Part shown: in pieces, positions 1-45,173 of the stretch
Layout of the letters: each line of letters begins with the position of its first letter
Position numbering within the stretch: the stretch's first letter is position 1
Source of the DNA: an uncultured Desulfatiglans sp.
GTDB lineage: Bacteria > Desulfobacterota > DSM-4660 > Desulfatiglandales > Desulfatiglandaceae
Assembly (NCBI GenBank): GCA_900498135.1
Contig: LR026961.1
Span: forward strand, 4,504,037 to 4,549,209
Direction of reading: 5' to 3'
DNA length: 45,173 nt
The notes under the pieces: model-generated
Database searches by the model: none
What the model saw: only the letters and a program-made list of their open reading frames with translations
What the model was told of the DNA's origin: nothing
Position numbers and translations under genes: made by a program

Positions 1-185
1 TCAACACCACCAGCAGCAAAAAGGCCGTTTCGGAATCCTCGGCCATCCGGCGGGCGGCCCTCGCCCTCGACCTCCCGTACACGACGACCCTCGCGGGCGC
101 GAAGGCGACCGCGCTCGCCATCGAGGCCATGGCCCAGGGGGATCTGACGGTGAAGACCATCCAGGAGTACCACACCCAACCTTAA
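1..185 (+). CDS. carB: Carbamoyl-phosphate synthase large subunit, C-terminal end (partial)
   Basis: Only the last 60 codons are inside the window; the frame is open at the left edge and stops at TAA 183-185. The visible peptide (starting NTTSSKKAVSESSAIRR, then LPYTTTLAGAKATA, ending TIQEYHTQP) is the end of the allosteric MGS-like domain of the large subunit of carbamoyl-phosphate synthase. The NTT and IRRAAL segments are typical of the effector-binding site. The enzyme makes carbamoyl phosphate for pyrimidine and arginine synthesis in the cytoplasm. purF follows on the same strand 80 bases later, which puts two nucleotide-synthesis genes together. Confidence 0.9.
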   Translation, partial: NTTSSKKAVSESSAIRRAALALDLPYTTTLAGAKATALAIEAMAQGDLTVKTIQEYHTQP

Positions 186-194
186 CCTCAACCA

Positions 195-244
195 GGGGAA
201 GTGCTCCGGCAGGTCCGGCCCTGCCCCGGATGCAGCAAGCCCCT
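195..244 (+). other. Hairpin-forming spacer between carB and purF
   Basis: The 80-base spacer can fold into a GC-rich hairpin: GGCAGG (208-213) pairs with CCTGCC (220-225) round a 6-base loop. An outer GGGG (195-198) can meet CCCC near 241-244. No T-run follows, so it is not a standard terminator. It may tune purF translation or mark mRNA processing. The structure is read by eye only. Confidence 0.4.
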
Positions 245-265
245 TGAAACGATTGGAATCGAACC

Positions 266-1720
266 GTGCCGAACGACACCCGAGATACGTTGAAGCCCTG
301 CGCGGACGCCCTCTGCCTGCGGCCCCACCTCCTTGAAGACCGGCCGCACGACGAGTGCGGCATCTTTGCCGTTTACAACCATGAGGATGCCGCCAAGCTG
401 ACCTACTTCGGCCTCTACGCCCTGCAGCACCGCGGGCAGGAGAGCGCCGGGATCGTCACCTCCGACGGCCGGCGCGTCCAGGAGCACAAGGCCATGGGGC
501 TCGTCCCCGACATCTTCGACGAGCCGATCCTCAACCGCCTCAAGGGGCACATGGCGCTCGGGCACGTGCGCTACTCCACGACCGGCTCCTCACTTCTCGT
601 CAACGCGCAGCCCTTCCGCGTCCAGTTCTCGGGCCATTCCCTCGCCATCGCCCACAACGGCAATCTCGTCAACGCCAGGCAGATCCGCTCGGAGCTCGAA
701 GATCAGGGCTCCATCTTCCAGACCAGCATGGACAGCGAGGTGGTCCTCCATCTGGTCGCCAAAAACCTGCGCGACGGCCTCGAAAAGGCCCTCACCGAGA
801 CCATGCAGCGGGTCAGGGGCGCCTATTCGATGGTTCTCATGACGGAGGACAGCCTCGTGGCGGTCAGGGATCCCAACGGATTCCGGCCGCTCTGCCTCGG
901 AAAGGTCAACTCGAGCTACGTCATCACCTCGGAGAGCTGCGCCCTGGACCTGATCGAGGCCGAATTCATCCGGGAGATCGCCCCGGGGGAGATCCTCATC
1001 ATCGACGCGAACGGGCTCCGGAGCATCCCCGCGGCCGTCTCCTGCCCCAAAAGCCAGTGCATCTTCGAAATGATCTACTTCGCGCGGCCCGACAGCACGA
1101 TCTTCGGACAGAACGTCTACCTCTTCCGCAAGCGGCAGGGAGAGCTGCTGGCGGAGGAGTTCCCGCGCGACGTCGACTTCGTCATGCCCTTTCCAGACTC
1201 GGGCAATTACGCCGCCCTCGGCTATGCGCAGGCCTCGGGCCTCCCACTCGAGATGGGCGTCATCCGGAACCATTACGTCGGCCGGACCTTCATCCAGCCC
1301 TCTCAGAGCATGCGCGACTTCGGGGTCAAGGTCAAACTGAACCCGGTGAAAGAGATGCTCAAGGGCAAGCGGGTTCTGATCATCGAGGATTCCATCATCC
1401 GCGGCACGACGGCCCGCACCCGCATCCAGACGCTTCGCAAGATCGGGGCCCGCGAGGTGCACATGCTGGTCAGCTGCCCCCCGCACCGCTTCCCCTGCCA
1501 CTACGGAATCGATTTCACGACCCGTGGCGAGTTGATCGCCGCCGAGAATTCGGTCGATGAAATCCGGGACTATATCGGCCTCGACAGCCTCGGCTACCTC
1601 CACATCGAAAACCTTGTCCGGGCCACCGTCATCCCGCGGTCCGAACTCTGTCTGGCCTGCTTCGACGGCTGCTACCCGGTCCCCATCGACGAGCACTTCT
1701 CGAAGACCTGCATGGAGTAA
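266..1720 (+). CDS. purF: Amidophosphoribosyltransferase (iron-sulfur, propeptide type)
   Basis: First enzyme of purine synthesis: glutamine plus PRPP gives 5-phosphoribosylamine. The 484-residue product starts at GTG 266. The mature N-terminal nucleophile is Cys31 (in DECGIFAVYNH), so about 30 residues form a propeptide that is cut off. The class II glutaminase domain covers roughly residues 31-260, with YALQHRGQESAG and the GHVRYST motif. The C-terminal half is a PRTase with the PRPP loop VLIIEDSIIRGTT. Cysteines in CPKSQC, VSCPPHRFPC and SELCLACFDGC match the 4Fe-4S ligands and oxygen-sensitive class known from Bacillus subtilis PurF. A terminator-like hairpin follows the gene. GTG 266 has only a weak ribosome-binding site, so the exact start is less sure than the identity. 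Confidence 0.96.
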   Translation: MPNDTRDTLKPCADALCLRPHLLEDRPHDECGIFAVYNHEDAAKLTYFGLYALQHRGQESAGIVTSDGRRVQEHKAMGLVPDIFDEPILNRLKGHMALGHVRYSTTGSSLLVNAQPFRVQFSGHSLAIAHNGNLVNARQIRSELEDQGSIFQTSMDSEVVLHLVAKNLRDGLEKALTETMQRVRGAYSMVLMTEDSLVAVRDPNGFRPLCLGKVNSSYVITSESCALDLIEAEFIREIAPGEILIIDANGLRSIPAAVSCPKSQCIFEMIYFARPDSTIFGQNVYLFRKRQGELLAEEFPRDVDFVMPFPDSGNYAALGYAQASGLPLEMGVIRNHYVGRTFIQPSQSMRDFGVKVKLNPVKEMLKGKRVLIIEDSIIRGTTARTRIQTLRKIGAREVHMLVSCPPHRFPCHYGIDFTTRGELIAAENSVDEIRDYIGLDSLGYLHIENLVRATVIPRSELCLACFDGCYPVPIDEHFSKTCME

Positions 1721-1740
1721 ACGCACCAGAAGCGGCAACG

Positions 1741-1795
1741 AAGGGGGCGGCATTCTTTTTTGCAGGACGATGAATGCATCCGCCCCTTTTCCATT
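1741..1795 (+). terminator. Terminator-like hairpin after purF
   Basis: AAGGGGGCGGCATTC (1741-1755) pairs imperfectly with GAATGCATCCGCCCCTT (1772-1788) across a T-rich loop, and the right arm runs into TTTCCATTTT. The position 20 bases after the purF stop fits a Rho-independent terminator. The small bulge and interrupted T-tract lower confidence. Confidence 0.6.
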
Positions 1796-1809
1796 TTCTA
1801 ACACCTTTC

Positions 1810-1838
1810 TTGCGCGATCCTAACATTCGCTGTATATT
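1810..1838 (+). promoter_or_regulatory. Candidate sigma70 promoter for phoB-phoR
   Basis: TTGCGC (1810-1815) is separated by 17 bases from TATATT (1833-1838), in the only AT-rich stretch before the response regulator gene. Transcription would start near 1845, leaving a leader of about 230 bases. The position supports it, but there is no experimental evidence. Confidence 0.5.
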
Positions 1839-2075
1839 CTGCTGATTATTCACGGTTCGATCTGAAGTCCGCCGGGAAGCGAGGCTTCGGACACGAAACT
1901 GGTTCCGGATCTGCCCCACCGCTTCGCGCCGCGCGGTCTGGCCAAGACGAGGGAAAACAAGCGGCAGTGCCGAGGCGTACGGATTGGTCGCCGCACACGC
2001 CATCGCGCGGATGGACACCGAGATTGAACCCAAAGATTTCCTTCGGACGAAAAAGGCCGATGAAGGCGAAGAACC

Positions 2076-2762
2076 ATGCCGACACAACAGATCCTCGTTG
2101 TCGATGATGAAGCGGACATCCTGGAACTGGTTCGTTTCAATCTTTCCAGGGAAAGCTTCCAAATCACCTGTGCCGAGACCGGGGAAGACGCCCTGAAACT
2201 GGTCAAGGCAAACCCGCCGGACCTCCTCCTGCTCGATCTGATGCTCCCGGGGATCGACGGGCTGGAGGTCGCCCGCCTCATCAAATATGATCCGAAGATC
2301 CGGCACATCCCGATCATCATGCTGACCGCCAAGGGGGAGGAGACGGATGTCGTCACCGGACTCGAACTGGGGGCGGACGACTATGTGACCAAACCGTTCA
2401 GCCCGCGCGTGCTGACCGCCCGGGTCAAGGCCGTGCTCCGTCGCAAAACCCCGCCTGAACCCGATCCCGAAGGGGTGCTGCGCATCCACGACCTCGTCAT
2501 CCACCCCGGGCGGCATGAGGTCCTCCTGAACGGCGAACCGCTGCAGCTGACCTTCAGCGAATTCGAGATCCTGAATTATCTGGCCCGGAGGCCCGGATGG
2601 GTCTTTACACGCGCACAGATCGTCGATGCAGTTCGCGGAGACGACTACCCGGTTACGGACCGGTCGGTCGACGTCCAAATCGTCGGCCTTCGGAAAAAGC
2701 TCGGGGGCGCAGGACACTACATCGAAACGGTGCGCGGCGTCGGTTACCGCTTCAAGGAATAG
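2076..2762 (+). CDS. phoB: OmpR/PhoB-family response regulator
   Basis: A 228-residue two-domain regulator. The receiver domain (about 1-120) has the acidic pair Asp10-Asp11, phosphoacceptor Asp54 in LLLLDLMLPG, Thr in MLTAKG and Lys106 in YVTKPFSP. The winged-helix DNA-binding domain (about 135-228) has the usual LTFSEFEIL, DRSVDVQIVGLRKKL and RGVGYRF signatures. It starts at ATG 2076 after a GAAGG-type site. The next gene, a PhoR-like kinase, starts 4 bases after the stop, so they form one operon and a cognate pair. PhoB of the phosphate regulon is the best match by sequence, but no pst genes are visible and the gene next downstream is arsC-like. Phosphate as the signal is an inference. Confidence 0.88.
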   Translation: MPTQQILVVDDEADILELVRFNLSRESFQITCAETGEDALKLVKANPPDLLLLDLMLPGIDGLEVARLIKYDPKIRHIPIIMLTAKGEETDVVTGLELGADDYVTKPFSPRVLTARVKAVLRRKTPPEPDPEGVLRIHDLVIHPGRHEVLLNGEPLQLTFSEFEILNYLARRPGWVFTRAQIVDAVRGDDYPVTDRSVDVQIVGLRKKLGGAGHYIETVRGVGYRFKE

Positions 2763-2766
2763 ATCG

Positions 2767-4566
2767 ATGACGAAAAGAAGGCGGCTCATCTGGCAGCTCT
2801 ACCCTTCCTATCTTCTCATCACCCTCCTCGCTATCATGGCCTCCGCCTGGTTCGCCACGCACCTGCTCACCGGTTTCATCTTCGACCAAGCCCTCCAGGA
2901 CCTCGGCATCCGCGCCGGCATGGTCTCTCCCCAGATCCTGCAACACCTCGATCCGCTCAACGAAGCAGCAGTCGATCAGTTCTGCAAGGCCACCGGACGG
3001 ATGAGTACCACCCGGCTGACGGTCCTCTTGGCCGACGGCCGGGTCATCGGCGACTCCCGTGAAGATCCGGGCAAAATGGACAACCATCTCGACCGGCCCG
3101 AGATCAAACAGGCAGCCGTCACAGGGTTCGGTCACATCCAGCGCTTCAGCCGCACAACGGATTACCATTTTCTGTATGCAGCCCTGCCCCTTTTCAAGGA
3201 AGGCCGCATGATGGGTTTCGTGCGGGCCGCCACCCCGATCGATCACATCAAGGAAACGGTCCGGAAAGCGAAGGTGCGAATGGTCGAGGGCGGCGTACTG
3301 ACGGCGGTTCTCGCTGCCCTTCTGGCCTTTCTGGTCTCGCGCCGGATCGTGCGCCCCGTGAACATTCTCAGGGAGTGGGCCGAAGGACTTTCGGCCGGAG
3401 ACGCCCCATCGAGGCCCCCTGTTGAAAAGGGTGGAACAGAAATCGCTTCCCTGGCCGAAGCGATCTACGGGATGGCCGTGGAACTCCGCGGCCAGATCCT
3501 TGCGGCCACCCAGCAGCGCAACGAAATGGAGGCGATCCTGGCCAGCATGGCAGACGGTGTGATCGCACTCGATATGGACGAACGGATCCTTACCCTGAAC
3601 GCTGCGGCGGGGGTCATGCTGGGATGGACCCCGCAGGACGCACGCGGACGCAGCCTTCAGGAGGTGGCCCGCTACCCGGGCCTGCAGCGGTTCGCGAGGG
3701 ACACCATCGACCACCGCGAACCCATCGAACAGGAACTGGTCCTGGCCGGCAATACCCAGCGCTTTCTGAAAGCCGGCAGTTCGATCCTCCGCGACGGGGA
3801 GGGCCTGCAAATAGGCGTCCTCATCGTCCTGAACGATGTGACCCGGCTGCGCCAGTTGGAGAATGTGCGTCGGGATTTCGTCGCCAATGTCTCCCATGAG
3901 CTCAGAACCCCCTTGACGGCGATCAAAGGATTCGTGGAAACCCTGAAGGAAGGCGCCCTCACGGAGCCGGAAAACGCGCAGAGGTTCCTCGGGATCATCG
4001 AGAAGCACGTGGCCCGTCTCGAGGCCATCATCAAGGACCTGCTGAGCCTGTCGCGGATCGAAAAAGAGACGGAAAACGGGGAGATTCGTCTGACCAGAGA
4101 GCGGCTGCTCGACGTCATTCAGACGGCCGTGCAGGTCTGCGCGGAACCCGCCCGGCTGAAGGAGATCCGGTTGAGCATCCGCTGCCCGGCGGATCTCGAG
4201 GTCGGCATGGACCCCCTGAGGCTCGAGCAGGCCATCGTCAATCTCCTGGACAATGCCATCAAATACAGCGACCCGGGCAAAGAGGTGCGGATCGATGCCC
4301 GCACGACACCCGAGGGTGTCGAACTCCGAATCAGCGACCAAGGCTACGGCATCCCGAAGGAACACCTCTCGCGCATCTTCGAACGCTTCTACCGCGTCGA
4401 TAAGGCACGCAGCAGGCAGGAGGGGGGAACGGGACTGGGCCTGGCCATCGTGAAGCACATCGTCCAGGCCCACGGCGGCCGATTGGAGGTCGAAAGCACC
4501 CCGGGCAAAGGCAGCACCTTCAACATCGTCCTCAAAGAACCCCCGCTCGCCGCCCGCACCGGGTGA
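2767..4566 (+). CDS. phoR: PhoR-type sensor histidine kinase
   Basis: The start is ATG 2767, preceded by AAGGAA inside the end of phoB; a longer frame upstream is overlap only. The 599-residue protein has membrane helix 1 (about 11-36), an extracytoplasmic sensor region (37-170), helix 2 (about 176-196) ending in VSRRIVRPV, then HAMP, a PAS domain (about 265-365, MADGVIALDMDERILTLN), and a HisKA domain with His377 in FVANVSHELRTPLTAIKGF. The HATPase domain has NLLDNAIKYS, ISDQGYGIP, FERFYRVDKARS and GTGLGLAIV. The full PhoR-like HAMP-PAS-kinase layout suggests phosphate-type sensing and phosphotransfer to the upstream regulator. The ligand of the sensor region cannot be read from sequence. 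Confidence 0.87.
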   Translation: MTKRRRLIWQLYPSYLLITLLAIMASAWFATHLLTGFIFDQALQDLGIRAGMVSPQILQHLDPLNEAAVDQFCKATGRMSTTRLTVLLADGRVIGDSREDPGKMDNHLDRPEIKQAAVTGFGHIQRFSRTTDYHFLYAALPLFKEGRMMGFVRAATPIDHIKETVRKAKVRMVEGGVLTAVLAALLAFLVSRRIVRPVNILREWAEGLSAGDAPSRPPVEKGGTEIASLAEAIYGMAVELRGQILAATQQRNEMEAILASMADGVIALDMDERILTLNAAAGVMLGWTPQDARGRSLQEVARYPGLQRFARDTIDHREPIEQELVLAGNTQRFLKAGSSILRDGEGLQIGVLIVLNDVTRLRQLENVRRDFVANVSHELRTPLTAIKGFVETLKEGALTEPENAQRFLGIIEKHVARLEAIIKDLLSLSRIEKETENGEIRLTRERLLDVIQTAVQVCAEPARLKEIRLSIRCPADLEVGMDPLRLEQAIVNLLDNAIKYSDPGKEVRIDARTTPEGVELRISDQGYGIPKEHLSRIFERFYRVDKARSRQEGGTGLGLAIVKHIVQAHGGRLEVESTPGKGSTFNIVLKEPPLAARTG

Positions 4567-4589
4567 ACCGCGGAGGCGCCCCGGAACTC

Positions 4590-4613
4590 CCCCGGATCCG
4601 CCCCCATCCGGGG
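4590..4613 (+). other. GC hairpin between phoR and arsC
   Basis: CCCCGGAT (4590-4597) and ATCCGGGG (4606-4613) form a perfect 8-bp stem with an 8-base loop and no T-run. It sits in the 86-base spacer before the arsenate reductase gene and could modulate read-through or act as an mRNA stability element. Confidence 0.4.
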
Positions 4614-4652
4614 ATCAACCGATGATCTCATAGTTGGAGGCATCCTGCACCC

Positions 4653-5081
4653 ATGGATTTGGAACGGAAGACCATCCTGTTCGTTTGTACGCACAACTCC
4701 GCCCGATCGCAAATGGCCGAGGCGCTCGTCAACCATCTTTACGGTGACCGCTATCAGGCCTTCAGCGCCGGCACCGAACCGACGGAGGTCCACCCGATCG
4801 CCCGCCGAGCCATGTCAGAACTCGGGATGGATATCAGCCGGCAGCAATCGAAATCGATCGACCGTTTCCTGGGCCAGGATTTCGAATGGGTCGTCACCCT
4901 TTGCGACCATGCGCACGAGTCGTGCCCGGTCTTCCCGGCCGGTTACAAGCGGGTCCACAAGGGCTTCAGGGACCCGGCCGCCGCCGAAGGCGACGACGAG
5001 GAAAGGCTCGAGGCCTTCAGGATGGTGCGGGACGAACTCAAGGAATGGTTCGAAAAGACGGTCCTGCGGACCGATGAATGA
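4653..5081 (+). CDS. arsC: Thioredoxin-type arsenate reductase (low-molecular-weight phosphatase fold)
   Basis: A 142-residue protein. The P-loop CTHNSARS contains nucleophile Cys12 and Arg18 (CX5R). Two more cysteines, Cys84 and Cys91 in TLCDHAHESCPVFP, have the 7-residue spacing of the redox relay Cys82/Cys89 in Staphylococcus plasmid pI258 ArsC. This favours thioredoxin-coupled arsenate reduction to arsenite over plain tyrosine phosphatase activity. DPAAAEGDDEE holds the general acid Asp. It starts at ATG 4653 with an upstream GGAGG (about 4636-4640). It lies on the same strand after phoBR and convergent with the PLP enzyme 24 bases on. No arsenite pump gene is seen nearby. Confidence 0.85.
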   Translation: MDLERKTILFVCTHNSARSQMAEALVNHLYGDRYQAFSAGTEPTEVHPIARRAMSELGMDISRQQSKSIDRFLGQDFEWVVTLCDHAHESCPVFPAGYKRVHKGFRDPAAAEGDDEERLEAFRMVRDELKEWFEKTVLRTDE

Positions 5082-5105
5082 TCGGCGGCAGCCAGATCCC
5101 CGTCC

Positions 5106-6236
5106 CTACGAAAGCCTGTCGAGGACCTCGAAAAACCGCGCCGCATCGGCTTCGTCGTTGTAGAAATGGGGTGAGAGCCGGATCAGACCTCCCCGCTCCG
5201 AGACAAGCACACGCTCTTTCAGCATCGCCTTGAAGAGGGGCGGCGCGTCCCCGCGCGGCCTGAAGGTCAGGATGCCCGAACGCTCGAGGGGAGACATCGG
5301 GGTCACGATCTCGAGGCCCCTTTGCGAAAGCCCCGCAGCCAGAAGGTCGTTCAAATGGAAAATGCGGCGTCGGACCGCGTCGATCCCCGCCTCCAGAAGG
5401 AGTTCGACGGCAGAGCCCAGTGCGTAGATGCCGGAGACGTTCGGCGTACCGGGTTCGAGTTTGGCGGCGCCGGATTTGAGTTCGTAACGGATGTTGAAAA
5501 AATCCTCTTCATTCTCGACGCTCCTCCAGCCGATCTGCGTCGGGTGGAGCCGGCGGACCGCTTCCTGGTCCACATAGAGCATCCCGCATCCCAGGGGACC
5601 CAGGAGCCACTTGTGCCCCCCCGCCGCAAGGAAATGAATCCCTGACGAGCGAACATCGATCGGCAGCACCCCGAGGCTCTGGATCGCATCGACGCAGAAA
5701 AGGAGGCCCTCCTCCCGGCAGAGCCCGCCGAGGGCCTGCAGGTCGGAAGCGCCACCGGTCAGAAAATCCACCGAACTGACCGCAAGGAGCCGCGCCCCTT
5801 TCCTGAGCGCCCTGCGGACATCTCCCGGGTCCACGATCCCCCTTCGGCGCTCCACGAAGACCACCTGGACCCCCTTCCTCTCGAGATCGAGCCAGGGGTA
5901 GATGTTGGACGGGAAATCAGGGCGTGACACCAGGACCGCGTCGCCCGCCTGCCAGTCGATCCCCCCCGCGACCGCGCTCAGCCCCTCGGAGGTGTTGCCG
6001 ACAAAGGCGATTTCCTGATCCTCCGCACCGATCAGCCGCGCCAGGAGCCCGCGGACCTCGCCGATTCGCTTCATCCACTCCGGGAACATGACAATTCCGT
6101 GGTGCACCCTGTCTTCGTTCAGGCGGGTCAGCCCCGCCGCCACGCGCCGCGGCATCGGCGAGACGGCGGCGTGGTTCAGGTAGGTGTAGGAGCGGGTGAC
6201 CGGAAATTCTTCTCTGATCGCCATCGAATCTCTCAT
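5106..6236 (-). CDS. Class V aminotransferase-fold PLP enzyme
   Basis: 376 residues from ATG at 6236, chosen because AAGGGG lies 8 bases upstream; the longer open frame above it is non-coding. The fold type I aminotransferase signatures are NTSEG (PLP phosphate), SSVDFLTGG, the PLP-pyridine Asp183 in FCVDAIQS, and Schiff-base Lys209 in AAGGHKWLLGP. Cysteine desulfurases carry a catalytic Cys on a mobile loop; here the C-terminal third has no cysteine in that place, so sulfur transfer is doubtful. Selenocysteine lyase-like, isopenicillin N epimerase-like or kynureninase-like subgroups are all possible, and the substrate is unknown. Convergent with arsC. Confidence 0.8.
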   Translation of the reverse strand: MRDSMAIREEFPVTRSYTYLNHAAVSPMPRRVAAGLTRLNEDRVHHGIVMFPEWMKRIGEVRGLLARLIGAEDQEIAFVGNTSEGLSAVAGGIDWQAGDAVLVSRPDFPSNIYPWLDLERKGVQVVFVERRRGIVDPGDVRRALRKGARLLAVSSVDFLTGGASDLQALGGLCREEGLLFCVDAIQSLGVLPIDVRSSGIHFLAAGGHKWLLGPLGCGMLYVDQEAVRRLHPTQIGWRSVENEEDFFNIRYELKSGAAKLEPGTPNVSGIYALGSAVELLLEAGIDAVRRRIFHLNDLLAAGLSQRGLEIVTPMSPLERSGILTFRPRGDAPPLFKAMLKERVLVSERGGLIRLSPHFYNDEADAARFFEVLDRLS

Positions 6237-6478
6237 ATCGATTCCCCTTCGTCCCGATCGAGCACCGGACTTGAGATTGCGGCGGAAGCCGCATTGGACA
6301 CAGCCACTGGTATCTGGTAATTTACGGAATTTAGTTTCCAGGAGCGGGGCGCTCCTGGTACACACCTGCCATTCGTTCAAGTAGGGGATAGCTCCTCGAG
6401 GGGAATCGAGCGCTCTGCAGACGGCCTCCCTCCGAAATGCCGGCCGGGTTGTATGGCCAGGAGGATCTGATCGGACGG
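6237..6478 (-). other. Spacer with two near-perfect hairpins
   Basis: Between the MFS and PLP-enzyme genes are two stem-loops: TGCGGC-GGAA-GCCGCA (6278-6293) and CCAGGAGCG-GGG-CGCTCCTGG (6338-6358), the latter a 9-bp perfect stem with a 3-base loop. Neither is followed by a T-run in either direction. The second is preceded by TTAGTTTCCA, the same ten bases that begin repeat copies at 43911 and 45043; this may be chance. Confidence 0.45.
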
Positions 6479-7741
6479 TCATCCAACCGGCCGCCTGAGG
6501 TCCCGAGTGTCGCGTGAGAAGCAGTACAACAGAGTGACGGCCGCCAGACACCCGCTGCACAGCAGGAGCGCTGCGCTGAAGGCGGCCGGCCCTTGCGAAT
6601 CCCCGGGAAAGATCCTCTGCATCAAAGCCCCGAGGCCATGCAGAAACGCCGCCGGGCCGATCATGGTGAAAAAGTTGATGCCCGTCATGGCCATGCCCGC
6701 CATCTCGGACGGCATCCGCTCCTTGATATGGGTGTACATGAGCTGACCCGAGGCCCGAAACATCCCGAGGGTCGTGATCAGCAAGGCCAACCAGACAAAG
6801 GCCATACCGGCGGGCAGGATGGCGAGGATTCCGGTCATCGCCGCAAAGGTCGCCAAGCCGAGCACGATGATCCATTTGCGCGTGCGGACGAGACGGTCCG
6901 AAACTCCCCCCCAGAACGGGCTCCCCAGGATCATGCCCACGTTCAGGAGAAAAATCAGGTTGCCCGTCTGCACCGGCGTGAGGCCCATCACCTTCATCAG
7001 ATAAGGGCCCGCCCAAAGGGTCTGGAAGGAGGCGAAGATGCCGTACCCGACGAAGCTCCCAGTCGATATGATCCAGTAGTCGCGGTTTTTCAGCAGCACG
7101 GCAAGACGGGCGATGGAATGCCCACCCCCGCCCTCTGCACCCTTTTCAGTTCTGTCTTTCCCCTTATCCGGGGCGTCCCGGACGACGGCGTACAGGGCGG
7201 CGACAAGGACCAGGTTCGCCGCAGCCACCGTCAGAAAGGCCCAGCGCCACCCCACGAGATCGACCAGAAGGACCAGGGGGGTCGTGGCCGCCATGTTGCC
7301 GATCGTCCCGATGGCGAAGACGATCCCCGAGAGGGTGGCGAAGTGGAGGGGACTGAACCAGCTTGTCATGAGCTTGAGCGTCCCCATCAAGTTGCAGGCC
7401 ATCCCGATCCCCAGGAGAAGACGCCCGAACACCCCCATCGAAAGGGAATCCGCCGAGGCGAAGGCCACCGCCCCGACGACCCCTGCAACACCGAGGCCGG
7501 TCATCATCCTGCGCGCGCCGACCCGGTCGAGGAAGATGCTGAGGGGGATCTGCGTCAGGGCGAAGGCGTAGAAAAACGCCGCCGAAAGGAAGCCGAGATC
7601 GGCTGTGTCGAGACGTAGATCGGCCGTCAGCTGCGGCGCGATGACCGCATTGGTCGCCCGATAGAATTGGGACAGAAAGAAGTTGGCCGCCGTGATGGCG
7701 AATATCGCCCAGCGGCGGTGCTGATCGTTCAAAGTCGGCAA
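6479..7741 (-). CDS. Major facilitator superfamily transporter
   Basis: About 420 residues with 12 predicted membrane helices. The MFS signature between helices 2 and 3 is seen as IFLDRVGARRMM, and a matching motif in the second half as FWGGVSDRLVRTRKW. The first helix follows NDQHRRWAIFAITAANFFLSQF, here shortened to its key part. I place the start at TTG 7741, 10 bases after AAGGGAGGG; an upstream GTG or ATG would add 20-40 residues of doubtful content. The family resembles organic-anion or sugar-acid symporters, but the substrate is not readable. It is divergent from the dehydratase operon, so it may import that pathway's substrate; this is inference from position alone. Confidence 0.78.
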   Translation of the reverse strand: MPTLNDQHRRWAIFAITAANFFLSQFYRATNAVIAPQLTADLRLDTADLGFLSAAFFYAFALTQIPLSIFLDRVGARRMMTGLGVAGVVGAVAFASADSLSMGVFGRLLLGIGMACNLMGTLKLMTSWFSPLHFATLSGIVFAIGTIGNMAATTPLVLLVDLVGWRWAFLTVAAANLVLVAALYAVVRDAPDKGKDRTEKGAEGGGGHSIARLAVLLKNRDYWIISTGSFVGYGIFASFQTLWAGPYLMKVMGLTPVQTGNLIFLLNVGMILGSPFWGGVSDRLVRTRKWIIVLGLATFAAMTGILAILPAGMAFVWLALLITTLGMFRASGQLMYTHIKERMPSEMAGMAMTGINFFTMIGPAAFLHGLGALMQRIFPGDSQGPAAFSAALLLCSGCLAAVTLLYCFSRDTRDLRRPVG

Positions 7742-8102
7742 CGCGTGCAAGCCCTCCCTTACCGTTATTCCGGCCACCAGGGAGCATATATCCAACCGGA
7801 GCCGATTTGCAACGATCATCCCCGAGGCCGCATGCCCAGGCATGAATTTTCCCAATCCTCTGCAAGAATACCGTATAATTTTAGGTATATTTTCGAATGA
7901 CGGCGTTTTTTCCCTTCGGATCCGGGCCATCACCCTGCGGGTCCCGCAGACGGGGACCCCGGTCGACGCGGATGAAGGCCGCAGCGGACGGTCTCGGCTG
8001 AAGACCAGGCAGTGCAGGCACCGGGCCTGTGAACGTCCTGTCGGCAGGGGTCGCTTTTTTATCAATCGCCGCGAGTGATGGCTTCGAGACGGAGTGACGC
8101 CC
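7742..8102. other. Divergent intergenic region (MFS / dehydratase operon)
   Basis: 361 bases without a gene. An AT-rich core near 7860-7895 contains TATAAT (7874-7879) on the + strand, but no good -35 hexamer at 16-18 bases, and AT-rich -10-like words on the other strand. It probably carries both divergent promoters; I cannot place them firmly. Confidence 0.35.
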
Positions 8103-9281
8103 GTGAAAAACACCTTTCCAGAATCCTCAGGCAGAACGGCCAAAATGCACGGGCCGGATGCCTCAGGCGAAAACTCACTTCCTTCTTCCGAGGCCTTTTC
8201 AGCGCCGGATCGGAAGGACTACATCCAGGCGCAGAAGGCCTCGCACGGCCGAAAGATCTTCGGCGTCTTCCCTGGCCACTACCCGCGCGAACTCCTCTGG
8301 TCCTTCGACATCCTGCCCGTCGAGATATGGGATCCGCCGATCGAAACCAGCCGCGCGGACGCGCACCTGCAGTCTTACATCTGCCCGGTTGCGAAACGCG
8401 GGCTCGAACTGATCCTCGACAGCCGTGCGCGGGGCCTCGACGGCATCCTTTTCCCGCACCTCTGCGATACGCTCCAGAACCTGGCATCGCTCACCGCCCA
8501 TTACCTCCAGCCGGATCTCCCGGTCTACTTCTTCTACACGCCCAAATCGACATGCCCGGCCCCCGCTCGAAGGTATTACATCCAACAGACCAGGCTGCTG
8601 GCCGAACGCCTCGCCAAGCGCTTCGGCCCTCTCGACCCGGCACAGTGGGCGGCACGTTCGGCTCAGGCGCTCGAGCTGGACCGGGCGCTCGAGGCGCTCT
8701 ACGCCCTCAGGGCAGGCGGCGGTCTCGTCTGCTCGAACGCGGAGTTCTACAGCTTCGTCCGCCAGGCCGAATACCTGCACCCGGACGATTTCCTTCCGCG
8801 GATCGAGCGCTTCCGGGCGGTCTGCAAGGGGGAGGCCACGGGCGGCAAACGGGTGCTCCTGAGCTGCATCCTTTCCAACCCGCCGGAGATCCTCGAAGCC
8901 TTGGACGATCTCGGGGTCCGGGTGGCGGACGACGACCTCCTCAATGCCGGCCGCCGCATACCGGCCCATGCGCCCCGCTCGGCCGACCCTTGGGAGCGCG
9001 CGGCCGAGCGCTTCTTCGCCCTCCCCCCCTGCAGCACCGGCTCGTCCCCTCTGAAGCAGCGCCTCGAGCGGCTGGCCGCCATGGCTCGATCGGCCTCGGC
9101 CGGCGGCGTCATCTTCTGGACCGTCACCTTCTGCGAGCCGGAGGCCTTCGATCTGCCGGAGCTTCGTTCCGGCCTCAAGCGCCTCGGCCTCCCCTCGCTC
9201 GTCATCGAGACCGGCCTGAACAGCGGCCTGAGCGGCCAGACGGCGACGCGCCTCGAGGCCTTTCTGGAGATGCTTCCCTGA
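8103..9281 (+). CDS. 2-hydroxyacyl-CoA dehydratase family subunit (HgdB/BcrB-like), first component
   Basis: 392 residues from GTG 8103, which has CGGAG 8 bases upstream (GTG 8094 overlaps that site and is less likely). The protein belongs to the 2-hydroxyacyl-CoA dehydratase D-component family (Pfam PF06050 type). It has FGVFPGHYPRELLWSFDILPV at its start (read in parts) and conserved cysteines in SYICPVAKRG, FPHLCDTLQN and TVTFCEPEAFD that fit 4Fe-4S ligation. Such dehydratases remove water from (R)-2-hydroxyacyl-CoA by a ketyl-radical route; relatives reduce benzoyl-CoA. The next gene is a second family member 11 bases on, and the activase follows, so this is one subunit of a heterodimer. 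The substrate is unknown. Confidence 0.82.
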   Translation: MKNTFPESSGRTAKMHGPDASGENSLPSSEAFSAPDRKDYIQAQKASHGRKIFGVFPGHYPRELLWSFDILPVEIWDPPIETSRADAHLQSYICPVAKRGLELILDSRARGLDGILFPHLCDTLQNLASLTAHYLQPDLPVYFFYTPKSTCPAPARRYYIQQTRLLAERLAKRFGPLDPAQWAARSAQALELDRALEALYALRAGGGLVCSNAEFYSFVRQAEYLHPDDFLPRIERFRAVCKGEATGGKRVLLSCILSNPPEILEALDDLGVRVADDDLLNAGRRIPAHAPRSADPWERAAERFFALPPCSTGSSPLKQRLERLAAMARSASAGGVIFWTVTFCEPEAFDLPELRSGLKRLGLPSLVIETGLNSGLSGQTATRLEAFLEMLP

Positions 9282-9292
9282 ATGGAGAGACC

Positions 9293-10612
9293 ATGACCTT
9301 TCTGCCTGCCATCCGATACCGCTTCATGAAGGACATCGGCGCACCGGCCGCCATGCGCTTCGCAAAGATCGGGAAGAAACGGTCTGCACGCCCGCCCGAC
9401 CCCCTGTTCGCACCCCCCTTGGCTGCTACCCGGCGCCTCAAGGAGCTCATCGGCCGTCATTATTTTCTCTCCCGCTACGCACCGGGGGCCATGCCTGTCG
9501 CCTGGGTCACGAGCGGCGCGCCGGTCGAGATCCTGCGCCCTTTCGGGTATTACACCCTCTACCCTGAAAACCACAGTGCTTTGTGCGGCGCCCAGAAGGT
9601 CGGCGGGCGTCTGTGCGCCCATGCCGAAGAGCACGGCTACAGCCCCGATCTCTGCTCCTACGCGCGCATCGACCTGGGGCACGCCCTCACCGGAAACACC
9701 CCCGTCGGAAGGCTCCCCCGGCCGGACCTTCTCTTCGCTTCGAACAACATCTGCCAGACCGTGCTCTATTGGTACAAGATCCTGGCGGCGCGTTACGACA
9801 TCCCGCTCATTCTTTTCGACACCCCTTATCGCTTCGGGGACGCGGAGGACGGGCCGGACCTTGAATACATGGTGGGGCAGATGGAGGCCATCATCCTGCA
9901 GCTCGAGGGCATCAGCGGGCGGTCCTTCGACCGGGAGGCCTTTTCATGGACCATCGATCTCGCAAAAGAAACCTCGCTTCTCTGGGGGCGGGTGCTCGCC
10001 ACGATGAAGACCCGACCAGCCCCGATGACCATCTTCGACGCCTTCGCCCACATGCTGCCGATCGTGTCCCTCCGCGGTCTGGAGTCGGCCAGGGGCTACT
10101 ACCGCCTGCTCCTGGAAGAATTGGAGGAGCGCGCAGAACGGGGCATCGGAGCCATCCGCGAGGAGCGCAAGCGCCTCATGTGGGACAATATCGCCATCTG
10201 GCCCCGGATGCGGGAGCACGCGAACCTCTTCGCCTCGCACGGGATGGCCTTCGTCACCGCCACCTACACGAACGCCTGGGCGGAGACCACGCCCCTGCTC
10301 GACCCGGGACGCCCCCTGGAGTCCTTGGCGAAGGCTTACAGCTGTGTTATCCTGAACCATCATCTCGAGCACCGGCTGAATCTCATGGAGCGCCTGATCC
10401 GGGAATACCGGGTCGACGGGCTGGTGATCCACTCGGCCCGGAGCTGCAAGCCTTACTCCGTCGGCCAGTACGATATCAAACGCCTCCTCCTCGAACGCCT
10501 ATCGATCCCGTCGGTGGTCATCGAGGCCGACATCGCCGATGAGCGGGCATACGCCGAGGAGCAGACCCGAACGCGCCTCGAGGCCTTTTTCGAGGCGCTC
10601 GAAAATGCATAA
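9293..10612 (+). CDS. 2-hydroxyacyl-CoA dehydratase family subunit, second component
   Basis: 439 residues from ATG 9293, with GGAGA five bases upstream. It is in the same PF06050-like family as the gene before it but diverged. Cysteines in HSALCGA, RLCAHAEEH, DLCSYARIDLGH, NNICQTVLYWYK and HSARSCKPYSVGQYD match positions used for cluster binding in HgdA/HgdB and BcrB/BcrC proteins. It starts 11 bases after its partner's stop and is followed 10 bases later by the activase, so the three genes look translationally coupled. The two-subunit plus activase set is that of lactoyl-, phenyllactoyl- or 2-hydroxyglutaryl-CoA dehydratases and of benzoyl-CoA reductase; no CoA-transferase or ligase is adjacent to name the substrate. 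Confidence 0.82.
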   Translation: MTFLPAIRYRFMKDIGAPAAMRFAKIGKKRSARPPDPLFAPPLAATRRLKELIGRHYFLSRYAPGAMPVAWVTSGAPVEILRPFGYYTLYPENHSALCGAQKVGGRLCAHAEEHGYSPDLCSYARIDLGHALTGNTPVGRLPRPDLLFASNNICQTVLYWYKILAARYDIPLILFDTPYRFGDAEDGPDLEYMVGQMEAIILQLEGISGRSFDREAFSWTIDLAKETSLLWGRVLATMKTRPAPMTIFDAFAHMLPIVSLRGLESARGYYRLLLEELEERAERGIGAIREERKRLMWDNIAIWPRMREHANLFASHGMAFVTATYTNAWAETTPLLDPGRPLESLAKAYSCVILNHHLEHRLNLMERLIREYRVDGLVIHSARSCKPYSVGQYDIKRLLLERLSIPSVVIEADIADERAYAEEQTRTRLEAFFEALENA

Positions 10613-10622
10613 GGAAAGAACG

Positions 10623-11402
10623 ATGCACTATGCCGCCGGCATCGACGTCGGATCCCTCAGCACAGAGGCCGTCATTCTGGATTCAGAGGCCCGCATCGTC
10701 GGGGAAAGCATCCTGGAGACCGGATTCCACAGCACCCGGGCGGCCGAAAAGGCCTTCGAGGCCGCCCTCGCCCAGGCGGGTCTGCCGGCCGAGGCCATCG
10801 AGGCCGCCGTGGCGACGGGCTACGGGAGGATATCGGTCCCCTTCGCCGCCAAACGCATCACGGAGATCTCCTGCCATGCCCTGGGGGCGTGGCGTCTTTT
10901 TCCGGACACAGGGACCGTAATCGACATCGGAGGGCAGGATTCGAAGGTGATTCAGGTGGGGACAGGCGGGAGGGTCCTCGATTTTACCATGAACGATAAG
11001 TGTGCAGCCGGGACCGGCCGCTTCCTGGACGTGATGGCCGCCAAGCTGGAGGTCCCGCTCGGGGACCTCGGACGCCTCTCCCTCGAGGCGCGCGGTGAAG
11101 CCACGATCAGCAGTGTGTGCACCGTCTTCGCGGAGAGCGAGGTGGTCTCGCTCGTAGCGCGTAACCACCCGAGGGAGGAGATCATCCGTGGCATCCACCG
11201 CTCCATCGTACACCGCGTCGTCAGCATGGTGAAGGTGGTAGGCGTCCAGGGCCAGGTCACGATGACCGGGGGCGTGGCTCTCAACCAAGGGGTGGTCGCC
11301 CTGCTATCGGAGGAACTGGGCCGCCCCGTCCGCGTGCCCGCCGAACCGCGCACCGTAGGGGCCTTCGGGGCCGCTCTGCACGCCCTCAAAAACGGCGTCT
11401 GA
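10623..11402 (+). CDS. CoA-substrate-specific enzyme activase (HgdC/BcrA/BadF family)
   Basis: 259 residues from ATG 10623 with AAGGAA 6 bases upstream; ATG 10605 is a weaker alternative. ASKHA-fold ATPase: phosphate-1 loop AGIDVGSLSTEAV, phosphate-2 loop VIDIGGQDSKVI, adenosine loop MTGGVALNQG. The pair of cysteines that hold the subunit-bridging 4Fe-4S cluster in HgdC homodimers are seen in NDKCAAGTGRFLD and SVCTVFAESE. The protein uses ATP hydrolysis to push one low-potential electron, normally from ferredoxin or flavodoxin, into the dehydratase encoded just upstream. This ties the operon to cellular reduced ferredoxin and so to the Rnf complex in this window. Confidence 0.9.
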   Translation: MHYAAGIDVGSLSTEAVILDSEARIVGESILETGFHSTRAAEKAFEAALAQAGLPAEAIEAAVATGYGRISVPFAAKRITEISCHALGAWRLFPDTGTVIDIGGQDSKVIQVGTGGRVLDFTMNDKCAAGTGRFLDVMAAKLEVPLGDLGRLSLEARGEATISSVCTVFAESEVVSLVARNHPREEIIRGIHRSIVHRVVSMVKVVGVQGQVTMTGGVALNQGVVALLSEELGRPVRVPAEPRTVGAFGAALHALKNGV

Positions 11403-11444
11403 GGTCCGGGGTCCCATCGCCCCCCCTGCGGGCCGGAACGGAGT

Positions 11445-13004
11445 TCACTCCCACTCGATGGTCGCCGGGGGTTTGGAGGAGATGTCGTAGACGACCCGGT
11501 TGACCCCCTTGACGCTGTTGATGATCCGATTGGAGATGCGGCCCATCACCTGGTAGGGGATCCGCGACCAGTCTGCGGTCATGGCATCCAGGCTGTCCAC
11601 GACACGCACGGCGATGACGTGCTCGTAGGTGCGCTCGTCCCCCATCACGCCGACGGTCCGGACGGGCAGCAGCACGGCGAAGGACTGCCATACCTTTTCG
11701 TACAGCCCGGCGTTGCGGATCTCTTCGATCACGATCGCGTCGGCCGCGCGCACAATCTCCAACCGCTCGCGGGTCACCTCGCCGAGGATCCGCACGGCAA
11801 GCCCCGGTCCGGGGAAGGGCTGGCGCATGACCATCTCCCGCGGGAGGCCGAGTTCGACCCCCACCTGACGTCCCTCGTCCTTGAACAGTTCGCGCAGGGG
11901 CTCGATCAGCTCGAGGTTCATCTGTTCAGGCAGCCCCCCCACGTTGTGGTGGCTCTTGATCGTCGCCGAAGGCCCTTTGAAGGAGACGCTTTCGATCACG
12001 TCGGGGTACAGGGTCCCCTGGGCGAGATAGCGCGCGTCGCCCAGTTCCTTGGCCTTCTTCTCGAAGACGGCGATGAACTCCCTGCCGATGATCTTGCGCT
12101 TCCTCTCGGGGTCGGTGACCCCCTCCAGGCAGGCAAGGAAATGGTCCGAGGCATCCACCAGATGGATGTCCATCCCGTAGTGATCCCCGAAAAGCTCCAT
12201 CACCTCCCGGGCCTCGTTGAGGCGCAGGAGACCATTGTCGACGAAGATGCAGCTCAGCTGCGGCCCGATGGCCTTGTGGAGCAGGACGGCGGTCACCGAG
12301 GAGTCGACCCCCCCGGACAGTCCGCAGATGACCCGGTCGTCCTGGATCCGTTCACGCAGACTGCGGATGGTCCGGCGCGCAAAGGACGCCATGGTCCAGG
12401 TCGGTTCGCACCCGCAGATCGTGTAGAGGAAATTCTTGAGGAGCCGGGTGCCGTCGGGGGTGTGAACCACCTCCGGATGAAACTGCACCCCGAAGATGCG
12501 CCGGGAAGGGTCCGCCATCGCCGCCACCGGGCTGTTGCGGCTCCCGGCCAGTGCCGTGAACCCGGAGGGCATGGCCTCGATCCGGTCCCCGTGGCTCATC
12601 CAGACCATCATCCGGCCTTCCTGTTCACCGAGCCCGTGGAACAAATCCTTGTCGTCCTGGATATCGATCGTCGCATGACCGTATTCCCGGTCCTCGGCCC
12701 GCGCCACCCGGCCCCCGAGCAGAAAGGTGATGGACTGCATCCCGTAGCAGATGCCCAGGATCGGTACGCGCATCTCCAGGATCTCACGCCGCAGCAGCGG
12801 CGCATCGGCGTCATAGATGCTCGCAGGCCCCCCCGAAAGGATGATCCCCTTCGGGGCATACGCCTCGATCTTTTCAAGCGCCAGGTTGAAAGGGTGGATT
12901 TCGCAGTAGACCTGCGCCTCACGGACGCGGCGCGCGATGAGCTGGGTGTACTGCGACCCGAAGTCCAGGATCAGGATCTTTTGCTTGTAAAGTTGACTGG
13001 TCAT
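11445..13004 (-). CDS. guaA: GMP synthase (glutamine-hydrolysing)
   Basis: 519 residues, typical length. N-terminal class I glutaminase domain (about 8-200) with nucleophile Cys in GICYGMQ and the His/Glu pair in [12 protein letters not shown]. It is followed by the ATP pyrophosphatase domain with P-loop [12 protein letters not shown], and the C-terminal dimerisation domain with [15 protein letters not shown] and ending in PPATIEWE. It converts XMP to GMP with glutamine and ATP. It starts at ATG 13004 with a GGATGGA-type site, 77 bases after the guaB stop on the same strand, so the two final GMP-branch enzymes are co-transcribed. Convergent with the activase gene (42-base gap). Confidence 0.97.
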
Positions 13005-13081
13005 GAATCCATCCGTCTCCGTCTGTTCCGCAAGGGTCTTGACCCGTTCGGGTCCCGGCGGGCTTCAGGGCCCTCCTTCGC

Positions 13082-15482
<2,401 letters not shown>

Positions 15483-15692
15483 GAACAACCGGTCATACGA
15501 CCCTGCAACCTTGCCGGCGCAGGGGCTCGTTGCCTTTCGTAAAGGCCGCTTTGCTCATAAGATCCGGATCGCATTTTTTGCCATATTTTAACATGCTTCT
15601 TTGGCGTTGAACACCGGGAAGTTTCAGCTTGTGAAGGATCCCCCATCACGGCAGCGTTTCTCCCTTAAAAACGGCAATCTCCCAACGATACC

Positions 15693-15798
15693 CAGGAAAT
15701 CAAGCGGTTGCGCGGAGGCGACCTGAATGTCGCCGCACAAGCAAACGTGCAGATTGACGCCGATATTGGCCAAAAAGACCATTTCCGGCAGGAAATTA
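15693..15798 (-). repeat. Fold-back repeat copy A
   Basis: In reverse orientation relative to copies C-E. It contains AGGAAATCAAGCGGTTGCG, then GGCGAC-CTGAAT-GTCGCC (loop altered, stem kept), GCACAAGCAAACGTGCAGA, and ATTGGCCAAAAAGACCATT followed by TCCGGCAGGAAATTA. One outer arm (the TTTGGCCAATAT side) is missing or too diverged to align, so the copy looks truncated at its left end. Confidence 0.8.
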
Positions 15799-15981
15799 GC
15801 AAACGAGTTGCCTATTTGCAAACACAAAAACCCCTTCCCACCCTCCGCTCTCGCCCGGGCCGCTGCTCTCATTTTGATGATAACCCGCCGGCACCAGGCG
15901 ACGCTGGAACCGGCTCCCGTGAAATTCGCGCCGATCAAGCATCGGCGGGATTTCCGCACCTTCAACAGACCCAAAAACTGC

Positions 15982-16011
15982 TTGACAAAACGCGACCGTT
16001 TCCGCTAGAAA
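15982..16011 (+). promoter_or_regulatory. Candidate sigma70 promoter upstream of the cytochrome-rnf operon
   Basis: A perfect -35 hexamer TTGACA (15982-15987) is followed after 18 bases by TAGAAA (16006-16011). Transcription would start near 16018 and run through the structured leader and repeat B for about 530 bases before the first gene. It is the strongest promoter-like string in the gap; no other nearby sequence matches as well. Confidence 0.55.
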
Positions 16012-16113
16012 TGCCCCTGTGAAATTTCTGATGGTTTTGTCAGTATTTACAAGTCTGATGGAACCCCAATGCGATCACAAGGCTGTGCCTTTATGTATCT
16101 TGACCTTTCACAG

Positions 16114-16157
16114 GGTGCTGTCAGCCGGTCGGCTTTGCCAAGATCGGCTCACAGCCC
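16114..16157 (+). ncRNA. Long stem-loop in the rnf leader (candidate structured RNA)
   Basis: AGCCGGTC (16123-16130) pairs with GATCGGCT (16142-16149), with an inner GGC-TTT-GCC hairpin. The stem extends outward by GCTGT (16117-16121) with ACAGC (16151-16155) and GG with CC, giving about 18 pairs. A short AAGGC-TGT-GCCTT hairpin lies just upstream near 16080. Compact nested pairing like this is unlikely by chance and lies downstream of the TTGACA promoter. The function is unknown. Confidence 0.45.
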
Positions 16158-16240
16158 GCCGTCGGATGAACCACTCCGGATGGCGACCCCGTCGCTCGCT
16201 TTGCGGCGGAGGCGCCCCCTCCCTTACTATTCCTGTCTCG

Positions 16241-16330
16241 TAATCCAGGGAGATCCGGTCCTGCGCCGGGGCTGTTGCCGGTAAGAGCGGAAGCGGATGC
16301 ACCCGGTCTGCCGGGGAGGGAGATTTTTGC
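16241..16330 (+). promoter_or_regulatory. Segment with partial resemblance to a cobalamin riboswitch core
   Basis: The order AGGGA, CCGGT, CCGG-GGCTGT, GTAAG, GCGG, TGCC, GGGA follows the order of conserved blocks in the adenosylcobalamin riboswitch core. The invariant GCCACT and the full CGGTG-A-TCC blocks are not intact. A small hairpin CCCGG-TCTG-CCGGG (16302-16315) and TTTTT (16324-16328) follow. I regard it as a possible degenerate or variant riboswitch, or coincidental GC-rich structure. Confidence 0.25.
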
Positions 16331-16343
16331 AGTGTAGAACTCC

Positions 16344-16484
16344 GTTTTTGATCTGGAAAGGAGCGTTTTCTGTCAGTATCAAGGAAATCAAACCGTTGCG
16401 CGGAGGCGATCTGCAAGCCGCCGCATAAGCGAACGTATGGATTCACTCAGAAATCGACAAAGAAATGCATTTCCGGATGGGAAT
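16344..16484 (-). repeat. Fold-back repeat copy B (diverged)
   Basis: The most diverged copy, in the same orientation as copy A. It aligns without indels over most of its length to the reverse complement of copy D: TATCAAGGAAATCAAACCG, TTGCGCGGAGGCGATCTGCA, and ATGCATTTCCGGATGGGAA at the right. The central palindrome is degraded (GGCGAT-CTGCAA-GCCGCC), so its inner hairpin would be weakened. It ends about 60 bases before the tetraheme cytochrome start. Confidence 0.7.
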
Positions 16485-16547
16485 GTTTGTTGGGATGGGC
16501 GGAGAATTTCACCCCTGGAACTACTCGCTTGATGAAGGGATACTGGT

Positions 16548-16928
16548 ATGGGATCCAAATCTGAGAAAATGATCGCTTACTGCCTTGCAGCGGTACTGCT
16601 GGTCGTCGGTGTCGTGTCTTACGTCGCATCGGCTCACCAGAAACCGGATGAACTCGTGAGGATCATGCTGCAGAACAGTGCCGGCGGCGTTCTCTTCACC
16701 CACATGAACCACGCCTCGGAAGATGAATACGGGATCGCCTGCACCGACTGCCATCATGCCTGGGATGAAGACCCGGAGACCTCCCCGGGCCGTTGCAGCG
16801 AATGCCACGAGCCTGAGGGCGAGGACCCCATGAAGTCGTCCGATGCTTTTCACACGTTGTGCCAAGGGTGCCATGAGGACGGGGGCAGCGGCCCTGTCGA
16901 ATGTGGTGAATGCCATGTCTTTCAGTAG
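16548..16928 (+). CDS. Tetraheme class III-like c-type cytochrome, Rnf-associated
   Basis: 126 residues from ATG 16548. An N-terminal hydrophobic segment (about 8-28) acts as signal or anchor. Four heme-binding CXXCH motifs follow: CTDCH (Cys65-His69, followed by His70), CSECH (83-87), CQGCH (105-109) and CGECH (119-123). His52 and His55 in FTHMNHAS are probable axial ligands. The size and motif number fit the cytochrome c3/c7 superfamily. It is the first gene of the rnf operon, 60 bases before rnfC, the same order as mmcA-rnfCDGEAB in Methanosarcina acetivorans, where the cytochrome carries Rnf electrons. I infer a periplasmic electron partner of RnfG/RnfC here. Confidence 0.9.
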   Translation: MGSKSEKMIAYCLAAVLLVVGVVSYVASAHQKPDELVRIMLQNSAGGVLFTHMNHASEDEYGIACTDCHHAWDEDPETSPGRCSECHEPEGEDPMKSSDAFHTLCQGCHEDGGSGPVECGECHVFQ

Positions 16929-16940
16929 CGATTCGAGCTG

Positions 16941-16966
16941 CGGGCACTGCGAAACCTTGCTGCCCG
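16941..16966 (+). other. Hairpin between the cytochrome gene and rnfC
   Basis: CGGGCA (16941-16946) pairs with TGCCCG (16961-16966) round a 14-base loop in the short spacer. There is no T-run. It could set the ratio of cytochrome to Rnf subunits by mRNA processing or partial attenuation. Confidence 0.35.
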
Positions 16967-16988
16967 TCGAATGGGTGAGGAGGTGTTT

Positions 16989-18269
16989 ATGTTGAAGAGA
17001 TCCTTTTTCAGCCTGACAAAGCCCAGGCTGAAACCCCCGGTTTTGTGGACCGAGACGTCCACCGCGCCGCTGGAGATGCCCGCCCCGCAGACCGGAACTT
17101 TCTTTTTCCCGCAGCAGGGCCCCCTCAAGGATACCCTCGGCCTGCGCCCTGGAGACGCCATCAAGACGGGGCAGAAACTCTCATCGGTCCTCGACGAGAA
17201 GCGTTTTCTGGTTTCCCCGCTCACAGGGGCGATCCGTGCAATCGACGAATATACCGGGTACATGGGTCAAAAATTCACCTCCTTCACGGTGGACATCAAA
17301 CCGGAAGACGAATGGGACCCCGGCTTCGGCGAAAAGGTCGATCGGGGCGATTTCGAGGGCGCCTTGGCCTATTTGACCAATCTCCCGGGGGGCGATATCT
17401 TCGAACCCCTCGCTGCCGTCAATGACCGGACGGCGACGATTCTCATCAGCGCTCTCGAGGATGACCTCTTCGTCGCGAACAACCGCCATGCCTTGACCGG
17501 GGCTGCCGATGCCCTTAAAAACGGCATTGCACAGCTCAAGGGGACGGCGCCATCCGCCAAGGTTATCCTGGCAGCCCCCTCCGATCTCGGCGGCGCAGCG
17601 AACCGCACCGGGGCAGAGGTCCACCTGGTCGATCCGATTTACCCTGAGACACTTCAGCCCCTGCTGATGCGAAGACTCCTCGGCAAGAGCGGCGGGGGTG
17701 AGCAGGCAGGGTCGGGCGCTGTCTTCGTCACAGCCGATGCCGTGGCCCTCTTGGGAGAGGCGTTCAGCCTGAAGCGCATCCCGGTTTACAAGGTCTTCAG
17801 CGTCTTCGATAAGACCATGAGACCTCATCAAGTCAAGGCCCGTGTCGGCACACCGATCCGTCATGTCCTCGAGGTGCTTCAGCTTTCGACCGAACACGGA
17901 GACAGGCTGATCAGCGGCGGTCTGATGAGAGGGCAGACGCTTTTTTCCGAGGATTTTCCAATTCTGCTGAGCACAACCGGTCTTCTCCTGCAGGATAAAT
18001 CGCAGGTCAAGAGTGCAGACGACACGCATTGTGTGAACTGCGGGGAATGTGTTCGTGCCTGCCCTGCAAAAATACCGGTGAACATGCTGATCCGTTTTCT
18101 CGAGAACAGACTTTACGATGAGGCCGAACGGGACTGGGACCTCTTCTCCTGCATCGAGTGCGGCCTTTGCAGTTATGTCTGCATCGCTCATATCCCGCTC
18201 TTTCACTACATCATGCTCGGCAAACACGAGATTGCCCAGATGAGGGGCGAGGAGGAAGCCCATGCTTAA
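16989..18269 (+). CDS. rnfC: Rnf complex subunit C, divergent
   Basis: 426 residues from ATG 16989 (MLKRSFFSLTKP), with GAGGAGG 5 bases upstream; an ATG at 16971 is less likely because it contains this site. The N-terminal lobe and SLBB-like region are followed by two ferredoxin-type 4Fe-4S sites, CVNCGECVRACP and CIECGLCSYVC, near residues 345-400. In classical RnfC the region after the N-terminal lobe has a glycine-rich FMN/NADH loop (GGxGFPTxxK type) and then an NGAECEPYLT-like acidic motif. Here the corresponding places read LPGGDIFEPLAAVN and ISALEDDLFVANNRHAL, so the usual NADH site looks lost. The stop overlaps rnfD by 8 bases. Confidence 0.9.
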   Translation: MLKRSFFSLTKPRLKPPVLWTETSTAPLEMPAPQTGTFFFPQQGPLKDTLGLRPGDAIKTGQKLSSVLDEKRFLVSPLTGAIRAIDEYTGYMGQKFTSFTVDIKPEDEWDPGFGEKVDRGDFEGALAYLTNLPGGDIFEPLAAVNDRTATILISALEDDLFVANNRHALTGAADALKNGIAQLKGTAPSAKVILAAPSDLGGAANRTGAEVHLVDPIYPETLQPLLMRRLLGKSGGGEQAGSGAVFVTADAVALLGEAFSLKRIPVYKVFSVFDKTMRPHQVKARVGTPIRHVLEVLQLSTEHGDRLISGGLMRGQTLFSEDFPILLSTTGLLLQDKSQVKSADDTHCVNCGECVRACPAKIPVNMLIRFLENRLYDEAERDWDLFSCIECGLCSYVCIAHIPLFHYIMLGKHEIAQMRGEEEAHA

Positions 18270-19230
18270 CCAGAAACTCTTAGTCGGCTCGCATGCCCCT
18301 TTCTGGCACAACGGCAGCAGCCTCTACAGCAAGAACGCCAACATCATGCTGGCTGCCTTGCCCGCTGTCGCCATGGGCATTTACCAGTATGGGATCCCCG
18401 CCCTGGCCGTGTTAACGTTGAGCGTCGCCTCGGCTATGATCTGGGAGTGGCTCTTCAACCTCGCGGCCCGCCGCCCTGTGAGTATCGGAGATCTGGATGC
18501 CGCGGTGATCGGGCTGATCTTCGGCATGCTGTTGCCTGCCGGGGTCGCGTGGTGGGTGGTTATCATCGGTTCTTTCGCAGCCGTTGTCATCGGCAAAATG
18601 ATCTTCGGCGGCGTAGGCTGCAACCCCCTCAATCCACCCCTGGTCGGGTTGGCCATTCTGATGCTCTCCTGGAAATCCCTGGTCGAATTCAACGCCGCGC
18701 TGGTTGACTACAACCTCGGGTTCAACATGATCTATCCCCTGAGCGCTATTAAATTCCTTGGGGCGGGCGCCGCTGCCGACTACGATGTCACGGGGTTTCT
18801 CATGGCAGGTCAATCCGGTGCGATCGGGGCCACATTCGGCCTCGGGTTGATCATCGGAGGCGTCTATCTGATCCTCCGCGGCTTCATCCGCTGGGAAATC
18901 GCTGTTTCGTTCCTCGTGGGCGTTTTCCTGTCGGCCCTTTTGTTCAATCTGAGCGATGCAGAGAAGTACGCCCCGCCCCTCTTCCACCTCCTCACCGGCT
19001 ACACGCTGATCGGCGCCTTCTTCCTTGCAACCGAGGATTCTTCATCTCCGATCAATTTCGTGCCCATGCTTATCTACGGTTTGGCCGGCGGTGTCATGAC
19101 CGTCCTGATCCGCAACATCGGGGCCTTCGTCGACGGAGTGGTCTTCGCAGTTCTCCTCTTGAATGCCGCAAACCCGCTGCTCGACAAGATCAGACCCAAA
19201 GCGATGGGGAGGGATATTCAAAATGCGTGA
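18262..19230 (+). CDS. rnfD: Rnf complex subunit D (membrane, covalent FMN)
   Basis: 322 residues, about nine to ten membrane helices, NqrB/RnfD family. The likely covalent FMN acceptor is Thr191 in GAIGATFGLGLIIGG, a delta/clostridial variant of the SGAT motif. Other family marks are GCNPLNPPLVGLA and the C-terminal FFLATEDSSSPIN, like the usual FMATD-PVT segment. It transfers electrons across the membrane and is part of the ion pathway. It overlaps rnfC by 8 bases at its start and rnfG by 8 bases at its end, so translation is coupled. Confidence 0.94.
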   Translation: MLNQKLLVGSHAPFWHNGSSLYSKNANIMLAALPAVAMGIYQYGIPALAVLTLSVASAMIWEWLFNLAARRPVSIGDLDAAVIGLIFGMLLPAGVAWWVVIIGSFAAVVIGKMIFGGVGCNPLNPPLVGLAILMLSWKSLVEFNAALVDYNLGFNMIYPLSAIKFLGAGAAADYDVTGFLMAGQSGAIGATFGLGLIIGGVYLILRGFIRWEIAVSFLVGVFLSALLFNLSDAEKYAPPLFHLLTGYTLIGAFFLATEDSSSPINFVPMLIYGLAGGVMTVLIRNIGAFVDGVVFAVLLLNAANPLLDKIRPKAMGRDIQNA

Positions 19231-19807
19231 AATGCTGAAGCTTTTCCTTTCGGTGGTGATATTCAGCGCCCTTGCCGGCGGCCTCCTGACCGCCTTGCAG
19301 AACAGCACCAAAGACCGGATCGAGTACCAGCAACTGCTGTTCGTCAAAGGACCGGCCATCCTGGAGATCCTCGACGGCTGCACCAACGATCCCCTCGTCG
19401 ACCGCTTCAAACTCCAGGACGGGGAAACGGAAAGAAGCTTCTTTATCGGCAAGTTCGATGGGAAGCCTGACACGGTCGCCTTCGAGACCTACGGCGGCGG
19501 CTTCGGCGGCGACATCGGCGTGATAGTGGCCGTCAATGTCGAAACCGACAAGATCGTCGGCATCGGTGTGACCACTCACAGTGAAACGCCCGGCATCGGC
19601 TCACGGGCAAAAACCGACAAGGCCTTCAGCCGACAGTTTCAGGGGATGGACATCGCCCAGACCTTCAAGGTCAAATCGGACGGCGGGCAGGTCGACGCCA
19701 TCAGCGGTGCAACCGTCTCGTCCAAAGGCGTTGCAAGCGCCGTCGATGCGGCTGGTCAAATCTATCAACGTTTGAAATCCGAAATCGTGAAGAAGACGCA
19801 GGCGTAA
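19223..19807 (+). CDS. rnfG: Rnf complex subunit G (periplasmic FMN-binding)
   Basis: 194 residues from ATG 19223; the longer open frame upstream is rnfD overlap. One N-terminal membrane helix (about 5-23, LKLFLSVVIFSALAGG) anchors a periplasmic FMN_bind domain. The flavin is attached at Thr164 in DAISGATVSSKGV; THSETPGIGSRAK is the other family signature. RnfG passes electrons between RnfD and outside partners, which fits the tetraheme cytochrome at the head of the operon. It overlaps rnfD by 8 bases and is followed by rnfE after 18 bases. Confidence 0.95.
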   Translation: MREMLKLFLSVVIFSALAGGLLTALQNSTKDRIEYQQLLFVKGPAILEILDGCTNDPLVDRFKLQDGETERSFFIGKFDGKPDTVAFETYGGGFGGDIGVIVAVNVETDKIVGIGVTTHSETPGIGSRAKTDKAFSRQFQGMDIAQTFKVKSDGGQVDAISGATVSSKGVASAVDAAGQIYQRLKSEIVKKTQA

Positions 19808-19825
19808 GCCGGGGAGACTAGGCAA

Positions 19826-20419
19826 ATGGCAAAAACGGTTGTCCAGGAATTTACAAAAGGGCTTTGGGCAGAGATTCCGCCCTTCCGGCTGGTCCTCGGC
19901 CTTTGTCCCACGCTGGCTGTAACCAAGTCCGTAGACGGCGGCATCGGCATGGGCATCGCCACGACCTTCGTGCTCGTGTGCTCCAATGTCCTCGTGTCCC
20001 TTCTCCGCAACGTCATCCCGAAACAGGTTCGGATCGCCTGTTTTATCGTCGTTATCGCCACCTTCGTCACCGTCGTCGAGTTGCTCATGCAGGCATTTAC
20101 CTATCCCCTGTTCCTGCAGTTGGGTATCTTTATCCCCCTGATCGTGGTGAACTGCATCGTTCTCGGTCGTGCAGAGGCCTTTGCCTTCAAAAACAAGCTC
20201 CTCCCTTCTCTCGCCGACGGGCTCGGGATCGGTATCGGCTTTACCCTTTCCCTCGCCGCCCTCGCTGCTCTCAGGGAGATACTCGGGAACGGGACCTTTT
20301 ACAATATCCCGGTTTTCGGCCCCTCTTTCCAGCCCTTCACCTTTATGGTGCAAGCACCCGGGGCCTTTGTGTGCCTCGGGCTCATGCTTGCGGGAATGAA
20401 CATGCTGGGCAAAAAATAG
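19826..20419 (+). CDS. rnfE: Rnf complex subunit E
   Basis: 197 residues, six membrane helices, RnfE/NqrD family. Cys27 (in GLCPTLAVT) and Cys110 (in VNCIVLGRAEAFA) match the two cysteines that, with two from RnfA, hold the intramembrane 2Fe-2S centre described for Rnf and Nqr structures. REILGNGTFY is the usual family tail segment. A GGGGAGA site lies upstream of ATG 19826. It sits in operon order C-D-G-E-A-B. Confidence 0.95.
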   Translation: MAKTVVQEFTKGLWAEIPPFRLVLGLCPTLAVTKSVDGGIGMGIATTFVLVCSNVLVSLLRNVIPKQVRIACFIVVIATFVTVVELLMQAFTYPLFLQLGIFIPLIVVNCIVLGRAEAFAFKNKLLPSLADGLGIGIGFTLSLAALAALREILGNGTFYNIPVFGPSFQPFTFMVQAPGAFVCLGLMLAGMNMLGKK

Positions 20420-20461
20420 GAACCGCGGCGCATTGTTCCCGCGGCGTTAGGAGAGACTCAT

Positions 20462-21037
20462 ATGGGCGACTACATCCTGCTGGCGATCAGCTGCATTTTC
20501 GTGAACAACATTCTGCTGGCGCAGTATCTGGGCAACTGCCCCTTTCTGGGGACATCCAAAAAGATGGAAACCGCCGTCGGCATGGCCATGGCCGTTATCT
20601 TCGTGCTGGTCATGGCTGGCGCCATCACCTGGGTGGTCGAATACTTTCTTTTGAGACCCTACGGCTTCGCATTTCTGAGGACCATCGCTTTCATCCTGGT
20701 GATCGCCTCCCTGGTCCAGTTCGTCGAGATGTTCCTGAGAAAAAGCATCCCTGCGCTTTACGCCGGGCTCGGCATCTTTCTGCCCTTGATCACGACAAAC
20801 TGCGCCGTGATGGGCGCCTGCCTCATCAACATCAAAGAGGAATACACCTTCATGCAGACGCTGGTGTCTTCCTTCTCCTACGCGGCGGGTTTCGGCCTGG
20901 CCCTCGTCCTTTTTGCGGGCCTGCGTGAACGAATCCTGCTCGCCCGCGTTCCCCGGCCCCTGCAAGACACCTCGATCGGGCTCGTGACGGCCGGACTTTT
21001 GTCCTTGGCTTTTCTGGCCTTCAAGGGGATGGTCTAG
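20462..21037 (+). CDS. rnfA: Rnf complex subunit A
   Basis: 191 residues, six membrane helices, RnfA/NqrE family. Cys26 in GNCPFLGTSKK and Cys114 in TTNCAVMGACL pair with those of RnfE for the membrane 2Fe-2S cluster. AGLGIFLPLI and the C-terminal FLAFKGM segment are typical. ATG 20462 has AGGAGA 6 bases upstream. The 42-base spacer after rnfE contains two CCGCGG words able to pair (near 20425 and 20441). Confidence 0.95.
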   Translation: MGDYILLAISCIFVNNILLAQYLGNCPFLGTSKKMETAVGMAMAVIFVLVMAGAITWVVEYFLLRPYGFAFLRTIAFILVIASLVQFVEMFLRKSIPALYAGLGIFLPLITTNCAVMGACLINIKEEYTFMQTLVSSFSYAAGFGLALVLFAGLRERILLARVPRPLQDTSIGLVTAGLLSLAFLAFKGMV

Positions 21038-21123
21038 GCCGGTTCTTATCATCGTCGGCCCCAGGAGCACGACTTCGGTCTTGGAGCCATCACGCCTGCT
21101 CGAGCAATTCGATCCCGGGGGTT

Positions 21124-21139
21124 CCCGCGGATCCGCGGG
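21124..21139. promoter_or_regulatory. 16-bp perfect palindrome before rnfB
   Basis: CCCGCGGATCCGCGGG reads the same on both strands and ends 22 bases before the rnfB start. The spacer after rnfA is 124 bases, the longest in the operon, and also has GGCCG...CGGCC pairing (about 21038-21060). It could be a protein-binding operator, a processing hairpin or an attenuator that sets RnfB level separately. Confidence 0.4.
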
Positions 21140-21161
21140 CAGGCTTTAGAGGAGGCATGTT

Positions 21162-23228
21162 ATGGTTGGCGGTCTGTTACTCTTGGGCGGGTTGGGCTTG
21201 CTCTGCGGTGCCGGCCTTGCCGTTGCATCCAAGATTTTTTACGTCTACGTCGACCCGAAGGTCGAGGCCGTCAGTGAGGCCCTGCCCGGCGCGAACTGCG
21301 GCGGCTGCGGCTACCCAGGTTGCGGTGCGAACGCTGCGGCCATCGTTGCGGGTGAATCGTCGCCCAGTTCCTGCGTCGCCGGTGGTGAGGAACTGGCCCA
21401 GGAGATCGCCCGGATTCTCGGCGTCTCTGTGACCGCCCGCGAACCGGACCTCGCCAAGCCCGGGTGCACCTACGGCTGGGACAAGGCCGATCTCAAATTC
21501 TTGTACGACGGCATCCAGGATTGCCGGGCCGCGGCTCTCCTGAGCGGCGGTTCGAAGATCTGTCCGGTCGGCTGCCTCGGTCTCGGAACCTGTGTCCGGG
21601 CCTGTCCCTTCAACGCCCTCTCCATGGGCGAGGACAATCTCCCCGTCGTCGACCTGACTCGCTGCACGGGATGCGGAACCTGCGAGCGCGTATGTCCCAA
21701 AGGGATCATCACCCTCAGTTCCAACACCCGCCGAATCCTCCACGAATACACCACCGACGAATGCACGGCGCCGTGCCAACGCGCCTGCCCGGCCGGCATC
21801 GATATCCCGGTCTATATCCGTCAGATCCGCGACGGGGAATACCTCGAAGCGGTCCGGACCATCAAGAAGACCAATCCTTTCCCCGCGGTCTGCGGGCGGA
21901 TCTGCGTGCACCCCTGTGAGTTCGAATGCCGGAGGAACCTGGTCGATGAACCGGTGGCCATCAACCACCTCAAGCGCTTTGCCTCCGATTATGAAAGACG
22001 TTCCGGTGAAAGGGTCCATGTGCCAAGGGCGCCCGAAACCGGCCATCGCATCGCGGTCGTCGGCGGCGGAGCCGAAGGCCTGACGGCGGCCTACCTCATC
22101 AATCGTCTCGGACACGACGCCGCCGTCTTCGAATCGAAAGAGATGCTCGGCGGTCTCTTGAGGATCGGCCTGCCCGAGAACCGCCTCCCGAGAGACGTCC
22201 TGGACTGGGAAATCGACGGCATCCTGGACGCCGGGATTGCGGCCCATACGGGGGAACGCCTGGGGTCCGATTTCACCGTCGCCTCCCTCATGGCGGAGGG
22301 GTATGAAGCTGTCGTCATCGCCACCGGCGGATGGGACACCCAGTTGACGGAACGCCGCCCGGAATCGCCGCTCACGCCTCTTCCGGGCGTACGGCTCCTG
22401 ATCGATCTGGCGCTGCGTGCTCAAGCCGGGGAGCCGTTCCAATGCGGCAATCGCGTGATGATCCTCGGCGGGGGCCGCGCCGCGATACAGATGGCCCTCA
22501 CATGCAAAGAACAGGGGACCGACGAGGTCTATCTCGTGGTCCGCACCACCCAGGAAAACACCCATTACCCCGCTGATCTGCTGAACAAGGCCCGTGAGCA
22601 GGGTGTCAGATTCTATCATGGGAGCGCGTTGACTCGCATGATCGGTGAGGGAGATCGTCTGACGCAGGCCGAGATCACCCCGAACATGGACGGCGCCGAG
22701 GGTGTCAGCGAGCCCATCATGCTTCAGATCGACACGATCATCGTCGGTGCCGGACGTTTCCCGGAGCTGATATACACCAAGCAGCCCTCCGAGGGAGAGC
22801 CCTCAACGAGCGCATCCACCGCGGTCAAGTGGGAAACCCTTTTCCCTTACGCCAGTCCGTTTGCGAAGGAAGACATCGGCATATTCCGGCCCGGGGAAGT
22901 GACGAGCGATTACAAGGCCGTTGTAGAGGCCATCGGCGCTGGGCGGCGCGCCGCTTCATCCCTTCACCGCTTTCTGAATGGCGAGCAGGTCACCGCCCCT
23001 GCGCATATGATCCGTCAGGATACGCGGGTGCTGAGCCTTGACCAGCTGGAGCCTGTAAGTTCGGCCCCGCGTGAGAAGATGCCCGAGAGACCACCCCAGG
23101 AACTCGTCAACGACCCGTCGGCTGAAATCGCCCTCGGTTACAGCGAGGAGCAGGCGCGGACGGAGGCCGGCCGCTGTCTGCAGTGCGGGCTTATCTGTTA
23201 TCGGCGGGAGGCGTCACCGAGCAGTTGA
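21162..23228 (+). CDS. rnfB: RnfB fused to a GltD/NfnB-like FAD-NAD(P)H oxidoreductase domain
   Basis: 688 residues, more than twice a normal RnfB. Residues 1-30 are the membrane anchor. Cys46, 49, 54 and 71 (NCGGCGYPGC) form the first cluster site. Two ferredoxin clusters follow: Cys134/138/144/148 and Cys168/171/174/178. From about residue 200 it becomes a glutamate-synthase-beta/NfnB-like unit: 4Fe-4S region CTAPCQRACPAGID (201-214) with CGRICVHPCEFEC (244-256), FAD fold VVGGGAEGLTAAY (about 299-311), GGLLRIGLPENRLP, and a second dinucleotide fold ILGGGRAAIQ (434-443). The basic RRTR that usually reads the NADPH phosphate is RTTQ here, so NADH is possible. It starts at ATG 21162 after GAGGAGG. 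The electron route NAD(P)H/FAD to RnfB clusters is inferred. Confidence 0.92.
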   Translation: MVGGLLLLGGLGLLCGAGLAVASKIFYVYVDPKVEAVSEALPGANCGGCGYPGCGANAAAIVAGESSPSSCVAGGEELAQEIARILGVSVTAREPDLAKPGCTYGWDKADLKFLYDGIQDCRAAALLSGGSKICPVGCLGLGTCVRACPFNALSMGEDNLPVVDLTRCTGCGTCERVCPKGIITLSSNTRRILHEYTTDECTAPCQRACPAGIDIPVYIRQIRDGEYLEAVRTIKKTNPFPAVCGRICVHPCEFECRRNLVDEPVAINHLKRFASDYERRSGERVHVPRAPETGHRIAVVGGGAEGLTAAYLINRLGHDAAVFESKEMLGGLLRIGLPENRLPRDVLDWEIDGILDAGIAAHTGERLGSDFTVASLMAEGYEAVVIATGGWDTQLTERRPESPLTPLPGVRLLIDLALRAQAGEPFQCGNRVMILGGGRAAIQMALTCKEQGTDEVYLVVRTTQENTHYPADLLNKAREQGVRFYHGSALTRMIGEGDRLTQAEITPNMDGAEGVSEPIMLQIDTIIVGAGRFPELIYTKQPSEGEPSTSASTAVKWETLFPYASPFAKEDIGIFRPGEVTSDYKAVVEAIGAGRRAASSLHRFLNGEQVTAPAHMIRQDTRVLSLDQLEPVSSAPREKMPERPPQELVNDPSAEIALGYSEEQARTEAGRCLQCGLICYRREASPSS

Positions 23229-23667
23229 TAGCCGGCTGGCCAGGCAAGATACGGGTCATTCTGGGCAGAAACCTCCCTTTTGCCTTCGCGGCGCGATCGT
23301 AGCGTTTGAGACCGATGAAGGCCGAAGTCAACGCAGCGATTCCTCCAAGGATCGAGGCGGGAGTGGGCTCGGCGCCCACCGCCTCTGCCCAGGTTTGCCC
23401 CACATAGGCCCCAGCTATCATCGCCAGGATTGGACCGCAGTAAACCAGCACTGACAGCCGCAACAGCGATCCTGTGGGCATGCTGATCTCCACGCGGTCC
23501 CCTACCTTGGCCTTCAGTGTATTGTCGATTTCGACGAGCAGATCTTCATTCGAATCGCTGTAACACATGTGACGCGAACCGCAGCTTGCGCAAGCCGGGC
23601 TTCGCTGCATCCGAATATGGGCCTGCGTATCCGAGACCTGCTCGACGACCCCTTGTTCAATCGCCAT
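23191..23667 (-). CDS. rseC: RseC/MucC-family protein (SoxR-reducing system type)
   Basis: 158 residues. A small N-terminal beta domain with a Cys motif CASCGSRHMCYSD is followed by two membrane helices (about 70-92 and 105-121) and a basic tail, the layout of the RseC/MucC family (Pfam PF04246). In E. coli RseC works with the Rnf-like Rsx complex to keep SoxR reduced. Here it lies at the end of the rnf operon on the opposite strand, overlapping the 3' end of rnfB by 38 bases. A role in Rnf assembly or cluster redox maintenance is likely but inferred. Confidence 0.85.
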   Translation of the reverse strand: MAIEQGVVEQVSDTQAHIRMQRSPACASCGSRHMCYSDSNEDLLVEIDNTLKAKVGDRVEISMPTGSLLRLSVLVYCGPILAMIAGAYVGQTWAEAVGAEPTPASILGGIAALTSAFIGLKRYDRAAKAKGRFLPRMTRILPGQPAINCSVTPPADNR

Positions 23668-23838
23668 AACTTACCCGTTCATGGTCCGTCCGAAGCTGCC
23701 TGATGTTGGACATTCCATGCCATCTTTACAGACGTTATCGACCATCTGCGAATTTTGAGTTTGGAGTTTTCTACTATAACCACATTGTTTCAAGATACGG
23801 ATCTCGAGCTTCGTATTTTTCCTCCCTGGAGTGAGCTG

Positions 23839-24066
23839 GTTTCCATCGGGAAATGGTCTTTTTGACCAATCTCGGCGTCAATCTGCACGTTTGCTTGTGA
23901 GGCGACCTGCAGGTCGCCTCCGCACAAACGCTGGATTTCCTTGATATTGGCCAAACCGGGACCCGCCCCGCAGGGGTGGGACTGAGCACGCGCAGCGTGT
24001 AAAGAAAAATCCTCATTCGCGGATTGGAAACTGGGTTCTACCGGGAAATCATTTCCGGATCGAAAC
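23839..24066 (+). repeat. Fold-back repeat copy C with a nested 49-bp insertion
   Basis: Left arm GTTTCCATCGGGAAATGG, then GGTCTTTTTGACCAATCTCG, the central GGCGACCTGCAGGTCGCC (23901-23918), TTTCCTTGATATTGGCCAAA, and right arms ATTCGCGGATTGGAAAC and CATTTCCGGATCGAAAC. Compared with copy D, 49 bases (23956-24004) are inserted between GGCCAAA and AAAATCC. The insert is made of two hairpins, each with a GCA loop: CCCGCCCC-GCA-GGGGTGGG and CACGC-GCA-GCGTG. Confidence 0.85.
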
Positions 24067-24266
24067 GAGCTTGAGGATTTGGATTTCACATTCTTTTCCA
24101 TTTTATTATAATAACTATTTTGCTGGCAGTTCCTCCAGAAGCATCAACATGAAACTTTGTGAAAGATTATATATATTTTTCGAAACAATATTCAATATCC
24201 AATACAAATCCTGTCCTAATAGACTACAGGGATTTCAAATCAGAATCTTGAACTGTAGAACAGCGC

Positions 24267-24300
24267 TTATAGCGAAATAACACTTTGAAAACGCTATAAT
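24267..24300 (+). promoter_or_regulatory. Inverted repeat overlapping a TATAAT box
   Basis: TTATAGCG (24267-24274) and CGCTATAA (24292-24299) are a perfect 8-bp inverted repeat with a 17-base spacer. The right half overlaps TATAAT (24295-24300), a perfect -10 hexamer 82 bases before the peptidase start. No strong -35 is seen. This geometry suggests an operator over a promoter, but the regulator is unknown. Confidence 0.4.
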
Positions 24301-24381
24301 TTCCAGGTTGGAAATGAGCATTTTCAGGTGTGCGCTGCTTGCGGCGTGGAACCCAAAAAAACGGATTGTCAAGTCATTAAA

Positions 24382-25632
24382 ATGAATTTTTCCGAAGGCA
24401 TACCGAATCGTTCCGAATACATATCGCCCTCTTCCATATTTCCGATCCCCGCCGACGAGATCTTCGCACGCATCCGGAAAATCCAGGCCAAACTCGCTGA
24501 CGCCCAACTCGACGGACTGCTTGTGGTGCAAAGGGCCGATCTCTTCTACTTCACAGGCACCGCCCAAAACGGCGTCCTCTTTATCCCGGTCGGGGGAGAC
24601 CCCCTCCTCATGGTCAAACGCTACCTGCCGCGCGCCAGGCAGGAATCAGCCATCCGCCGGATCGTGCCCTTGCCTTCGGTCAAGAACATCCCGGACCTCA
24701 TTTCCGCACACACGCCGCAGCCCTACCCTGCCAAAATGGGCATGGAACTCGACGTCATGCCCGTCAACGAGTTCCGCTTCTACCGGGGACTGCTCGGGTG
24801 CAAGGAATGCCTGGACGCCTCGCCGTTGATCCTCGAAACCCGCATGATCAAATCGGCCTGGGAGATGGACCGGATAAGCGATGCGGCCGACCTCTCCTAT
24901 CGATGCTTTAAATTCATGCAGGCCCATCTGCGCCCCGGCCTGTCGGAGATCGCCTTTGCCAGCATGGTCGAGGGCTACGCGCGGGAACTCGGGCACGCTG
25001 GGAAACTGCGGGTCCGCGACTATCAGACGGAAGGGTATTCCTGGCACATCCTCAGTGGGCCGAGCGGCGGCAAGGTAGGCCTGCTCGACTCCCCCATGAG
25101 CGGCGAAGGCTCTTCGCCCGCCTTTCCCTGCGGGGCCGGCCCCCGGAAGATTCAAGCGCACGACCCGATCATGGCCGATCTAAGCTACGTCCTGAACGGT
25201 TACCATTTCGACGAAACGCGCATGCTCGTCCTGGGCGACATGCCTTACAAGGCGCGCGAGGCGTACAAGGCGATCACCGAGGTCCATGACTGCGTCCTCG
25301 ATGCCGTTCGCCCCGGTGTCAGCATGAATGCGCTTTTCGACTGCGCCAACCGGAAGGCCTCCGCCCTCGGTTATGAAGACGCCTTTCTCGGACCGCCCGG
25401 CGAAAAGGTGCGTTTCATCGGCCACGGGATCGGGGTCGAACTGATCGAGCCGCCCATCATCGCCCTTGGCAAACGAGAGGTCCTTCAGGAGGGTATGGTA
25501 TTCGCGCTGGAGCCTAAACTCACCTTCCAGGATGCCTTCGCCGCGGGCATCGAGAGCGTCTTTCGAGTCACCGCCAAAGGCCACCGCCTGATGAGCCGGA
25601 CACCGCGCGATATCCTGACCTGTCCCCTCTAG
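24382..25632 (+). CDS. M24-family metallopeptidase (Xaa-Pro aminopeptidase-like)
   Basis: 416 residues from ATG 24382; a GTG 18 codons earlier is possible, but its extra residues look unrelated. N-terminal creatinase-like domain (about 20-150, LDGLLVVQRADLFYFTGT) and C-terminal pita-bread domain. The five metal ligands appear as Asp in IMADLSY and HFDETRM, His in FIGHGIGVELIEPP, Glu in VFALEPKL and Glu in AGIESVFRV. The first ligand motif is DLS rather than the common DIG or DFG. It may cleave X-Pro dipeptides or act as a creatinase-type amidinohydrolase; peptidase is more likely. It is a single gene convergent with the cytochrome operon. Confidence 0.85.
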   Translation: MNFSEGIPNRSEYISPSSIFPIPADEIFARIRKIQAKLADAQLDGLLVVQRADLFYFTGTAQNGVLFIPVGGDPLLMVKRYLPRARQESAIRRIVPLPSVKNIPDLISAHTPQPYPAKMGMELDVMPVNEFRFYRGLLGCKECLDASPLILETRMIKSAWEMDRISDAADLSYRCFKFMQAHLRPGLSEIAFASMVEGYARELGHAGKLRVRDYQTEGYSWHILSGPSGGKVGLLDSPMSGEGSSPAFPCGAGPRKIQAHDPIMADLSYVLNGYHFDETRMLVLGDMPYKAREAYKAITEVHDCVLDAVRPGVSMNALFDCANRKASALGYEDAFLGPPGEKVRFIGHGIGVELIEPPIIALGKREVLQEGMVFALEPKLTFQDAFAAGIESVFRVTAKGHRLMSRTPRDILTCPL

Positions 25633-25648
25633 CAGCGGCCAGCCAGCC

Positions 25649-25669
25649 GCCGGGCACTCAAAGCCCGGC
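25649..25669. terminator. GC hairpin between convergent genes
   Basis: GCCGGGC (25649-25655), loop ACTCAAA, GCCCGGC (25663-25669): a perfect 7-bp stem 17 bases after the peptidase stop. There is no T-run on either side, so it is at best a weak or Rho-assisted bidirectional terminator. Confidence 0.4.
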
Positions 25670-25755
25670 CGGACCCCGTCCTTCCCGTGCAAAGCCTCGA
25701 ACCACCCAGGCATGCTATCCAATTGACACGCCCTGCGGGGCTCACCAATCAGCCC

Positions 25756-27627
25756 TCACCGACCGCCCTCTTCACTTGGACCGGAGGAGTTTGTCGGGGC
25801 CAGGAGGTCCTGCCCGCAGCCGAGCGCCCTCAGGCGGATCCCGCCCCATTCCTCGGGCGGGTTCATAAGCGCTTCGATCTCCCGCAGGTCAAGCAGGCGG
25901 AAGCACTTGAGCGCGGGCTCGGAGACCTTCGTCAAAACGGTGTCGATGGTCGGGTCCGCCTCCACCCCCAAGCCCGCCGAGACGCGGTTCAGATGGCATG
26001 CCTCGCAGGGCCGGCCAACCGGGCCGATCGTGTGCGGGATGTACGGCATAAATGCCCATCCTCTGCCTGACCCGTCCCCTCTTCGTGGAAGGACACTGTC
26101 GAGCTGCACCTGCCCGCTTCGATCCACATAACTCACCAGGTACTGATGGCGCGGCCGCATCACGCAGATCCGCCCCTCATGATCCACGCCCAGGGGCAAC
26201 CATTCCCATCGTCTGAAACGCCACCCCGTCAACCAGATCCCAGGGCGGACCCGCCCGCTCAGCCGGTCGAGGGATTCCGGACGGCTCGTTCCGCCCCGCT
26301 GTGCGAGGTGGGCTTCCAGCACGTCCTGCAGATCCGGATCTCCCTGCGCCGTCAGCCCGCGCCAGTCATCTCCGGAAAGGAGATCCAGCCGAACCACGCT
26401 CAGGCCGTAGTCCTGAAAGGACCACTGTGCATGGCACGCGCTGCAACGCACCCGGCGGTGCCCCGAAACGCCGTGGGCGGGCACCGTTCGGTCGAACAGG
26501 GGAAGATCTCGTCTGCCGCCTCCCCCCTTGCCGTCGAAGACTCTGCGTCTATCCGGTTCCGCCGCTTCTTGGTTTTCATGGGCAGGGGTCGCGCGATCCT
26601 CGTTCTCACGGATGCCCCTGGAAGCCTCAAACCGTTTTACGCCCTCAGGCTTGCCGCCCGGGGGTGCCTCCTCCTCCCAGCCCCCGTGGCAGTCCTCGCA
26701 CCCGCGGCCGGGAGACACCCTTTGAGAGGCATAGACCCCGCCGTCCCCCATGACCTCCTGACTGGCGTGACAATCCACACAGAGCATCCCTCTTTCGGCA
26801 TGCACATCCTTGGCGAGTTGATGATATCCCGGCTCGGCAGAATTCACCGCCAACGGGTCGCCAAAGCCATGCGGCCGGTATACCCGGCTCAGGTCCCGCT
26901 CAAAAAGCCCCTCGAAATCCGCCCCTGTATGATTCCGTCGATGACAGCGGAGGCACCTCTCGTTTGGGATCGGGCGCTCGAAGACGTGTCTGGCCGCATA
27001 TCCTGTACGGCCCCGGTCCAGGACCGGGTCATCCCCTTTGTACCGTCCAGAGGCATCATGAGGGACATGGCACGCGGCGCAGCCCGTTCCGCGGTGCAGA
27101 CCGTAGCCCGAAGGCCCCTGTGTGCCGATATGACAGCCGAGGCAGCGCCGGCGCAGAAAATCATCTACCAGAGCGGACGGATCGCCTCCGGCGTACCCGC
27201 CCTCCTGCGGCTCGGGGATCGGCCGGAGTCCCCCTCCCATGCCGTAAACCGGCGGTTCGGCGGCACTCTGCGCGCCCCAGAGAAAGCGGGTCTGGTTGAT
27301 GATCCCTGCAAGGGTCCCGTGCAGAGATCGCCGCAGCCGTGCGATCTCCTCCCGGTGGCAGCCCCCGCAGGAAGCATCGGCATGCGACGGGTCGGACGGA
27401 TTGCGGATCACAGCCTCGTGAGAAGCAAGCCTGAACGCCGCACGCTCCTCCGCATGCAGATGGCAGACCCCGCACTCGAAGTCGTGGCGCTCGTCGAGCC
27501 GTTCGATCCCGGAATGGCATTCCAGGCAGCGGCGAAAACCGTCCGGAGGCTCCCCAGCCCCGTTGCCCGCAGCAGGAATGCAGAAAAACACCGCCACAGC
27601 CAGCCGCAGAACCAAAGCTACCCGCAT
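25756..27627 (-). CDS. Decaheme c-type cytochrome (periplasmic)
   Basis: 623 residues from ATG 27627, the start of a clear signal peptide (RVALVLRLAVAVFFCIPAAG). Ten CXXCH motifs: CLECH, CGVCH, CGGCH, CLGCH, CAACH, CLRCH, CVDCH, CEDCH, CSACH, CEACH. It is a paralogue of the next gene upstream: both share GM-C-DCH followed by MGDG-Y, a GH-R/L-C-ACH-W segment and a late C-ACH. Where the paralogue has CYGCH after this segment, this protein reads QDYGL, so one heme has been lost. It overlaps its upstream neighbour by 10 bases. A role as a periplasmic electron carrier or respiratory cytochrome is likely; the partner and substrate are unknown. Confidence 0.87.
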   Translation of the reverse strand: MRVALVLRLAVAVFFCIPAAGNGAGEPPDGFRRCLECHSGIERLDERHDFECGVCHLHAEERAAFRLASHEAVIRNPSDPSHADASCGGCHREEIARLRRSLHGTLAGIINQTRFLWGAQSAAEPPVYGMGGGLRPIPEPQEGGYAGGDPSALVDDFLRRRCLGCHIGTQGPSGYGLHRGTGCAACHVPHDASGRYKGDDPVLDRGRTGYAARHVFERPIPNERCLRCHRRNHTGADFEGLFERDLSRVYRPHGFGDPLAVNSAEPGYHQLAKDVHAERGMLCVDCHASQEVMGDGGVYASQRVSPGRGCEDCHGGWEEEAPPGGKPEGVKRFEASRGIRENEDRATPAHENQEAAEPDRRRVFDGKGGGGRRDLPLFDRTVPAHGVSGHRRVRCSACHAQWSFQDYGLSVVRLDLLSGDDWRGLTAQGDPDLQDVLEAHLAQRGGTSRPESLDRLSGRVRPGIWLTGWRFRRWEWLPLGVDHEGRICVMRPRHQYLVSYVDRSGQVQLDSVLPRRGDGSGRGWAFMPYIPHTIGPVGRPCEACHLNRVSAGLGVEADPTIDTVLTKVSEPALKCFRLLDLREIEALMNPPEEWGGIRLRALGCGQDLLAPTNSSGPSEEGGR

Positions 27628-29558
27628 GCTCCGCCCCCTGGCGCCCCGCCTCTGCACGGCAGCCCTTCCTCCCGCCCGAAGCGCTCCTTCGACTGCTTGA
27701 AATCGCCGTAAATCGGGTCCTCATAGCTCCGATGGCAGCCTAAACAAAGACCGACCGCGAGGATGCGCTCCAATTCCACGCCATTGAAAGGCCGCGTGCT
27801 GCCCCGATAAGATACGGAATCCTCGCCGCCAAGGGTCGTGAACCCATCGAGCGGGAGCGGGGCCGTCAAAGAGCCCGGACCGCCCCCGGATATCCCCCTG
27901 AAGGCCCATCGCCCCTCCCGCCGATAGATCACTCCCTCCCCCAGACCCAGGGCCTTCGGGTCCGTATGGCACGCGATGCAGTCGCGCGCCCCGGCGGCGG
28001 TCGTATGCGGGTCGAAGCCGCTCAGGCTCAGGCTTCGCAAATACCCGGCCTCTTCCCCCTCCGCGCGCGGGCCGAACAAGGCGAACACCTGGCAAGGCGT
28101 TGCGGGGTAGATGCGTCCGAAGTCCTTCAAGACACCGAGCGTCGGTTTGGAGAACCGCATGTAGGACCGGCTCTCGTACCAACCGCCGTCGCTCTCCTTC
28201 CCCGTCAGCCAATCCCGCTGGGGTTCGGAGGGGAGGTATTCGAGGTGGCAGCCGTAGCACTGCGGCATCCAGGCGCTGTGGCAGGCCTGGCAGGAGAGCC
28301 TTTCGTGGCCCGTCAGCGCGTGGTAGGCCTTCCTGACTTCAAAGACCTTCATCTCCACCGGCGCACCATCCATCTTGCGATAAAGGACCTGCCGCCCTTC
28401 GGCGGCCTGGAGGTGATAAAGCGGGCTCCCCCGCGCGGTGAGGCCGATGCGCCGCCCTTCGAACGAAGGCACCCGGCGGTTCAAATCGAGGAGCCGCCGC
28501 GCCAGGTCATCCGATACGGCGCCGTCGACCAGGTTCGGGCGATGGCAGTCCCCGCAGGAAATATCCACCTGGTCCCGCATCCGGTCGTAGATCTTTCCAT
28601 CCCCCATCAGCCCCGCTGCAGTGTGGCAGTCGATGCAGACCATCCCTGCCTTGCTCAGATGGATGTCCGGAGACAAGTTCATGAAGAAGCGTCCGCCGGA
28701 CAGGGCGCGGCTGCCGAGGCGCCCCCCTTCGTGCGGGGTCCCGTAGCCCTCCGATTCGAATCGCCCGGCATAGGACAATCCGATCCGGGCCGAGCGGTTG
28801 TGGCACTTGATGCAGTTCTCGCTCGGAATGCGCGTGGTGATGGGGGGGTGCTCATACGTTCCCTCCGCCGATTCGAGGCGGACCCTCGCGGCATCCCGGA
28901 CATGGCAGTCGCTGCAGCCGCCGCCCCGCAGCCCGGCTTCACCCGGCCGGTCCCATTTCGGCTTCCAGAGATGACAGCCGGCGCACATCTTCCGGTAGTG
29001 GTCGACGGCCAGGTTCGGAGCGGCACCGGCCTCCATCAGATCCGGAACGGAAAGGCCATCCACAGGATTGCCGAGCAGTGTGCCCATCGGCACAGCCGGG
29101 ACCGCTTCGCCCGTCTTCAGCCAATGGGATTGAATGGTCTTCAGTATCCCCCGGTTCGTAGCCATCAGGCTGTTCTGCACCCTGAGGGCGATATCCCCAT
29201 GGCATTTCTCCTGTCCGCAGGTCTTCGGGACCACCGAAAGATCGCCCGGGTTCCGCACCATGGTGAAGTGCGCCCGGTCTTTGTCAAGCGCATAGGGATT
29301 GCCGAGGTGGCAGACCGCACATCCAAAAGCGGCCGGGGGGTGGGAGGGGTCCGGATCCGTCACTTCGCCGTGGCAGCTCATGCAGCCGTCAGGCCCTGTG
29401 AGGCGCCCCGTTTCCTTCGCAAGGCCTTTCCAGATGATGATCGCAAACAGGGCTAAAACGAGGGGCGTCCAGGCGGTGCGCCAAAGGCGCCTGCCAGCTC
29501 GGAGAGGCCGGGCCGGTGCGCGGGAGCTGCCGCCGGCCGCCTTGGACAGGTCATTCAT
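27618..29558 (-). CDS. Membrane-anchored dodecaheme c-type cytochrome
   Basis: 646 residues. A basic N-terminus and one hydrophobic helix (about 31-47, TPLVLALFAIIIWKGLA) anchor it in the inner membrane. Eleven CXXCH motifs (CMSCH, CAVCH, CAGCH, CSDCH, CIKCH, CIDCH, CGDCH, CQACH, CYGCH, CIACH, CLGCH) plus one CX4CH (CGQEKCH) predict up to twelve hemes. The start ATG overlaps the stop of the MerR-type gene as ATGA (29555-29558), and the downstream cytochrome overlaps its end by 10 bases. These two genes are thus physically joined to the pheST operon. Its function may be electron transfer from the membrane to periplasmic cytochromes; inferred from heme content only. Confidence 0.87.
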   Translation of the reverse strand: MNDLSKAAGGSSRAPARPLRAGRRLWRTAWTPLVLALFAIIIWKGLAKETGRLTGPDGCMSCHGEVTDPDPSHPPAAFGCAVCHLGNPYALDKDRAHFTMVRNPGDLSVVPKTCGQEKCHGDIALRVQNSLMATNRGILKTIQSHWLKTGEAVPAVPMGTLLGNPVDGLSVPDLMEAGAAPNLAVDHYRKMCAGCHLWKPKWDRPGEAGLRGGGCSDCHVRDAARVRLESAEGTYEHPPITTRIPSENCIKCHNRSARIGLSYAGRFESEGYGTPHEGGRLGSRALSGGRFFMNLSPDIHLSKAGMVCIDCHTAAGLMGDGKIYDRMRDQVDISCGDCHRPNLVDGAVSDDLARRLLDLNRRVPSFEGRRIGLTARGSPLYHLQAAEGRQVLYRKMDGAPVEMKVFEVRKAYHALTGHERLSCQACHSAWMPQCYGCHLEYLPSEPQRDWLTGKESDGGWYESRSYMRFSKPTLGVLKDFGRIYPATPCQVFALFGPRAEGEEAGYLRSLSLSGFDPHTTAAGARDCIACHTDPKALGLGEGVIYRREGRWAFRGISGGGPGSLTAPLPLDGFTTLGGEDSVSYRGSTRPFNGVELERILAVGLCLGCHRSYEDPIYGDFKQSKERFGREEGLPCRGGAPGGGACG

Positions 29559-29884
29559 GTGCTGAGGATTTTGAGGATCAGACGAAGCTCCTCGTGAAGC
29601 TCGGCGAGGAAGCCCTCGTCAAGAGCCTTAGGAGGGCGGGGGCCCTCGATCAGCCGTTTGCGGGCCCCTTCTATGGTGAGCTTGTCTTCGTAGAGCAGTT
29701 TCTTGATCTCGAGCAGGACCTCGAGATCCTTTCTTTGATAGGTCCTTTGTCTGGAGTCGGCCCGCCGTGGCCGAAGCTGCGGGAATTCACCCTCCCAATA
29801 GCGCAGGACGTGAGGCTCCACACCGATGATACGACTGGCTTCGCCGATGCGAAAATAGCGCTTATCATCAGGGATCAGCCCCAT
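29555..29884 (-). CDS. MerR-family transcriptional regulator
   Basis: 109 residues from ATG 29884; the longer frame above runs into pheT. The N-terminal MerR helix-turn-helix is seen in YFRIGEASRIIGVEPHVLRYW and its wing RQRTYQRKDLEVL (read in parts), followed by a short helix and a C-terminal coiled-coil-like end. No effector-binding cysteine pair is present. It starts 4 bases after the pheT stop and ends overlapping the cytochrome start (ATGA). A MerR-like gene after pheST is common in deltaproteobacteria, where gammaproteobacteria have ihfA. The target is unknown; autoregulation or control of the cytochromes is possible. Confidence 0.9.
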   Translation of the reverse strand: MGLIPDDKRYFRIGEASRIIGVEPHVLRYWEGEFPQLRPRRADSRQRTYQRKDLEVLLEIKKLLYEDKLTIEGARKRLIEGPRPPKALDEGFLAELHEELRLILKILST

Positions 29885-29888
29885 CCCG

Positions 29889-32303
29889 CTAGCCCTCCTT
29901 GAGTCTTCCCCCCGTCCCCTGACCGATGGCTGCAATCACCTTTTCGTGCAAGGCATTCACCGCTGCGCCGTCCAGCGTCTTCTTATCGGAGCGGTAGCAG
30001 ACCCTGACAGCCAGGGCCTTCTTGCCGGGCGGCATCTTCTCCCCCTCGTAGAGGTCGAAGATCCTGACGGACTCGACCCATTTTCCCGCGGATGCGCGGA
30101 TGATGTCAAGCACCCTTGCACTCTCCACATCGGAGTCGAAGATCATCGAGATGTCCCGGTAAACGGCCGGAAACTTGGCGAGCGGCCGGAAGAGCCGGCG
30201 GCGGTCCGCATGCCTCGCAAGGGCCTCCGCATCCAGATCGAAGCCATAGACCTCTTCGCGCTCGATATCCAGTGCCACCATGGCGCGTTTGTCCACCTTG
30301 CCAATGACCCCAAACCTGTCTTCGCCGCAGGTGACGACGGCGCAGACCCGGGGGTCGAACCCTGGAAAAGCATCATCCGGACGGTCGAAGCGGCAGTCCC
30401 CCAGCCCGAATCCCCGCAAGAACGCCTCCAGCACGCCCTTGATATCGTAAAAATCGACGGGCGTTTCCTCGCCATACCAGGTCTTTTCGTGGAGCGGCCC
30501 TGTCATGACGGCAGCCAAACGCAGACGCTCGAGCGGCAGCGGCTCTCCTTCCCTGGCGGTAAAGACCTTCCCCCACTCGAAGAGCCGGAGTCCTCTTTCC
30601 TGCTGAAAGACATTGGTTTGAACGGCGCCCAGCAGCCCGGGGATCAGGGAGGTCCTCAAAACCGACTGCTCGGTCGTCAGGGGGTTGAGAAGTGGAACAA
30701 AGGTCCTGAGCGGGCTGTCTGCCGAAGCGCCCAGCAGGTCGGCCGAGGTCGGCGCCACAAAACTGTAGGTGATGACTTCGCTGAAGCCGAGCCCGATCAT
30801 GACGCGGCGCACCTCGGCCCCCAGAGGCATTTCCGGGGCATCGCGCTCCGCGGAAGGGCGGACGTGGGGAACGGTCACCGGGATCCGGTCATAGCCGTCG
30901 GCGCGCGCCACCTCCTCCATCAGATCGACCTCCCGCGAGATATCCACGCGGAAGGCCGGCGGCAGCACACGCAAACGGTCACCGTCCATCGTCTCGACCC
31001 GCATCTCCAGGTTCCGGAGATAACGCGCCATACTCTCGCTCGACAGCGCCGAGCCTAAAAATCGGTTGGTCCGTTCCACCCTCAGCACGATCTCGGGGGC
31101 TTGGTAGGGCCGGGGGTAGACGTCCAGGGATCCGGATGCCACTTCGCCTCCGCCGAGCTCCTTCATGAGCCCCAGGGCACGCCAGAGCGCATCGGGGGTG
31201 CCTTCAATATCCGTCCCCCGCTCGAAGCGGTAAGAGGCCTCGGTCGACAGCCCCAGAAACTTGGACCCGCGCCGGATGGTGACCGGATCGAAGCAGGCGC
31301 TTTCGATGAGGACGTCCTCCGTCTCGGAGACGATTTCAGAATTCAGACCGCCCATGATGCCCGCAATGGCCACCGGCCCGTTTCCGTCGCAGATCATCAG
31401 CGTCTCCGAGCTGAGCGTGCGGGATTCGCCGTCGAGCGTAGCGAAGCGCTCCCCCTCCAGGCTCCGCCGGACGACGATGCGGCGGCCGCCGAGCCTGTGG
31501 TAATCGAAGGCGTGCAGAGGCTGCCCCATCTCGAGCAGGACATAATTGGTCACATCGACGATGTTGTTGATGGCGCGCATTCCGCAAAGCAACAGCCGAT
31601 AGCGCATCCAGAAAGGCGATTTGCGCACAGCCACCCCCCGGATCATCCCGGCGACGTACCGTGGGCAGCCTGTAGCGTCCTCAACCTCAACCTGCGCCAG
31701 AGACTCGATCCCGGGGCCTTCGCCGCCTGCACGCAGCACGGGTTTCCGAACCGTCGTCCCCAAGGCGGCCGCGATCTCGCGGGCGATTCCAATGATGCAG
31801 GCGCAGTCCGGACGGTTCGGTGTGATGCTGACATCCAGAACATGATCGACGATCGGCACGACATCGATCAACCGGCTGCCTGGCTCGCAGGGATCCAGTT
31901 CCATGATCCCGGTGTGGTCTTCGGTCAAGCCCAGTTCGTCCTCGGCCAGCAGCACGCCCTCGGACAGCTCGCCGCGGATCTTGCCCGCCTTGATCTTCAT
32001 ACCGCCCGGCAGTCGAACACCCGGCAAGGCCACGGGCGCAAACACACCCTCGGCTGCATTCGGGGCGCCACAGACGATTTGCAGCTCACGGCCCCCCACA
32101 TCCACTCGGCAAAGGGAGAGCCGGTCCGCCCCTGGATGCGGCCAGACAGCAAGGATGCGCCCGACGACGATTTCATCCAGTCCCGCCCCGTGCGGCTCCA
32201 ATCCCTCGACCTCCAGGCCGACCATCGTCAGGATTTGGGCCAGCTCTTCGGGGCTCTGAGAGATATCAACGTATTCTTTTAACCAATTCAGGCTTGCTTT
32301 CAT
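29889..32303 (-). CDS. pheT: Phenylalanine--tRNA ligase, beta subunit
   Basis: 804 residues, usual length. It starts MKASLNWLKEYVDI, then an EMAP/OB tRNA-binding domain (about 40-150, with CGAPNAAEG), B3/B4 editing domain, B5 domain, the catalytic-like core with GFSEVITYSF and NPLT, and a C-terminal FDX-ACB anticodon-binding domain ending in the REV-like GGRLKEG. It pairs with PheS in an alpha2-beta2 enzyme charging tRNA-Phe. It lies 58 bases after pheS on the same strand and 4 bases before the merR-like gene. Confidence 0.97.
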   Translation of the reverse strand: MKASLNWLKEYVDISQSPEELAQILTMVGLEVEGLEPHGAGLDEIVVGRILAVWPHPGADRLSLCRVDVGGRELQIVCGAPNAAEGVFAPVALPGVRLPGGMKIKAGKIRGELSEGVLLAEDELGLTEDHTGIMELDPCEPGSRLIDVVPIVDHVLDVSITPNRPDCACIIGIAREIAAALGTTVRKPVLRAGGEGPGIESLAQVEVEDATGCPRYVAGMIRGVAVRKSPFWMRYRLLLCGMRAINNIVDVTNYVLLEMGQPLHAFDYHRLGGRRIVVRRSLEGERFATLDGESRTLSSETLMICDGNGPVAIAGIMGGLNSEIVSETEDVLIESACFDPVTIRRGSKFLGLSTEASYRFERGTDIEGTPDALWRALGLMKELGGGEVASGSLDVYPRPYQAPEIVLRVERTNRFLGSALSSESMARYLRNLEMRVETMDGDRLRVLPPAFRVDISREVDLMEEVARADGYDRIPVTVPHVRPSAERDAPEMPLGAEVRRVMIGLGFSEVITYSFVAPTSADLLGASADSPLRTFVPLLNPLTTEQSVLRTSLIPGLLGAVQTNVFQQERGLRLFEWGKVFTAREGEPLPLERLRLAAVMTGPLHEKTWYGEETPVDFYDIKGVLEAFLRGFGLGDCRFDRPDDAFPGFDPRVCAVVTCGEDRFGVIGKVDKRAMVALDIEREEVYGFDLDAEALARHADRRRLFRPLAKFPAVYRDISMIFDSDVESARVLDIIRASAGKWVESVRIFDLYEGEKMPPGKKALAVRVCYRSDKKTLDGAAVNALHEKVIAAIGQGTGGRLKEG

Positions 32304-32361
32304 TGAGTTGACCGATCGTTTCCATGCCTGGGATCTAAGGTAGGACAGGATGAACAGGAAA

Positions 32362-33369
32362 TCAGAACTGCCGCAGAAAACGCGTGTCGTTCCTGAAAAA
32401 CAGCTGGATATCGTCTATGCCGTATTTGAGCATCGCGATCCGCTCGATGCCCATTCCGAATGCGAAGCCGCTGTAAACCTCCGGGTCATAGCCGACAAAA
32501 CCGTACACGTTCGGATCCACCATGCCCGACCCCAGGATCTCCAGCCACCCGGTCTGGGAACACGTGCGGCATCCGGCCCCGCCGCAGATCACGCAGCGGA
32601 TGTCCACCTCGGCGCTCGGTTCGGTGAAGGGGAAAAAGCTCGGCCGGAAGCGCAGCTCGGTGCCCGATCCGAACATCTGGTGAACAAAGGTGGTCAGCGT
32701 GCCCTTCAGGTCCCCAAAGGTGACGTCCCGGTCCACGAGCAGGCCTTCCACCTGATGGAACATCGGGGTATGGGTCACATCCGAATCCCGCCGGTATACC
32801 TTCCCCGGAGCGATAACGCTGACGGGCGGCGCCTGGCTTTCCATGACCCGGACCTGCATCGGAGAGGTATGGGTCCTCAGCACGACGTTGTCGGTCACGT
32901 AGAAGGTATCCTGCATGTCCCGCGCCGGATGGTCCCTGGGGATGTTGAGGGCCTCGAAATTGTAGTAATCGAGCTCGACATTCGGACCCTTGACCACCCG
33001 ATATCCCATGCGCGCAAAGATCTGGCAGACCTCTTCGACCACCAGGCTGATGGGGTGATAATGGCCGCACGGCGGCTCCCTTCCCGGCAGGGTGACATCC
33101 ACGAAACGCTCCGGCCCGCCGGCCGACGCTGCAATCGTCTCACGCTTCTCATCGTAGGCTTGCGTGATCCGCTGCTTCAGCTCGTTGGCCAGCTTGCCCA
33201 GCAGAGGCCGTTCTTCAGGCGCGACGGCGCCGAGCCCCTTCATGAGCGCCGTGATCAGGCCCTTTTTGCCTAAATAGGCGATCCTGAAGGCCTCGAGGGC
33301 CCCTGCATCAGCCGCGCGGGCAAGCGCCTCGCGGGCCTCCTTTTCCAGGACTGGAAGTTTTTCTTTCAT
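32362..33369 (-). CDS. pheS: Phenylalanine--tRNA ligase, alpha subunit
   Basis: 335 residues. N-terminal coiled-coil (about 1-90) followed by the class II aminoacyl-tRNA synthetase core: motif 1 near HPISLVVEEV, motif 2 FHQVEGLLVD with GSGTELRFRPSFFPFTEPS (key part), and motif 3 GFAFGMGIERIAML. It contains ICGGAGCRTC in the strand between motifs, a four-cysteine zinc-like spacing partly kept. It starts at ATG 33369, 24 bases after the rplT stop, within the thrS-infC-rpmI-rplT-pheST operon. Confidence 0.97.
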   Translation of the reverse strand: MKEKLPVLEKEAREALARAADAGALEAFRIAYLGKKGLITALMKGLGAVAPEERPLLGKLANELKQRITQAYDEKRETIAASAGGPERFVDVTLPGREPPCGHYHPISLVVEEVCQIFARMGYRVVKGPNVELDYYNFEALNIPRDHPARDMQDTFYVTDNVVLRTHTSPMQVRVMESQAPPVSVIAPGKVYRRDSDVTHTPMFHQVEGLLVDRDVTFGDLKGTLTTFVHQMFGSGTELRFRPSFFPFTEPSAEVDIRCVICGGAGCRTCSQTGWLEILGSGMVDPNVYGFVGYDPEVYSGFAFGMGIERIAMLKYGIDDIQLFFRNDTRFLRQF

Positions 33370-33393
33370 CGTGCATCCGGGGGATCGGTTCTC

Positions 33394-33738
33394 TTATTGA
33401 ATAGCACCGACGAGGCGCGTAAATCCGGCAGGGTCGTTGACCGCCATGTCGGCAAGCACCTTCCGATCCAGCTCTATCCCGGCCTTTTGCAACCCGCCCA
33501 TGAGCCGGCTGTAGGAAATACCGTTCTGCCGCGCCGCAGCATTGATCCGCACGATCCAGAGCGAACGGAACTCCCGTTTCCTGACCTTGCGATCCCGGTA
33601 TGCGTATGCGCGCGCCCGGTTGACAGCGGCCTTGGCCGTCCGCAGCTGTCTGGACGCCCCGCCGCGGTAGCCTTTTGCGGCCTTGAGGAGCTTGTTTCTT
33701 CGTTGTCTGGCCTTGAAGCCTCTTTTTACCCTTGGCAT
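33394..33738 (-). CDS. rplT: 50S ribosomal protein L20
   Basis: 114 residues, highly basic, starting [14 protein letters not shown] and with [14 protein letters not shown]; the standard L20 sequence and length. It binds 23S rRNA early in 50S assembly and in E. coli represses its own operon. GAGG lies 6 bases before ATG 33738. A terminator-like hairpin lies between rpmI and this gene, so L20 is likely controlled apart from L35. Confidence 0.98.
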
Positions 33739-33820
33739 CGTTAACCTCGTTTTCTAAAAAGCAACTTTCCGCCTTCGGCATTTCCGGCAGCTCTGCATTC
33801 CGCCTTTTATGGACCTCCTC

Positions 33821-33848
33821 AAAAAAAGGAGGCGGCCGACGAGCCGCC
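33821..33848 (-). terminator. Terminator/attenuator between rpmI and rplT
   Basis: On the minus strand, 7 bases after the rpmI stop, GGCGGC-TCGTCG-GCCGCC forms a 6-bp stem directly followed by TCCTTTTTTT. The 3' arm plus T-run (CCTCCTTTTTTTGA) can instead pair with the following GGAGG (near 33816-33820), giving an alternative fold. Location inside an operon of essential genes suggests attenuation rather than full stop. Confidence 0.65.
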
Positions 33849-33855
33849 AGACGCC

Positions 33856-34053
33856 TTAGAGATAAGGCAGAAGCCTCTGCAGTTGTTTACGGTTGGTAGC
33901 GTCGACCAGTGCGGATTTGCGCAGGTTCCTTTTCCGCTTCGTGCTCTTCTTCGTCAGAATATGGCTCGCATAAGCCCTGTTTCTGGCCAGCTTGCCCGTT
34001 CCCGTGGTCTTGAAACGCTTGGCAGCGCCACGGTTGGTTTTTATCTTCGGCAT
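33856..34053 (-). CDS. rpmI: 50S ribosomal protein L35
   Basis: 65 residues from ATG 34053 ([15 protein letters not shown]), with [15 protein letters not shown] in the middle; the standard L35 size and sequence. GGAGGA lies just before the start. The longer open frame reaching 34320 is leader sequence, not protein. Gene order infC-rpmI-rplT is the near-universal one. Confidence 0.97.
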
Positions 34054-34447
34054 TCCGTCATCCTCCATCAATACATATTGGGTAAACTTACATCCAACGC
34101 CACCCGTCCCGCTGAACCGCCGCGGCCTGGAGCGGAAGCCCCGCGCCGCTCCGGCTTGCAGACATGGCCACCGGCCTCGGGAGCAGGCATAAACATTACT
34201 TAGCCCCGCAAAACTCCTGCTCGGGCTTTCGAACCCATGAATGAAAAAAGGTGTTTCCGAATCGAGACTGCATTCAGGTTCACTCGGAAGGGGGATTGCC
34301 GCGCCCCGGCATCCAGTCATGTTTGAAACAGGGCTTCAGCCCTGAGACAAATAGAAAACTGCCCCCCGTCGAGATCCCTTCAACCGTCATACCGGTAAAG
34401 GCACTCACTGATGCCGGGATCGGACCGCAGACCCTGTCCGGATGAAG
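34054..34447 (-). promoter_or_regulatory. 394-base spacer infC-rpmI, structured leader
   Basis: No gene. It is unusually long for this conserved gene pair. It contains stems such as CAGGGCT-TC-AGCCCTG (34329-34344) and GGAGCGG...CCGCTCC (about 34128-34152). On the minus strand TTGGAT and TGTATT words 16 bases apart lie about 20 bases before the rpmI ribosome-binding site and could be an internal promoter. In E. coli this region carries the L20 translational operator; a comparable RNA switch here is an inference. Confidence 0.45.
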
Positions 34448-34966
34448 CTACTTTGGAGCGATCACCAGGCACATCCGGTTGCGCGCCTCCCGCTTCGGCT
34501 CTTCCTCTACGGTCCCGAACTCGGAGACCGCCTCAGCCACCCGCTTCAGAACCTCGACGCCCGCATCGATGTAAGCCATCTCGCGCCCCCGGAAGGTTAC
34601 AGTGACCTTGACACGGTTCTTCTTCTCAAGAAACTTGATCAGGTTCTTGACCTTGACATCCAGATCGTGCTCTTCCGTATTGGGCCTGACCTTGATTTCC
34701 TTGACCTGAAGGCCGCGACTCTTCTTCCGAGTCTCCTGGACCTTCTTGCTGGCTTGATACTTGAACTTCCCGTAGTCCATGATCCGGCATACGGGCGGAT
34801 CTGAATTGGGCGCCACTTCCACCAGGTCCAGGCCTTCTTCCTTGGCCGTTCTAAGCGCCTCCCGCACGGGCAGAATGCCTAACTGGGTGCCGTCGGAAGA
34901 AATCAACCTGACGTTCTTGGCAAAGATCCGGTCATTCACCCTCACCTCATCAGCTTGTTTACTTAT
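34448..34966 (-). CDS. infC: Translation initiation factor IF-3, with an apparent AUA start
   Basis: The N-domain begins VRVNDRIFAKNVRLI, followed by the linker and C-domain; it ends RMCLVIAPK. From GTG 34945 the product is 165 residues, but the frame continues upstream as SKQADEV from an ATA codon at 34966-34964, giving 172 residues. Before ATA is AAGGGGG with an 8-base gap, and the thrS stop is 5 bases away. E. coli infC famously starts at AUU and is autoregulated by IF3 discrimination against such codons, so AUA fits. IF3 keeps ribosomal subunits apart and checks initiator tRNA. Identity is certain; the start codon is inferred. Confidence 0.95.
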   Translation of the reverse strand: MSKQADEVRVNDRIFAKNVRLISSDGTQLGILPVREALRTAKEEGLDLVEVAPNSDPPVCRIMDYGKFKYQASKKVQETRKKSRGLQVKEIKVRPNTEEHDLDVKVKNLIKFLEKKNRVKVTVTFRGREMAYIDAGVEVLKRVAEAVSEFGTVEEEPKREARNRMCLVIAPK

Positions 34967-34971
34967 GGCCC

Positions 34972-36888
34972 CTACCCCCTTCTTCGAGTTTCATCCTGTA
35001 TACGTAGAACGAGATCCTCCACCTTCATGAAGGGAAGATTCTCACCACTGCGAAGCCGGGGAGTCACCCCTTCCTCTTCGCATTCCTTGTCCCCTATGAT
35101 CAGCATATAGGGGATCTTTTCCATCTGGGCTTCTCTGATCTTGAAGCCCAGTTTCTCGTTCCTGAAATCCCCTTTCGCACGCACCCCGGCGGCGTTCAAA
35201 CCGCTGAGGACCGTCTCCGCATAGGGGGTGTTCCTGTCGGTCACTGTCAACACGACGGCCTGAACCGGAGCGAGCCACACGGGGAACGCGCCGGCGTAAT
35301 GTTCGATCAGAATACCGATGAACCGTTCGATGGCGCCCAGGATCACGCGATGGATCATCACCGGACGCTTGCGCTGCCCATCCTGATCGATATAAACCAA
35401 ATCGAACCTTTCAGGCAATGTAAAATCACACTGGATCGTGGCACACTGCCATTTTCTTCCCAGGGCGTCCTTCAGTTTGACATCGATCTTGGGGCCGTAA
35501 AAGGCGCCGTCCCCCTCGTTGATCTCATACGGCAGGCCGTTGTCGTCCATGGCCCGCTTGAGGGCGTTCGTCGCCAGCTCCCAATCCTCGTCGCTGCCGA
35601 TGGATTTTTCAGGCCGCGTGCTGATTTCGAGCTCGTATTCGAACCCGAAAATCCCCATCACATCCTTGACGAAAGCGAGGACCCCTTTGATCTCATCATT
35701 CAGCTGATCCGGCATGCAGATGATGTGCGCGTCGTCCTGGGTGAATTCTCTCACCCGCAGGAGTCCGTGCAGCACGCCGGAGCGCTCGTGGCGATGGACG
35801 CACCCCAGCTCGAAATAACGCTTCGGCAGGTCGCGGTAGCTTCGAATGCGGGACCGGTAGATAAGCATGTGAGAGAGGCAGTTCATGGGCTTGATCCCAT
35901 AGGACTGTTCATCCACCGTCGTAAAATACATGTTTTCCCGATAGTTATCGAAGTGTCCGGACTTCTGCCACAGTTCGGTCTTCAGGATCTCCGGTCCCTT
36001 GACCATCTCGTACCCGCGCTTCAAGTGCTCCTTGATCTCGAAATCCTCGAGGAGGTAGCGAAGCATCATACCCCTCGGATGCCAGACGACGAGCCCCGCC
36101 CCGATCTCCTCATAGGTGTTGAACAGTCCGAGCTGCGGTCCAAGCTTGACATGATTGCGTTTCTTTGCCTCTTCGAGCCGGCGCAGATACTCCTTGAGCG
36201 CCTTGGGATCGGCGAACGCGGTCCCGTAGATCCGGCTCAACATGGCGCGTTTTTCGTCCCCACGCCAATAAGCCCCGGCCACTTTGATCAACTTGAAGGC
36301 CTTGATCATCCCCGTCGAAGGGATGTGCGGCCCGCGGCACAGATCCGTGAAATCGCCCTGGGTGTAAAGGGACACACGCTCTTCGCCCAGATCTTCGATC
36401 AATTCGATCTTGTAGGCCTCCCCTTTTTCTCCAAAGAGCCGAATCGCCTCTTCAGCCGGCAACTCCTCGCGCGAAAACGGGAGATCCTCCCGGATGATTT
36501 CCTTCATCCGCTCTTCGATGGCCGGGAGGTCCTCTTCCTTGAAGGGCCGCTCGTAATCGAAGTCATAGTAGAAACCGTCTTCGATCGCAGGCCCGATCGT
36601 CACCTTCACGCCGGGGAAAAGGCTCTGCACGGCCATGGCCATCACATGCGCCGTACTGTGCCGAAGGATGTCGAGACCTTCCTCTGAATTCAGATAAACC
36701 GGCGCCACGTCCTCCGCCGAGCCGACGGGGCAGGAAACGTCCCGCAACACTCCGCCAACCCTGACCGCGACGATCCGCTCCGGGGACTTCACCCCCGAGG
36801 CTCGCAGAACCTCTATCGCCGTTTGTTTTTCCCGTTTTTCGGGCGACTCATCAGCCGGTTGGGATACACTTTCCATATGGTGGCTCAT
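34972..36888 (-). CDS. thrS: Threonine--tRNA ligase
   Basis: 638 residues. TGS domain (about 20-80), editing domain with HSTAH and [10 protein letters not shown], class II catalytic core with zinc ligands Cys in KPMNCLSHM, His in [10 protein letters not shown] and His in [14 protein letters not shown], and a C-terminal anticodon-binding domain (about 535-638). All key residues are present. It is the first gene of the minus-strand operon thrS-infC-rpmI-rplT-pheS-pheT-merR-cytochromes. A good promoter lies about 300 bases upstream, leaving a long leader. Confidence 0.97.
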
Positions 36889-37191
36889 CTGTTCCTTCTG
36901 TCCGTGTCAGGCCGCCGAGCCCTCACCGGTCAAAAAATACGGGCTATGAAAAGAAAATAAGGCATCGGAGGTCAAAACTGCATGAATCCGTATGCCCCAT
37001 CATCAATACGAAGAATTAAAATATCCTGTCCGAGAACCTCTTCAGCAACACCTTGGTGCACTCTCCTCAATATCCCGCGCGCGCGGCTTCCGATCCATCC
37101 CCAAGCCGCCCGCCCTGCACGGTCTTCCAAATGACCAAAGGCCTTCCCTTCCTTAAAAGCGCTCAAGGCATCGTTGGGGAAAATTTTTATA

Positions 37192-37220
37192 TATATAGAA
37201 AATAAGCTAAAGATATGCAA
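37192..37220 (-). promoter_or_regulatory. Candidate sigma70 promoter for thrS operon
   Basis: On the minus strand TTGCAT (37220-37215), a 17-base AT-rich spacer and TATATA (37197-37192) make a strong promoter match in a stretch that is AT-rich compared with its surroundings. Transcription would start near 37185 and leave a leader of about 295 bases, room for attenuation or a ThrS operator. Confidence 0.6.
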
Positions 37221-37308
37221 GCAAAAAGTAAACGATCCGCCGCAACCCTCCGGATCGGGCATGGGTTCCGGGGCAGCTTCGACCATGCCGCCCTCCCCGA
37301 TTTTTAGC

Positions 37309-37339
37309 TTGAAAACCTTCGGCGCCTGTGTTTTATAAA
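37309..37339 (+). promoter_or_regulatory. Candidate promoter for the luxR-type gene
   Basis: TTGAAA (37309-37314) and TTATAA (37333-37338) with an 18-base spacer (or TATAAA with 19). Moderate match; it lies 200 bases before the chosen start. Confidence 0.35.
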
Positions 37340-37538
37340 CATTATCAAATCAAACTGTTAGCAGTACCTTGAAAACCCTGTGGTCTCCAGCTCAAGGAAA
37401 AGCGGCCCAACGCGGGGCCTGCGTAATCCCTGGCAAATTTCCATGCGGCGGGCGCCGCCAGCGTCGGCCTTCAGAAACGGCCCCGCGGCCGCGCATCAGG
37501 CCCCCGCCAGGCCGAAACAACCATCGACGGGTGAACCG

Positions 37539-38486
37539 ATGCCCCAGCGAATGGATCCTCACGAATCCAAACCCCAAGACCTGACAGCCCGGGATCGAAC
37601 CGGGGACCGGCGCTCCCCGGAAGCGGCCTTGAGCGCAAAGACGCGGGAGCTCGAAGAGCGCCTCAAAGAGCTCGACTGCCTCTACGGCATCTCCAGGCTC
37701 ATAGAGAAAACCGGCGCTTCGATCCGGGAAATACTCGAGGGCGCCGCAGCCATCCTGCCTTCCGCATGGCAGTATCCGGAGATCGCCTGCGCCCGTGTCG
37801 CAGTGGATTCGATGACCGCGACATCGAGCCGCTTCAGGGAGACCCCCTGGTTCCAAAGCCAGCCGATCAAGGTCGGCGGCCGCCCTGTCGGCCACGTGGC
37901 CGTCTTCTACTGCGAAAAGACGCCCCTGGAGTTCGAGGGCCCTTTCCTGCGCGAAGAACGCAATCTCCTGAACGAGGTGGCCGAGACCCTTGGACGTGTC
38001 ATCGAGCGGCTCAAAACCGAAGAAACGCTCCGGCAGCGAGAAAGAGAACTTGCCATCAAAAACCAGGAACTCCAGGAAGTCAACACCGCGCTGAAGGTCC
38101 TCCTGCGTCAGAGAGAGAAGGATCGGGCCGAACTGGAGGAAAACGTCGCAAGAAACATCAAGGAATTGATCCTTCCGCACCTGAGTCAGTTCAAAGCAGC
38201 AGGGCTGTCCGAAGGGCGGGAAAAGATCCTCGAGTTCATCGAGGAAAGCCTCAAAAACGTCGCTTCGGGCTTTCAAAGACGGCTCACGGATATCTGCCTC
38301 GGCATCACGCCCACCGAGCTGCGCGTGGCCGAACTCATCCGCCAGGGAAAAACCACAAAGGAAATCGCGGACCTACTCAACAGTTCGACGCGCGCGGTGG
38401 ATTTTCACCGGTCCAATCTGCGGCGGAAACTGCAGCTGAAGGACCGGAAGACCAACCTGCGGTCCTTCCTGATCTCCATCCCCTGA
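37539..38486 (+). CDS. LuxR-type transcriptional regulator with GAF-like and coiled-coil regions
   Basis: 315 residues from ATG 37539 (MPQRMDPHES); the frame is open about 50 codons further up, but that part is low-complexity and lacks a start site. A coiled-coil (about 30-45, KTRELEERLKELDCLYGISRL in parts) leads to a GAF-like sensory region (about 45-170). A second long coiled-coil follows (about 170-230), then a C-terminal LuxR/FixJ helix-turn-helix: ITPTELRVAELIRQGKTTKE and AVDFHRSNLRRKL. No receiver domain is present, so the signal is probably a ligand or partner kinase. Many such regulators occur in sulfate reducers. Target unknown. Confidence 0.8.
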   Translation: MPQRMDPHESKPQDLTARDRTGDRRSPEAALSAKTRELEERLKELDCLYGISRLIEKTGASIREILEGAAAILPSAWQYPEIACARVAVDSMTATSSRFRETPWFQSQPIKVGGRPVGHVAVFYCEKTPLEFEGPFLREERNLLNEVAETLGRVIERLKTEETLRQRERELAIKNQELQEVNTALKVLLRQREKDRAELEENVARNIKELILPHLSQFKAAGLSEGREKILEFIEESLKNVASGFQRRLTDICLGITPTELRVAELIRQGKTTKEIADLLNSSTRAVDFHRSNLRRKLQLKDRKTNLRSFLISIP

Positions 38487-38876
38487 ATCGCAGGTTTTAC
38501 CTGGTATCATCCCGTCAATTTTTTGCCGTTTACAGCCGGGCCTCAATCCATCACAATCCTGCCAAGTGGCCTGAGCTTCGTGAAGCCCCGGGCGGCGGAT
38601 GGTTTTTTCTTTCCCTTTACCTGCACCGTCGAAAAAATCGTCCGTCCGGCGACCATTGCTTCACGGGGGTGGGCCCTTTGCGTCATAGGCGGCCGGATCG
38701 GTTGTTTCCCGGCAGCCAGGATCCGAAACAGCCCTCGGGTGGGCAGCTGGGGGCGGTTTCCATCCCCGGAACCAAGATGAAACAGGAACCCGGCTATTTT
38801 GCCGGCCGAACGAACAAGCGGCCGATATTCCACAGTCTACCAGCGAGTGAAGACCGGCCCCGCAAGGAGACAAACC
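38487..38876 (+). other. 390-bp intergenic region
   Basis: No gene supported. It contains small hairpins CAGGT-TTT-ACCTG (38491-38503), with a T-run only at 38519, and CCGGC-TATTTT-GCCGG (38790-38805), which lies 72 bases before the rnk-like start. Otherwise I see nothing in it. Confidence 0.4.
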
Positions 38877-39293
38877 ATGAGCATGAGGACGATCTACATC
38901 ACCCAGTATGACCTCGAACGTCTGAATCAGCTGATCGATGACGCCGAGGAATCCATTTCCCAGGACAGGCACTACCTGGAAAAGCTGGAGGAAGAATTGT
39001 CTCATGCCGAAGTCGTCCCGCCGAACGAAATCCCCGACAACGTCGTCACCATGAATTCCAAGGTTTGTCTTGTAGATCAGGAAAGCCAGGAGGAGAAGAT
39101 CCTGACCCTGGTCTTTCCCAAGGATGCGGACATATCGCAGGGCAGAATATCCGTCCTGGCGCCGATCGGCACGGCCATGCTCGGATACAGAACCGGTTCG
39201 ATCTTTCAATGGGACGTCCCTGCCGGGAAAAAACATTTCAAGGTGGCGAAAATCCTTTATCAGCCGGAGGCGGCCGGGGACTATCATCTCTGA
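38877..39293 (+). CDS. rnk: Rnk-like GreA/GreB C-terminal-domain protein
   Basis: 138 residues from ATG 38877, with AAGGAG 9 bases upstream. A short N-terminal coiled helix pair (about 5-45, ITQYDLERLNQLIDDAEES) is followed by a GreA/GreB-type C-terminal domain: VTMNSKVCLVDQES, LTLVFPKDADISQGRISV, APIGTAMLGYRTGS. The N-terminal coil is too short to reach the RNA polymerase active site, as in Rnk (regulator of nucleoside diphosphate kinase), which binds polymerase in the secondary channel. Rnk in E. coli affects Ndk levels; the role here is inferred from family. Confidence 0.85.
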   Translation: MSMRTIYITQYDLERLNQLIDDAEESISQDRHYLEKLEEELSHAEVVPPNEIPDNVVTMNSKVCLVDQESQEEKILTLVFPKDADISQGRISVLAPIGTAMLGYRTGSIFQWDVPAGKKHFKVAKILYQPEAAGDYHL

Positions 39294-39594
39294 GCAAACT
39301 TGAGTCCCGCGCATGGCATGCTCGCCGGGATGCCGTTCAGCCTGCCTCCGGCAAGACCCGCCAGGGTCTCCGCGTCACAGCCGGGCAGCCGCGGGGGACA
39401 TCCACACCGTTTCAGCAGCTCAGGCCCTCTTCGAGGCAGCCGAATGGATCTTTTCAGCAGCCAAACCGTCGTTCAGCCCTGCACCCGGAGTAAAGATCCC
39501 GATTGCATGACCCGAGGAACAATCCTTCGAACCTGCTGCGCTGCTCCCGCCCCGGCGGATGCGCCGGCATTTCGCTCCATGAGAAGAATCCGCC
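39294..39594 (+). other. 301-bp intergenic region rnk-mreB
   Basis: Examined on both strands; I see no gene, strong promoter or terminator. A GAGAAG site precedes mreB. Confidence 0.4.
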
Positions 39595-40647
39595 ATGCCC
39601 TCGAAATACTCGCTTACACTCTCCTCGAACGATCTCGCCATTGACCTTGGGACGACCAACACCTCTGTCTACGTGCAGGGAAAAGGCATCGTCCTCCATG
39701 AACCGTCTGTAATCGCCATCTCCCGCAACGGCGGGAGGGATCCCAAGGTCCTAGCCGTCGGGAACGCCGCCAAGCAGATGATCGGCCGCACGCCCCAGAA
39801 GATCTCGGCCCTTCGTCCTATCCGTGACGGGGTCATCGCCGATTTCGAGATTGTCGGGTCTATGCTCCGGGGGCTCATCGCCCTGATCGACCGCCGTCGC
39901 GGGCTTGTCAAACCGAGGGTCGTCATGTCGATCCCGACAGGCATCACACCGGTCGAGAAAAGGGCCGTTCGGGAGACCGCGCTGTCGGCCGGCGCCCGGG
40001 AAGTCCACCTGATCGAGGAATCGCTTGCCGCCGCAATGGGGGCCGGGCTGCCTTTCATCGAACCGACCGGGAGTATGATCGTCGATATCGGCGGGGGCCG
40101 AACGGAGGTCTCCGTCATTTCGCTCGGAGGGATCGTTCTCAGCCGCTCCATCCGCGTCGGCGGAGACAAAATGGACGAGGCGATCCTGCAATACATCAAA
40201 AGAAAATACAATTTCCTCATCGGAAGCAGCGCAGCCGAAGCGATCAAACTGGCGATCGGCAATGCCCATCCGTCCACTTCCCCCCAGTCCTTCGAAATCA
40301 GGGGACGGGACCTGGTCAGCGGCATCCCTGGCACGTTGACCATCGATTCGAGCGACGTCCGCGACGCGCTCTCGGAGGAAATCGGCGCCATCGTCGAGAT
40401 GGTCCGAGTCACCCTGGAGCGGACCCCTCCCGAACTCTCGGCGGACCTCATCGAAAGGGGCATCGTTCTGACGGGCGGCGGAGCCCTTCTCAAACACCTC
40501 AACCTGCTCCTGGAGGAAGCGACGGGCCTCCCCGTCATCCTCGCCTCCGACCCCTTTTCGACTGTCATTCTCGGCTGCGGCAAGGTGTTGGACGACCTCG
40601 ACATCCTGCGCCGCATCGGATACAAACCCGCACTGGCATCCGCCTGA
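39595..40647 (+). CDS. mreB: Rod shape-determining actin homologue MreB
   Basis: 350 residues, full length. Actin-fold motifs: phosphate-1 LAIDLGTTNTSVYV, connect-1 VVMSIPTGITPVEKRA, phosphate-2 MIVDIGGGRTEVSVI, adenosine GIVLTGGGALLKHL, connect-2 in the C-terminus. MreB forms membrane-bound filaments that guide wall synthesis. mreC, mreD and rodA, usually next to mreB, are absent; the flanks are rnk and, convergent, a CPA2 antiporter. It may be the sole MreB at a separate place or a second paralogue; the window cannot tell. Confidence 0.95.
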   Translation: MPSKYSLTLSSNDLAIDLGTTNTSVYVQGKGIVLHEPSVIAISRNGGRDPKVLAVGNAAKQMIGRTPQKISALRPIRDGVIADFEIVGSMLRGLIALIDRRRGLVKPRVVMSIPTGITPVEKRAVRETALSAGAREVHLIEESLAAAMGAGLPFIEPTGSMIVDIGGGRTEVSVISLGGIVLSRSIRVGGDKMDEAILQYIKRKYNFLIGSSAAEAIKLAIGNAHPSTSPQSFEIRGRDLVSGIPGTLTIDSSDVRDALSEEIGAIVEMVRVTLERTPPELSADLIERGIVLTGGGALLKHLNLLLEEATGLPVILASDPFSTVILGCGKVLDDLDILRRIGYKPALASA

Positions 40648-40658
40648 GGGACCGTTGA

Positions 40659-40725
40659 CGAAAAGCCCGCCTTTTCGCATGGGACCGATCGCCAGCCATC
40701 GGGCGCCCGGCGGGAGGGCGATGGC
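40659..40725. terminator. Two hairpins between convergent mreB and antiporter genes
   Basis: CGAAAAG-CCCGC-CTTTTCG (40659-40677) and GCCATCG...CGATGGC (40695-40701 with 40719-40725) lie in the 107-base gap. The first carries T/A-rich arms that could serve as a bidirectional terminator; neither has a clean T-run. Confidence 0.45.
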
Positions 40726-40754
40726 CTCACATGAGGCGGCGGGCAACCGCTGGC

Positions 40755-42950
40755 CTAGAGAGGCTCCATCCCCTTCAAACGTTTGACCGCTTCGGCAGTC
40801 CCGATGACGACCAGACCATCTCCGGGCTGCAGCCGCTCCGTGGTGCGCAAGGCGGTGATCCGCTGATCACCCCGGATGACGCCGATCACGGTGCCCTCAT
40901 ACCTCTGGCGGAACTGCAGTTCGGCCAAGGTCCTGCCGCCCAGCTCCGAGTTTTCGCCGATCCGGACCTCATGTATCTCGAACCGGTCGGTCCGCTCCCC
41001 ATCGAGATCTTCCACGGGTTGATCGAGCATGTCCTCAGCCTCCTGCAGCTCATCCGGCGGCCCCATGATAACCAGCCGATCACCAGGATAGACCTGAAAA
41101 TCAGGCCCAGGCTCATAGAGCACCCGCCCGGCCCGGCTCACCGCCAGCACGGAAACCCCGGTCTGCGAACGCAGGGGGATATCCTGGATCGTCTTTCCGG
41201 CTGCTGACGCCCCGGAGCGGATCCGAATCTCCTTGAACGCGATCGGCCAATCGATGTTTTTGGGCAGCATTTCCATGGACCTGGTCAGGGCATCGGCGGC
41301 CTGCTCCGCGGCATCCGCGAAAGGCCGAAAGACCACGTGTGCGCCTTCTTTCTTGAACAGATCCGCTTCCTCTTCGTTCGCCGCGCTTACCGCCACTTTG
41401 CTCTCGACCCCCCTGTCTCTCAGATGGTGCAGCAGTTCGAGGTCCAGGTGCCTCGAACGGACCGTGCTGACCACCCATCGAGCCTTGTTGAGGGGCAGAT
41501 GTTCATGCAGCTCAGGGTCCGTCATATCACCATAAAGCACCGGCACTCCCCGGGAGCGCCAGGTCCTGAGGACCTGCGGATCGAAGTCGACGCCCAGGAT
41601 CGTCTTGCGTCTCCGCAAGAGGCATTCCGCAATCCCCCTCCCATACGTCCCGAGACCCACAAGGATCACGTCCAGCCGTGGGGCTCCCTCGGCGGAGTCG
41701 ACGGCGCATTCCCTGAAAGGCGTCCTTCTTTCGAACACCTTCAAAGGCCTGGACAGGAGACTGTAAAGCGGACCTGAATACAGGATCATATACGTCGAAA
41801 CGAAGATGGTCACAACCCCCACAAGCGTGATCAGGCCCATGGTTTCCGGGGCGATGTGACCGACGCTGAGCCCCAGAGCCGCTACGATGAGAGAGAACTC
41901 GCTGATCTGGGCCACCGTCAGCCCCGCAAGGAACGCCGTGCGCCGCCGATAACCCATGAACCCCATGATCCCGAGGACGATCAACGGGTTCCCGACAAGG
42001 ACGAAGACCGAAAAAAGGCCCGCTGCACCCACTTGAGAGCCGACCATGGTCCATTCGAGGCGTGCCCCGAGATCGATGAAAAAGAAGAGCAGCAGGAAAT
42101 CCCTCAGACTGGTCAATCGCGCCCCGATTGCATCCCGGTAATCCGTAGATGCCAGGGAGACTCCGGCCAGAAACGCCCCCACCTCCTTGCTGAACCCGAG
42201 CCACTCTCCCCCCGCCCCGAGGCACACCGCCCAGGCAATGGCAAAGAGGATCAGAAGCTCCTGGGAATAGGCTAACCGCATGGCCAGGCCTGGAAGGACA
42301 TACCTGGTCATGAAGGCCGCAAAGGCCAGTAGGCCCAGCCCCTTGGCTGCGATCAGGAGCGAGCCCGTCCAAGCCGACTGACCGGCCGCAATCGGCGAAC
42401 CGAACGTGGTCAACGCGACCAGCGCCAGGATGGCGGCGATGTCCTGAACGATCAGGAAACCGATGGCGATCTGGCCGTGCAGCGAATCGATCTCCTTCTT
42501 GTCCGACAGGAGCTTGACGATGATGATCGTGCTCGAAAAGGTCAACGCGACAGCCACGTAAGCAGCATCGACGGGCGGGATGTCGAGGGCCAGGGCGATC
42601 AGGAATCCGATCGCGGAGGTGAAAACGATCTGCCCCAGACCCGTCGCCAAAGCGACCGGGCCCGTCGTACGAATCAGACCGAGGTCGAGTTTCAGCCCGA
42701 CGATGAAGAGCAGCAGGGCGATGCCCATATGCGCGAGCAGCTCGATCTCGTGGTAGCTCTGGATGATCCCCAGCCACGAAGGCCCTGCAAGGATGCCCGT
42801 CGCCAGGAACATGATCAGCAGGGGCTGTCGGAGCATCTGGCCGACGATGCCGAGCAGTGTTGCAAGGCTCAGGACAGCCGCGATTTCAAGAAAAGAATTG
42901 CCGTCGAGCACAGGGGCAGTCTCCTTTTTTACCGCGTGTCTCACCCACAT
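40755..42950 (-). CDS. CPA2-family cation:proton antiporter with RCK domains (KefB/YbaL-like)
   Basis: 731 residues from ATG 42950, with GAGG 5 bases upstream. About 12 membrane helices of the Na+/H+ exchanger fold (10-390), including FIVGLKLDLGLI, TFSSTIIIVKLLSDK and FLAGVSLASTDYRD. Next is a TrkA-N/RCK domain (about 425-545, VILVGLGTYGRGIAECLL with the NAD-binding G-x-G-x-x-G). Two TrkA-C domains follow in tandem (about 560-635 and 650-728), the second after EDLDGERTDRFEI. One TrkA-C is usual, so the doubled tail is unusual. It exports K+ or Na+ in exchange for protons under nucleotide control; ion choice is unknown. Confidence 0.9.
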   Translation of the reverse strand: MWVRHAVKKETAPVLDGNSFLEIAAVLSLATLLGIVGQMLRQPLLIMFLATGILAGPSWLGIIQSYHEIELLAHMGIALLLFIVGLKLDLGLIRTTGPVALATGLGQIVFTSAIGFLIALALDIPPVDAAYVAVALTFSSTIIIVKLLSDKKEIDSLHGQIAIGFLIVQDIAAILALVALTTFGSPIAAGQSAWTGSLLIAAKGLGLLAFAAFMTRYVLPGLAMRLAYSQELLILFAIAWAVCLGAGGEWLGFSKEVGAFLAGVSLASTDYRDAIGARLTSLRDFLLLFFFIDLGARLEWTMVGSQVGAAGLFSVFVLVGNPLIVLGIMGFMGYRRRTAFLAGLTVAQISEFSLIVAALGLSVGHIAPETMGLITLVGVVTIFVSTYMILYSGPLYSLLSRPLKVFERRTPFRECAVDSAEGAPRLDVILVGLGTYGRGIAECLLRRRKTILGVDFDPQVLRTWRSRGVPVLYGDMTDPELHEHLPLNKARWVVSTVRSRHLDLELLHHLRDRGVESKVAVSAANEEEADLFKKEGAHVVFRPFADAAEQAADALTRSMEMLPKNIDWPIAFKEIRIRSGASAAGKTIQDIPLRSQTGVSVLAVSRAGRVLYEPGPDFQVYPGDRLVIMGPPDELQEAEDMLDQPVEDLDGERTDRFEIHEVRIGENSELGGRTLAELQFRQRYEGTVIGVIRGDQRITALRTTERLQPGDGLVVIGTAEAVKRLKGMEPL

Positions 42951-43008
42951 CGACACCTCGGGCTTTCAGTCTTGCCCTCAAAGGGGTCGAGCCTCTTCCG
43001 CTTGTCAA

Positions 43009-43038
43009 ATTTTAGCACAATAACCCTTTTGTATGAAT
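43009..43038 (-). promoter_or_regulatory. Candidate promoter for the antiporter gene
   Basis: On the minus strand TTCATA (43038-43033) and TAAAAT (43014-43009) are 18 bases apart, about 60 bases before the start. The -35 overlaps an inverted repeat TTGTAT...ATACAA (43030-43035 and 43046-43051) that could be an operator. Confidence 0.45.
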
Positions 43039-43910
43039 AGGCTTATACAAGCGATCCCTTATCAAATGCTGCATTCTGCCGGAATGCAACAGATTCGACC
43101 CTGATGACCGGCAGTGCATGCATCATCCGCTTTGGATAACCTGCGAGCAGAGAATCCGATATGAACCTTCATCAGGGCAAGCATCCATACAACACATGCA
43201 TCATAGGAAGCACGAAGACCATGGCATGCCGTCTTACGGCTCCAGGGATACACCGAAAAGCGATCATTACGCCATCACAGCATAGCCGTAAAACGGTGGC
43301 GAGCGATGGAAAGAGTGTGGTCAGGCAGGCATCGCGAACAATCACATGCCATTGCGAATCGAAAATGTTCAGAATCGAGATCGATTCGCACCGGTTTGCC
43401 TTGCCGAGCAGCGAATACCACGGCCAACCAACCCGGGCGCTTAAGCGCAGAACCGCAAGGCTCCTATTTGCCGCCATGCCTTTTCCGTATAATGGTAATT
43501 ATTATTCATTTCAACAGCTTGATTGCCGCTTCGGGGTGGGGACAAAAAGCCTCGCCTTTAGGTGAAGACTTTAGTATCCTCACAAAGAAGTGCCTTATGG
43601 TCGTCCAGGCCATGCTGTTCATGAGGTACCTGTAATTTTTGTATGGGTGACCAGCACCGCAAACCCGTCCCACCAGGACCGCCAGCAATCTGGCTGCCAG
43701 AGCTCATTCTCAATATCTGTAAATTTGAGGATATCGATATATTTTCAGGGACCGGTTACAAGAATCACGATCACCCGATAGGTTGCAGATGGCAAATTCG
43801 AATTTACTACTTAAGATTCTTAGCCGGCCTACAGCTGGTATCAAAGCTACCGGCTTTAAATCATGGGAGATAATTCATTTTAAACCTGAGAATGCTGTTT
43901 CCGGACTACT

Positions 43911-44090
43911 TAGTTTCCATCCGGAAATGGTCTTTTTGGCCAATCTCGGCGTCAATCTGCACGTTTGCTTGTGCGGCGACCTGCAGGTCGCCTCCGCGCA
44001 AGCGCTCGATTTCCTTGATATTGGCCAAAAATCCTCATTTCCGGATTGGAAACTGAGTCCTAGCGGAAAATCATTTCCGGATGGAGACTA
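43911..44090 (+). repeat. Fold-back repeat copy D (most complete)
   Basis: TAGTTTCCATCCGGAAATGG (43911-43930) is matched at the far end by TCATTTCCGGATGGAGACTA (44071-44090) as an inverted repeat with 2 mismatches, and earlier by a similar arm (44036-44054). Inside, TCTTTTTGGCCAAT and ATTGGCCAAAAATCC pair; TTGCTTGTGCGG pairs with CCGCGCAAGCG; and GGCGACCTGCAGGTCGCC (43975-43992) is the perfect core. The whole can fold as one long hairpin. No transposase is inside, so it resembles a MITE or a large REP-type element. Confidence 0.88.
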
Positions 44091-44164
44091 CTTTGAAACC
44101 GGAAGAGGAATCTGCTCAGTGGGTGTCCATTCTGAACGGTCATTTTAGATAAGGAGGGAAAAGA

Positions 44165-44779
44165 ATGACATCACTACAATACAAAAATATAAGGCATAAC
44201 CTGGCTGGTGATTATCCACAAATCGATCCCACCGCGCTGATTGACCCTTCTGCCCAGATCATTGGCAATGTCAGAATTGACAAGGATGTTTTCATAGGAC
44301 CATTGGCCGTTATTCGGGCCGACCAGCGGGGCCGGGATGGGAAAGTCGCGCCCATCCAGATCGATAAGGAGGTCATTATACAGGATGGCGTCATCATACA
44401 CGCCGATCCGGGGGCTTCGGTGATCATCGGCTCCAAGACTACCGTAGCCCACGGAGCTATCATCCATGGACCGTGCACCATCGGGCAAGAGTGTTTTATT
44501 GCCATGAGAGCCTCTTTATACAAGGCCACTCTAGAAGATCATGTATGGCTTGGAATTGGAGCGATTGCCAAACGTGTTACGTTGCATTCCTTTACAAAAG
44601 TGCCTGCGGGTGCCGTTATCCGTGATCGCCCCGAAGTACTGGCACTTCGACTGATTACCGAGAAAGAAAGAACATATATGGAAGAAGTTTGGGCCGCTAA
44701 CTCCAGATTAAGGAAGGACTACCTGGAACTCCGTGAAAAAGCGGAGTCGATTCGATCCGCTGCCAAGAAAAATGGCTGA
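44165..44779 (+). CDS. Gamma-class carbonic anhydrase-family protein (left-handed beta-helix)
   Basis: 204 residues from ATG 44165 with AAGGAGGG 6 bases upstream. Repeated hexapeptide turns (PTALIDPSAQIIGNVRID, VIIGSKTTVAHGAI) form a left-handed parallel beta-helix. The three zinc histidines of Cam/CamH are present: His79 (VIIHAD), His96 and His101 (VAHGAIIHG), and Arg51 is kept. It ends with a C-terminal helix. It hydrates CO2 to bicarbonate or binds related acyl/carnitine-type substrates; activity is inferred. Base composition and codon choice are more AT-rich than other genes here, and repeat copies D and E flank it, so recent acquisition is plausible. Confidence 0.87.
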   Translation: MTSLQYKNIRHNLAGDYPQIDPTALIDPSAQIIGNVRIDKDVFIGPLAVIRADQRGRDGKVAPIQIDKEVIIQDGVIIHADPGASVIIGSKTTVAHGAIIHGPCTIGQECFIAMRASLYKATLEDHVWLGIGAIAKRVTLHSFTKVPAGAVIRDRPEVLALRLITEKERTYMEEVWAANSRLRKDYLELREKAESIRSAAKKNG

Positions 44780-44825
44780 TATCACAAATGTATTACTATA
44801 ATTCCATACCCAAAACTGCGGGGTG

Positions 44826-44852
44826 ATACTCATTTACTTGAGTATATTTTTC
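44826..44852 (+). terminator. Terminator after the carbonic anhydrase gene
   Basis: ATACTCA (44826-44832), loop TTTACT, TGAGTAT (44839-44845), followed at once by ATTTTTC. A perfect 7-bp stem with T-run 47 bases after the stop codon. Confidence 0.6.
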
Positions 44853-45042
44853 AACACATTTTTGTTCTTGACGTGGAGTCAGTTTAGAGCAAAGTAGGAA
44901 CCCCCAGTTTTAGGGAGCGGGTTTCTACCTTGTCATAAAAAGGTCACGACGAGAAACAAATTGAATTTTGGTCGGGAGCGCGCTAGCGTCGCGGATAAAT
45001 CCGCGATGATCTACCTCCTGAAGTCTTTTCGGGTCCATGAGT

Positions 45043-45173
45043 TAGTTTCCAATCCGGAGATGGTCTTTTTGGCCAATTTCGGCGTCAATCTGCACGTTTG
45101 CTTGTGCGGCGACCTGCAGGTCGCCTCCGCGCAAACGCTTGATTTCCTTGATATTGGCCAAAAATCCTCATTT
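45043..45173 (+). repeat. Fold-back repeat copy E (cut by window end)
   Basis: TAGTTTCCAATCCGGAGATGG, TTTTTGGCCAATTTCGGCG, the perfect GGCGACCTGCAGGTCGCC core and TTGATATTGGCCAAAAATCC are all present; the window ends in the right arm. It is nearly identical to copy D and in the same orientation, 950 bases apart. Confidence 0.88.

Follow-up and report, generated by a model that had tools for sequence, protein, structure and literature searches.

An rnf operon of an uncultured Desulfatiglans sp. raises the question of where electrons leave an Rnf complex whose RnfC has lost its FMN/NADH motifs and whose RnfB is fused to a GltD-like module. The operon lies within a stretch of 45,173 nucleotides (the window, contig LR026961.1), to which all coordinates refer, and all features described are on the + strand. 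Profile searches identified a complete RnfABCDEG gene set, consisting of rnfC (16989..18269), rnfD (18262..19230; PF03116, E 2.7e-84), rnfG of the DVU2794 type (19223..19807; NF045876, 241.8 bits, cut-off 205), rnfE (19826..20419), rnfA (20462..21037) and rnfB (21162..23228), which encodes the 688-residue fusion protein. Directly upstream of rnfC, a gene (16548..16928) encodes a tetraheme cytochrome c3-like protein of 126 residues (PF02085, E 2.8e-11), the proposed periplasmic electron partner, which features four CxxCH motifs and an N-terminal hydrophobic segment. Its score against the TmcA model (67 bits) is below the cut-off of 114. Matches to a Rex-type operator, sought upstream of the operon, are ascribed to chance because the window contains 8 (at most three mismatches) against 8.5 expected.

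The layout was reported earlier for Desulfobacula toluolica Tol2 and Desulfococcus multivorans (PMC5109826) and was named "Rnf2" of Desulfobacteraceae in a 2025 paper (PMC11887813), at least in the portions of these papers covered. The novelty suggested by the sequence-only reading, which knew of no characterised complex of this kind, is not supported. According to the same portions, Rnf2 resembles the window operon in having an RnfB of about 700 residues, a cytochrome gene in the cluster and an RnfC devoid of NADH-oxidoreductase and SLBB domains. NAD-binding sites are also described in the RnfB of Rnf2, whereas the canonical NAD(P) residues of the window protein appear to be eroded, as detailed below.

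The alignment of 99 RnfC proteins, 44 of which are classical, agrees with what had been read from the sequence: the window RnfC lacks both the GGxGFPTxxK and the NGAECEPY-type motifs and keeps both 4Fe-4S sites. The combination of a fused RnfB-GltD with such an RnfC is confirmed. A deletion in the stretch 17379..17486 removes the GGxGFPTxxK loop, and ALEDDLF stands in place of the GAECEPY-type motif; at E 1e-3, the protein matches neither PF01512 nor PF10531. In a second alignment, for which the best 120 of 645 RnfC-like matches were used, neither loop is present in any RnfC (0/121), and the eight cysteines of the 4Fe-4S sites (C348, C351, C354, C358, C388, C391, C394 and C398; 18030..18182) are invariant (121/121). 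Judging from these motifs, classical FMN/NADH binding by the window RnfC is very unlikely.

Fused RnfB-GltD proteins fall into two clades, class I (62 proteins) and class II (27 proteins, including the window copy). The RnfB part (21162..21722) features a predicted transmembrane helix (residues 2-25), a PF04060 domain and two 4Fe-4S sites, and its 14 cysteines, from C46 to C178, are invariant in all class II proteins (27/27) and in all class I rows covering the region. The extension proposed from the sequence, a GltD/NfnB-like unit with 4Fe-4S cysteines of its own, was recovered as a GltD/Nfn fold with an Fe-S domain (Fer4_20, 21744..22016), the cysteines of which (C201, C205, C209, C248, C252 and C256) occur in 27/27 class II proteins. 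A C-terminal CxxCxxxC motif (23175..23198) is likewise complete in 27/27 class II proteins and in the 61/61 class I rows covering it. In sequence as well as in fold, the extension best matches NfnABC/StnABC and GltD/NfnB proteins, from which the window protein differs in its membrane-anchored RnfB part and in the loss of the NADP motif in class II; the cysteines of the GltD/NfnB Fe-S domain are retained.

The two classes differ in their nucleotide-binding residues, which are invariant for NAD(P)/FAD in 62/62 class I proteins but scattered among the 27 class II proteins. In the FAD N-terminal Rossmann part (22041..22361, GGGAEG), the GxGxxG glycines and E324 (27/27 class II) are retained, and position 305 is acidic in class II (E in 25, Q in 2 of 27) and A, S, G or T in class I. 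In the C-terminal FAD part (22839..22997), the class I type FAAGD..GP is replaced by FRPGE..SDYKAVVEAI, so that GD becomes GE. At position 579, which is Asp in 62/62 class I proteins, class II proteins carry Glu (18/27), Asp (8/27) or Pro (1/27), and D583 is conserved in 27/27 class II proteins where 57/62 class I proteins carry G. The NAD(P) domain (22434..22796) is eroded, its mean column entropy being 2.18 bits in class II versus 1.16 in class I. Residues N439, D443, R446, Y460, R462, P468 and A469 are present in 62/62 class I proteins, but class II proteins have lost them or show them only in scattered members. The GltD/NfnB NADP motif GGGNxA...YRRxxxEMPA reads GGGRAA...VRTTQENTHYPA in the window protein. 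At the motif level, the canonical NAD(P) residues are thus lost in class II. R461 is kept in 19/27 class II proteins and in 122/122 rows of the close-relative alignment, for which the best 120 of 2959 RnfB-like matches were used. An intact class I copy is encoded elsewhere in the window genome.

These differences bear on the proposal that NAD(P)H chemistry moved from RnfC to the RnfB extension, possibly allowing bifurcation or NADP coupling, which is partly supported overall. We compared the operons of 115 loci, including the window, selected from RnfC matches (9 below 124 bits were left out, and 114/127 stronger ones were used); 16 loci without RnfD or a complete RnfC were excluded, leaving 99 operons. 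Genome searches scored at most three candidates per genome in one search and at most five in another. Every fused locus scored has a degenerate RnfC (22/22), as do 41/41 fused loci of a named set, which was itself chosen with a degenerate-RnfC query. The idea that the exchange caused the decay of RnfC does not hold, because 18/55 operons with a degenerate RnfC have a short RnfB and show the same decay; in one of these 18 (L060), a contig end truncates rnfB, which might therefore be a fusion, and in another (L094) rnfB lies on the other strand. The fold, the Fe-S domain, the retained R461 and the NADP residues invariant in class I relatives speak for a takeover, which is nevertheless improbable for the window, where NAD(P)H chemistry would have to occur on a class II protein that has lost residues constant in class I and whose NAD domain has nearly doubled column entropy. 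Relatives carrying a class I protein in the operon would fit the idea better. Moreover, if RnfB carried the NAD(P)H site, the reaction would be changed rather than merely relocated: the site would stand at the ferredoxin (input) end, and ferredoxin-to-NAD(P)+ transfer would therefore not need to cross the membrane.

A further loss, new here, occurs in RnfD, where residues 155-160 (18724..18741) read NMIYPL instead of the classical [ST]xATPL, with Tyr158 at the position of the covalent-FMN threonine. In solved structures, this threonine belongs to the connection from RnfG to RnfC. It is present in 43/43 readable classical operons (the 44th is truncated), including one with ASATPL (L011), which the pattern had scored as absent and which was counted by eye. 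In contrast, it is absent in 47/55 operons with a degenerate RnfC, including 22/22 with a fused RnfB. Presence of the RnfD threonine is associated with presence of the RnfC motifs (Fisher p 6e-20, on related and hence not independent rows). All readable RnfD of the named set (78/78), chosen with the degenerate RnfC, are likewise threonine-less. Culturable relatives whose operons carry the same motifs include Desulfonema magnum (L215) and Desulfobacter vibrioformis (L221). The window RnfD retains the NPLNP motif, and its ATD site is ATE. As for an alternative flavinylation motif, the [ST]xAT pattern was found in 50/51 threonine-bearing and 5/47 threonine-less RnfD, always off-site in the latter, and strict [ST]GA[ST] in 0/47; strict [ST]GA[ST] is a weak control, since only 8/51 threonine-bearing RnfD carry it. 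Such a motif was rejected. No mention of threonine loss in a six-subunit Rnf, Rnf2 included, was found in the open-licence PMC main text covered.

RnfG retains its covalent-FMN motif SGAT (19703-19714), and a flavinylation-type motif is kept in the RnfG of 46/47 threonine-less operons. Scores for DVU2794-type RnfG are bimodal, ranging from 183 to 283 bits in threonine-less operons (partial matches of G275 aside) and not exceeding 152 in threonine-bearing ones. The window genome encodes an ApbE flavin transferase. RnfA C26 and C114 and RnfE C27 and C110 are also retained, and these presumably include the ligands of the RnfA/RnfE cluster. A tree of RnfA, RnfE and RnfG was built from the 86/99 operons in which all three were readable and the threonine was scored; it was used because the RnfC-only tree was too uneven, with long branches, for ordering events. 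This tree requires a single change in the threonine state, on a branch with 100% SH-aLRT support leading to 43 rows, and three changes in the RnfC state. Eight short-RnfB operons form a clade that is placed next to the other members of the group.

Since the RnfC and RnfD return motifs are missing and the RnfB add-on lacks the usual NAD(P)H residues, ferredoxin electrons likely go outward. The best explanation, to which we assign roughly even chances, is a one-way Rnf without its return half (RnfD threonine and RnfC loops), from which they would exit via the RnfG flavin and reduce the operon's tetraheme cytochrome c3. Electrons would pass from ferredoxin to RnfB, the RnfA/E cluster, the RnfG FMN and cytochrome c, in either direction, probably coupled to cation movement through RnfA/E, by analogy with the proposal for the Acetobacterium Rnf; run in reverse, the complex would push periplasmic electrons onto ferredoxin. 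The class II extension would be an Fe-S relay or a docking module and not a NAD(P)H reductase; an RnfB able to use NADPH may be provided by the intact class I copy encoded elsewhere. Multiheme genes (at least three CxxCH, same strand, at most 4.5 kb upstream or 3 kb downstream) are found near 33/47 threonine-less and 0/44 classical operons, and in 79/80 loci of the named set, again chosen with the degenerate RnfC. In the text covered, attempts to couple ferredoxin to NAD+ in D. alaskensis vesicles were unsuccessful (PMC4841214). Several observations argue against exit to the cytochrome. Fourteen of the 47 threonine-less operons have no nearby multiheme gene (a cytochrome substitute shared upstream of such operons was considered, with the upstream frames of 12 threonine-less loci without heme genes listed, and was set aside), and the threonine is retained in 8/55 degenerate-RnfC operons, one of them with a multiheme gene. 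A Desulfovibrio mutant in the rnf-operon cytochrome is described, in the portion of the source covered, as showing almost no fitness effect. The PF01512 domain is matched in 35/52 aligned RnfC, mostly relatives, and RnfD may still hold non-covalent FMN or riboflavin. All cofactor statements made here rest on motifs.

The eight invariant cysteines of RnfC, which a dead subunit would not need, also count against this reading and favour one in which RnfC remains the exit, its two 4Fe-4S clusters passing electrons to a cytoplasmic acceptor other than NAD+ through riboflavin or non-covalent FMN in RnfD. The authors of the D. multivorans study made a similar suggestion and, in the text covered, stated the need for another acceptor or donor of RnfC (PMC5109826). 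We consider such an exit rather doubtful, as the RnfD threonine that forms part of the RnfG-RnfC link is absent. That the locus is decaying and non-functional is extremely improbable: motifs are lost in RnfC, RnfD and RnfB, yet every operon frame is open, the RnfG, RnfA and RnfE sites are conserved in threonine-less operons across 22 family codes, and Rnf2 is reported, in the text covered, to be abundantly formed in six Desulfobacteraceae strains (PMC11887813).

Another possible source of NADH is a HydB/NuoF-type subunit that would act in trans by docking on the class II extension. GltD-like and HydB-like subunits presumably pair in StnABC/NfnABC, and both kinds of chain were among the matches. 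Same-strand HydB-like genes are found no more than 9 kb from the fused gene in 5/27 class II versus 0/62 class I loci; the five loci represent four distinct genomes, two being the same operon (Fisher p 0.006 on 4/26). In one genome (G103), the HydB-like gene directly precedes the rnf-operon cytochrome, and in two others (G273 and G231) larger HydB-containing genes lie further downstream of rnfB. In the window genome, a HydB with 70% identity is encoded downstream of a NuoE-like gene, but far from the rnf operon. Moreover, HydB-type genes are common (29/33 genomes searched) and occur in 1/44 classical loci. Docking of this kind, suggested by analogy, is quite improbable.

Comparison with known systems places cytochrome exit in context, and two of them, the Rnf of Methanosarcina acetivorans and the NqrB/RnfD-like two-subunit systems, speak for it. 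The window complex shares six subunits, the RnfG FMN motif, the RnfA/E cysteines and the RnfC fold with the classical Rnf of Acetobacterium woodii, Clostridium tetanomorphum and Azotobacter vinelandii, but lacks their RnfC FMN/NADH loops and RnfD FMN threonine, and has gained the GltD extension and the cytochrome gene. In Methanosarcina acetivorans, a cytochrome c gene is co-transcribed with the rnf genes, NAD(P) is not used and RnfG is the proposed donor to cytochrome c, according to the text covered (PMC4023990). This Rnf differs in being archaeal, in an SGTF motif named in RnfD and in that no RnfB-GltD fusion is mentioned in the same text. Its RnfC, taken as a control, scores over the classical model cut-off although NAD(P) is not used, and RnfC decay is thus not required for cytochrome exit, a point that weighs against the reading. 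NqrB/RnfD-like two-subunit systems also feature an RnfD-like subunit without the flavinylation threonine and are proposed, in the sources as covered, to conduct electrons unidirectionally to external acceptors (PMC11334425, PMC8238504); in contrast, all six Rnf subunits are present in the window.

Models of energy conservation in sulfate reducers, as far as covered, treat Rnf as a ferredoxin-NADH link. If the RnfD and RnfC flavins are both lost in this lineage, the models name the wrong product: the periplasmic cytochrome pool would accept or donate the electrons, and coupling to NAD(P)H would be limited to a class I RnfB or a partner. The RnfD [ST]xATPL and RnfC GGxGFP motifs would provide a simple sequence test for sorting Rnf before NAD+ reduction is assigned. 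More speculatively, and unlikely to hold in full, Rnf complexes found in 22 of the family codes sampled from the window's phylum would form a clade of single origin that has dropped both return flavins and works as a one-way transmembrane ferredoxin:cytochrome c pump. The hosts would equip it with exchangeable RnfB-GltD inputs, in the operon or in trans; class I would respond to NADPH, and class II would not, drawing instead on ferredoxin or a HydB-type NADH partner, so that one core would serve different electron pools. The two RnfB paralogues that occur naturally in a single genome could be used to test input switching. Solo fused rnfB genes share no single common context; RseC-like genes, judged by eye, accompany five class II solo loci, and HydB-like genes are found in three.

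The operon in the window begins with a tetraheme cytochrome c3-like gene (16548-16928, + strand) and ends with a fused rnfB (21162-23228, + strand), the + strand order being cytochrome c3-like, rnfC, rnfD, rnfG, rnfE, rnfA and fused rnfB. RnfC gave neither an FMN nor an SLBB match in a Pfam scan, and reaches 132 bits against the RnfC family model, the cut-off of which is 246. GGxGFP, GAECEP and ExEPY motifs are missing in all 121 RnfC proteins compared (the window protein and the best 120 of 645 relatives), and the eight Fe-S cysteines are invariant in the same set (121/121). Since the PF01512 domain is still detected in 35 of the 52 RnfC proteins scanned, the loops are gone but the fold is not. 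Downstream of its ferredoxin clusters, RnfB continues into a GltD-like module, the nearest solved relatives of which are the large subunits of NfnABC and StnABC. Motifs, cysteines and solved relatives thus confirm the sequence-only reading of a GltD-like unit on RnfB alongside an RnfC that lacks the FMN/NADH loops and keeps its Fe-S sites. The layout, of which that reading knew no characterised example, is already published. It has been described for Desulfobacula toluolica Tol2 and Desulfococcus multivorans (PMC5109826); a 2025 paper names it Rnf2, places it in the core genome of Desulfobacteraceae and reports it as abundantly formed in six strains (PMC11887813), and a 2024 paper describes Desulfovibrionaceae rnf operons with a terminal FAD-dependent oxidoreductase gene and a ten-heme cytochrome nearby (PMC11434368).

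An RseC/MucC-family gene (23191-23667, - strand) is convergent with rnfB and overlaps its end; genes that by eye resemble RseC adjoin solo class II RnfB (see below) in five other loci. An interspersed element of about 97 nt occurs at both operon flanks (15689-15796, 16377-16484 and, inverted, 23835-23947); scoring 40 of 318 candidates gave at least 63 genomic matches, some of them arranged in tandem with a spacing of about 96 nt. Further downstream, two multiheme cytochrome genes (25756-29558, - strand) encode proteins of 633 and 646 aa with 10 and 12 heme motifs; their nearest family is ExtM, from selenite/tellurite reduction operons, with a score far under the cut-off.

In a sample of 297 genomes from the same phylum, 40 have an RnfB-like match at E 1e-100, with up to three candidates scored in each genome, and 113 have an RnfC match at E 1e-15. 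From the 114 of 127 RnfC regions fetched, 99 operons, the window included, could be scored: RnfC is classical in 44 of them and without the loops in 55. Every one of the 22 fused loci belongs to the 55 (in L114 the fused gene is about 7 kb away on the opposite strand); RnfB is short in 18 of the 55 (truncated by the contig end in L060) and not in view in 15. In these data, fusion implies a decayed RnfC, and a decayed RnfC does not imply fusion. The RnfC motifs are also absent from all loci of the named set (80/80), which was selected with a degenerate-RnfC alignment and shares some operons with the 99; it includes Desulfonema magnum (L215), Desulfobacter vibrioformis (L221) and Desulfosarcina widdelii (L227). 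Fused RnfB proteins are present in 41 of the 80, 34 of class I and 7 of class II, one being partial.

The 89 fused RnfB proteins, a few of them from duplicate loci, form two clades separated by a branch with 100% support. Class I (n=62, 58 assigned by motif and 4 by tree position) features N439, A441, D443, R446, Y460, R461, R462, P468, A469, G578 and D579 (window numbering) in 62/62 proteins. In class II (n=27), which includes the window RnfB, these NAD(P)/FAD residues are scattered, and the mean column entropy of the NAD domain is 2.18 bits versus 1.16 in class I. The Fe-S part (residues 131-187) is more conserved in class II, with an entropy of 0.73 versus 1.25. Class II also conserves E305 (E in 25 and Q in 2 of 27) and D583 (27/27). 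In a predicted model (mean pLDDT 76), E305 starts helix 304-315 and D583 lies just before helix 586-605; we take these helix ends to point at the FAD pyrophosphate, which would mean that class II may bind FAD differently or not at all.

The window genome also encodes a class I paralogue (G000:C1:2190303-2192357, or 10304-12370 of locus L009), in which the NADPH and FAD motifs are intact. This copy is solo: the surrounding 19 kb contain no rnf genes, and the neighbouring genes presumably encode succinyl-CoA synthetase subunits and small regulators of the cyclic-nucleotide type. The reverse arrangement, with class I in the operon and class II solo, is observed in four f18 genomes, G161 and G134. 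In four other genomes (G232, G208, G037 and G036), no rnfB was found within about 6 kb past rnfA, and a solo fused RnfB is present, which suggests that rnfB-less operons use the solo protein in trans. G208 and G037 also encode a classical Rnf, the RnfB of which might serve the rnfB-less operon; in G210, neither an operon rnfB nor a solo fused copy was found. In G254, a 92-aa RnfB N-terminal fragment lies inside the rnf locus (L107, around 12724), and the one long fused RnfB detected in this genome is of class II and solo.

RnfD is altered as well. In solved Rnf complexes, the proposed path leads from ferredoxin through RnfB and the RnfA/E cluster to the RnfG FMN, and then through the RnfD threonine-FMN, riboflavin, the RnfC clusters and the RnfC FMN to NAD+ (PMC11889175, PMC9588780). 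The window RnfD has NMIYPL in place of the classical [ST]xATPL motif, the alignment being anchored by PL...K just after the site. The threonine is present in 43/43 readable classical operons (in L011 scored by eye, outside the scripted pattern) and gone in 47 of the 55 degenerate-RnfC operons, including all 22 fused ones. [ST]xAT occurs anywhere in RnfD in 50/51 threonine-bearing versus 5/47 threonine-less operons, in the latter off-site. The flavinylation-type motif of RnfG is kept in 46/47 threonine-less operons; RnfA and RnfE retain their cysteine pairs. A quick tree of RnfA+E+G (86 rows, midpoint-drawn root), proteins that carry neither trait, places a single change of threonine state on a branch holding 43 of the 86 rows (SH-aLRT 100%); RnfC state and, among rows with a visible RnfB, fusion label change three times each. 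A clade of eight operons with a short RnfB is placed next to the others, and the remaining 35 rows are joined by a branch of 84% support. The eight degenerate-RnfC operons that keep the threonine (L067, L070, L075, L082, L084, L102, L108 and L109) make up a further kind of Rnf and come from three family codes; GGxGFP is absent from their RnfC, and several have a partial ExEP.

Multiheme genes (same strand, at least 3 CxxCH, up to 4.5 kb upstream or 3 kb downstream) are found near 33/47 threonine-less versus 0/44 classical operons; in the named set, selected for degenerate RnfC, one lies upstream in 79/80 loci. The DVU2794 model scores RnfG at 183-283 bits in threonine-less and at most 152 in threonine-keeping operons, leaving aside partial matches of one fragmented genome. 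The top three scores belong to operons with a ten-heme gene (269-283 aa), a short RnfB and no RnfC/RnfD flavin motifs, which we infer to be Desulfovibrio-like because of the model name.

Judged from sequence, the most likely mechanism is a one-way Rnf linking ferredoxin and periplasmic cytochrome c. Electrons would pass from ferredoxin to RnfB, the RnfA/E cluster, the RnfG FMN and periplasmic cytochrome c; alternatively, the same chain would run in reverse, from cytochrome c via RnfG, RnfA/E and RnfB to ferredoxin. Such a one-way Rnf is supported by two-subunit systems with a threonine-less RnfD-like subunit, for which one-way action has been proposed (PMC11334425, PMC8238504), by D. alaskensis vesicles, in which ferredoxin-to-NAD+ coupling was not shown (PMC4841214), and by the M. 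acetivorans Rnf, which works without NAD(P) and is accompanied by a cytochrome c (PMC4023990). Against it, the M. acetivorans RnfC scores as classical in our control, the RnfC Fe-S clusters are invariant, 14/47 threonine-less operons have no heme gene nearby, and mutation of dhcA, the cytochrome of the Desulfovibrio rnf operon, reportedly has almost no fitness effect.

A HydB/NuoF-type partner (FMN and Fe-S domains) would give back NADH input in trans. Such genes lie near 5/27 class II loci, two of which are the same operon (four distinct genomes), and near no class I locus; in G103, one directly precedes the cytochrome-rnf operon, and in the window genome a closely similar HydB is encoded together with a NuoE-like gene away from the operon. 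However, one is also near 1/44 classical loci, and because HydB-type genes are common (29/33 genomes searched), this partner is only a lead. In L240 (3507-14063, G273), the gene after class II rnfB, on the same strand, encodes a 970-aa formate dehydrogenase/NuoG-like protein that includes a NuoE domain; a 1037-aa HydB-containing protein is encoded further downstream.
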